Assembly (NCBI GenBank): GCA_028874985.1
Contig: JAPPGI010000148.1
Span: forward strand, 1 to 43,639
Direction of reading: 5' to 3'
DNA from: Gemmatimonadota bacterium
GTDB lineage: Bacteria; Gemmatimonadota; Gemmatimonadetes; Longimicrobiales; Gaopeijiaceae
DNA length: 43,639 nt
The notes beneath the pieces were generated by a model, which had not been told where the DNA came from, ran no database searches, and saw only the letters and a program-made list of their open reading frames with translations. Of this stretch, positions 1 through 43,639 are shown piece by piece. The first letter of the stretch is position 1, and the number at the start of each line of letters is the position of its first letter. Made by a program: the position numbers and the translations under genes.

Positions 1-239
1 GCCGGAAGCGGGTTGACGGGTATTCCCAACAGGGTCACCTGGCGGAGGAGGCGGACTGCGGGGCTCCACAACTGCCGCGCCTCCCGCTGCAGCGCCTCGA
101 GCGCCTCCTCGATCGTCGTCGCCTCCTCCGCGATCGCCTCTTCGATCGTCATCATCCTCGTCTCCTGGGGGCTCGCCGTGCTCGTCGGAGGCAGCCAGGC
201 CAGCGCCGCAAGGGCGGCTATCGTCGTCAGAGTTTTCAT
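1..239 (-). CDS. Secreted protein of unknown function, 5' part only
   Basis: A reading frame on the minus strand starts with ATG at 239 and stays open to the left edge of the window (79 codons), so the gene continues outside. A good ribosome binding site (GAGGAGA) lies about six bases upstream of the ATG. The product begins MKTLTTIAALAALAWLP, a typical Sec signal peptide with likely cleavage near residue 23-25. A helical, Glu-rich stretch follows (repeated TIEEA motifs, residues 32-50). I do not recognise the family. The start is well supported; the function is unknown. Confidence 0.6.
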   Translation of the reverse strand, partial: MKTLTTIAALAALAWLPPTSTASPQETRMMTIEEAIAEEATTIEEALEALQREARQLWSPAVRLLRQVTLLGIPVNPLP

Positions 240-497
240 CGGTCGTCTCCTCAGATATGGGGGCAACCGTCCGTGCCGTTGTGGGGCATGGTTACCACGG
301 GGTGTCACCACGGGCCAGGGTGCGGGCGGTATTGCCAGATACTCGCGAACATGGAGCCTTGCGCGGTCTCGGCGGCGTCGAGAAAGTGGGGCCGGTTGTC
401 AAAGGAGACTTCTTTGACGGAGACCACATGGCGACCACCCGCCAGCCGCGCATGGGGAATCGGGTGTCCGGCCCTCAGCCTGGACCTCCCGACCCCG

Positions 498-1619
498 TCA
501 AGCCATCGCCACGAAGTCCCCCGGCCCCACCCCCGCCCCCACCGCCACCGCCCGCACCGCTTCGCGGCCCGCGGCCCGCGCCACGGCCCCCAGGTGAAGC
601 GCACCCTTGAACTCCCGCGCGGCCTCCGCCTCCCGCACCGGCGCCCCATGGATCACCTGCCCGATCTTGCGCGCGTCGACCTCGATGAACGCGTGCACCC
701 GCACCCCCCGGCGCCGGAACTCCACCGCGAGCCTCTTCCCCGTCGGACCCGCACCCCACACCACCACGCCCTCCCGCCCGGCCAGCAGGCTGCGCCGCAG
801 GTGATGCACCTTGCAGGCGCGGAACGCGGCGTGCGTGTACGCGGGGTGTGTCCGGCTCAGGCGTCCCGGGCCGTTGTTCCAGTCCAGGAGCACCCGCGGC
901 ACCGACACGAAGCGGTGCCCGGACCGCCACAATCTCAGGAGGAGGTCGTAGTCCTCGGGCCAGCCGCGGTCGCGGTAGCCGCCCACCGAGACCAGCGCCT
1001 CCGCCCTGAACATGAAGGTGGGGTGGGCCAGCGGGCACTCGACGAAGAGGCCGGCTTCGACGGTGTCCCATGACGTCATGTCGTTGAGCCAGGCCGCGTA
1101 CTCGGCTGCACGGGGGGTCACGTTCGCCGGGGGCACGTAGCGCACGCCCGCGCCGCAGCCGGCGAGGCCGGGATCGCGCTCGAGCAGCTCGAGCTGGACG
1201 GCCAGCCGTTCCGGGTGGCAGCGGTCGTCGGCGTCCATGCGCGCGATGTACGCGCCGTTCGCCACGGCCAGGCCACGCTGGAGCGCGGCAACGATTCCGG
1301 AGGACGCGGGGGCCGCATACGTGGCCGCCCGAGCACCGGCCGCCCGGCCCGCACCATCGCCCGCACCCGACTCCACCAGGCGGAAGCGCCCGTCACGCCG
1401 CGCCCAGGCGCGCGCGATCCGGGAGGTGGCGTCGCGGGAACCGTCGTCCACGACCAGGACCTCGAAGCGCGGGTAGGTCTGCGCGTGGAGCGAGGCCAGC
1501 GCCGCATCCAGGGTGGCCTCGCCGTCACGGACCGGCAGAACGACCGAGACGAGGGGGCGGGGGGGAGAAGGTGAAGCGAGGCCGCCGCCCTGTCGTCGCG
1601 CCCTTCCGGCCGGGAGCAT
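498..1619 (-). CDS. Family 2 glycosyltransferase with C-terminal Rossmann-like domain
   Basis: Predicted to transfer a sugar from a nucleotide donor, probably for surface polysaccharide. Of 373 residues, about 24-240 form a GT-A fold: VSVVLPVRDGE at the start, VVDDGS, the metal-binding MDADD (about 128-132), and WPEDYDL (about 220-226), which carries the likely catalytic acid. A Gly/Ala-rich insertion of about 25 residues (85-110) lies where most GT2 enzymes have a short loop. After residue 285 a second nucleotide-binding-like domain begins with GAGPTGK (289-295), as in PglD-like or CoA-binding modules. The ATG at 1619 overlaps the uvrA stop codon (TGATG), which indicates translational coupling and is why I chose it over an ATG 33 bases upstream. 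The sugar substrate is unknown. Confidence 0.8.
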   Translation of the reverse strand: MLPAGRARRQGGGLASPSPPRPLVSVVLPVRDGEATLDAALASLHAQTYPRFEVLVVDDGSRDATSRIARAWARRDGRFRLVESGAGDGAGRAAGARAATYAAPASSGIVAALQRGLAVANGAYIARMDADDRCHPERLAVQLELLERDPGLAGCGAGVRYVPPANVTPRAAEYAAWLNDMTSWDTVEAGLFVECPLAHPTFMFRAEALVSVGGYRDRGWPEDYDLLLRLWRSGHRFVSVPRVLLDWNNGPGRLSRTHPAYTHAAFRACKVHHLRRSLLAGREGVVVWGAGPTGKRLAVEFRRRGVRVHAFIEVDARKIGQVIHGAPVREAEAAREFKGALHLGAVARAAGREAVRAVAVGAGVGPGDFVAMA

Positions 1620-4573
1620 CACCGGTCGCGGTGCTCGCGCGGCCCGGTCCACGGACCGCCGCCCGTCCCCCGCCGGCCCTTCGACCTCCCGGCTCCGGCT
1701 CGCGCCCCTCCCCCACCCGCCACCAGGTCACGCAGGAAGCGTCCCGTCACGCTCTCCGGCACCGTAGCGATGTCCTCCGGCCGCCCCATCGCCACGACCC
1801 GCCCCCCGCGTCCCCCCGCCCCCGGCCCCATGTCAACCACCCAGTCCGCCGCCCGGATCACGTCCAGGTCGTGCTCGACCACGACCAGCGTGTTCCCGGC
1901 CCGCACCAGTTTGCGCAACACGCGGTTCAGGAGCGCCACGTCGTCTCCGGACAGCCCCGTGGTGGGTTCATCCAGGATGTAGACGCTGCGGGAACCCCTG
2001 CGCGCCGCCGCACCGATCAGTTCGCGCGCGATCTTGAGACGCTGCGCCTCGCCCCCCGAAAGGTGCGTGGCCGGCTGCCCCAGCCGGAGGTATCCCAGCC
2101 CGACCTGCTGCAGGTGCCACAGCGCCTGGCCGAGCTTCGGCTCGCGCACGAAGAAGCGCATCGCGCGGTCGACGGTGAAGTCGAGCACCTGGGACACGTC
2201 GTGGCCCCGCACCTTCACCTCGAGCACCTCGGGACGGTAGCGCTTGCCCCCGCATACCTCGCACGGCACGTGGATGTCCGCCATGAAGACCATCTCGACG
2301 CGCACGAACCCCGCCCCCGCGCACTCCTCGCAGCGCCCGCCGCCCTTCACGTTGAAGGAGAAGCTGCCCGCGTCCAGTCCGGCGGCCCGTGCGGCGCGCT
2401 CGCGGGCGAAGATGCGGCGGATCTCGCCCCACGCCCTGACGTACGTCACCGGGTTGGAGCGGGGGGTGCGTCCGATCGGGCTCTGGTCGACCAGCACGAC
2501 GTCTTCGAGGTGCTCCAGTCCGCTCAGGGTCGTGTAGGCGCCGACCACCTCGCCCAAGTGTTCTCTCGCCGAGGTCCGGCCGCCCTTGAGTTCGTGCTCC
2601 AGAGCGCGGAAGAGGACATCGTGGACCAGCGTCGACTTGCCCGAGCCCGAAACGCCCGTGACCACGGTCAGCGCCCCGACCGGGAATTCGGCCTCCACCC
2701 CGCGCAGGTTGTGCAGCGTCGCGCCTTCGACTCGCAGCCGCGCCCCGTCCACCGGACGGCGCCATTTCGGAGGCCATTCGCCGTTTTCTGCCCCTTGCGA
2801 CAGATTCCTGGACAGATACTGCCCCGTATTTGTCACGGCATCCGTCAAGGTGGTGGGTGAGCCCTCGAAGACGACCTCGCCGCCCCGTTCCCCCGAACCT
2901 GGGCCCAGCTCCACGACGTGGTCGGCGGACAGGATGGCCGGTGCGGCGTGCTCGACCACCACGACCGTGTTGCCCCCGTCGCGCAGCCGCCGGAGCAGGG
3001 CCAGGAGGGCGTCGATGTCCTGCGGGTGCAGCCCGATCGAGGGTTCGTCGAGAACGTAGAGCGTGTCCACCAGACGCGAGCCCAGGGAGTTGGCGAGGGA
3101 GATGCGCTGGGCTTCGCCCCCCGACAGCGTCCGCATCTGCCGGCCGAGGGTCAGGTAGCCGAGTCCGACATCGACCAGAAAGCCCACCCGCGCCGCGAGT
3201 TCCCGGAGGATCGCGGCCGCGATGGCGGTCTCCATGGGGCGGAGTTCGAGCTGCGACAGCCAGCGGGGAAGTTCGTCGATGGGCAGATCGCTGACACCTC
3301 CGATGTCGAGCCCCCCCACCGAGACCTGGCCCGCCTCCGGCCGCAGCCTCGAACCGCCGCAGGCGCGGCAGCGCAGCGGACGCTGGTACCGGCGCAGGAA
3401 GATGCGGATGTACGGCTTGTAGCGCTTGCGCTCCCTGGAGACGAGAAAGTCCACTACGCCCCGGAACGACCCCTTGCCGTAGAGCACGGCGTCGCGGAAC
3501 GAGGCGGGAAGCGCGTCCCAGGGCACGACCGGGGAGACGCCCTCGCGATTGGCGAAGCGGTGCAGGGCCGCTCGTTCCCGGGAGTAGCGCGGCTTGGCCC
3601 AGGGGTCGACCGCTCCCTGCTCAAGTGAAAGACCGCCGTTCGGAACGATCAGCCCGGGATCGTACTCCAGGGTGGCGCCGAAGCCGGTGCATGCCGGACA
3701 GCTGCCGTACGGATTGTTGAAGGAGAAAAGCTTGGGCTCGGGCTCCAGGAAGGTCACCCCGGGGTGCCGCGGGCAGCGGAACGCCTCGGAGAACCGAAGT
3801 GCCCCGGCTCCCTCCGGAGCCGCCGGGACGACCACAGCTTCGCCCTCCCCTTCCCGGAAGCACGTCGCCAGCGAATCCGCCAGGCGGTCGCGCCAGCCGC
3901 GGTCCGGCTTGCTCACCGCCTTGATCCGGTCCACCACGACCAGGACCTCGCGGCTGGCGGCCAGATCGGGAACCGTAACCCCCGGCTCGGCTTCCGGCGC
4001 CAGCAGCTCGGAGAGTTCCGCCGGCGCACCGTCGGCCAGCACCCTCGCGAAGCCCAGCGACCGCAGGTTCCCGGCCACGAGCCGGTGCGAGACGCGGCCG
4101 CTGCGGGAAAGCGGAAAGGCGATCATCAGCCTGGCGCCCGCGGGCAGGGCCGAAACACCGTCGACGGCATCCGAGATCGTGTCGGGGCGCACCTCGTCGC
4201 CGCACTCGGGGCAGTGCGTCCGGCCGACGCGCGCGAAGAGCAGACGGACGAAGTCGTACACCTCGGTCGCGGTGCCGACCGTGGAGCGGCTGGTGGTGGT
4301 CGGGTTGCGCTGCTCGATGGCCACCGCGGGCGCGAGTCCCTCGATCCGGTCCACGTCAGGCTTCTCGAGGCGGTCGAGGAACTGCTTGGCGTAGGTGGAA
4401 AGCGCCTCCACGTAGCGGCGCTGTCCGGCCGCGAAGAGGGTGTCGAGCGCAAGCGAGGACTTCCCCGAACCCGAGGGGCCGGTGATGACCGTGAGCGCAC
4501 CCCGGGGGAGATCGACGTCGATGTTCTTCAGGTTGTGCTGGCGGGCACCCCTGATGCGGATCGGTTCGTCCAT
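1619..4573 (-). CDS. uvrA: Excinuclease ABC subunit A (UvrA)
   Basis: DNA damage-sensing ATPase of nucleotide excision repair; it loads UvrB at lesions. The 984-residue product has two ABC modules. The first Walker A is GPSGSGKS (32-39), the second GVSGSGKS (about 640). Both signature motifs (LSGGEAQR) and both DEP Walker B motifs are present. The first zinc module reads C-X2-H ... C-X2-C (about C267, H270, C292, C295) rather than four cysteines. The second zinc module (CEEC ... CEVC) is canonical. The tail of about 30 residues is Gly/Arg-rich and probably disordered. The start [17 protein letters not shown] matches the usual UvrA N-terminus; the frame stays open upstream but does not look like UvrA. 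It is coupled to the downstream glycosyltransferase and divergent from the aminotransferase. Confidence 0.95.
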
Positions 4574-4752
4574 CACTCCCCGGCAAGTCCGTGGGGAACC
4601 CCGTGCGGGGCACCTGGAGCGGCGGGGCACCCGGCGCGGCGCACCCCGTCCCCGTTGCCAGAACGCACGATTTCCCCGACCGTGGAACGGCCGCCCCCTC
4701 GGAGCGGAGACGGCCAACACCACGAAGAATCTACAGCACGACCCGAAGGACC
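4574..4752. promoter_or_regulatory. Divergent intergenic region uvrA / aminotransferase
   Basis: These 179 bases separate the divergent starts of uvrA (4573) and the aminotransferase (4753), so promoters for both must lie here unless they are further upstream. I cannot point to a convincing -35/-10 pair. A GC-rich hairpin (CCCC-GTGC-GGGG, 4599-4610) lies just ahead of the uvrA start. The sequence GAAGGA upstream of the ATG at 4753 is the likely ribosome binding site. Confidence 0.3.
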
Positions 4753-5820
4753 ATGGACATCTACCCGCGCGCGGACTATCGCATTCTCGACCGCTACCTC
4801 CCCGACCGGTCCCCCATCGCCGCAGACCTGAGCGACAACCGCAACCTCTGGGGCGCCCATCCGTCGGCGCTCGAAGTCCTGGCGGGCTCCGGGACGGCGT
4901 CCGCTTCGCAGTACCCGGGCAGCTACTCGGACCGGCTGGTCGCCGCCGTCTCGTCCCGGTTGAACATCGCGCCCGAAAACGTGGCCACCGGGGCCGGGGG
5001 TACCGGGGTCCTCGACACGCTGATGCGGGCCGTGGCACCCACCACCGTGCGCTATCTCGACCCGGGCTGGCCGATGACGGGGATGCTCGCGGTCATGAAC
5101 GGTCACCGTCCGGTCGCGGTGGAGTGGGGAGAGGGGCTGGACGATCCCGTGCGCTTCGCGGGAGACGATCCCTGCATCGTCTTCGTGGCCAACCCCGGCA
5201 ATCCCACCGGCGAGGCGATCCCCGACGACTGGATCCGGGCCGTCCATGAGCGCACCGAGGCGGTCGGCAGTGTCCTGATACTCGACGAGGCGTACGGGGA
5301 GTACAACCGCGAGCCCGGCGACCGCGTGCCCTATGACCTGGCGCTGGGCGGGGAACGCACGATCTGCGTGAAGACGCTCTCCAAGGCGTACGGGCTCGCG
5401 GGCCTGCGGGCCGGATACGGCGTGGGGAGTGCGCCGCTGATCCTGGAGGTGGACAAGGCGCGCGGCCCCTTCGTGGTCTCCAGCGTAACCGGCGCCGCCG
5501 CCGCCGCCGCCATCTCCAGCCGATCGTCCTGGCTGGCCGAGACCATCGCCGAGACGCGGGCCAGTCGCGAGCGCGTCCGCAACGCCCTGCTTCAGCGGGG
5601 CTACGAAGTCCCCCGCTCGGCGGCCAACTTCGTCTTCATACGCCTTCCCGGGGACGAACTCGACGACACCGCGGGGCGGCTGGAGCGCTGCGGCGTGCGG
5701 CTGCGGCCCTTCGCGAGCGCCTCCCCGCGCGGCTTCGGGCTGCGCGCCACCGTGGCGCCCTGGGACGGGATGCAGCGGCTGCTCGACGGGCTGGACCGGG
5801 TCCGATCGGGGTCCGTGTAG
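4753..5820 (+). CDS. Pyridoxal-phosphate aminotransferase, HisC-like
   Basis: Class I/II fold PLP enzyme resembling histidinol-phosphate aminotransferase. The 355-residue product has NPGNPTG (147-153), the cofactor-contacting Asp and Tyr in [10 protein letters not shown] (Asp178, Tyr181), and the Schiff-base lysine in [16 protein letters not shown] (Lys211). The start [10 protein letters not shown] is chosen because GAAGGA precedes it and because the 54 codons upstream in the same frame read as random Pro/Arg-rich sequence. There are no other histidine genes nearby, so a role in histidine synthesis is not supported by context. It could equally act on another amino or keto acid. Confidence 0.85.
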
Positions 5821-5871
5821 CAGCCCGCTCCGGGCCGCGCAGGGAATACGCGCACCGACACGACCCGGGCA

Positions 5872-7692
5872 GTGAGCAGCGGATACGACGAGGAGGTCCT
5901 CGGCAAGGCCTACGACTCCCGGCTCATGGCCCGGATGCTGCGCTATCTGCGACCCTATGCGCTGCCGGTGGCGGGAGCCGTCATGCTGCTCATGCTCGCG
6001 TCGGCACTGGCCGTAGTCGGCCCCTATCTCACCAAGATCGCCCTCGACGAGGCCATCCCGCGCGGCGACGGCGGCCAGCTCGCCTTCCTGGCCATGCTCT
6101 TCCTGGCAGCCATCGTGCTGGCGTTCGTCTTCGAGTACGCACAGGCCCTCGTGACCACCTGGCTGGGGCAGCGGGTCATGTACGACCTGCGAACCCAGGT
6201 CTTCGCGCGCCTCCAGCGGCTCGACCTCGCCTTCTACGACCGAAATCCGGTGGGCCGCCTCATGACGCGCATCACCTCGGACGTCGAGACGCTGAACGAA
6301 CTTTTCAGCTCGGGCCTGGTGACCGTCTTCGGCGACCTCTTCACCCTCCTGTTCATCGTCGCGGCCATGATCCAGCTCGACGCCGAACTGGCACTGGTCA
6401 CCTTCAGCGTACTGCCCTTCGTCGCCTGGACCGCCTTCGTCTTCCGGTCGCGGATTCGGGCCGCCTACCGCGACATCCGCGTGCGGCTCGCCCGCATGAA
6501 CGCCTTCCTGCAGGAGCGCTTCACCGGAATCCGCATCGTCCAGCTCTTCAACCGGGAGGAAGCCGATCTCGAGCGCTTCAGGTTTCTCAACAACGACTAT
6601 CTGGACGCCCACCTCAGGTCGATCACCTACTACGCTCTCTTCTACCCGATCATCCAGGTGCTCACCGCGGTCGCGCTCGCGCTCATCGTCTGGTACGGGG
6701 GCGGCGCCATGGTACAGGGGGCCGTAACGATCGGGGTTCTGGCAGCCTTCCTGGACTACGCGCGCCGCTTCTACCGCCCCATTCAGGACCTTTCGGACAA
6801 GTACAACCTGCTGCAGGGGGCGATGGCGTCCTCCGAACGCATCTTCCGGCTGCTGGACCGCGAGCCCGCGATCCGGAATCCCCCCCGACCGGCCCTGTTC
6901 CCGATCGGCGCTCCCGGAGAGATCCGCTTCGAGAACGTATGGTTTGCGTACGGGGGAAAGGACCCCGACGGAGGCGAGGCCGACTGGGTCCTCCGCGATG
7001 TCACCTTCACCGTGGCACCCGGCGAGAAGCTGGCGATCGTGGGACACACCGGGGCCGGCAAGACAACCCTCATCAACCTGCTGATGCGCTTCTACGAGCC
7101 CCAGCGGGGACGCATCCTGGTGGACGGCGTGCCGGTCGAGCACCTGCGCATGCGGGACCTCAGGGGGCGGATCGGACTCGTGCTGCAGGACATTTTCCTG
7201 TTCAGCCGGTCGGTGTCGTACAACGTGCGCCTGGGCTCGGGCTCCATCGACGAGGAACGGGTTGCGTCGGTGCTGGAAGCCGTGGGGGCCGTTCCGTTCG
7301 TCCAGCGGCTCCCCCATGGCACCGCACAGGAACTCGGAGAGCGCGGATCCAGCCTCTCGGTGGGCGAACGCCAGCTGCTCTCCCTGGCCCGGGCACTGGC
7401 CTTCGACCCCGACATCCTGGTACTCGACGAGGCCACCAGCTCGGTCGACTCGGAGATCGAGGCCCGGATCGAAGACGCCACCAGCCGGCTGATGCGGGGC
7501 CGGACCAGCCTCGTCGTGGCGCACCGCCTCTCCACCGTTCAGGGCGCGGACCGCATTCTGGTCATCCACCATGGGCGCCTGGCCGAGGAAGGAAGCCACG
7601 AGGAGCTCCTCAGGGCCGGCGGGCTCTATCGGCGGCTGCATGAATTGCAGTTCGCAGGCCGGCGCGATGATGGCGTCGTGACCGGACAATGA
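5872..7692 (+). CDS. ABC transporter, fused permease and ATPase (MsbA/MdlB type exporter)
   Basis: A half-transporter of 606 residues that would dimerise in the inner membrane to export a lipid, peptide or drug. Residues about 20-330 contain the transmembrane region, including 'VAGAVMLLMLASALAVV' and later hydrophobic segments. The nucleotide-binding domain follows, with Walker A GHTGAGKT (about 391-398), signature LSVGERQ (about 494-500, with Val and Glu replacing residues of LSGGQ, common in MdlB-like exporters), Walker B ILVLDEA (about 515-521) and the H-loop His (about 551). The start is GTG at 5872, 51 bases after the aminotransferase; no strong ribosome binding site is visible. The substrate cannot be told from sequence. 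Confidence 0.88.
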   Translation: MSSGYDEEVLGKAYDSRLMARMLRYLRPYALPVAGAVMLLMLASALAVVGPYLTKIALDEAIPRGDGGQLAFLAMLFLAAIVLAFVFEYAQALVTTWLGQRVMYDLRTQVFARLQRLDLAFYDRNPVGRLMTRITSDVETLNELFSSGLVTVFGDLFTLLFIVAAMIQLDAELALVTFSVLPFVAWTAFVFRSRIRAAYRDIRVRLARMNAFLQERFTGIRIVQLFNREEADLERFRFLNNDYLDAHLRSITYYALFYPIIQVLTAVALALIVWYGGGAMVQGAVTIGVLAAFLDYARRFYRPIQDLSDKYNLLQGAMASSERIFRLLDREPAIRNPPRPALFPIGAPGEIRFENVWFAYGGKDPDGGEADWVLRDVTFTVAPGEKLAIVGHTGAGKTTLINLLMRFYEPQRGRILVDGVPVEHLRMRDLRGRIGLVLQDIFLFSRSVSYNVRLGSGSIDEERVASVLEAVGAVPFVQRLPHGTAQELGERGSSLSVGERQLLSLARALAFDPDILVLDEATSSVDSEIEARIEDATSRLMRGRTSLVVAHRLSTVQGADRILVIHHGRLAEEGSHEELLRAGGLYRRLHELQFAGRRDDGVVTGQ

Positions 7693-7893
7693 CAGGATCC
7701 GATGGACTTGACAGGTCTCCCGGTGTCGTCGAAACCGTCACCGTCGATCCGGGACTATTGCGCTCTTGTTGTTCCCGCGTGTACCATGATGGAGACTCAC
7801 GTTACGCTGGGGGCCCCTGACGTCGAATCCGGCATCCGCTGTCCACCCGGCGACTACGAGGGTGTCCATCCCCGGTCCGGAGGTAACCGATCA

Positions 7894-9162
7894 GTGCGCA
7901 CCACGCGCAGGAGACCAGCCACAAACACGGACAGTAGTCCCGCTGGCCCGGAATTCGAGAAGCGTATCAGACGGGAAGCCACCCTCGGCGACCTGGATCT
8001 CGACCTGGCAGGGGCATTTCTGAAGGCCTCGCCCGTCGGCGGCGAATCCGTGCTGGACTCCCTGCAACACTATGGCCTGATCCGGCCACAAGAGGACGAG
8101 GACGACTGGACGGTCTCGAACGCGGCGCTTCTCCTCTTCGCCCGGGCCGCCGGGCGGCGCTGGCATCCTCGTGCGGGGCTTCGGGTGGCGCGCGTCGCCG
8201 GCACGCAGAGGTTGGCCGGCAACCAGAATGTGACCGATGCAGCGCTTGTCCACCCGCCCCTGGCCTGCGGAATACGGGAGTCCCTGCGAGCCGCCGGGAC
8301 GCATGTCCGTCGTTCCGAGGCGCTGCGCGACATCTTCTTCCGGGACATGCCCGAGTACCCGGACCTTGCCTGGCGCGAGATCATCGTCAACGCCATCGCC
8401 CATCGTGACTACGCCATCCAGAACCAGGGGACGGAAGTCACGTTCTTCGACGACCGGATGGAGGTGTCCAGCCCTGGCGGACCGGTACCGCCCGTCACGG
8501 TGGAAGCGCTGAACGAGGGAACGCCGGTCCGCGCACTTCGCAATCCCGTGCTCACGCGTGTTCTGACGGATGTGGGGATCATGAAGGGAAGGGGCAAGGG
8601 CTTTGCGACGCTCCGCAAGGTGATGTCGGAGAGCTCCTTGCGGGTACCCACGGTTGTGCACCGGGCCGGTCTGTTTCTGGTCACCCTTCACAACCGGCCC
8701 GAACACGCAATGGCGGGGCCGGGGTGGAAAAACGTTGTGCTCTCTCTCCCTGTGTCACGGGACCAGAAACGGATTCTGCTGGCGCGGCCCGACGGTTTCA
8801 CGCACCAGGACTACCAGCGGCTGAACGCCGTCCTCGAAGAGGAGGCCAAGCGGGGTGTACACGATCTGGTCCGGAAGGGCATCACCACTTGCGCCTTCAA
8901 CTCCGAAGACGAAATGCCCGTCTACTACCTCACCGCCGAACTCGATGCAACGCGGTGGTTTCTCGAAGACCGCGTCCCCAAGCTGCGGGAGCACTTCCAG
9001 CGTGATCCGAAGCTGCGGGTGGCCGAGTACCGGACGCTTTTCGAGGCGGCTCCCGCCCACGCCACCCGGGAGTTGCGCCAGCTCGTCGAACTGGGTTTCC
9101 TTCGCGAGGAGGGGCGCGGCAGGGGTAAGGGCTACCTGCCACTCGCCGGTCTGCGGAAGTGA
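7894..9162 (+). CDS. RecG-like / HATPase_c_4 ATP-binding protein
   Basis: Resembles the ATPase part of proteins often annotated as ATP-dependent DNA helicase RecG-like or AlbA_2 (Schlafen-like) regulators. The ATP-binding GHKL-type motif WREIIVNAIAHRDY lies at about 160-173, followed by DDRMEVSSPGG and a glycine-rich GRGKG loop (about 232-236). The C-terminal third looks like winged-helix segments (TRELRQLVELGFLREEGRGRGKGYL). The start is GTG at 7894 because GGAGGT lies nine bases upstream (7879-7884); the frame stays open to 7702 without recognisable protein. With this start the protein is 422 residues and lacks the N-terminal AlbA_2 domain usual in the family. There is room for only about 65 residues between here and the ABC gene, so the domain seems genuinely absent. 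Confidence 0.75.
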   Translation: MRTTRRRPATNTDSSPAGPEFEKRIRREATLGDLDLDLAGAFLKASPVGGESVLDSLQHYGLIRPQEDEDDWTVSNAALLLFARAAGRRWHPRAGLRVARVAGTQRLAGNQNVTDAALVHPPLACGIRESLRAAGTHVRRSEALRDIFFRDMPEYPDLAWREIIVNAIAHRDYAIQNQGTEVTFFDDRMEVSSPGGPVPPVTVEALNEGTPVRALRNPVLTRVLTDVGIMKGRGKGFATLRKVMSESSLRVPTVVHRAGLFLVTLHNRPEHAMAGPGWKNVVLSLPVSRDQKRILLARPDGFTHQDYQRLNAVLEEEAKRGVHDLVRKGITTCAFNSEDEMPVYYLTAELDATRWFLEDRVPKLREHFQRDPKLRVAEYRTLFEAAPAHATRELRQLVELGFLREEGRGRGKGYLPLAGLRK

Positions 9163-9205
9163 CCGGCAGACAGTTCGCAACAACCTGCACGAAAGGAACG
9201 CGTAA

Positions 9206-10093
9206 ATGACATTCGTACCCATCGCCATCGTCCTCATCGCACTGGGAGCTGTCGTCCGCAGCCTCCCGAAGGGGACAGCCAAGATTCCGACCAGGCTCGC
9301 CGGCTACGTCATCATGTTCATGGGGGTCGCCCTCGTTCTCCTGAACGCCGTCGTACTGATCGGCGTCGGCGAAGTGGGGGTCCAGCACTGGCTGGGCACG
9401 GTCAACCCCAGGCAGCTCGAGCAGGGCATACACGTAATCAACCCCCTCGCGTCGGTGGAGCGCATGTCGGTAAGGGAGCAGTCCTTCCCGGCCCAGGGCG
9501 GAATCGAACAGATCGAGGCCCAGACCTCCGAGCAGCTGAACGTGACCCTCGAGGTCTCCCTCCTCTTCCAGATCAACGGCGCCAACGCACCCGACCTCTA
9601 TGACCGCATCGGCTCGGAAGACCAGATCAAGCGCAGCATCGTCCTGAACGCCGTACGCAACGGCGTGCGCGATGCCGTCGCGACCAAGTCGATCAACGAG
9701 ATCTTCTCGCCGGACCGGCGCGAGCTCGCCATCAGCATGAAGGACGAGATCCAGGCCAAGGCCGGCGACCGGATTGAGGTGGTCGACGTCTTCGTCCGCG
9801 ATATTCAGGCCCCGGCGCGCGTGCGCGAGGCGATCGAGCAGAAGCTGGAGCGCGAGCAGCAGGTGGCCGCCGAGGAGTTCCAGACCCAGATCATCCAGGA
9901 GCAGGCGCGCCAGCAGGCGGAGGAGGCGAAGGGAATCGCCGAAGCCCAGCGCATCATCAGCGAGGGGCTGACCCAGGAGTACCTGACGTTCTTCTACATT
10001 CAGCAGCTGGCGCAGATGCCCGAGGGGTCGCTCGTCTATGTGCCGACGGAGGGTGGAATCCCCCTGATAAGAAACCTGGGCGGGGGACGGTAG
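9206..10093 (+). CDS. SPFH / Band 7 (prohibitin-like) membrane protein
   Basis: Scaffold protein of the stomatin-prohibitin-flotillin-HflK/C family, which oligomerises at membranes and often controls membrane proteases. The 295-residue product has two N-terminal hydrophobic segments (3-20 and 31-54), then the Band 7 domain (about 55-210), including 'EQLNVTLEVSLLFQI' and an Arg/Asp-rich 'VDVFVRDIQAPARV'. A coiled-coil rich in Glu, Gln and Ala follows (about 205-250), then a short C-terminal region. GAAAGGAA precedes the ATG. It sits 26 bases before a metallopeptidase gene on the same strand; a functional link is possible but unproven. Confidence 0.88.
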   Translation: MTFVPIAIVLIALGAVVRSLPKGTAKIPTRLAGYVIMFMGVALVLLNAVVLIGVGEVGVQHWLGTVNPRQLEQGIHVINPLASVERMSVREQSFPAQGGIEQIEAQTSEQLNVTLEVSLLFQINGANAPDLYDRIGSEDQIKRSIVLNAVRNGVRDAVATKSINEIFSPDRRELAISMKDEIQAKAGDRIEVVDVFVRDIQAPARVREAIEQKLEREQQVAAEEFQTQIIQEQARQQAEEAKGIAEAQRIISEGLTQEYLTFFYIQQLAQMPEGSLVYVPTEGGIPLIRNLGGGR

Positions 10094-10119
10094 CGGGCAG
10101 TGCGGAGACCCGGGGTCAG

Positions 10120-11307
10120 GTGAGCGGAGCGGTCCGGCCTGGACGCATCGCCCCTCGAACGGGGGGCGCCGGGCGGTGGATCAGGAGGCTGGCGGTCCTT
10201 GCGGCCGTGGTCTTCGTGGCCGTGGCGGCCGTCTGGATGGGCACCGGCTGTTCACCGGTGTACGTGGTCAGGGCCGGCTGGGCGGAGGCGAAGATTCTCC
10301 ACGCCCGCCGGCCGATCCCCGAGGTGATCCTCGCCCCGGAGACCGACGAGCGGACGCGCGGCAAACTCACCCTTGCGCGGGAGGCGCGTGAATTCGCCAT
10401 GCACGGGCTCGAGCTCGACGTCGGGGACAGCTACACCACCTACACCGAACTCGACCGGGACACGCTGGCGATGGTACTCTCGGCCGCCTATCCGGACCGG
10501 CTTGCCCCGCGCACCTGGTGGTTTCCGGTAGTGGGACGGGTCCCCTACAGGGGCTTCTTCGATCTGGACAACGCGCTCGACGAACAGGGCAAGCTGGAAG
10601 CGGAGGGCTTCGACACGTACCTGAGACCCACCGCCGCATTCAGCACGCTCGGATGGTTCTCGGACCCCCTGCTCTCCACGATCGTGCGGTACGACGAGGT
10701 GGAACTCGTGGCGACCATCCTCCACGAGCTGTCCCACAACCACCTTTTCGTGCCGGGTCATGTGCGCTTCAACGAGAGTTTCGCCACCTGGGTGGGCAGG
10801 ACGGGCGCCGCGCAGTTCTTTTGCACGCGGCCCGGCGGGGGCCCGGACACCGTCTGGTGCAACCGGGCCCGCGACCGCTGGCACGATGTCAAGGTGTTCT
10901 CCGGGTTCATCGACGGTCTGGTGGAGGACCTGGAAGAGGTCTACGGGGACTCCGCGACGACCCGCGAAGACAAGATCGCCCTCCGCCAGGCGGTATTCGA
11001 CCGGCATTTGCGGCGTTTTCGCGAGGAGATCCGGCCCCGCTTTCTCGCCCTCACCTTCTCCAGCTTCGAGTCGCTGCCCCTCAACAACGCCACACTCCTG
11101 AGCCGGATGCGCTACTACCACCGGCTCCCCGACTTCGACGCGCATCTTGCCGGTTGCGACGGCTCGCTGGCGGACGCCGTCGAAGCCATCAGGGCGGGCA
11201 TCAGGACGGGAATCGACCCCTTCGAGCTACTGCCGTCCACGGCAGCCCCGGCGGCGCATCCGGGTGTTCCCGGACGGGCCCCGGCGGATTCCCGCGCGGG
11301 CTGTTAG
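10120..11307 (+). CDS. Putative lipid-anchored zinc aminopeptidase (COG4324 / PF10023 type)
   Basis: Predicted zinc metallopeptidase. In the 395-residue product, HELSH (202-206) supplies two zinc ligands and the catalytic Glu. NESFATWVG about 16 residues later (Glu219) supplies the third ligand; this HExxH ... NESFA spacing is characteristic of the putative aminopeptidase family. The N-terminus has a hydrophobic stretch (24-40) ending in MGTGCS, so Cys44 may be lipidated after signal-peptidase II cleavage and hold the enzyme on a membrane facing the periplasm. The start is GTG at 10120, preceded by GGGGTCAG. The tail (370-395) is Ala/Pro-rich. Confidence 0.8.
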   Translation: MSGAVRPGRIAPRTGGAGRWIRRLAVLAAVVFVAVAAVWMGTGCSPVYVVRAGWAEAKILHARRPIPEVILAPETDERTRGKLTLAREAREFAMHGLELDVGDSYTTYTELDRDTLAMVLSAAYPDRLAPRTWWFPVVGRVPYRGFFDLDNALDEQGKLEAEGFDTYLRPTAAFSTLGWFSDPLLSTIVRYDEVELVATILHELSHNHLFVPGHVRFNESFATWVGRTGAAQFFCTRPGGGPDTVWCNRARDRWHDVKVFSGFIDGLVEDLEEVYGDSATTREDKIALRQAVFDRHLRRFREEIRPRFLALTFSSFESLPLNNATLLSRMRYYHRLPDFDAHLAGCDGSLADAVEAIRAGIRTGIDPFELLPSTAAPAAHPGVPGRAPADSRAGC

Positions 11308-11371
11308 CTTTCTCGCCTGGCGAACACCCCGCCCCTGGCGGCACCGCGAGTTCATCAACCCCCACCCGCCA

Positions 11372-13873
11372 ATGTCCACCCGCTCAGACAGGACCTACGA
11401 CCCCGCTGCAATCGAGCGCGAGTGGCAGGCGACCTGGGACCGCGAGGGGACCAACTCATTCACCCTGGACGAGCTGCGGACCGCGAGGCGCCCGTTCTAC
11501 AACCTCATGATGTTCCCCTACCCCTCGGCCGAGGGGCTGCACGTGGGCAACATCTACGCCTTCACCGGCGCCGACGTCCACGGGCGCTTCCAGCGGATGC
11601 GGGGCCACGACGTCTTCGAGCCGATCGGCTTCGACGCCTTCGGCATCCACTCCGAGAACTTCGCGCTGAAGGCCGGGGTCCATCCGATGGACCTGATCCC
11701 GGGAAACGTGGCCAACTTCACCCGGCAGCTGCGGCGCATGGGGGGGATGTTCGACTGGGACCACACCGTCGACACGACCGCGCCCGACTACTACAGGTGG
11801 ACGCAGTGGCTCTTCCTCCAGTTCTTCAAGCACGGGCTGGCCGAGCAGAAGGAAGCACCGGTCAACTGGTGCCCGTCGGACATGACCGTGCTCGCCAACG
11901 AGCAGGTGGTCGTGGGAGCATGCGAGCGCTGCGGCACCCCGGTCGAGCAGCGATTCATCCGCCAGTGGTTTCTCCGGATCACCGAGTACGCGGGGCGCCT
12001 TCTCGACAACCTTTCCGCCATCGACTGGTCGGATACCACCCGAAAGGCGCAGCGGGCCTGGATCAGGCGCTCCCGGGGAGCGGAAATCCTGTTCCCCGTG
12101 ATGGAGGAGGCGGACAAGGAAGCGGATGGCGGGAACCCCGCGGCCATCCCGGTCTTCACCACACGTCCCGATACCATATTCGGGGCCACCTACATGGTTC
12201 TCGCCCCTGAACACCCACTGGTCGACGCCGTCACCAGCGACACCGCCCGGGATGAGGTGGACGCCTATCGGGCCCGGACCCGCGCCATGGACCTGGTTGC
12301 CCGGCAGAAGATCGAAAAGCACAAGACGGGCGTGTTTACCGGGGGGTACTGCATCAACCCCGCCACGCGCCGCCCGATCCCCGTCTGGATCGCCGACTAC
12401 GTGCTGATGGGATACGGAACCGGCGCCATCATGGCGGTGCCCGGCCACGACGAGCGCGACTTCGACTTCGCCAACGCCTACGGCCTCCCGATCGTCCGGG
12501 TGGTGGCCGACGAGGGCGAGGATGCCGGCACGCCGCTCGCGATCGCCTACGAGTACCCGCAGGGAACGCTGGTCAATTCCGGCCGATACGACGGCCTCTC
12601 CCCCGAGGAGGCGCACCACGCCATCGTCGACCATCTGGGGGCCGAGGGCCTTGCCGAGAGCCAGGTTACATACCGCCTGCACGACTGGTGCATTTCGCGG
12701 CAGAGGTACTGGGGGCCACCCATTCCGATCATCCACTGCGAGGACTGCGGTCCGGTCGCCGTACCGGACGAGGACCTTCCCGTGGTTCTGCCCCGGGTGG
12801 AAGACTTCCGTCCCGACGAGTCGGGCGTCAGTCCCCTGGCACGGGTGCGCGACTGGTACGAAGTCCCCTGTCCCTCGTGCGGGCGCGACGCCACCCGCGA
12901 GACCGATGTCTCCGACACCTTCCTCGACAGCGCGTGGTACTTTCTGCGCTACCCGTGCACCGATTTCGACGACCGCCCCTTCGACGCGGAGATCACGCGC
13001 CGCTGGCTGCCTGTCGACACCTACATCGGCGGCAACGAGCACGCGGTCCTGCACCTGCTCTACGCGCGCTTCGTGGCGATGGCGCTTCACGACATGGGCC
13101 GGGTCGACTTCGAGGAGCCCTTCACGCAGTTCCGCGCCCACGGACTCATCATCCGCGGGGGCGCCAAGATGTCCAAGAGCAAGGGGAACGTGATAATCCC
13201 GGACCCCATCATCGAGCGTTACGGGGCCGACACCTTCCGCCTCTACCTCATGTTCCTGGGACCGTTCATGGCGGGCGGCGACTACCAGGACAAGGGCATT
13301 GCCGGCCCTCACGGCTTCCTGCACCGCCTCTGGGAGTCGGTGGTGCCCCGGAACGGCGAACTCGCGGACGGGCCTCCGGACCCCGAACTCGAAACGCAAC
13401 TCCACCGAACCATCCAGCGGGTTACGGACCAGGTCGCGGCGCTGCGCTACAACACGGCCATCGCGGCGATGATGGAGTACCTGAACGCGGTGCGGGCAGG
13501 GGGACGGACGCCGGTTCGCGCCGAGGTCGAGCCGCTGGTCCGCCTGGTCGCACCGTTCGCGCCCCACATCGCCGAGGAGCTGTGGCGGCGTCTGGGGAAC
13601 CGGGGCAGCATCTTCGACGGCGCCAACTGGCCCGAATTCGACGCCGCGAAGGCCGCCGAGCGCCAGGTCAGGGTCGCCGTGCAGGTGAACGGCAAGGTGC
13701 GCGGCACGGTCTCGGCGCCCAAGGGGGCGGACCGCGAGGCGGTGGTGGCAGCCGCCCGGGCGGAACCGAACGTGGCCCGCCACCTCGCGGGGATGGCGGT
13801 GCGGAAGGTCATCCACGTCCCCGATCGTCTCCTGAACTTCGTCGTGGCGAGGGAGGTGGTCCGGACCAAGTGA
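11372..13873 (+). CDS. leuS: Leucyl-tRNA synthetase
   Basis: Charges tRNA-Leu in the cytoplasm. The 833-residue class I synthetase has the HIGH-equivalent in PYPSAEGLHVGN (His57 to Asn60), a zinc knuckle around CERCGTPVEQR, and the CP1 editing domain with TTRPDTIFGATYMVLAPEHP and GAIMAVPGHDERDFDFA. The catalytic KMSKS loop is at about 599-603, with the anticodon-binding domain behind it. The active-site region differs from the common LHMGH/DAFGLPAEN type: it reads LHVGNIYAFTGADVHGRF and DAFGIHSENFALK, so it belongs to a distinct LeuRS subgroup. The start MSTRSDRTYDPAAIEREWQ is the usual LeuRS beginning; the upstream in-frame extension overlaps the peptidase gene and is not protein-like. Confidence 0.95.
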   Translation: MSTRSDRTYDPAAIEREWQATWDREGTNSFTLDELRTARRPFYNLMMFPYPSAEGLHVGNIYAFTGADVHGRFQRMRGHDVFEPIGFDAFGIHSENFALKAGVHPMDLIPGNVANFTRQLRRMGGMFDWDHTVDTTAPDYYRWTQWLFLQFFKHGLAEQKEAPVNWCPSDMTVLANEQVVVGACERCGTPVEQRFIRQWFLRITEYAGRLLDNLSAIDWSDTTRKAQRAWIRRSRGAEILFPVMEEADKEADGGNPAAIPVFTTRPDTIFGATYMVLAPEHPLVDAVTSDTARDEVDAYRARTRAMDLVARQKIEKHKTGVFTGGYCINPATRRPIPVWIADYVLMGYGTGAIMAVPGHDERDFDFANAYGLPIVRVVADEGEDAGTPLAIAYEYPQGTLVNSGRYDGLSPEEAHHAIVDHLGAEGLAESQVTYRLHDWCISRQRYWGPPIPIIHCEDCGPVAVPDEDLPVVLPRVEDFRPDESGVSPLARVRDWYEVPCPSCGRDATRETDVSDTFLDSAWYFLRYPCTDFDDRPFDAEITRRWLPVDTYIGGNEHAVLHLLYARFVAMALHDMGRVDFEEPFTQFRAHGLIIRGGAKMSKSKGNVIIPDPIIERYGADTFRLYLMFLGPFMAGGDYQDKGIAGPHGFLHRLWESVVPRNGELADGPPDPELETQLHRTIQRVTDQVAALRYNTAIAAMMEYLNAVRAGGRTPVRAEVEPLVRLVAPFAPHIAEELWRRLGNRGSIFDGANWPEFDAAKAAERQVRVAVQVNGKVRGTVSAPKGADREAVVAAARAEPNVARHLAGMAVRKVIHVPDRLLNFVVAREVVRTK

Positions 13874-13938
13874 CACCGCTTCCAGTGACAACCCCGGCAG
13901 CCCGTGGACAGAATCCCCCCGGCAAGCGAGGCTGAGGC

Positions 13939-15972
13939 ATGCCGTTGCCGGGGAACACTCTCACCGCTGTCGAACAGCTCGCCGTCGACACCGTCAAGGT
14001 TCTGGCGATGGACGCGGTCCAGGAGGCCGACTCCGGTCATCCGGGCACGCCCATGGCCCTCGCGCCAGCCGGCTATGTGCTCTGGACCCGGCACCTGCGG
14101 CACAATCCCCGAGACCCCGGCTGGGTGGACCGCGACCGCTTCGTCCTGTCGGCCGGCCACGCCTCGATGCTCATCTACAGCCTCCTCCACCTCACCGGTT
14201 ACGACCTGTCGCTGGAGGACATCAGGCAGTTCCGGCAGTGGGGCAGCAGGACCCCCGGCCACCCCGAATACGGACACACCCCCGGCGTCGAGACCACCAC
14301 GGGACCGCTGGGGCAGGGCGTCGCCAACTCGGTCGGGATGGCGCTCACGGAGCGCTGGCTGGCAAATCGCTACAACCGGCCGGGCCACCGAATCGTGGAC
14401 CACCGCACCTGGGCGATCTGTTCCGACGGGGACCTCATGGAGGGGATCTCCCACGAGGCGGCCGAGATCGCCGGACACCAGAAGCTGGACAAGCTGACCT
14501 GGATCTTCGACGACAACCGGATCACCATCGAGGGGTCCACCGACCTTGCGACCGCAACCGACCAGTGCCGGCGCTTTCAGGGATACGGCTGGCACACGCT
14601 CACCGTCGAAGACGGTACCGACCTGGAAGCGATCGATGCGGCGCTCGCGGCCGCGAAGGCCGAGACGGGAAAGCCGACGCTGATCGTGCTCACCACGACC
14701 ATTGCGGAGGGAAGCCCCAACATGGCGGGCACCGCGGCAACCCACGGTGCCCCGCTGGGCGTGGCCGAGATCGAGGCAACCAAGCGCAACATCGGGTACC
14801 CGTCGCGGGAACCCTTCCATGTGGAGCCGGCCGCGCTGGAACATTGGCGAGCCGGTGCGGCGGAGTGGGAGGCGCGGCAGCTAGCCTGGGCGGGGCGCTT
14901 CGCCCGCTACCGCGCCGAGCATCCCGGACCGGCCGCCGACTTCGAGGCGGGTGCCCGGGGCCAATTGCCGGCGGGGTGGGCGGAAGCGCTGCCGGACCTG
15001 GCGGAGGCCCCCGCAACCGCGACGAGGAACCACTCCGGCAGGGTGCTTCAGGAGCTGGCCCGGGCGATTCCCACCATGCTGGGAGGCTCGGCCGACCTGG
15101 GCGGCTCGAACAAGACCGACATCTCGGGCGGGGGGGACCTTCTCGCCGACAATCCCGGGGGGCGCATCATGCACTTCGGGGTCCGCGAGCACGCCATGGG
15201 CGCCCTCTTGAACGGGATGGCCCTTCACGGGGGAGTCCATCCCTTCGGCGGCACCTTCCTGATCTTCTCCGACTACATACGGCCTGCCATCCGCCTGGCG
15301 GCGCTCATGGGACTGCCGGTCACATACGTCTTCACCCACGACAGCATCGGTCTGGGCGAAGACGGCCCGACGCACCAGCCGGTCGAGCAACTGGCCGCCC
15401 TGCGCGCCGTTCCCCGCCTCCTCGACCTGCGCCCGGCCGACGGCCCGGAGACGGCGGAAGCCTGGCGGGCGGCACTGCGATACCGGACCGGTCCGTCCTT
15501 CCTGGCCCTTACCCGCCAAACCGTGCCGGTGATCGACCGGGGACCCGATCCACGCTCTGCCGACGGACTCCACCGGGGCGCATACATCCTGAGGGAGCCC
15601 GCAACCGGCCTCGACGCCGTACTGGTCGCCTCCGGTTCGGAGGTCGCGGTCGCCCTGGCCGCCCACGGCGAACTGGCTGCGGACGGGATCGGCGCGCGGG
15701 TGGTCAGCATGCCCAGCTGGCGTCTGTTCGCAGGGCAACCCCGGGAGTACCGCGAGGAGGTGCTCCCTTCCGGGGTGCTCAAGGTCGCGGTGGAAGCGGG
15801 GAGCACGCTGGGATGGGAGCGCTGGGTCGGCGACGCGGGTATCGCGATCGGGATCGACGGCTTCGGAGCCTCCGCCCCCTGGCGGGAGATGTACCGCCGA
15901 TACGGAATCACCGCGACGGCTATCCGCGACGCGGTCGAGAAAGCCCTGGCGAGCCGCTGCTCCCGAGGCTGA
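13939..15972 (+). CDS. tkt: Transketolase
   Basis: Thiamine-diphosphate enzyme moving two-carbon units between sugar phosphates in the pentose phosphate and, where present, Calvin pathways. The 677-residue product has the N-terminal substrate site (DSGHPGTPM), the cofactor motif SDGDLMEG ending in the DDNRITIEG segment, the central Pyr domain ([21 protein letters not shown]), [16 protein letters not shown], and a C-terminal domain beginning near GAYILREP. Length and motif order are normal. GAGG lies upstream of the ATG, and the gene begins 65 bases after leuS on the same strand, so co-transcription is likely. Confidence 0.95.
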
Positions 15973-16002
15973 TCCCGGGCGGTCCGCCACCTCCTCGCGT
16001 AA

Positions 16003-16090
16003 CGGTTTCGGTTCCCGTAGTGTCATTGTTGGAAGAGTTCGGGGGGCAGGCGGGGGACTGTGTCGCTGCGGCGCCTGCCGGGAACAACCG
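16003..16090 (+). promoter_or_regulatory. Nested stem structure ahead of the TonB-dependent receptor gene
   Basis: Outer arms CGGTT (16003-16007) plus GTTCCCG (16011-16017) are complementary to CGGGAAC (16079-16085) plus AACCG (16086-16090), 12 base pairs with a three-base bulge on the left. Inside, GGCAGGCG (16045-16052) pairs perfectly with CGCCTGCC (16072-16079), directly abutting the outer helix. The element could be a structured 5' leader of the receptor mRNA or a terminator for tkt; there is no T-tract. It does not fit a cobalamin or TPP riboswitch as I know them. Confidence 0.4.
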
Positions 16091-16184
16091 GAGGGATTGA
16101 AGGCTACACTAGGATTGTGATCATACCGACAACACCGAATCGACAACTTCGATCCCGGGCTTCGGCGGGAATGGCAACTCCGCA

Positions 16185-18263
16185 ATGACCGGCCCGGACC
16201 TGCCCAGGATATTGCGGCCCTTGCTGTGTGCCGTCGCTGCGCCGGGATTGGTACCGCCACTGTCCCCAGCGACCGTATTCGCCCAGGATACGACGGAAGT
16301 GGTGAGAATCCGCGGACTGCGGGTCGAGGTGCCGCGACCGATTGCGACCACCGGGGGAACGAGCGCGGTCGAAGTCTCCCTCGACTCGGCCGGCGCGGCG
16401 GCGGCTCCGACCATGGCGGAATTCCTGCGCCGCATCCCCACCGTGCAGATCCGGGACAATTCCCGCGGGGAAGCCCAGCCTGATCTGCGGGGCGCCGCGG
16501 ATCGCCAGATCGCGATCTTCCTGGACGGGATCCCTCTGACCGTGGGGTGGGACCACCGGACCGACATGTCGATCATCCCTCTCACCGCCGTCCGCGCCAT
16601 GACGCTGTACCGCGGTCTCTCCTCGATGCTGCACGGTCCCAACGTGCTCGGTGGCGCCATCGAGTTCGACGTCAACCGGGGCGCCTCCCCGGACACTCCG
16701 GTGCCCCCGGTTCTCGCGGCCCTCTCGGCGGACCAGGAGGGAGGGATCGGTGCGAGCGCGGCAGTCGGCCACGGGATCCGGCCGGGTCTGGTGTTGCGCG
16801 GCGGAGCCGGTTATCGCGACAGCCCCGGCGTCACCCTTCCCGCGGGAACCTGGGATGATGGCCGGTTGCTCCCGGGTTTTCTGGCAGACGCGGACGGCCT
16901 CCGCCTCAACTCGGACCGGCGACTGATCGACGGCTTTGTGGCGGCGCGTTACGACGGGTCCGGGGGTGGCTGGCTATCCAGCCTGATCACCCTCTCCGAT
17001 GCACAACGCGGAGTCCCGCCCGAAGCCCATGTCGAAGACCCCCGTCTCTGGCGCTATCCCGACCAGTCGCGCCTGTTCACAACGGTTTCCGGCGGCTCGG
17101 GCATGCGAGAGGCGGGCCTGGGAGACGGCAAGGTCGAGGTCAGCTTCGGCCTGGATCGTTCAACGAGCAGGATCCACGAGTACGCCAGCGCCGCCTACCG
17201 GAACGTGGTGGACGGAGAAACCGGCACCACGACGACTCTGACGGGACGCATCCTGGGCGATCTCGACTTCGAGTCGGGTCCCGAGGTCTGGACCGCCCTG
17301 ACCGTTGCCAACGTGAGCCACACCGAAGACTTCATGTCCGGAGAAGCGTTCGAGTACCAGCAGCGCCTCTGGAGCCTGGGTGGCGAAGTGGAGATCGCAA
17401 GGGACCCCCTGATCGGCTCGGGCGAGGGGGCCGCCCGGTGGACGCTGGGCGCCTCGCTGGACGGGTCGGACACCCCCCGCAGCGGCGACAAGGAACCTCT
17501 GGACGCGATCTGGGACTGGGGCGTGCGGGCCGGGGCGAGCCGCACCATGGCCGGCGGCAACGTACTCCTGCACGCGGGATTCAGCCGCCGGACCCGGTTT
17601 CCTTCGCTCAGGGAGCTGTATTCCGGTGCTCTGGGGCGCTTTCTCCCCAACCCCGGGCTGCAGCCGGAGAGCCTCAAGGCGGGCGAGGCGGGAATCACGA
17701 TCAACGACGGCAGGAACCAGTTGCAGCTGGTCGGGTTTCACAACCGCCTGACGGATGGAATCGTGCGTGTGAGCATCGTCACGACGGAAGGCACCAAGTT
17801 TCAGAGAGTCAACCGCGACGAGGTGCGCTCCACCGGGGTCGAGGTCCTGACCGCGGGCGCCCTGGGATTGTTCACCTTCGGTGGCAGCTTCACCTGGCAG
17901 AGCGTCCGAATCCGCGATCTGCGCTCCTCCGGCAACGACGCGCGCGCCGAGTACGCGCCCGCCCTCGCGGGAACCGTGAGCCTGGACGTGATGGTACCCG
18001 GCCAGGTGTCGGTAAGCGGGTTCTTTCGCTACCGGGGCGTTCAGTACTGCCAGAACTTCGAAGTCGCGGGCCTCGACGAGATGGAAGCCAGCGCCACCCT
18101 CGACCTGGAGGCCCGACGGACCTTTCTCGGCCGAACGAATGGGTCCGGCAGGAGAATGGAAGGCACCGTGGGCGTCGCCAACCTCACCGACTCCACCGTG
18201 CTGGACCAGTGCGGGCTCCCGCAGCCCGGCCGGACCTTTCGCGTTCAGTTCAACATCCGGTGA
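16185..18263 (+). CDS. TonB-dependent outer membrane receptor
   Basis: Active transporter of a scarce nutrient across the outer membrane, powered by TonB-ExbB-ExbD. The 692-residue product has a signal peptide (cleavage near FAQ-D, residue 34), a plug domain (about 70-170: FLRRIPTVQIRD, DLRGAADRQIAIFLDGIPL, VLGGAIEFDVNRG) and a C-terminal beta barrel rich in alternating residues, ending in FRVQFNIR. The barrel region FSRRTRFPSLRELYSGALG followed by NPGLQPESLKAGEAGI is the usual TBDT signature. The substrate is unknown and no siderophore or B12 genes are adjacent. No convincing ribosome binding site precedes the ATG. An upstream stem structure may control it. Confidence 0.88.
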   Translation: MTGPDLPRILRPLLCAVAAPGLVPPLSPATVFAQDTTEVVRIRGLRVEVPRPIATTGGTSAVEVSLDSAGAAAAPTMAEFLRRIPTVQIRDNSRGEAQPDLRGAADRQIAIFLDGIPLTVGWDHRTDMSIIPLTAVRAMTLYRGLSSMLHGPNVLGGAIEFDVNRGASPDTPVPPVLAALSADQEGGIGASAAVGHGIRPGLVLRGGAGYRDSPGVTLPAGTWDDGRLLPGFLADADGLRLNSDRRLIDGFVAARYDGSGGGWLSSLITLSDAQRGVPPEAHVEDPRLWRYPDQSRLFTTVSGGSGMREAGLGDGKVEVSFGLDRSTSRIHEYASAAYRNVVDGETGTTTTLTGRILGDLDFESGPEVWTALTVANVSHTEDFMSGEAFEYQQRLWSLGGEVEIARDPLIGSGEGAARWTLGASLDGSDTPRSGDKEPLDAIWDWGVRAGASRTMAGGNVLLHAGFSRRTRFPSLRELYSGALGRFLPNPGLQPESLKAGEAGITINDGRNQLQLVGFHNRLTDGIVRVSIVTTEGTKFQRVNRDEVRSTGVEVLTAGALGLFTFGGSFTWQSVRIRDLRSSGNDARAEYAPALAGTVSLDVMVPGQVSVSGFFRYRGVQYCQNFEVAGLDEMEASATLDLEARRTFLGRTNGSGRRMEGTVGVANLTDSTVLDQCGLPQPGRTFRVQFNIR

Positions 18264-18270
18264 CAACCGG

Positions 18271-18289
18271 GGTTTACTTTCTGTAAACC
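18271..18289. terminator. Hairpin between convergent receptor gene and batE
   Basis: A perfect 7-bp stem GGTTTAC-TTTCT-GTAAACC lies eight bases after the receptor stop codon and 44 bases beyond the batE stop. Its position between two convergent genes fits a bidirectional terminator, although neither side has a run of T. Confidence 0.4.
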
Positions 18290-18332
18290 ACGGGTGACAT
18301 GTCCCCGAAGAAGGGGACCGGCGGTCACCTCT

Positions 18333-19106
18333 TCAAATCACTCCCAGCAGCTCCAGCGGCAGCCATCCCACCTTCCCGTCCGCCAGGACGACCTCGGCCC
18401 ACTCCCCGGTTCGCCGGTCGATGCGCACCTTGGTGCCTTTGTGCAGGGTGAAAAGGGTCAGTCCGGCGTCCTCGGAAGGGGCGTTCAGGACGCTGACCTC
18501 GACAGCCATGACGACCGCCTCTTCGGGTCTTCCCAGCCCCGTCTCGCGGATCAACAGGGTGGCGCCCAGGATGAGCGTGGCGACAGCGGCCGCATACGCA
18601 CATCGCCGCAGCGGCGCCCGCCACCCCACGGGCCGCCGAAGCACGATCAGGACCAAGGCCCCGCCGAGAATCAGGTAGCCGGCGGCGACCAGGACTTCCA
18701 GCACGCCCCGGGGGATGAGTCCCATCCACCAGTCGAAGGCCGACAGGAGCCAGAAGCGCGGCAGGGGCTCGATCCGGTCCCGGAGACGCTGGTTGACGAG
18801 GGAGAGGTTGGCGCGGATGTCATCGTTGCCCGGGTCCAGGCGGACGGCCCGCTCGTAGTTGAGGACGGCAGAGCCTATCTCCCCGAGGCGGAAGTGGGCG
18901 TTGCCCAGGTTGAAGTAGAGCGCGGCGGACTCGAACCCTCCTTCGAGAACGGAACCGTAGCTGGCGATGGCCCCCGCGAAGTCGCCCTCCTGATAGAGGC
19001 GGTTGCCCTCGGCGAAGAGGGCCTCCTTCGTGGCGTCGCGCCCCAGGAGGCCGCCGGGGAGGAGCGTCAGCGCAAGTGCGGTCAGGCCGATCCCGAGCCG
19101 TCTCAC
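18333..19106 (-). CDS. batE: BatE-like TPR and SH3-domain membrane protein
   Basis: Last gene of the Bat operon. The 257-residue product has a signal peptide, TPR repeats (about 30-110: LFAEGNRLYQEGDFAGAIASY, LYFNLGNAHFRLGEIGSAVLNYERAVRLDPGN split over three helices pairs), two transmembrane segments (about 135-157 and 168-186) and a C-terminal SH3-like domain (about 197-253, ending in GEWAEVVLADGKVGWLP). This layout is the usual BatE architecture. The start is GTG at 19106, overlapping the batD stop by four bases (GTGA), so translation is probably coupled. In Bat systems these TPR proteins are thought to work with the membrane VWA proteins BatA/BatB; the biochemical role is unsettled. Confidence 0.8.
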   Translation of the reverse strand: MRRLGIGLTALALTLLPGGLLGRDATKEALFAEGNRLYQEGDFAGAIASYGSVLEGGFESAALYFNLGNAHFRLGEIGSAVLNYERAVRLDPGNDDIRANLSLVNQRLRDRIEPLPRFWLLSAFDWWMGLIPRGVLEVLVAAGYLILGGALVLIVLRRPVGWRAPLRRCAYAAAVATLILGATLLIRETGLGRPEEAVVMAVEVSVLNAPSEDAGLTLFTLHKGTKVRIDRRTGEWAEVVLADGKVGWLPLELLGVI

Positions 19107-20989
19107 ACCGAGAGCTCCCTGGCGAGGTCGCCCATGAGCGCCGCGGCACGTTCCAGCACCTCCTCGGGCGGCTCGCGGCCGGGGCCCGCCGGAGAGAACC
19201 GCTGCAGGTCACAGTCGTCGAGGCAGGCGAAGAGGCGTTCCAGCGTTTCCCCGGACGCCCCCCTCCTGCGAGCCAGACGGTCCACCTCTTCGCGCAGGAG
19301 CCCGGCCTCGGCGATGTTCAGCTTGTCGGCCAGGAATCCCTGAAGCGCGCCTGCGACTTCGGCATGGAATTCCCGCGGATCGCCCCCGGCCAGTCCCCTG
19401 GCCCTCGCCAGCCGTTTCTTCGCCATCCTCCGGGCCCTGCGCACCCGCGCATACGCCACGTCCCCCTCGATCCGGTCGCGGTGGCGACGAACCGCCGCCG
19501 CCCCCGCCACGGCCGCCACCGGCAGCAGCAGGACGATCCAGAACCCGGCGGTCGAGTGAAGCGGCACTCCGACGGGCCTGAGTTGCGGCGGGCCGATGTG
19601 GATGAAGCGGATCTCCTCGCGGATGGGCTCGACCGCCGAGGGGACGGCGCCGTTCTCCCCGCCGGGTGCCGCCGCATCGCCCGTGACGGTGATCGCCACC
19701 GGCTCGGACCGCGCAATCCCGTAGGTGCGGGCCCGCGCGTCGAAGTACGCGACCTCGACCGGAGGGATGGTCGGGCTGCCGGGAGCACGCGGGATGAGCA
19801 CGTACTCGTAGCTGCGCGTCCCCCGGATGCTGCCGCCCCCGGGCGCGATGTTCTCGCTGGTCTCGGGCGGGAACACCTCGAACTCGCCGGGGAAGGCGAT
19901 CTCGGGGGCGGGGAGGGCGCGGAGATTGCCGGTGCCGGTCAGGTCCAGCCGGAAGGTGAGCGCCTCGTTGGCGGCCACGGAAGCGCGGTCGACCGTGGTG
20001 GAGAGATTCAGCTCGCCGACGTGTCCGGCGAACGACGCGGGACGGCCCTCGGCGGGCAGGGGCAGCACCTCTATGGCGACCGGGCGCGAAGCCACCGTTA
20101 CGGGAACCCGGCGGTCGAAGAGGCCCGAACCGCCGAAGAAGTCGCCGAAGGGGTCCCGCCGCCGCCTTTCGCGCACCCGCACCTGGGCCTCGATGCCGAG
20201 TGGCTCGACGGTGCGCTCGCCGCTTCCGGTCGGGAAGAGAGCCACGCGCCGTACGGCGGCCGTGACGTACTCGGTGCCGTCGCGCACCACGCGCTCCACC
20301 TCCGGTGCCTGGGACCGCTCAAGCTCCTCGGCCCAGAAGCCGGTGGTCCGCGGCAGCATGGATATGCTGTACGAGTCGACGTTCACCCGGGTGAAGATCC
20401 GGTACTCCACCACGACCGGCTCGTTCTCGAAGACGGTGGTGCGGCTGACCTTCGCCTCTATGAAGAGATCCTCCGGGGAGACTTCGTCGACCGGGTCTTC
20501 CGGCTCGGCGATTCCCCCCCGGGGCGCCGGCGTGTCGGACACGACCAGCGACACCGGCTCCGTCTCGTAGGTGTTCCCCCCGACGGTGACCTTCACGGGG
20601 CCGATTTCGAAGACCCCCTCCTCGATGGCCTGGAAGCGGTACTGGTAGGTGAGCGTCATGCTGGTCCGGCCGTTCGCGATCTGCACCGAGGTCGACGTCC
20701 CCGACCCGAGGTATTGGCCGAACTCCTCCATGTCGGGCAGGACAGGTTCAGCGTCGGCCTGCTGAGCCCCCGACACCTCGACGTTGAGCACGAACCGGCC
20801 ACCCCAGCCGACGTTCTCCGGGCTCAGGAAGGCGCTGACCCGGATGTCCTGGGCATGGGCGGGCGCGGGAAGGGCGAAGAGGAGGGTGGCGAGGATGGGG
20901 AGGGGTGGCCGGACCGGCCTGCGGGTGAACCGTGCCGAGCCGAAGAGCACGCGCGGACGCCGCGCCCGGGATCGGTATCCGGCCGACAC
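19103..20989 (-). CDS. batD: Canonical BatD, membrane-anchored
   Basis: BatD family (oxygen tolerance) protein of 628 residues. An N-terminal hydrophobic segment (about 30-47, ending APAHA-Q) exports three Ig-like domains: about 49-152 (VSAFLSPENVGWGGRFVLNVEV), 175-310 (VENEP-type, EAKVSRTTVFENEPVVVEYRI) and 311-436. The third opens with the family hallmark LPLPAEGRPASFAGHVG. A transmembrane helix (about 483-500) leads to a cytoplasmic helical domain (501-628). This is the only one of five BatD-type genes here with the membrane anchor and cytoplasmic tail. The start is GTG at 20989, three bases after the preceding stop; GAGAGG is unusually close to it, so a start further in (GTG, Val14) is possible. 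Confidence 0.85.
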   Translation of the reverse strand: MSAGYRSRARRPRVLFGSARFTRRPVRPPLPILATLLFALPAPAHAQDIRVSAFLSPENVGWGGRFVLNVEVSGAQQADAEPVLPDMEEFGQYLGSGTSTSVQIANGRTSMTLTYQYRFQAIEEGVFEIGPVKVTVGGNTYETEPVSLVVSDTPAPRGGIAEPEDPVDEVSPEDLFIEAKVSRTTVFENEPVVVEYRIFTRVNVDSYSISMLPRTTGFWAEELERSQAPEVERVVRDGTEYVTAAVRRVALFPTGSGERTVEPLGIEAQVRVRERRRRDPFGDFFGGSGLFDRRVPVTVASRPVAIEVLPLPAEGRPASFAGHVGELNLSTTVDRASVAANEALTFRLDLTGTGNLRALPAPEIAFPGEFEVFPPETSENIAPGGGSIRGTRSYEYVLIPRAPGSPTIPPVEVAYFDARARTYGIARSEPVAITVTGDAAAPGGENGAVPSAVEPIREEIRFIHIGPPQLRPVGVPLHSTAGFWIVLLLPVAAVAGAAAVRRHRDRIEGDVAYARVRRARRMAKKRLARARGLAGGDPREFHAEVAGALQGFLADKLNIAEAGLLREEVDRLARRRGASGETLERLFACLDDCDLQRFSPAGPGREPPEEVLERAAALMGDLARELSV

Positions 20990-20992
20990 CTC

Positions 20993-22822
20993 TCAGCGCC
21001 CCGCCCCCGCGGGAACCACCGTCACGGTGAAGGGGTGGCTTCGCGTCGTGCCGTAGGACTCGGTCTCGGGGTCGAAGAAGGACATCTCCACGGCTGGGAT
21101 CTCGTAGCGTCCCGGGGTGGCGGCGGTGAGGCGGTGGGTGTACGTGCGCGTTCCCTGCAACTTGTAGCGGCCATACCCGGCCAGGTCCGTTCGGATCTCG
21201 GGCGCGGACACGGTGAAACCGCTCGGGAAACCGATCTCGGGATCCGGGAGCCCTTCCACGTATCCCTCCACCTCCACCTTGACCTCCAACGTGACCGTCC
21301 CGCCCACCTCGACCCGGGTCCCGTTCATCCTGGATGCCGCCGCCAGCGTCCCCACGTGGCCACGGAAGGACGTGGGGCGGCCCTCGTCGGGCAGGGGGAG
21401 GACTTCCAGTGTGAGCGGGTTGGCGGTCAGGATGTAGGAGGTGGATTCGCGGCCGAAGTCGTCCGGGGAGGTCCGGGCCCATGCATCGCCAGGTTTGTCG
21501 ACTCGGACTTCCAGGCTGACCTCCCCCACCTCCAACCGGCCGGATCGTCGCGGCAGCAGCGCAAAGCGGTCCGCCCGGATGCGACCATGCATGAACGTGC
21601 CGTCGACTTCCTCCCTGGCGTACCCCGGTCGCTCCAACACGTCGAAGGCGTCGAGCGTAGGCCGCGACTTCGTCCCGATTCGCGGCGATAGGCCATGCCC
21701 GCCGCGCGCAACCAGATACGTCACGATGACGGGCTCGCCGACATAGGCGCGGGGTTTTGCGGCGACGGCCGTCAGGGAGAGGTGTCCGGGTGGGTCCCCG
21801 CCGGCCGGCACCTCGTCCACGGTGACGGCGACCGGGCTGGACTCGACGGTTCGGCCCTCGGCGACGATCCGCACCGGGCCGATCTCCAAGCGGCCCGGCC
21901 GGAGCGCGCGGAACCGGTAGCGGTACGTCATCCCGTCCCCGTTGGTACCCCCGTGCAACCATGGCTCCTCCGACCCCAGGAACTCCGCGAAGCCGCCCGT
22001 TTCCGGCGCCGTCGGCTCTTCGTCCAGTTCGAGCGTACCCGCGACCTCCACCCTGACAACGAACTCCCCCCCGACCCAGATCGACCCGGATTCGACGGTG
22101 GCCCTGACCTCCAGACGGGGAGGTTCGTCAGTGACCACCAGGGTGACCGCGTTGCTCTCATAGGTCGAATCCCGGTCGACGACCCCTACCGGCGCGATGA
22201 CGAACTCGCCCGGCGCCCGTGCACGAAGACTGCACCGAAACTCCCATCCCCTGCCGTAGCAGGACCCGGCCCCGTCGGCCACGTCAAAGATATCGGGCTC
22301 GATGAACTCGAGATTCTCCGATTCCAGGCCCGTGACCTCGGCGACCAACTCGAACTCGTCCCCCACCCTCACCCGGGACGGCTCGACCCGGGCCTCGACC
22401 CATACGCCGGAACGTCCCACCAGCACGGCCACCGCCTCGGTCTCCATCTCCCTGCCGTCGGCCGTGATCCGGAACGGTTTCATTTCGAAGAAACCCCTGC
22501 GGTCGGCCACGAACACGTAGGACAGGGTGACCGAGTTCGCGGCCACGCCCCCCTCCTCGTCGCCTACGCCGACCTCCACCGCCGGATCGTAGGGGTTCAC
22601 GCACCGCGCGAAGTCGAACAGTTCGGGGATGAGTACGCTCTCCACCTCCTTCGCCCCGCGCACCTCGACGACGAGCCTGAACTCCTCACCGACGGCCACC
22701 TCCGGCGGATCCGCGTAGGCTTCCACCCTGGGTTCCGGCATCTGCGCGGCCGCCGGCGACAGGACGATCGGGGACATGAGGACCGCCGTGAGCGCGCTCA
22801 GGGTCCCGTGTATGTTGTTCAT
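20993..22822 (-). CDS. BatD-like secreted protein, type A (copy 2)
   Basis: A 609-residue BatD relative without a C-terminal membrane segment. The signal peptide (MNNIHGTLSALTAVLMSPIV, cleavage near AAAQ, residue 27) is followed by five Ig-like domains. Three are of the first-domain type (starts EAYADPPEVAVGEEF, EARVEPSRVRVGDEF, RATVESGSIWVGGEF), one is of the second type (AYVGEPVIVTYLV), and a last one opens with LPLPDEGRPTSFRGHVG (near 490). It ends YGTTRSHPFTVTVVPAG, very like the type-A copy at 24690. Two cysteines in domain 2 (SCYGRGWEFRC) could form a disulfide. The ATG overlaps the previous stop (ATGA). It probably acts in the periplasm. Confidence 0.78.
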   Translation of the reverse strand: MNNIHGTLSALTAVLMSPIVLSPAAAQMPEPRVEAYADPPEVAVGEEFRLVVEVRGAKEVESVLIPELFDFARCVNPYDPAVEVGVGDEEGGVAANSVTLSYVFVADRRGFFEMKPFRITADGREMETEAVAVLVGRSGVWVEARVEPSRVRVGDEFELVAEVTGLESENLEFIEPDIFDVADGAGSCYGRGWEFRCSLRARAPGEFVIAPVGVVDRDSTYESNAVTLVVTDEPPRLEVRATVESGSIWVGGEFVVRVEVAGTLELDEEPTAPETGGFAEFLGSEEPWLHGGTNGDGMTYRYRFRALRPGRLEIGPVRIVAEGRTVESSPVAVTVDEVPAGGDPPGHLSLTAVAAKPRAYVGEPVIVTYLVARGGHGLSPRIGTKSRPTLDAFDVLERPGYAREEVDGTFMHGRIRADRFALLPRRSGRLEVGEVSLEVRVDKPGDAWARTSPDDFGRESTSYILTANPLTLEVLPLPDEGRPTSFRGHVGTLAAASRMNGTRVEVGGTVTLEVKVEVEGYVEGLPDPEIGFPSGFTVSAPEIRTDLAGYGRYKLQGTRTYTHRLTAATPGRYEIPAVEMSFFDPETESYGTTRSHPFTVTVVPAGAGR

Positions 22823-24690
22823 TTACCCTGCTCCTCCGCGGCGGGGGTTACTGTAAGATCAAAGGGCCCGGCCCGGGAGATCCCGTACGACTCCGATTCG
22901 GGATCGAACCAGGACACCTCGATGGCGGGGATACGGAAGCTTCCCTCGCGGCCCGCGACCAGCAGGTAGGTGTCGGCGCGCGTTCCACGCGGACCGGTGC
23001 GGTCGTCACGGGCGTCAAAGCGAACGGTCTCGGGTTCGGAAACGTCGAAGCCCGCTGGAAACGCGATCTCGGGATCGGGCATGACGCTGCTGTGACCGGG
23101 CCCCGAAAGCTCGACCTGCAACGTGACCGTGTCCCCCGGTGCCGCGTTCGTGCGATCCACCCAGCAGACCAGCTCGAGGCTCCCCACATGTCCCCGGAAC
23201 GACTCGGGGCGGCCCACTTCGGGAAGGGGCACAACTTCGATGGAAACGTCGTCGGTGGTGAGGGTGAGGGGCGTCCAGTTCCCCCCGAACCGCGCACTCC
23301 GCTCTACGGGCGTCAACCCGAAGTCCGCCGCGTCCCGCCGACGTACCTGTCCCTTGAGTGCAGCCGGTCCGATCTTCTTCCTGCCGGGCTCGCGAGGGTA
23401 GACGGCCAGGCGGTGCTCCGCGCCGGGAGAATACTCGCGGCCATCCAGCGAAACACGGTCGTCAAGACCAAACCGCCCGTAGACGGGCCCGAGCCGGTGA
23501 ACCTCCAAACCCTCCTGCGGGGGCAACGCCAGCGAGTCGTATTCCCACCACCAGCTCCCCTCGCCGAACCACCGAGGGCTTCTCGACAGGGTCCGATAGG
23601 ATATGACCACCGGTTCCCCGACGTAGACCCGGTGCTTGTCGGCCTCGGTCGTGACCCGCAGATCCTCCGCAGACACCGGGGGCTCGAGGGGGGCCTCGCC
23701 GATCGCGAGATGCAGCGGCTCGGTCAGGATCGCCTGGCCGCCCGCCCTGATGCGGACCGGACCGATCTCATGCTCGCCCGCCGTCAACGCCCGGAACCGG
23801 TATTCGCCACTTCTGTAGTACTCGCCCCCGAATCCCCTTCCCCAGCCACTATCGATCAGCCTCGCGAAGCCGGACATCTCCGGCAGCACCGGTTCCTCAT
23901 CCACTCCGGGAACGCCTTCCACTTCCACCACCAGAACGAAGTCCCCTCCCACCCAGGCCTGCTCTGTGTTGAGCGCCGCATGGGCTTCGACGACGGGCGG
24001 CTCGTCGCTCACCACGAGCGTCAGCGGCTCGCTCTCGTAACTCCCGCTCCCCACCTTGACCGACACGGGCCCGATCTCATGCGTACCGGGCTTCAGGGCC
24101 ACATAGTTCAACCTGGCCTCGCCCAGCCCACGACCGCTGCCGCTCCTCCTGGCGAAGTCGGAAATGTCGCGAAGCACCGGCCCCTCCAGCAGGCGTTCCA
24201 CGCCCTGGAAATGGACGTGCACCTCGAACCTCTCCATCACCCTCACCTCCGCGGGCTCGATCCACGCCTCGACCGTCACCGTCTCGGGATCCTTCACGAG
24301 CAGCGTCAACAGTTCCGTCTCGAGATCGCGGCCGTCGGCCGTCACCAGGATGGGGCCGATCTCGCCCCGCCCCGCCGCCCTGGCCACGAACGAGAAGGTG
24401 AAGATCACCGACCCCCCCGTCTGTCCCGGCTCGGGGGTCGTGATCTCGGTGCTGAAGGGAAGCAGTCCGTCCCGCGGGAGGCCGGACACCGCGAAGAGGG
24501 GGGGAATGAACACGTCGTCGATCTCCCTGACCCCCGTGACCTCGACGATCACCCGGAAACGGTCCCCGACCTCGACCTCGGCGGATTCCAGGTAGGCTCG
24601 CACGGAGGGTTCCTGGGCGGACAACGCGCTGGTCCCGAGCATGGCGATCAGGGTGAACGCGAACACCCGCGCCAGGAGTCCCCGAACCAC
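22819..24690 (-). CDS. BatD-like secreted protein, type B (copy 3)
   Basis: A 623-residue BatD relative, signal peptide plus five Ig-like domains, no C-terminal membrane helix. Three N-terminal domains open with RAYLESAEVEVGDRF, EAWIEPAEVRVMERF and HAALNTEQAWVGGDF. A fourth contains VYVGEPVVISYRTL, and the fifth opens with VPLPEVGRPESFRGHVG (near 497). The C-terminal domain ends EVSWFDPESESYGISRAG and closely resembles the type-B copy at 26542, not its immediate neighbours. The start is GTG at 24690, which shares one base with the upstream TAG stop (TAGTG). Likely periplasmic; the role is inferred only from operon membership. Confidence 0.78.
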   Translation of the reverse strand: MVRGLLARVFAFTLIAMLGTSALSAQEPSVRAYLESAEVEVGDRFRVIVEVTGVREIDDVFIPPLFAVSGLPRDGLLPFSTEITTPEPGQTGGSVIFTFSFVARAAGRGEIGPILVTADGRDLETELLTLLVKDPETVTVEAWIEPAEVRVMERFEVHVHFQGVERLLEGPVLRDISDFARRSGSGRGLGEARLNYVALKPGTHEIGPVSVKVGSGSYESEPLTLVVSDEPPVVEAHAALNTEQAWVGGDFVLVVEVEGVPGVDEEPVLPEMSGFARLIDSGWGRGFGGEYYRSGEYRFRALTAGEHEIGPVRIRAGGQAILTEPLHLAIGEAPLEPPVSAEDLRVTTEADKHRVYVGEPVVISYRTLSRSPRWFGEGSWWWEYDSLALPPQEGLEVHRLGPVYGRFGLDDRVSLDGREYSPGAEHRLAVYPREPGRKKIGPAALKGQVRRRDAADFGLTPVERSARFGGNWTPLTLTTDDVSIEVVPLPEVGRPESFRGHVGSLELVCWVDRTNAAPGDTVTLQVELSGPGHSSVMPDPEIAFPAGFDVSEPETVRFDARDDRTGPRGTRADTYLLVAGREGSFRIPAIEVSWFDPESESYGISRAGPFDLTVTPAAEEQGK

Positions 24691-26537
24691 TACCGCCCCC
24701 CCGCCCCCACCGGAACCACCGTCACGGTAAGGGGATGGCTGCGGGTCGTGCCGTAGGATTCGGTCCCGGGGTCGAAGAAGGACATCTCCACGGCGGGGAT
24801 CTCGTGTTCCCCCGGCGCTACGGCCGTCAGGTGGTAGGTGTACGTGCGGGTCCCTCCCAGTTGCTCCCCGCGGTACGAAGTCCTATCCCGGACTTCGCCC
24901 GCTGAGACCGCGAACGCGTCCGGAAACTCGATTTCGGGATCCGGCAGCTCCTCCACAAGTCCCTCCACCGACACTTCGAACCGCACGGTCACCGTCTCAC
25001 CCACCTCGGCACGGGTCCGGTCCACCCACGTCACGGCCTCCAGCGTGCCCACATGGCCCCTGAACGACGCGGGACGGCCCTCTTCCGGCAGCGGCAGCAC
25101 CTGCAGCGCATGCGGGTTGGAGGTGAGGATCATCGAGGTCTCCTCCCGCCCGTGGGCCAAGGACCCCCAAAGCCGAGCCTCCACGGTGGCGGTACCCAAC
25201 TCCAATCGGCCCGACTTCCGCGCCCGGAGCGCGACCCGGCGCAGTCTCTCCCTCTCGTATCGCCGGCCGTCCACGACCATCTCCCGCCCATACCACCCCC
25301 AACCGACCTCATGCACGTCGAAGTCCTCGAACGCGGGCCAGGACTTTGCGCCGACCCTCGGCCCCATGGACCTGCCGTCGTAGCCGATGGCATGCTCCAC
25401 CACCACGGGCTCGCCGACGTAGGCGCGCGTCCTGCCGGGAAGGACGCGGAAGACGATATCGTCCCCGGGTTCGGTGTCTCCCGTCGGCACCTCATCCACG
25501 ACCACGGAGATCCGCTGGCTCAGGTACGTCCGGCCGTTGCCCACGATCCGCATCGGCTCGATTTCGAATTCGCCGGCCCGGAGGGCACGGAAACCGTAGA
25601 CTCGCCGCACTTGCCCTGCGCGGATGTCATGGGAGAACTCGTCGACTTCGAGAAGCTCCGCAAAGGCGTCGGCCCGGGGAACTGCGGGCTCCTCGTCCAG
25701 TTCGCTGACACCCGTGACTTCCAGCTTGAAGTCGAACTCGCCCCCTACCCAGATCGACCGGGCCTCCAGGGTGGCCTCCACCTCCACGCGGGGCGGCTCG
25801 ATGACGAGCGCCACCGGTTCACTCTCGTAGGTGAGGTCCCCGGCCACGACCCTGAGCGGCGGCACCACGAACTCGCCCGCATCGGCCGCCTCCAGTATCC
25901 AGGTCGCGCTGGTTTCCGTCTGCATCCCGCTGCGGTAGATGCTCCAGGACAGGTCGAACACGTCGGGCGTGATGAACTCGTGGGTCCAGGCCCGCGAGCC
26001 GAAGATCTCGGCGGTCAGCGTGAAGTCGTCCCCAACGTGGATCCGGGAGGGCTCGACGCGGGTCTTGACAACCGGCTCGGAAAGCGGATGGCGGTTGACC
26101 AGGACCGCCACCGACCCGGTTTCCAGACTCCGGCCGTCGGCGATGATCCGGAACGGGCCCACTTCGAACAACCCGGGTTCCCGGGCCACCAACGCGTAGG
26201 CGAGCGTGAAGGAGTTCGCAGACTCCGGGCCCGCTCCGTCCGCAACCTTGACCGCGAGGGAGGGCCTGGGAGAGTCGAAGCGCTCCGCGAAGTCGAAGCG
26301 CTCCGGGGCGGTCACACGCTCGAGCGTCCGCGCCCCATTCACCTTGACCAGCAGCCGGAACTGCTCGCCCACGGCCACTTCGGGTGGGTCCGCGTACGCC
26401 TCGACGGAGGGCTCCTGTCCCCGCGCGGCGCCGACCGCCACGAGAAGGGAAGGGAACGAGGCCGCCAGCACCGCGCGGATCCGCCCCGGTCCCTTCGGAT
26501 ACATCCGGATTCCCGACACCACTCCGGGTCCGTTCAT
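24690..26537 (-). CDS. BatD-like secreted protein, type A' (copy 4)
   Basis: A 615-residue BatD relative: signal peptide (cleavage near GAARG-Q), three first-type domains (EAYADPPEVAVGEQF, TRVEPSRIHVGDDF, EATLEARSIWVGGEF), one second-type domain (AYVGEPVVVEHAI) and a final domain opening with LPLPEEGRPASFRGHVG (near 490). It ends YGTTRSHPLTVTVVPVG with no membrane anchor. It is clearly the sister of the type-A copy at 20993; the last 95 or so bases of the two genes are about 85-90% identical by eye. The start MNGPGVVSGIRMYP is chosen for its strong AGGAGG site, formed by the terminal glycine codons of the gene upstream, whose stop lies four bases before the ATG. Confidence 0.78.
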   Translation of the reverse strand: MNGPGVVSGIRMYPKGPGRIRAVLAASFPSLLVAVGAARGQEPSVEAYADPPEVAVGEQFRLLVKVNGARTLERVTAPERFDFAERFDSPRPSLAVKVADGAGPESANSFTLAYALVAREPGLFEVGPFRIIADGRSLETGSVAVLVNRHPLSEPVVKTRVEPSRIHVGDDFTLTAEIFGSRAWTHEFITPDVFDLSWSIYRSGMQTETSATWILEAADAGEFVVPPLRVVAGDLTYESEPVALVIEPPRVEVEATLEARSIWVGGEFDFKLEVTGVSELDEEPAVPRADAFAELLEVDEFSHDIRAGQVRRVYGFRALRAGEFEIEPMRIVGNGRTYLSQRISVVVDEVPTGDTEPGDDIVFRVLPGRTRAYVGEPVVVEHAIGYDGRSMGPRVGAKSWPAFEDFDVHEVGWGWYGREMVVDGRRYERERLRRVALRARKSGRLELGTATVEARLWGSLAHGREETSMILTSNPHALQVLPLPEEGRPASFRGHVGTLEAVTWVDRTRAEVGETVTVRFEVSVEGLVEELPDPEIEFPDAFAVSAGEVRDRTSYRGEQLGGTRTYTYHLTAVAPGEHEIPAVEMSFFDPGTESYGTTRSHPLTVTVVPVGAGGR

Positions 26538-26541
26538 TCTC

Positions 26542-28446
26542 TCAACCTCCTCCTTCCCGCGGCCCACCGGCGACGGTGATATCGAACGGTTCGGAGCCGG
26601 CAGTCCCGTACGACTCCTTTTCGGGATCGAACCAGGAGACTTCAACCGCGGGGATCCGGAATCCGCCCTCCTGCCGCGCGACCAGGCGGTAGCTGTAGAA
26701 GTGCGTCAGCGCAAATCCCTCGCCGACCGCCGGGGCATCGGGAACCACCTCCGGTTCAATGACTTCGAACCCGGTCGGGAACCGGATCTCCGGATCGGGC
26801 GGGACCACATCCTCGCCGACGCTCGAAATCTCGACACGCACGGTCAGCGTGTCGCCGGTTTGCATGTGGGTCCGGTCCACCCGGGACACCACTGCGAGCC
26901 TTCCCACATGCCCCCGGAATGACGCGGGGCGGCCTTCGGCGGGCAGCGGCACGACCTCGATCGGGATCGGGTCGGTCGTGAGGGTCACCGGAGTCCAGGT
27001 TCCCTGACGCTCGGCCCGGTTCGTTTCCCAGCCGTAGTCGCTCTCGCGGCGTTGGTTGACCTGCAACATGAGTTCGGCAGGCCTGATCGCCGTCTCGCCG
27101 GCCTCGACGGGAGAGAACATCACGTGGTGCTCCGAGGCGACGCGGTACAGGCGACCTTCCAGGGAGACCCGTTCCCGCCAGCGTCCCCGTGACCGGATCC
27201 TCCGGTGTTGGAAGTCGTCGTGCGCGGGCAGGACAAGGGTGTCGTCCTCCTCGACCTCCCACCCTTCGAAGCCCGAACGATTGTCCCTGGCAAGCACGCG
27301 ATAGGTGACGATCACCGGCTCGCCCACGTAAACCCTGCGCTGCTCGGCCGTGGCCGTGGCCCGCAGGTCCTTCGGGGACTCGACGGGCGCGGGCGGCGGG
27401 GCCTCGCCGACCACCAGCTTCAGGGGCTCGGTCAGAGCCGTCCGGCCGCCGGCCGTCACCTGTACGGGCCCGATCTCGTATTCGCCCGCGGATACGACGC
27501 GGATCCGGTAGTCGCGGTGTACCGTGTAGCGATCACCACCTGACGAGCCCCTCCCGCCACCCCTGGCACGCGGAGGTTCGGCGAAGGCGGACATGTCGGG
27601 AAGCACGGGATCGGCATCCAGTTCCATCGCCTCGGCTTCGACCACCAGCACGACATCGCTTCCCACCCACGTCTGCCCGGTGTTGAGGAACGCCCGCGCT
27701 TCGATGGCCGGGGGGTCGCCGACCACCACCAGCGTGACCGGCTCGGTCCTGATGACATCGTCTCCCACCTTGAACACGACCGGACCGACTTCGTGGGTGC
27801 CCGGCGCCGTGGCCACAAAGCCGAACGACATCGATCCGTCCACGCCCTCTCTCGACCCCGTGGCGGCAAAGCCCCAGGTGTCCGGTGGAAGATCCGGCCA
27901 TGGCGCGATGTGTGCGGGTGTCACGTCGACAACCAGTTTGAACTCGTCCCCCACCCGCACCTCGGTGCGGTCGAGCCGGGCCCGAACCGAAACGGCGCCG
28001 GGATCCGGAAGCGTCGCGACCAGCGTGACCGCTTCGCTCTCCAGCCTTCGGCCATCGGCAGTCACCCCGAAGGGACCAAGTACGAACGATCCCGCCCTCC
28101 AGGCCACGGAGGAACAGGAGAACACGACCGATCCCGAGGCCTCCCCGGCCGGCGGAGCCCTGATCTCCGTGGCGAAGGGCAACGTGCGGTCCGGACGAGG
28201 GGGAGAGGCGTAGCGGCACGGGAAGAAGCGCCACCGGTGTACCAGTGCCTCCACCTCGCCGGCCCCGGCAATCTCGACGACCAGCCGAAACGAGTCGCCG
28301 ACTTCGACCTCGGCGGGCTCCAGGTAGGCCCGGACCGTGGGTTCCTGTGCCGCCAGCCGACCGGTCGCAAGCAGTACGATCGCCCCCGTGGCAAGCAGCG
28401 GCACACCTGCCGTCCGCACCCTCATCCTCCGTGTCATCTCACTCAT
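26542..28446 (-). CDS. BatD-like secreted protein, type B' (copy 5)
   Basis: A 634-residue BatD relative and the first of the extra copies in transcription order. After the signal peptide (PLLATGAIVLLATGRLAAQ) come three first-type domains (RAYLEPAEVEVGDSF, RARLDRTEVRVGDEF, RAFLNTGQTWVGSDV), a second-type domain (VYVGEPVIVTYRVL) and a last domain opening with VPLPAEGRPASFRGHVG (near 510). No C-terminal membrane helix. Its ends match the type-B copy at 22819 (EVSWFDPEKESYGTAG). Domain 1 has two cysteines (FFPCRY and VVFSCSS) not found in its sister. The ATG at 28446 follows the batC stop after one base, with AGGAAGG upstream; the frame is open a further 25 codons inside batC. Confidence 0.78.
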   Translation of the reverse strand: MSEMTRRMRVRTAGVPLLATGAIVLLATGRLAAQEPTVRAYLEPAEVEVGDSFRLVVEIAGAGEVEALVHRWRFFPCRYASPPRPDRTLPFATEIRAPPAGEASGSVVFSCSSVAWRAGSFVLGPFGVTADGRRLESEAVTLVATLPDPGAVSVRARLDRTEVRVGDEFKLVVDVTPAHIAPWPDLPPDTWGFAATGSREGVDGSMSFGFVATAPGTHEVGPVVFKVGDDVIRTEPVTLVVVGDPPAIEARAFLNTGQTWVGSDVVLVVEAEAMELDADPVLPDMSAFAEPPRARGGGRGSSGGDRYTVHRDYRIRVVSAGEYEIGPVQVTAGGRTALTEPLKLVVGEAPPPAPVESPKDLRATATAEQRRVYVGEPVIVTYRVLARDNRSGFEGWEVEEDDTLVLPAHDDFQHRRIRSRGRWRERVSLEGRLYRVASEHHVMFSPVEAGETAIRPAELMLQVNQRRESDYGWETNRAERQGTWTPVTLTTDPIPIEVVPLPAEGRPASFRGHVGRLAVVSRVDRTHMQTGDTLTVRVEISSVGEDVVPPDPEIRFPTGFEVIEPEVVPDAPAVGEGFALTHFYSYRLVARQEGGFRIPAVEVSWFDPEKESYGTAGSEPFDITVAGGPREGGG

Positions 28447-28447
28447 T

Positions 28448-29374
28448 CTACCAGTCCTTCCTGGGCCTCCGACCCCGTGGCTGGGCGGCCTTCCTGTCGA
28501 CTTCCCCCAGGTCCTCGGCAACCGCCTGCAACAGGCGCTCCGCCTGCTCCGGAGTCATCTGCGGGGACTGCTCGCCCGCCTGTCCCTCCCGCTCCCGTTC
28601 TTCATTCGACTGCGGAGACCCGTCATCGCGTTGGCCCGCCTGAGGCTGCGACCGCTGCTCTTCGTCACCCTGGTCCTCCCCTTCGGAAGCATCACGCTGA
28701 TCCTGCTCCTCCCGCCCGTCCTGCGACTGCTCCCCCTGCTGCTGGTCCTGGTTCTGATCGTCTCCGCCCTGCTGCTGCTGTTCCTGCTGCTGGAGCATCC
28801 GGAGCGCCATCTCCAGGTTGTGCTTCGCGTCCTGGTCCGCCGGGTCCAGCCTGAGCGCCTGCTTGTACGCCTCGAGCGCCGGCCCCGGCTGCTGCTGCCT
28901 CAGCATCGCGTTGCCCAGGTTGTACCACGCGTCCGACCGCCACCCGGGATCGCCGTCTTCCAGCGCTTCCAGGTACGCCTCCATGGCGCGCTGGAACTCC
29001 CGGCTCTGGTAGAGCGCGTTGCCCTCGTTGAAGCGCGCCAGCGCCAGCCCCGGCACCTTCTCGAGCGCTTCCAGGTAGCGGGCATGCGCCTCCTGGAAAC
29101 GTCCTTCCTCGTAGAGCCGGTTCCCATCCTCGATCTCGCGGCGGCCGTCCTGGGCTGCAAGCGGCGCGGCAAGCATGCCGAAGGCCCCGGCGAGCACGAA
29201 CACCAGCCTCCCCGCCCCGCCCCGCGGCACGACCCCACGCCCACGCCGCGGGCCCGTTTCGGCCCGAACACGGCGATCACTCCCGCCGGACGGCGCCTTC
29301 CCACGCCCAACCCGCGCCCCGACCCGGGTGCGCGCGCGGCAGGCACCCCCCCCGGAAACTGCAGAATGCTTCAT
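28448..29374 (-). CDS. batC: BatC-like TPR protein with Gln/acidic low-complexity region
   Basis: A 308-residue protein. A hydrophobic signal-like segment (56-74, APLAAQ) is followed by TPR repeats (about 82-190: DGNRLYEEGRFQEAHARY, ARFNEGNALYQSREFQRA, AWYNLGNAMLRQQQPGPAL). Then come a Gln/Asp/Glu-rich disordered stretch (about 195-268) and a conserved end (MTPEQAERLLQAVAEDLG ... RGRRPRKDW), the usual BatC tail. The ATG at 29374 overlaps the batB stop (ATGA), but it gives an unusually long 55-residue n-region. A GTG at 29230 would give an ordinary signal peptide, so the start is uncertain. In Bat systems BatC is a soluble or exported TPR partner of BatA/BatB/BatE. Confidence 0.8.
   Translation of the reverse strand: MKHSAVSGGGACRARTRVGARVGRGKAPSGGSDRRVRAETGPRRGRGVVPRGGAGRLVFVLAGAFGMLAAPLAAQDGRREIEDGNRLYEEGRFQEAHARYLEALEKVPGLALARFNEGNALYQSREFQRAMEAYLEALEDGDPGWRSDAWYNLGNAMLRQQQPGPALEAYKQALRLDPADQDAKHNLEMALRMLQQQEQQQQGGDDQNQDQQQGEQSQDGREEQDQRDASEGEDQGDEEQRSQPQAGQRDDGSPQSNEEREREGQAGEQSPQMTPEQAERLLQAVAEDLGEVDRKAAQPRGRRPRKDW
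28735..28792. repeat. Imperfect CTG trinucleotide repeat inside batC
   Basis: About 58 bases of broken CTG triplets (CAG, glutamine, on the coding strand) encode the LQQQEQQQQ to QQQ part of the low-complexity region. Such a tract can change length by slippage in multiples of three without shifting the frame. Confidence 0.5.
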
Positions 29375-30396
29375 GCGACCTCCTCCGTCCGGACAGCCGG
29401 ACGTCTCTTCCGCCCTGGAATGATGAACTCCAGAGCCAGAAGGAGCAACGCCACCCCCAGGAAAACCTGGTACTGCTCCTCGTATTGCGTCACCTCCCTT
29501 GACTCCACCTCGCGGCCACCACCCCCGATCCGCTCCACCAGCCGTCCCAGCCCCCCCGCCCCCCGTCCGATGCGGTGATACTCCCCGCCGGTCTGCAGCG
29601 CGATGTCCTGCAGCGCCGTCTCGTTGAGGCGCGTGGTGATCACGTTGCCGGCATCGTCGCGCCGGAACCTGCTCCCCCCGCTCCCCCCCACATCCGGCAG
29701 CGGCACGCCCTCCAGCGAACCCACGCCCACCGTGTGGATCGTCACCCCGGCCTCGCCGGCCGCCACCAGCGCCTCGGCCACGCCCCCTTCGTGATCCTCC
29801 CCGTCCGTCACCACAACCACGATGCGGTTCTCGGGCGGCGTTTCCGCGAGCGCCTCGATGCTCACCGCGATCGCCCTGGCCAGATCGGTGCCCTGTGTCG
29901 ACATCATCTCGGGGTCCATCGCGCTCAGGAAAATCATGGCCGCGCCGTAGTCCCCGGTGAGGGGGCTCTGCACGAAGGCGTCGCCCGCGAAGGCCACCAG
30001 GCCGATACGGTCGCCATCGAGCCGCTGGATGATCCGGCCGACCTCGATCTTCGCGCGTTCGAGCCGGTTGGGCGCGATGTCCTCGGCGTACATGGAGCGG
30101 GAGACATCGAGCGCGACGACCACGTCCTGTCCCTGGCGCCGCACCGTCTCGACGCGGGTGCCGAACTGCGGCCGCGCCAGGGCGAAGGCCAGCAGGGCGA
30201 CCGCCATGAACAGGAGCGAGGCCTTCCAGCGCCGGGCGGCGATGCTGACGGCGGGGCGGAGCCTGCGCACGAGGTGGTGCTCGCCGAACCGGTCGAGGAG
30301 CGCGCGGCGGCGGCGGCTCGCGTACCAGTACAGCCCGAAGAGCAGAGGAACCAGAGCCAGGCTCCAGAGCGCGAGGCCGTCACCGAGGCGGAACAT
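29371..30396 (-). CDS. batB: BatB-like VWA membrane protein
   Basis: Aerotolerance-type von Willebrand factor A protein, 341 residues. There are two N-terminal membrane segments (about 8-25 and 59-76, ending FALARPQFG, a Bat hallmark), a VWA domain with the metal-ion site motif DVSRS (97-101), the MIDAS threonine near QGTDLARAI, VVVVTDGEDHEGG, and a C-terminal membrane helix (YQVFLGVALLLLALEFIIP). It lacks the RFGNRRYVTT-type insert of BatA and sits in the BatB position. Its partner BatA is 60 bases upstream. Its MIDAS suggests metal-dependent binding, with the MoxR ATPase as possible remodeller. Confidence 0.85.
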   Translation of the reverse strand: MFRLGDGLALWSLALVPLLFGLYWYASRRRRALLDRFGEHHLVRRLRPAVSIAARRWKASLLFMAVALLAFALARPQFGTRVETVRRQGQDVVVALDVSRSMYAEDIAPNRLERAKIEVGRIIQRLDGDRIGLVAFAGDAFVQSPLTGDYGAAMIFLSAMDPEMMSTQGTDLARAIAVSIEALAETPPENRIVVVVTDGEDHEGGVAEALVAAGEAGVTIHTVGVGSLEGVPLPDVGGSGGSRFRRDDAGNVITTRLNETALQDIALQTGGEYHRIGRGAGGLGRLVERIGGGGREVESREVTQYEEQYQVFLGVALLLLALEFIIPGRKRRPAVRTEEVA

Positions 30397-30456
30397 CGAC
30401 CGCAGTCCGTGGACAAAGCCGCTCGACCGCCGGGGGGAGCCTGTTCATGGGCCGCA

Positions 30457-31449
30457 TTACGGCAGCGTCCTCAGCCAGGTGCGCCCGAGCACGAGTTCGG
30501 CCAGGAGCAGCACGAGACCGGCCACCAGCGGCAGATGGAACCGTTCACCGTAGTGCGTGAAGTTCTCGACCTGGATCTCGGTGGTCTCGAGCTCGTCGAT
30601 CTCGCGGTATATCGCCTCCAGGCTCTCCCGGTCGGTGGCGCGGTAGTAGCGGCCCCCGGTGGTCTCCGCGACGGCGCGCAGCGTGGGTTCGTCGACGTCG
30701 ACGCGGGTGGTCACGTAGCGGCGGTTGCCGAAGCGGTCGGGCACCGGGACACGGGCCGTGCCGTGCGACCCGGCTCCGATGGTGTACACGCGCACCCCGA
30801 GCGCCTCCGCCGCCTGCGCCGCCGTGACCGGATCGATTTCGCCCCGGTTGTTGCGTCCGTCGGTGAGCAGAACGACCACCTTCGAGGCCGCTTCGCTCGC
30901 CTGCAGCCGCTTCACGGCGGTGGCCAGTCCCATCCCCACCGCCGTCCCATCCTCGATCATGCCCACCTCCAGTTCGCCGATCAGCGAGATGACCACGGAG
31001 TAGTCGAGGGTGAGCGGCGCCTGCGTGAAAGCCTTCCCGGCGAAGATCACCAGCCCGATCCGGTCATTGCGCCGTCCGGCGGCGAATTCGGCCGCCACCG
31101 CCTTCGCGGCCTCGATCCGGTTCGGGGCCAGGTCCTCGGCCAGCATCGAGCTGGAGATGTCCAGCGCCAGCACGATGTCGATGCCCTCGGTGACCACGTT
31201 CTCGCCCGTCACGCCCGTCTGCGGCCGCGCGAACGCCACGACGAGACAGAGCAGCGCCAGCCCGCGGAGCACGGCGGGCACATGTTGCATCCACCGCCCC
31301 TCGCCCCCGCCCGCCCGGACCAGCCCCGCCACATCCGGATGCCTCAGCGATTCCCGGCGCCCGCGGCCTCGAACCGCATACCACCACCCCAGTACCGGAA
31401 CGGCTCCGAGCAGGAGCAGGAGGTGCGGGTCCTCGAAGCGGAAGATCAC
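30457..31449 (-). CDS. batA: BatA-like VWA membrane protein
   Basis: First of the two VWA proteins, 330 residues. N-terminal segments are hydrophobic (8-24 and 60-75, ending VAFARPQTG). The VWA domain (about 88-290) has an intact metal site: DISSS (97-101), the threonine in DGTAVGMGL, and LLTDGRNNRGE. A C-terminal membrane helix (LPLVAGLVLLLAELVLG) completes the BatA layout. The start is GTG at 31449, overlapping the preceding stop by four bases (GTGA), a sign of coupled translation. BatA and BatB are expected to form a membrane complex with the VWA domains on the extracytoplasmic or cytoplasmic face depending on helix count; sequence alone does not settle this. Confidence 0.87.
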   Translation of the reverse strand: MIFRFEDPHLLLLLGAVPVLGWWYAVRGRGRRESLRHPDVAGLVRAGGGEGRWMQHVPAVLRGLALLCLVVAFARPQTGVTGENVVTEGIDIVLALDISSSMLAEDLAPNRIEAAKAVAAEFAAGRRNDRIGLVIFAGKAFTQAPLTLDYSVVISLIGELEVGMIEDGTAVGMGLATAVKRLQASEAASKVVVLLTDGRNNRGEIDPVTAAQAAEALGVRVYTIGAGSHGTARVPVPDRFGNRRYVTTRVDVDEPTLRAVAETTGGRYYRATDRESLEAIYREIDELETTEIQVENFTHYGERFHLPLVAGLVLLLAELVLGRTWLRTLP

Positions 31450-32408
31450 GGGGCGGATCCGCTCGTCGTCCGGACCAGCTCCCGGGCCCTGTCCATGAGC
31501 GCCCGCGACTCGTCCGGCACCGGCCGCAGCTTCGCGAACTTTACCAGGTCGCAGCGCTCCAGGAAGTCCTGGAATCCGCCCGTGAGGTGCCGGCCGAGAG
31601 CCGCCCGCCGCATGCCGTCAACCACCTCGTGCGTGGCGAGCTCGAGCGCGGGCACCTCGAACTGCCCCTCGATGTACCTGCGGATGATCTCCGAGATCCG
31701 CACATGGTATTCCTTGACCTGGCCGCGCTCGAGAAGCGCCGACTTTTCGAGCAGGCGCAGGGCCTCCAGCGCCAGTTCGTGGAAGGGGCGGGGCGGGGCA
31801 CGGGGGACGAGTGGGCCGGACTCGGGTGCCTCCCGGCGCCGGCGGTACAGGTAGTAGGCGACGCCTCCGGCCACCGCGGCGGCGAGCACCGCCCACATGA
31901 GCACGCCCCACCAGCTCCGCGGAATCGACAGCGGACCCTTGATGTCGCGGAGGTCCCCCGATTCGTCGAGTCCGACGGTCTCCACGCCCACGCGAAAGGG
32001 GTCGGTGCGGAGTGTGTCGACGGTGCCGTCTGGAGCGGTCACCGGAACGGCGATCGGGGGAATCTCCGGTTCGCCGAGTTCGAAACTGGTGATCACCAGG
32101 GTCGCCGCGGAGAGGAACCCGCCGCCGTCCGCAACCGCCACCGGAACGGCCCGGTCGGCGCGCAGCACCTCGAAAGGGGCGACGGCGAAGGAGTCGGGCC
32201 ATTCCACCACCCAGCCCGCGGGGTGATTCATCGACAGCCGCACGGTAACCGGGTCACCCACATGGATGACGGCGGTGTCCACCTCCATCGAAATCCGCAC
32301 GTCCTGAGCGGAGGCGGATCGGCTGGCCGCGAGCGGCCCGAACAGTCCCACCGCCAGCGCCGCCACCCAACCGCAGCCCGCGGCCCGACCGTCGTTTATC
32401 ACACTCAC
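31446..32408 (-). CDS. Single-pass membrane protein of the Bat operon, unknown function (DUF4381-like position)
   Basis: A 320-residue protein: signal peptide (about 13-35, SASAQ), an extracytoplasmic beta-rich domain (about 36-150, with TAVIHVGDPVTVRLSM resembling the opening strand of BatD Ig domains), a transmembrane helix (about 166-188), an Arg-rich stop-transfer (YRRRRE) and a cytoplasmic helical domain. It looks like a one-domain mini-BatD, and its place between the DUF58 gene and batA is where DUF4381-type proteins sit in other Bat operons. The start is GTG at 32408, overlapping the DUF58 stop (GTGA). The frame is open far upstream, but that part is an antisense-like Gly/Arg-rich artefact within the DUF58 gene. 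Confidence 0.7.
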   Translation of the reverse strand: MSVINDGRAAGCGWVAALAVGLFGPLAASRSASAQDVRISMEVDTAVIHVGDPVTVRLSMNHPAGWVVEWPDSFAVAPFEVLRADRAVPVAVADGGGFLSAATLVITSFELGEPEIPPIAVPVTAPDGTVDTLRTDPFRVGVETVGLDESGDLRDIKGPLSIPRSWWGVLMWAVLAAAVAGGVAYYLYRRRREAPESGPLVPRAPPRPFHELALEALRLLEKSALLERGQVKEYHVRISEIIRRYIEGQFEVPALELATHEVVDGMRRAALGRHLTGGFQDFLERCDLVKFAKLRPVPDESRALMDRARELVRTTSGSAP

Positions 32409-33283
32409 CGCACCCTCCGCGCCCGCTCCTCGAAGAAGCGCCTCAACGCCCGATCGTACGGCACCCCGGTCGTGACCTCGATCCTGTCGATCCGGCTCCG
32501 GCGAAACACCTCGTCCACCCTCGCCCGCGCCCCCTCGCGAATCTCCCGAAACCGCTCCCGAAACGCCCTCCCCGACGTATTGACCACCACCCGCTCGCCG
32601 CTCTCCGGGTCCTCGAACTCGACGAAACCCATCGGCGGCACGTCCTCCTCCCGCCGGTCCCCCACCCGTACGGCCACCAGGTCGTGCCGCCGGGCCGCCA
32701 CCGACAGCGCCCGCCCGTACCCGGCGGCCATGAAGTCCGACACCAGGAAAACCACCGCCCGCCGCCGCGCCACCCTGGCCAGGTACTCCAGCGCCCCCGC
32801 GATGTCCGTACCCGTCCCCTCGGCCGGGTGGTACAGAAGCTCGCGCAGCACCCGGAGCGCGTGGCGCCGTCCCTTGCGCGGCGGCACGAACTTCTCGATC
32901 CGGTCCGAAAACAGGATCAAGCCCACCTTGTCGTTGTTCTTGATCGCGCTGAACGCGAGGACCCCACACAACTCCGCCGCCAGCTCCGACTTCATCCTTC
33001 CCCGCGTCCCGAACTCCGACGACGCGCTCACGTCCACCACCAGCATCAGCGTCAGCTCGCGCTCCTCCTCGAAGATCTTCACGTGCGGCGAGCCCGTGCG
33101 CGCGGTGACGTTCCAGTCGATCCCGCGGATGTCGTCTCCGTACTGGTATTCCCGCACCTCGGCGAAGCTCATCCCCCGCCCCTTGAAGACGGAGTTGTAC
33201 TCGCCGGAGAAGACCTCGTTCACCAGGCCGCGAGTTGTGATCTCGATCCAGCGGACCTGCTTGAGGATCTCACTGGGAATCAT
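32405..33283 (-). CDS. DUF58 (VWA-like) protein
   Basis: Cytoplasmic VWA-like protein of 292 residues almost always paired with MoxR ATPases. The DUF58 core appears as EVREYQYGDDIRGIDWNVT (about 43-61) and KIFEEERELTLMLVVD. The metal-site motif is DVSASS (84-89). The rest of the domain includes DKVGLILFSDRIEKFVPP and VVFLVSDF. The ATG at 33283 is 19 bases after the MoxR stop. By analogy with other MoxR-DUF58 pairs it is thought to help assemble or metallate a client complex; the client here may be the BatA/BatB machinery encoded downstream. Confidence 0.88.
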   Translation of the reverse strand: MIPSEILKQVRWIEITTRGLVNEVFSGEYNSVFKGRGMSFAEVREYQYGDDIRGIDWNVTARTGSPHVKIFEEERELTLMLVVDVSASSEFGTRGRMKSELAAELCGVLAFSAIKNNDKVGLILFSDRIEKFVPPRKGRRHALRVLRELLYHPAEGTGTDIAGALEYLARVARRRAVVFLVSDFMAAGYGRALSVAARRHDLVAVRVGDRREEDVPPMGFVEFEDPESGERVVVNTSGRAFRERFREIREGARARVDEVFRRSRIDRIEVTTGVPYDRALRRFFEERARRVR

Positions 33284-33302
33284 ATCCCGTCCCCACTTCC
33301 CC

Positions 33303-34292
33303 CTACGGTACCTCGATCGTGTCCAGCACCCGCGTCACCACATCCTCCGTGGTCATCTCCTCCGCCTCGGCCTCGTAGGTGAGGATGACGCGGTGCCGCA
33401 GCACGTCCATCGCCACCGAGCGCACGTCCTCGGGCGTCACGTAGCCCCGGTGGCGCAGGAAGGCGTGGGCGCGCGCGGTCCTGGCCAGACAGATCGTCGC
33501 GCGCGGCGACCCCCCGAAGGAGATGAGCGGCTCGAGCTCCTCCAGACCGCACTCCTTCGGCTCGCGCGTGGCGAAGACCAGGTCGACGATGTAGCGCTCG
33601 ACCTTGCCGTCCATGTAGATCGTCTCGACGGCCTCGCGCGCCGCCAGGATCTCGTCCGGCGTCACCACCGGCTCGGCCTTCGGCTCCGGCCCCGCGCTCA
33701 TCCGCCTCATAATCTCCATCTCCTCGTCGCGGTCCGGATACCCCACCGACAGCTTCAGCATGAACCGGTCCACCTGCGCTTCGGGAAGCGGATAGGTTCC
33801 CTCCTGCTCGATCGGGTTCTGGGTGGCCAGCACCAGGAAGGGCGACGGCAGCGGGAAGGTGTTGTCGCCGATCGTGACCGTGCGTTCCTGCATGGCCTCG
33901 AGAAGCGCCGACTGCACCTTGGCGGGCGACCGGTTGATCTCGTCGGCCAGGATCACGTTCGCGAAGATGGGCCCCTTGCGGGTCTCGAACGCGGTCTTGC
34001 GGGGATCGTAGATGAGCGTGCCGACCAGGTCCGCCGGAAGCAGGTCCGGGGTGAACTGGATGCGTTGGAACGAGGTCCTGATCGCGTCGGCCAGGGTCCG
34101 CACGGTGAGCGTCTTGGCGAGCCCCGGGACCCCTTCCATGAGGACGTGCCCGTCGGAGAGGAGCCCGATCAGGAGCTGCTTGACCATGGCCTTCTGGCCC
34201 ACGATCACGCGGCCCACCTCGTCGAGGAGACGGTCCACGAAGCCGCTGGTCTCGCGGATCCTCGCCTGTATGACTTCGATGTCTCGGTTCAT
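33303..34292 (-). CDS. MoxR-family AAA+ ATPase
   Basis: Chaperone-like AAA+ ATPase, 329 residues, first gene of the Bat operon. Motifs seen: Walker A GVPGLAKT (54-61), the MoxR segment FQRIQFTPDLLPADLVGT, Walker B with sensor context ILADEINRSPAKVQSALLEAMQE split across two helices, LATQNPIEQEGTYPLPEAQ and the arginine-bearing DRFMLK. MoxR proteins act with VWA partners such as the DUF58 and BatA/B products encoded next. The start MNRDIEVIQARIRETSG is typical; upstream codons in the same frame are Arg-rich noise. About 60 bases upstream a TATCAT-like box (34351-34356 on the opposite strand) could be the operon's -10 element, but its -35 partner is poor. Confidence 0.92.
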   Translation of the reverse strand: MNRDIEVIQARIRETSGFVDRLLDEVGRVIVGQKAMVKQLLIGLLSDGHVLMEGVPGLAKTLTVRTLADAIRTSFQRIQFTPDLLPADLVGTLIYDPRKTAFETRKGPIFANVILADEINRSPAKVQSALLEAMQERTVTIGDNTFPLPSPFLVLATQNPIEQEGTYPLPEAQVDRFMLKLSVGYPDRDEEMEIMRRMSAGPEPKAEPVVTPDEILAAREAVETIYMDGKVERYIVDLVFATREPKECGLEELEPLISFGGSPRATICLARTARAHAFLRHRGYVTPEDVRSVAMDVLRHRVILTYEAEAEEMTTEDVVTRVLDTIEVP

Positions 34293-34498
34293 GCCACCAT
34301 GTGTCTGGGGGTTCCTCGAGGCGCATTCTTTCAAGCGCCAGCCAACTCTAATGATAACGAGCCCTGCGAAACGGTTGCCGGTTCCCTCGTGCAGGCGGAG
34401 GCCGGCGGAAATCCCTTTCGCCCGGCCGGCCGTCCGAGGCCGCCGGGGCCGGACCGTCTGTGCGGCGGCGGGACAGTCCCCGGCAGCGAGTCGTACGG

Positions 34499-35650
34499 TC
34501 AGCTCATCCTCGCTTCGATCTCCGCCACTGCACGCAGACCCGACTCGAACGCGCCCTGCATCCATCCCCGGGCTCCGGAGATGTGCTCGCCGGCAAAGTG
34601 GATCGGTCCCTCGGGCCGGGCGAGCTCGTCGCCGAGTTCCACGTCCTGCATCCGCGTGGGCCACGCCCAGGCGGCACGGCTCCACGGGTCCCGTTGCCAC
34701 GAGTGTGACGTGCCGGACACGACGTGGCCGGAGACACCCGGCAGGAACTCCTCCCAGTGTTCGAGCACGCGGGCCACGCGGGCATCGTCATCGAGTTCGT
34801 CGAGTTCGTTCGCGCGGCTGCCGAACACGTACGTGAGCAGGACGCCTTCCGGGTCCGGTGCGTCCCAGGTGGGATGCCAGAGCTCCTCGGGCCAGTCTGT
34901 GATCCCCCAGCCGTTGAGGTCTTCGCCCTCCCAGAACCGTGTCCGGAACCGCACGAACACGCGCGTGGCGCTCTGGTAGTCGAAGCCTCCGTGCATCGCC
35001 TTCGTCTTTGCGGTGGAAAGAGCCGGCGAAAAACGGATGCTGGACAGTAGAGGCAGCGGTACGGTTACCAGGACCGCGTCCGCTTCGTAGGTTTGGCCGT
35101 TGCCACAGCGGATGCCGACCGGGCTCCCGGCGGTGATGTCGGTCACGGGCGAATCGGTCACCACGCGTTCGCCGAGCGCAGCTGCAAAGGCGGCGGGGAG
35201 GCGGTCGCTGCCACCTCGGATCTTCACGAAGTTCGGACGCCCGCGAAGGAAGTCATCGGCCGGAACCAACGTCCGTTCTCCACTTCGGAACCGGAGGTAG
35301 AACCCGGTGGCCGGGTAGAAGCGGTCCAGTTCCAGTCCGAATTGGCGAGCGTACCTGAGCGTCAGGTCATGCTCCGGGGGAATGCGTGCGGCGCCCGCAT
35401 CGACGTAGTGCCCGGAGGCAAACGGGGAGCGGATGCTCAGGACGCGGCCTCCGACGCGGTCGCGTGCCTCCAGCACGGTCACTTCGTATCCGGCCTGAAG
35501 GAGTTCGTAGGCCGCGACCAGACCGGAAATGCCGGCACCGACCACGACAATCCTGGGCGGCTGGTCCACCTGGGTCGAGCAGGAGACGAGGCCGAGGCCC
35601 GCCAGACCGCCAAAGCGGCGAACGAACTCACGTCGATCGATGGATTGCAT
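34499..35650 (-). CDS. FAD-dependent amine oxidase, Tat lipoprotein
   Basis: Flavin monoamine-oxidase-type enzyme, 383 residues from ATG at 35650. The dinucleotide fold is VVVGAGISGLVAAYELLQAG followed by EARDRVGGR. The C-terminal FAD-binding motif is HFAGEHISGARGWMQGAFES near the end. The N-terminus MQSIDRREFVRRFGG has a twin-arginine-like motif, and the hydrophobic core ends in LVSC, a lipobox, so the folded flavoprotein may be exported by Tat and lipid-anchored. A GTG 14 codons upstream keeps the frame but would spoil the signal peptide. The substrate is unknown; amines or amino acids are usual. It stands alone, 206 bases before the MoxR gene. Confidence 0.82.
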   Translation of the reverse strand: MQSIDRREFVRRFGGLAGLGLVSCSTQVDQPPRIVVVGAGISGLVAAYELLQAGYEVTVLEARDRVGGRVLSIRSPFASGHYVDAGAARIPPEHDLTLRYARQFGLELDRFYPATGFYLRFRSGERTLVPADDFLRGRPNFVKIRGGSDRLPAAFAAALGERVVTDSPVTDITAGSPVGIRCGNGQTYEADAVLVTVPLPLLSSIRFSPALSTAKTKAMHGGFDYQSATRVFVRFRTRFWEGEDLNGWGITDWPEELWHPTWDAPDPEGVLLTYVFGSRANELDELDDDARVARVLEHWEEFLPGVSGHVVSGTSHSWQRDPWSRAAWAWPTRMQDVELGDELARPEGPIHFAGEHISGARGWMQGAFESGLRAVAEIEARMS

Positions 35651-35741
35651 ATGGAAGTCCGTGGCCGGCAATCCGTGGATAAACCCTCTCACCTCACGAG
35701 CATCGAATTCGTCTCCTTCAAGCCCACCCGGAGGCCCGGAG

Positions 35742-35759
35742 ATACATCGCTACACTTGC
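35742..35759 (+). promoter_or_regulatory. Promoter-like motif, copy 1
   Basis: ATACATCGCTACACTTGC, 75 bases before the propeller lipoprotein start, matches a second copy at 38553-38570 in 15 of 18 positions. Each copy lies 59-75 bases ahead of an exported-protein gene. It could be a core promoter element; a TTGCAA (35756-35761) with CATACT 18 bases further on is an alternative sigma-70 reading. Confidence 0.35.
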
Positions 35760-35833
35760 AACGCAGGCCGACAACCTGGCATACTGCGGTCCTGTGAACC
35801 AGTTCAGATTCCCCTGAGCCCGGAGGTCCGAGC

Positions 35834-37093
35834 ATGTGTTTTCCCGCCTCGTTCCACGCGACGAGAGACCACGGCCGCGCCGGCCGCAAAGGCGTCCGCC
35901 CATTGGTGGCCTCCGTCCTGGTACTGGCGTTGACCGCCTGCGGTTCCGACACGGAACCCGTCGCGGACAGGGTGGTCGACGACAGCGCGGGAGTGCGGAT
36001 CGTGACCCTCGCCGCCACACCCGACGTGGAAGCCCCCTTCGCCTTCGGGCCGGAACCGCTGTACCGCCACGGCGCTGGCGCGGACGACTACATGTTCTCT
36101 TCCGTCTGGCGCGGCATCCTGCTCGGCGACGGGAGCGCGGCGATCTTCGATGCCAGGAATTCCGAGCTCGTGCTTCTGAACCCCGACGGGACATTCCACT
36201 CGGTCCTCGCTCCCGCGGGCGAGGGCCCCGGCGAAGTGAAGATGGTGACATCGATGTTCGCCGCGGGACGGGACGGCATTCTCGTCGAGGACTTCCTCAA
36301 CGCTCGGTTCACGCTCTTCGTGAACGGCGCCGTCGCCCGCACCGTGAGCACCCGGGGACCGATCAACGATGGTCTGAGGTCTCGCGGAATGGACGCTTCC
36401 GGAGGGATGCTGATGTCCTCGGGGTCGTACAGGCGCGGCTTCCCGGAGGAGTGGCTTCCCGGCCACATGGTCCGCTTCGACCTCGACACGGGCGTCGCCG
36501 ACACCGTGGCCACGTACGACTACGTGCCGTTCCACCCACCGGAGGGCACGCCGGAGAACCCGTTCAAGCACTTCGGGATCGCGGGCGCGGTGGGTGGCGA
36601 ATTCCTGTACGGGCGCACCGACACGCCGGAGCTGGTCTGGCGCCGGCCGGACGGGTCGGTCCGGCAGATCGTCCGCTGGGAGCCCGACCCCGTGTACCCG
36701 GCCGAAGAGCACTGGGACATCTTCGCGGCCGAGCTGCGTGAGACCGCGCCCCGGCACAATCCCCACGCACAGACCGAAGAGGCCATAGAGGAACTGGTCA
36801 CGAGCATGCTGGGAAGGTATGAGCTGGAGCCCGACGTACCCCTGCCTCTCTTCACGACACCGCGCGGGGACGACGAGGGCCGGATCTGGCTCGGCGATTT
36901 CGTCGTGGGCTACGGGGGGACCATCACGTCCTCGTACAGGATCCTCTCCGCGGAAGGGGAGTGGCTGGGGCGTCTGGACGTACCGGATGGGCTGCGCATC
37001 CTCGACATCGCCGGGGGGCGGGTGCTCGGCGTGATGAAGGACGAGATGGAGGTGGAGAGCGCGGTGGTGTTTGAGCTGGCGGAAGCCGGCTGA
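35834..37093 (+). CDS. Six-bladed beta-propeller-type lipoprotein
   Basis: Putative surface or periplasmic lipoprotein, 419 residues. The signal peptide ends in LALTACGS, so Cys36 is probably lipidated. The rest consists of short repeating beta motifs with Gly-Asp turns (GILLGDGSAAIFDARNSELVLL, PDGTFHSVLAPAGEGPGEV), which is the pattern of 6-bladed propeller proteins of the NHL/BF4221 kind, abundant in Gemmatimonadota and Bacteroidota. GGAGG lies nine bases upstream of the ATG. No enzymatic motif is visible; ligand binding is a guess. It is divergent from the amine oxidase, with 183 bases between the two starts. Confidence 0.75.
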   Translation: MCFPASFHATRDHGRAGRKGVRPLVASVLVLALTACGSDTEPVADRVVDDSAGVRIVTLAATPDVEAPFAFGPEPLYRHGAGADDYMFSSVWRGILLGDGSAAIFDARNSELVLLNPDGTFHSVLAPAGEGPGEVKMVTSMFAAGRDGILVEDFLNARFTLFVNGAVARTVSTRGPINDGLRSRGMDASGGMLMSSGSYRRGFPEEWLPGHMVRFDLDTGVADTVATYDYVPFHPPEGTPENPFKHFGIAGAVGGEFLYGRTDTPELVWRRPDGSVRQIVRWEPDPVYPAEEHWDIFAAELRETAPRHNPHAQTEEAIEELVTSMLGRYELEPDVPLPLFTTPRGDDEGRIWLGDFVVGYGGTITSSYRILSAEGEWLGRLDVPDGLRILDIAGGRVLGVMKDEMEVESAVVFELAEAG

Positions 37094-37129
37094 GATCGGC
37101 GCACTTCGGTCCCCCAGGGCCCCCCGAAG

Positions 37130-37164
37130 ATCCGCAAGCTGGCGGAAGGCGGTGACTTGCGGAT
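37130..37164. repeat. Inverted repeat upstream of the DUF4143 ATPase gene
   Basis: ATCCGCAAG (37130-37138) and CTTGCGGAT (37156-37164) form a perfect 9-bp inverted repeat with a 17-base spacer, 37 bases after the propeller gene stop. It could be the terminator of that gene or a protein-binding site; no T-tract follows. Confidence 0.4.
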
Positions 37165-37204
37165 GTCATCACAGCCGACCGACGACGACTTCGAGCGGAT
37201 ATTA

Positions 37205-37241
37205 CCTTGCAAAATGAATGTATACCTATGATTTTGCAAGG
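37205..37241. promoter_or_regulatory. Candidate operator: 11-bp inverted repeat at the DUF4143 gene start
   Basis: CCTTGCAAAAT (37205-37215) and ATTTTGCAAGG (37231-37241) are exact inverted repeats around a 15-base AT-rich spacer that contains the palindrome GTATAC. The repeat encloses the ATG at 37218 and ends directly before a second in-frame ATG at 37242. A TATACC box in the spacer could be a -10 element, in which case a protein bound here would block transcription. Confidence 0.45.
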
Positions 37242-38429
37242 ATGATCCCACGAAGAGCTCTCGATGACGTCCGCCGGGCGCTGACCCGCCAGGCAGCCAC
37301 GGCGTTGCTCGGTCCGCGCCAGGTGGGCAAGACGACCCTCGCCCGGGAGATCGCGCGCACGACCAGATCGCTCTACCTGGATCTCCAGTCCAGGGCCGAC
37401 CGAACCCGGCTCTCGGACCCCCGCCTGTTCCTGCGCAACTTCGAGGATCGGCTGGTGATCCTCGACGAGATTCACCGGGTTCCCGAACTCTTTCCCGAAC
37501 TCCGCGGGCTGATCGACGAGGGGCGGCGGCGCGGCCGGCGAACCGGTCGCTTCCTCATCCTCGGATCGGCCTCGGTGGACCTGCTGAAGCAGGCGGGTGA
37601 GAGTCTGGCCGGGCGCATCGAATTCGTTTCCCTGAATCCGTTGGACGTGCTGGAGGCCGCCCCGGACAGTGAGGCGATGACTTCGCTGTGGGTGCGTGGC
37701 GGCTTTCCGGACAGCTTTCTCGCCCGGAGCGACGAGGACAGCCTCGCCTTCCGGCAGAACTTCGTCCGCACCTACCTGGAGCGTGACCTGGCGGAGTTCG
37801 TCCAGATGCGGATCCCGTCGGAGACCCTCGCACGGCTCTGGACGATGCTGGCCCACGATCAGGGGGGACTGCTGACAATCGCCAAACTGGCCAGAAGCCT
37901 CTCGATCAGCGCTCCGGCCGTGACGCGATACGTCGACGTGCTGACGGGCCTGCTCCTCCTGAGGCGGCTTCCGCCCTTCGTGGCCAACGTTCGCAAGCGG
38001 CTCGTGAAGTCACCCAGGGTCTACATCCGCGACAGCGGACTCCTGCACGCCCTCCTCGACATCGGGAGCTTCCATGCCCTGGCCGGTCATTCCGTCGTCG
38101 GCGCGAGCTGGGAGGGATTCGTGATCGAGAATCTGCTGGCTGCCGCTCATCCGCGGACCCGGGCCAGCTTCTACCGGACGGCGGCGGGAGCCGAGATCGA
38201 CCTGGTTCTCGAGGTCCCCGGGTACCGTCGGCCGATCGCAATCGAAATCAGGCGCGGCCTCTCGCCAAGCCTGGGCAAGGGATTCCACAGCGCGCACGCC
38301 GACCTGGCGCCCGAACGTTCCTTCGTCGTCTACGCCGGAAGCGAGCGGTACCCGGTGGCGGAATCGGTCGAGGTGATCGGCTTGCCCGAGATGGCCGGCT
38401 TGCTGGCCGATCCCCGGGCTCTCGGGTAG
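37218..38429 (+). CDS. AAA ATPase with DUF4143 domain
   Basis: A 403-residue ATPase of the COG1373 type. Walker A is GPRQVGKTT (about 32-40) and Walker B LVILDEIHRVPELF. The DUF4143 region begins near ERDLAEFVQMRIP, includes a winged-helix-like LLTIAKLARSLSISAPAVTRY, and ends in a nuclease-like fold (AEIDLVLE ... AIEIRRGLSP). In most relatives the last motif reads IEIK; here Lys is Arg, so nuclease activity is doubtful. The function of the family is not established. Two starts are possible, ATG at 37218 and ATG at 37242 (MIPRRALDD, the more typical beginning). The gene stands alone, as these genes often do. Confidence 0.85.
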   Translation: MYTYDFARMIPRRALDDVRRALTRQAATALLGPRQVGKTTLAREIARTTRSLYLDLQSRADRTRLSDPRLFLRNFEDRLVILDEIHRVPELFPELRGLIDEGRRRGRRTGRFLILGSASVDLLKQAGESLAGRIEFVSLNPLDVLEAAPDSEAMTSLWVRGGFPDSFLARSDEDSLAFRQNFVRTYLERDLAEFVQMRIPSETLARLWTMLAHDQGGLLTIAKLARSLSISAPAVTRYVDVLTGLLLLRRLPPFVANVRKRLVKSPRVYIRDSGLLHALLDIGSFHALAGHSVVGASWEGFVIENLLAAAHPRTRASFYRTAAGAEIDLVLEVPGYRRPIAIEIRRGLSPSLGKGFHSAHADLAPERSFVVYAGSERYPVAESVEVIGLPEMAGLLADPRALG

Positions 38430-38539
38430 TAGCGCGGGTCTCGCGGAGACGCGGTCGGACAACCCCGAGGTCGTCCGGCACTTGGCCGACGGCACGAGGC
38501 GGCACATCGTTCGCCGGCCCCATGGTGGGTGTATGTGAG

Positions 38540-38570
38540 TTGGTTTCGGGTAATATATCGCTACGTTTGC
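38540..38570 (+). promoter_or_regulatory. Promoter-like motif, copy 2
   Basis: ATATATCGCTACGTTTGC (38553-38570) is the second copy of the motif at 35742. It contains TACGTTTG with TTG (38540-38542) 19 bases upstream, which fits the Bacteroidota -33/-7 pattern (TTG, TAnnTTTG). TAATAT at 38551-38556 also resembles a sigma-70 -10 box. The barrel gene starts 59 bases downstream. Confidence 0.4.
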
Positions 38571-38628
38571 CGTATGCGGTGGTGCCATGCTTGTTTCCCA
38601 TGAACCCCGCCAACCCGGGAGGCTACCA

Positions 38629-39252
38629 ATGAGACGTTTCGCGATCTTCGCAGCCGCCCTGCTCCTCCTTGTGCCCGGCAGACCTGCGCAGAGTCAGGTC
38701 AAGCTGTCCGTAACGGGCGGCGCCAACCTCTCCACGCTGGACTACCACCGCCCGTGGACCTGGCATGGAAGGGCACTCGGCGCAGCTTTCGGATTCCCCG
38801 TTTCCGACAAGTGGAGCATTCAGCTGGCGGGCCGCCGGTCAGGCAAGGGCTACTGGGAGGAATACGGCACCGAGGGGTGTGAGAGGATGGGGCGGGAGCC
38901 CTGCAGCACCGGTGGCGGCGTTGCGCTCACCTACTTCGAGTTCATGGTCCTGGCCGACAGACGGATCGAGCTGGAGGACCGCGTCCGCCTGCATCTCCTG
39001 GTGGGGCCCTTCGGGGGGCATCAGGGTGGTCGGGAACATACGAAGACCATCGATTTCGGCGTCGTCGGCGGGGCCCAGCTCGAAATGGGGCTGTACGGCA
39101 ACTGGGGATTGCAGACCGGTGCGTTGTACACCCACGGGTTCGTGAACACCGGACCCATATTCGAGTACGACGGGCGCGTCGACACCAGTGGGGCGAATCA
39201 GAAGACCCGGACCCTGACCCTTCGCGGCGGCCTCTCCTACTCGATCGGCTGA
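38629..39252 (+). CDS. Small outer-membrane beta-barrel protein (PorT-like)
   Basis: A 207-residue protein: signal peptide (MRRFAIFAAALLLLVPG, cleavage near AQSQ), then VKLSVTGGANLSTL, the typical opening of PorT/OmpW-like eight-stranded barrels. Alternating hydrophobic strands follow (LGAAFGFPVSDKWSIQLAG, RVRLHLLVGPFGG, IDFGVVGGAQLEMGLYG), and the last strand ends TLRGGLSYSIG. One cysteine pair (EGCERMGREPC) is predicted in an outer loop. The start is set by GGGAGG six bases upstream of ATG 38629; an ATG 14 codons earlier would place a non-hydrophobic tail ahead of the signal. No specific function can be assigned. Confidence 0.75.
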   Translation: MRRFAIFAAALLLLVPGRPAQSQVKLSVTGGANLSTLDYHRPWTWHGRALGAAFGFPVSDKWSIQLAGRRSGKGYWEEYGTEGCERMGREPCSTGGGVALTYFEFMVLADRRIELEDRVRLHLLVGPFGGHQGGREHTKTIDFGVVGGAQLEMGLYGNWGLQTGALYTHGFVNTGPIFEYDGRVDTSGANQKTRTLTLRGGLSYSIG

Positions 39253-39273
39253 GGCGCACCGGCTGCGATCCGG

Positions 39274-39786
39274 TCACCTGGCGGGAGGCCGGCAGATGTC
39301 CCTGTCGTCCGGATTCTTCCCGTCGCCTTCCTCTTCCTTCTTTCGGCCCGGCGAGAGGCCGACCCACATGAACAACGTCGTATCCCGCGGTTCGGTCCAC
39401 TCGACCTCGAGGTCGAGCTGGGCCTTGAACCCGGCCTTGTAGTCGAACTTCACCGGCTGCCCGGGCAGCGCCACCACATCGAGTTCCTTGTCGCCCAGGG
39501 TGTCCCGGGCACGGACGGTCCACTTTCCCGAGTGCCCCCTCCATACCAGGAGGCATCCGTTGAGCGCAAGGCCCGCAAGCGGAATTGCCGGACTGCTAAG
39601 GGATGCCTTTCCCTTTCGAACCGGCAGGTTGATCCAGCTGCCACCGTCGGCGATGGTCCGCATGAGTTGAAGGACCTGGGCCTCGGCGGGGGAGGCCGGC
39701 AGGAGCAACCCCGAGGTCAGGGCGGCAGCCGCACATCCCCAGAGTACGAGACGGCGGTTCGGCGTCGGTTGGCGGCGGTCTCGCAA
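39274..39786 (-). CDS. Secreted protein of unknown function
   Basis: A 170-residue product with a clear signal peptide: a basic start (LRDRRQPTPNRR), hydrophobic core (LVLWGCAAAALTSGLLLPA), cleavage near AEAQ (residue 37). The mature part has a beta-rich domain (about 80-150, with KWTVRARDTLGDKELDVVALPG) and a charged tail (GRKKEEEGDGKNPDDRD). The only in-frame start before the signal peptide and after the upstream gene is TTG at 39784-39786, so I propose a TTG start; the frame is open further, but those codons overlap the DUF4097 gene. A TTGACA (complement of 39833-39838) lies upstream. The family is not recognised. Confidence 0.6.
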   Translation of the reverse strand: MRDRRQPTPNRRLVLWGCAAAALTSGLLLPASPAEAQVLQLMRTIADGGSWINLPVRKGKASLSSPAIPLAGLALNGCLLVWRGHSGKWTVRARDTLGDKELDVVALPGQPVKFDYKAGFKAQLDLEVEWTEPRDTTLFMWVGLSPGRKKEEEGDGKNPDDRDICRPPAR

Positions 39787-39898
39787 GGGAGTTGTCCCGA
39801 CCTTTCCCGGTGTGGTTCGAATTGCACCCCTGTCAAGGTAGTGTGAGCGTCCCGGCTCCGGGTAGCGTTGCCGTGCCCATCCTGCTGTCCGCGGGCTG

Positions 39899-40738
39899 TC
39901 AGCCCCTGCCGCTTCGCCTGTCGGGAGGAAGATCGACCGTGCCGCCGATCTCCGAATACCGGATCCTCGAGCGGCGTGTATCGGTAACCACCAGATCGCC
40001 GCCCACCTCGCGGACCGTGATACTCCCCGAACCCCCGCCGTCCACCCGGACGCTGCCGTCCACCGTCCGGACCTCGATGCTGCCCGAACCATCGGTGATC
40101 ACCACGTCCCCTCCCACGCGGCGCACCGTGAGAGAGCCCGACCCGTCATCCACCTCGACGCTGCCCGTCACGTCCTCGATCGTGACGGAGCCCGAGCCGT
40201 CCTCCACGTCGACGCTGCCGGCCACGTCCTGAATCGTGAGAGAGCCCGAGGCGTCCTCCACGACCACCGAGGCCACGCTTCGCAGCCTCAGGCTCCCGGA
40301 GCCGTCATCGACGACCACGTTTCCGACACCGGATACTTCGATGCTGCCCGAGCCGTCGTCCACGCGCAGGTTCGTGCCGGCCGGCACTTTCACGACCAGA
40401 TCGATGCGCGCGTAGCGGTTTCCGCCCCACCAACGCCCGCGCGACGGACGCGGGTATCTGGTGTCGATCCTGTCACCCTCCAGCGAGACCTCGAGCGCCT
40501 CCAGCCGTTCCCGGTCCGAAGCGCACAACGTGGCGGCGACGCGGACTTCGGCAAGACCGTCCACTCCCGTGACCACGAGGCTTCCGGCCCCGGCGTCCAC
40601 CTCCAGACTCGCTTGCGCGCGTCCCTGGAGTTCGACCTCGCTGCGGTGCTCGCAATTGGCCTGGGCCGTCGCGGCCGCGGGTCCCGCCGCCAGGGCTCCC
40701 AGCAGCCCCGCCATCATCGTCATCGTTCGAACCTTCAT
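39899..40738 (-). CDS. Exported DUF4097-type repeat protein
   Basis: A 279-residue protein: signal peptide (MKVRTMTMMAGLLGALAAG, cleavage near ATAQ), an N-terminal beta domain containing two cysteines (NCEHRSEVEL, ATLCASDRERLEAL), then seven 17-19-residue repeats with the core VDDGSGSLTV, and a short Arg-rich end. The pattern fits DUF4097/adhesin-like proteins that fold as a beta-solenoid, with the Asp-Gly-Ser turns stacked. The start MKVRTMTMM is preceded by AAAGGGGAAC; an ATG 17 codons upstream is less likely. It is probably periplasmic or surface exposed. No partner genes are evident. Confidence 0.75.
   Translation of the reverse strand: MKVRTMTMMAGLLGALAAGPAAATAQANCEHRSEVELQGRAQASLEVDAGAGSLVVTGVDGLAEVRVAATLCASDRERLEALEVSLEGDRIDTRYPRPSRGRWWGGNRYARIDLVVKVPAGTNLRVDDGSGSIEVSGVGNVVVDDGSGSLRLRSVASVVVEDASGSLTIQDVAGSVDVEDGSGSVTIEDVTGSVEVDDGSGSLTVRRVGGDVVITDGSGSIEVRTVDGSVRVDGGGSGSITVREVGGDLVVTDTRRSRIRYSEIGGTVDLPPDRRSGRG
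39980..40370 (-). repeat. 18-residue (54-base) tandem repeats within the DUF4097 gene
   Basis: Seven degenerate units encode V-x-D-x-GSGS-(I/L/V)-x-(V/I)-x-x-V-x-G. The Asp-Gly-Ser-Gly-Ser core is most conserved; one unit has DASGS and one GGGSGS. On the DNA the units are similar but diverged, so this is an old expansion. Confidence 0.7.
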
Positions 40739-40870
40739 GCTCGCGTTCCCCTTTCGTTTGACTTGAGTCGTGCGGATGGCTTCCCTCATCCCCGTCCCGT
40801 GCCCGACGAGCAGCGGGGCGGAAAGGTTCCGGGCTCGGGAGCCACGCAGAATCGCGATGCGCTGATCGGT

Positions 40871-40892
40871 GTTCCGGTCCGTGGTGCGGAAC
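40871..40892. terminator. Hairpin downstream of pxpC
   Basis: GTTCCG (40871-40876) and CGGAAC (40887-40892) form a 6-bp stem with a 10-base loop, 40 bases beyond the pxpC stop. It may end the pxp transcript; without a T-tract the call is weak. Confidence 0.25.
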
Positions 40893-40932
40893 CCGCCCGT
40901 CGTTCGCGCTGAAGTGTCGCGAGGACGGGTCG

Positions 40933-41769
40933 TCAGGGCCAGTGCACCCGGAAGAAGGCTTCGCGGCGTGCCATGGCCCGTCGAATCGTTCCCAGGTCGG
41001 CCGGGACGAATCGAACGGGCGTCCCGGGCCTGGCCTGGGCGAGGGCGTCGAGCACAATCGGGTCGACGCCGCCGAGCTTCGGATAGCCGCCGATGGTGGG
41101 CCGGTCGCGCATGAAGACGAGCGGACGGCTGTCACCGGTAACCTGGACCGTGCCGTCGACCAGAGGTGACGAATCCAGTGCGCGCGGGCCCGACGCCAAT
41201 GCGGGTCCGTTCAGACGCATCGCCGTCCGGTCGCTCGCCGAGTCCACCGTCCACTCCGCGGCGAACACGCGGCCGCGGTCCGCCTCCGAGAACTCCGGCC
41301 ACTCGTAGCCCGTGATCAGGGGGAGGGTCAGGCCCGAGGCGGCTCCCGGCGGGGGTACGAGATGGGGGGGCACGTAGCGTTTCGGACAGACTCGATCCGG
41401 CGCGGCCCAGCGCAGCGCTTCATCCTCCAGGAGCGGCCGGCCGAGCCGTCCGGGGAGACCGTCACGAGCCACCGAGGAGGCCGAGTCGAAAGCCCGATCG
41501 GTATCGAGGCCGCCCGGGAAAGCCAGGTAGGCGCGCATGCCTGTTCGGCTGTACGCCAGTCGCAACACCTGCCCCGGCCGGGCGCGGACGGTCCTCCAGG
41601 CGTCGGTGGCGAAACCGTCGAGCGTCGCCGCGCAGTCGGCCCCCGTAAGGGCAAAGACCGTTTCGACGGCGAAACGAAGGGTTAAACCGCCGAGGGTGAC
41701 CTCCAGCGCGGCTGCGCCGGGATCGTTGCCGAGCAGCCGGTTCGCCCACAGGTAGGCGCGCTGGTCCAT
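40933..41769 (-). CDS. pxpC: 5-oxoprolinase subunit C (PxpC), open part of an interrupted gene
   Basis: Biotin-dependent carboxyltransferase-like subunit of the PxpABC 5-oxoprolinase, which hydrolyses 5-oxoproline (pyroglutamate) to glutamate with ATP. The open frame gives 278 residues from MDQRAYLWANRLLGN and has RAYLAFPGG, a GRPL segment and the end motif RPTIGGYPKLGGVDP. Family members are about 30 residues longer at the front. Those residues are encoded just upstream in the same frame but are separated from a possible start by a TAG. Whether translation begins at ATG 41769 (GGTGGGG lies very close upstream), or the gene is dead, cannot be told here. Confidence 0.75.
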   Translation of the reverse strand: MDQRAYLWANRLLGNDPGAAALEVTLGGLTLRFAVETVFALTGADCAATLDGFATDAWRTVRARPGQVLRLAYSRTGMRAYLAFPGGLDTDRAFDSASSVARDGLPGRLGRPLLEDEALRWAAPDRVCPKRYVPPHLVPPPGAASGLTLPLITGYEWPEFSEADRGRVFAAEWTVDSASDRTAMRLNGPALASGPRALDSSPLVDGTVQVTGDSRPLVFMRDRPTIGGYPKLGGVDPIVLDALAQARPGTPVRFVPADLGTIRRAMARREAFFRVHWP

Positions 41770-41856
41770 CGCCCCACCGGGCGCAAGTCCGGCGCGTCTC
41801 CCGCTCCGCCTCCCCAGATCCTAGACGGTGCAGTAGGGCCCTGGTCGGTCGACCAC
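41770..41856 (-). other. N-terminal part of pxpC with an in-frame amber codon
   Basis: Reading from GTG at 41856 in the pxpC frame gives VVDRPGPYCTV, then TAG (41821-41823), then DLGRRSGRRAGLAPGGA and the ATG of the open part. Relatives read about TTVQDLGR-PG...G-P-GGAMD, so the stop sits exactly on the conserved Gln (CAG to TAG is one transition). The pxpB stop lies 32 bases upstream of the GTG. Confidence 0.7.
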
Positions 41857-41888
41857 GGCATGGGGCCGCCCGGTCCGGCCGGTAGCGT

Positions 41889-42569
41889 TCAGCGGCACTC
41901 CGCCTCGTAGTCCTTGCGGCCGACCGGGCGGAACTCGACCGTCCCGCCGGGGGTGAACCGCGCGATGCGCTCGGCGGCGTCCTCGAAGAGCGCCGCGGGG
42001 ACACGCCCGACCAGACACCAGCCGCCCGGTCCCTCGGCCGGGTAGACGCCGGTACGCCGGTCGGCGATCCCCACCGCGCCGCGGGGCACGCGAGCACGTG
42101 GAGAAAGCCGGCGCCTCGTGGCGATGCGGGCGTCGACATCGCCCAGGTACGCAAACCCGGGCGCGAACCCCGTCGCAAGCACCAGATACGTCGGCGCGCT
42201 GTGGAGTCGCGCAACATCGTCCGGGGACATTTCCGCCCGCACGGCCACCTGTTCGAGGTCCGGCGCCAGATCCGGATCGTAGCAAACCGGCAGCGTGACC
42301 ATGGCCGTCGCCGCCACCGCCTGCGTCTTCGGCGGGGCTCGCAACGCAGCCCGCGCACCGGTCTCCAGTGTGCTCATGATCTCTTCGGGGTCCCAGCGGC
42401 CCGGCGCTCCCTCGACCAGCAGGCGATTGAAGGCCGGGATCGTGGCCCGTACCCCGGCCAGGCTCTCGCGTGCGAACCTCTCGAGGCTCAGCACCCTCGC
42501 AATCCCGTCGCGGTCGGGTGCGACCGGCAGGACGACCAAGGCGCTGGCGGGCCCCGGAAAGGTGATCAT
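41889..42569 (-). CDS. pxpB: 5-oxoprolinase subunit B (PxpB)
   Basis: Carboxyltransferase-like subunit working with PxpC and PxpA. The 226-residue product has TLPVCYDPDLAPDLEQVA (the PxpB/KipI strand motif), GFAPGFAYLGD, RVPRGAVGIADRRTGVYP and GGWCLVGRV, all hallmarks of the family. Length is normal. The ATG at 42569 overlaps the pxpA stop (ATGA), so the two are translated together. The order A-B-C is the usual one. Confidence 0.88.
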   Translation of the reverse strand: MITFPGPASALVVLPVAPDRDGIARVLSLERFARESLAGVRATIPAFNRLLVEGAPGRWDPEEIMSTLETGARAALRAPPKTQAVAATAMVTLPVCYDPDLAPDLEQVAVRAEMSPDDVARLHSAPTYLVLATGFAPGFAYLGDVDARIATRRRLSPRARVPRGAVGIADRRTGVYPAEGPGGWCLVGRVPAALFEDAAERIARFTPGGTVEFRPVGRKDYEAECR

Positions 42570-43297
42570 CCCGGGCGTGGCACCAACTCCCGGATGCGGC
42601 GCAAGGACTCGAAGGCCGAGGGATTGTCACCGTGCACGCACAGGGTATCGGCCGTCACCGCCAGCGGTCCCGCCGGCGTGTCCACGAACCCGTCCAGGAG
42701 ACGTGTCACATGAGCCGCGACCGCGCTTGCGTCGGTCAGGACCGCCCCCTCGACCGAACGCGGCCGCAGACGTCCGTCCGCTTCGTAGCCCCGATCCGCG
42801 AAAGCCTCGAACACCAGCCGCAGCCCCGTGTGCGCCAGCAATTCCTCGTGTCGGTCCCGTTCCGGCGTCGCCTGCAGGACGAAGGCGAGCGTGGCATCGA
42901 CGGCCGCGACCCCCTCGGCCAGCCTGGTCAGCAACCGGTCGTCCGCCATCATGGCCAGATACAGGGCCCCGTGCGGTTTGACATGGTTGACCGGCGTACC
43001 GTGTGCGGTGGCAACCGCCTGCAGAGCGCCGATCTGCGCCTGGATCTCCAGGACAAGGGAGTCGATCGGCCAGGGGAGCCGCAACCGCCCGAAGTTGCGC
43101 CGGTCGGGATAGCCGGGGTGGGCTCCCGCTTTCGCACCGTGCCGGGCGGCCAGCGCCAGCGTGCGAGCCATCGTGTCGGGGTCCCCGGCGTGTCCGCCGC
43201 ACGCGATGTTGGCCCAATCGATCAGGGGCATCACCGCAGCGTCGGCACCCTTCTCCCAGGGCCCGTAGCTCTCGCCCATGTCGCAGTTGAGAAGCAT
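42566..43297 (-). CDS. pxpA: 5-oxoprolinase subunit A (PxpA, LamB/YcsF family)
   Basis: A 243-residue protein of the LamB/YcsF fold. It opens with LLNCDMGESYG, followed by NIACGGHAGD (a conserved substrate-site segment), GAHPGYPDRRNFGR, VNHVKPHGALY and CVHGDNPSA near the end; these are the diagnostic motifs. It probably binds 5-oxoproline and contributes the hydrolytic site. I chose ATG at 43297 because the family starts with about three residues before LNCD; an ATG eight codons upstream lacks support. There is no obvious ribosome binding site. The gene is first in the pxp operon, 42 bases after a tRNA gene. Confidence 0.88.
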   Translation of the reverse strand: MLLNCDMGESYGPWEKGADAAVMPLIDWANIACGGHAGDPDTMARTLALAARHGAKAGAHPGYPDRRNFGRLRLPWPIDSLVLEIQAQIGALQAVATAHGTPVNHVKPHGALYLAMMADDRLLTRLAEGVAAVDATLAFVLQATPERDRHEELLAHTGLRLVFEAFADRGYEADGRLRPRSVEGAVLTDASAVAAHVTRLLDGFVDTPAGPLAVTADTLCVHGDNPSAFESLRRIRELVPRPG

Positions 43298-43339
43298 GCC
43301 GAAACATACCCGTCGGCACATCCGGCGGCGAACCGCTCA

Positions 43340-43423
43340 CGGACGGGGTGGGATTCGAACCCACGCGGGCAGATGCCCACACGATTTCCAGTCGTGCGCC
43401 TTAAGCCACTCGGCCACCCGTCC
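43340..43423 (-). tRNA. tRNA-Ser (GGA)
   Basis: An 84-base cloverleaf read from the minus strand. Acceptor arms GGACGGG and CCCGTCC pair, with G as discriminator. The anticodon loop CTGGAAA gives GGA, and a long variable arm as in serine tRNAs is present. The T-loop is GGTTCGAATCC. No CCA is encoded. Confidence 0.95.
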
Positions 43424-43438
43424 TGTTGTCTCCGGCAA

Positions 43439-43512
43439 TCGGGGCGCCCGGATTCGAACCGGGGACCTCTGCGACCCGAACGCAGCGCTCTACCGGACTG
43501 AGCCACGCCCCG
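43439..43512 (-). tRNA. tRNA-Pro (CGG)
   Basis: A 74-base cloverleaf on the minus strand. Acceptor CGGGGCG pairs with CGCCCCG, discriminator A. The anticodon stem CTGCG/CGCAG encloses TTCGGGT, anticodon CGG. No CCA is encoded. It lies 15 bases from the Ser tRNA and is probably co-transcribed. Confidence 0.93.
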
Positions 43513-43572
43513 TTGGAGTGAGCCTCCCCCGCCTCCGTTCTTCAGGTCTCGGAGCAAGCGGGGACTTCTGAG

Positions 43573-43639
43573 CGGAGGCGGAGGGACTCGAACCCCCAAG
43601 TGCTTGCGCACGCCGCATTTCGAGTGCGGTGCCTTACCA
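43573..43639 (-). tRNA. tRNA-Ser (CGA), 5' end outside the window
   Basis: The 3' three quarters of a serine tRNA: the anticodon loop CTCGAAA gives CGA, followed by a long variable arm, T-arm GGGGGTTCGAGTCCC and acceptor strand CGCCTCC with discriminator G. About 20 bases of the 5' end (acceptor and most of the D-arm) lie beyond the right edge. Confidence 0.85.

Follow-up and report, generated by a model that had tools for sequence, protein, structure and literature searches.

A pair of BatD-like genes copied and lost as one within a single Gemmatimonadota genus suggests partner proteins

The Bat operon and related MoxR-VWA systems

The proteins of the Bat (Bacteroides aerotolerance) operon have been proposed to act as a membrane-associated complex, the biochemical role of which is unsettled (PMC3557215). 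Two types of BatD-like proteins, hereafter A and B, are encoded in a Bat operon of a Gemmatimonadota bacterium. They share with BatD of the Bat operon (PF13584) the BatD domain matches, the export signal, and the place beside batC and batD in an operon of MoxR-DUF58-VWA-VWA-TPR type, but differ from it in having five domains, of which three instead of one are N-terminal BatD-like domains, and in lacking the C-terminal transmembrane (TM) helix and tail. In addition, A and B are two distinct types that are always paired and vary in copy number. The NorQ-NorD (PMC9976466) and RavA-ViaA (PMC3893208) systems have in common with this locus a MoxR AAA+ ATPase and VWA proteins with an intact metal site (MIDAS) in one operon, whereas the VWA proteins here are anchored in the membrane, and DUF58, BatC, BatD, BatE, and A/B are encoded in addition. 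The MoxR-vWA ternary conflict systems also combine MoxR and VWA proteins with variable further components, yet what defines them is a VMAP, iSTAND, FtsH, or beta-propeller partner, and their description does not include BatD or DUF58 (PMC7159879). No VMAP, iSTAND, FtsH, or beta-propeller match was found among the operon proteins scanned, the anti-phage models of PADLOC gave no match for the proteins tested, and the bpMoxR match of the MoxR ATPase (44 bits) is far under its AAA_3 match.

The window, that is, the whole stretch of 43,639 nucleotides analysed here, is contig C54 of a draft genome of 230 contigs (G000, the window genome) and carries a complete Bat operon on its minus strand, on which all the genes below lie. 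The operon starts with a MoxR AAA+ ATPase gene (33303..34326; Pfam AAA_3, 1.1e-64, and AAA_lid_2), the frame of which is open to 34700, 34326 being a provisional 5' limit. It is followed by the genes of a DUF58 protein (32405..33283; Pfam profile match), a DUF4381-like membrane protein (31446..32240; 21.1 bits, under the Pfam cut-off of 27.2), a BatA-like VWA protein (30457..31449; MIDAS DISSS), and another VWA protein of BatB/BatA-like type (29371..30396; MIDAS DVSRS) with the VWA domain flanked by TM helices; the MIDAS motifs are intact in both. A BatC-like TPR protein (28448..29374; Pfam TPR) marks the upstream border of an array of four BatD-like genes, behind which canonical BatD (19103..20989) and, as the downstream end of the operon, a BatE-like TPR-SH3 protein (18333..19106) are encoded. 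Canonical BatD comprises a signal segment, three Ig-like domains, a TM helix, and a C-terminal tail that weakly matches DUF4381. No further BatD-domain matches were found in the rest of the window genome. The C-terminal half of BatC is rich in Q, E, and D and of low complexity, and this half is apparently longer in the genomes G011, G020, and G004. At 39899-40789 the window encodes a protein that looks secreted and contains repeated VEVDDGSGSLTV-like segments; judged by eye, it is perhaps a beta-helix of DUF4097 type.

Alternation and predicted architecture of A and B

In the order of transcription, the four genes between batC and canonical batD are B' (26542..28446) and A' (24690..26537), which make up unit 1, followed by B (22819..24690) and A (20993..22822) of unit 2, giving a B-A-B-A arrangement. 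A', B, and A were assigned by open reading frame, identity, Pfam BatD match, and tree, and B' by its open reading frame, its PF13584 match, and its grouping with the B proteins of G012 and G021. The adopted start of A' is the ATG at 26537, and a TTG at 26645 is a possible alternative. Stop and start codons overlap or nearly abut at the junctions within the array; the start codon of A overlaps the stop of B (taATGa), and the GTG start of B overlaps the stop codon of A' (taGTG). Protein identity over the full length is 53.8% for A/A' and 48.1% for B/B', against 34.5-39.4% for all four A-B combinations, and each of the four shares 34-39% with canonical BatD. The two types thus truly alternate, and they do so along the whole of their sequences. 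A sequence-only reading of this DNA had described four extra BatD-like genes of two alternating types, with neighbours less alike than every second gene and with shared starts and ends; the reading frames, the full-length identities, and the shared starts and ends all agree with that description. A likeness confined to the 3' end is ruled out, since the A/A' signal spans the full length.

Each of the four proteins is predicted to consist of an N-terminal signal segment and five Ig-like domains (D1 to D5), most of which are recognised as BatD domains (PF13584 scores of 129, 93, 132, and 103 bits for the four, with a cut-off of 24.1). This is two more N-terminal Ig-like domains than in canonical BatD: D1, D2, and D3 resemble its domain 1, and D4 and D5 its domains 2 and 3. 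The same-numbered domain is the best B match for D2 (41%), D3 (46%), and D5 (46%) of A and nearly so for D1 (38%), so the five-domain form is probably older than the A/B split. The only hydrophobic segment in each of the four is the predicted export signal at the N-terminus, and 23 of the 24 A/B proteins of the genus have none beyond it. Both types end after D5, without the C-terminal tail and the TM anchor of canonical BatD (one segment, about residues 473-491). Judged by this architecture, A and B are BatD-ectodomain paralogues and not full BatD proteins, and their derivation from a BatD ectodomain that has additional N-terminal Ig-like domains and no C-terminal membrane anchor is strongly supported. 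In G006, the first B gene (L039:7995-9660) is an open frame that lacks most of D2.

AlphaFold2 predicted strings of beta-sandwich domains for B (mean pLDDT 84, pTM 0.61) and A (mean pLDDT 80.7, pTM 0.56), and these pTM values led us not to trust the arrangement between domains. Comparison of the models with Foldseek and VIA-align gave generic Ig-array matches only (best Z 8-10), human receptor ectodomains scoring as high as PrgB, antigen I/II, and invasin (Z 8-10), and a sequence search for solved homologues gave none that was credible (best E 0.55).

Duplication and loss of the B-A pair

The distribution of the pair was surveyed in 23 genomes of the genus, 121 genomes in a family search, and a phylum sample of 395 genomes, nearly all of which are draft metagenome bins; named records include the Gemmatimonadota MAGs SB0661_bin_2 and RHO1_bin_56 and the Longimicrobiales chromosome OX639991. 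Going by the record names, the genus might be marine and in part associated with sponges, like those described in PMC10469786, in which these bins are not named. Among the matches listed from the family and the phylum, five-domain matches occur only in this genus, and the others start near D3 or later, with the exception of a weak stray D1 match in G026. Loci of Acidobacteria, Bacteroidales, and WOR-3 in a genome-contig scan hold one ordinary BatD apiece. Within the genus, 8 of the 23 genomes carry 12 cassettes: three in G006, two each in the window genome and G007, and one each in G011, G012, G019, G021, and G022. The cassettes of G006 lie on two contigs, with the break apparently inside one A gene. 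All 12 run B then A, the array stands between batC and batD on every contig that covers the site, and no lone A or lone B was found among the 23 genomes. G019 holds two batC junctions, one that lacks a cassette and bears an A 3' scar (L045, contig C336) and one reading batC-B-A (L015, contig C377), which may reflect contamination, mixed strains, or a second locus.

Phylogenetic analysis placed the A proteins in one clade (support 100/100) and the B proteins in another (100/99), and three unit lineages recur in both: X (G007 unit 2, G019, and G022), Y (G006 unit 3, window unit 2, G007 unit 1, and G011), and Z (window unit 1, G012, and G021). The two trees largely mirror each other. Their distance matrices correlate with r = 0.86, a value that none of 20000 relabelings reached and to which genome kinship contributes; with relabeling confined within genomes, the true pairing took second place among 24, as the trees do not separate units 1 and 2 of G006. 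Forcing the window's A and A' to be sisters cost 139 log units in the AU test (p-AU 7e-76), and forcing B and B' cost 129 (p-AU 5e-6). The rejection of both sisterhoods indicates that the pair was duplicated before much of the genus had diverged and before the species groups sharing lineage Y split. Adjacent genes as sisters were likewise rejected, A'/B' by the AU test (363 log units, p-AU 3e-5) and A/B by the separate A and B clades. The duplication of the window's pair is ancient, with the unit beside batC (Z) and the unit beside batD (Y) representing two old lineages. The duplication of a two-gene unit, as the sequence-only reading had proposed, is strongly supported by the separate clades, the same three unit lineages in each, and the presence of whole B-A pairs only.

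The 3' ends of A (20993..21142) and A' (24690..24839) have a history of their own. They had been taken as 85-90% identical over roughly 95 bases and as a trace of the pair duplication; the likeness was confirmed, with 89.9% DNA identity over the last 33 codons and 84.7% over the last 50, but it is not representative of the genes, the remainder being 60.3% identical, and it arose separately from the duplication. Identical 4-fold sites number 22 of 29 in the last 50 codons against 84 of 164 elsewhere (Fisher p 0.011), and the A' end is also marked by family D3 (84%). A tree from the last 165 bases joins the window's A and A' (support 76) and does not follow the unit lineages, whereas the A tree without the last 60 residues retains them. 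The same pattern occurs in G006, where A2 and A3 are 91% identical at the 3' end and 58.5% elsewhere. Later homogenisation of the A 3' ends by local gene conversion or recombination best explains these data.

Whole pairs have also been deleted. G020 differs from its near relative G011, the adjoining blocks being 90% and 97% identical, by a single 3.8-kb gap that corresponds to the B-A pair kept in G011; the missing stretch begins about 25 codons inside B, of which a 5' remnant is left, and ends in the spacer that precedes batD. A 3' scars stand before batD in six genomes (G001, G002, G013, G015, G016, and, on contig C336, G019), while G008 keeps a 51-codon relic and G004 a short, weaker match to the B 5' end. 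The shortest scars (G002, G013, and G015) are about 12 codons long and individually weak, but they stand where a scar is expected, directly in front of batD. Mapped on the operon tree, the scars occupy at least three separate positions (G020; G004; and a ten-genome clade containing G008 and G001), which implies repeated loss of whole cassettes. The position of G012 in this tree was ignored, as this genome is misplaced owing to a contig without batD, for which an A gene was used instead. The dN/dS values of A and B (0.24-0.31; BatD 0.18-0.25) indicate that both are under purifying selection. It is strongly supported that, once A and B had diverged, duplication and deletion acted on the B-A pair as a unit, in a birth-and-death process that kept order and place. 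An AT-rich element (ACATGACATTT.GTAA.GTTTAC.TTAC) was noticed before batD in G011, G020, and G004, and the operons of G020 and G004 contain it again farther upstream, the one of G020 between its two VWA genes (all sites: L043:11308; L056:8817 and 6655; L124, two places on the minus strand). It is possibly an internal promoter, an operator, or a small mobile element.

A proposed partnership and its alternatives

We favour, with a probability of roughly 0.6, the reading that the operon holds two copies of a B-then-A cassette and that A and B are obligate periplasmic partners extending the Bat complex. Both proteins would be exported as soluble beads-on-a-string proteins of the periplasm and would form an obligate pair, either as a heterodimer or as an alternating chain. 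This pair may extend or decorate the BatD part of a membrane complex that would be served by the MoxR ATPase and by the VWA proteins with their membrane anchors. In the VWA proteins, the region separating the first two hydrophobic stretches is arginine-rich, as is, in VWA2, the region following the last stretch; under the positive-inside rule, the VWA domain would accordingly lie in the periplasm. ICAMs are bound by integrin I domains through their MIDAS, and the MIDAS of the VWA proteins could by analogy bind Ig-like domains, those of A and B perhaps included. Extra cassettes would then be alternative partner sets. Since most genomes of the genus have none at the Bat locus, the cassette is not needed for core Bat function. 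A more tentative extension holds that the obligate heteromeric pairs are swappable periplasmic Bat modules whose specificity diverges from unit to unit, with several orthogonal pairs per cell.

The occurrence of 12 cassettes as 12 pairs and the whole-pair losses make it more likely that A and B work as partners, but they might also arise if the pair were a mere recombination unit, A-A or B-B crossovers changing the copy number by whole B-A units. Alternation would then be silent on function, because recombination in a tandem array always shifts whole units; the homogenised A 3' ends of the window genome and G006 show that A-A recombination occurs, and at 34-39% protein identity A and B are too unlike for easy A-B recombination. 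This explanation is nevertheless rather unlikely. Five of the eight carriers, two of them on broken contigs, have a single pair that array recombination does not protect, yet none is A-only or B-only, which makes this explanation less likely. Furthermore, the G020 deletion removed both genes, its junction connecting the beginning of B with the spacer that follows A rather than one A copy with another, and both A and B are under purifying selection.

Less probable still, A and B could be independent fast-evolving exported binding proteins, facing for example a host animal or phages, that use the Bat operon merely for expression. The fold likeness to the adhesin Ig arrays of PrgB, antigen I/II, and invasin, the variation in presence, and dN/dS values above those of BatD are consistent with such a role; on the other hand, the fold scores are typical of Ig-like chains in general, a second membrane segment and a PADLOC match are lacking, dN/dS is well below 1, and the place in the operon is invariant. 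That one B-A pair was recently duplicated in tandem within the window genome, as the similar A/A' 3' ends would suggest, is highly improbable given whole-gene identities of just 48-54% and window units closer to those of other species, and is ruled out by the AU tests.

Close relatives with and without cassettes in this genus offer natural present/absent comparisons for the widespread Bat operon, and the locus is a clear case of a two-gene unit that stayed together while it was duplicated, diverged to about 50% identity, and was deleted. The paired gain and loss of two soluble BatD-derived proteins points to a specific A-B interaction, and a pair copied and lost as one within a single Gemmatimonadota genus suggests that A and B are partner proteins.
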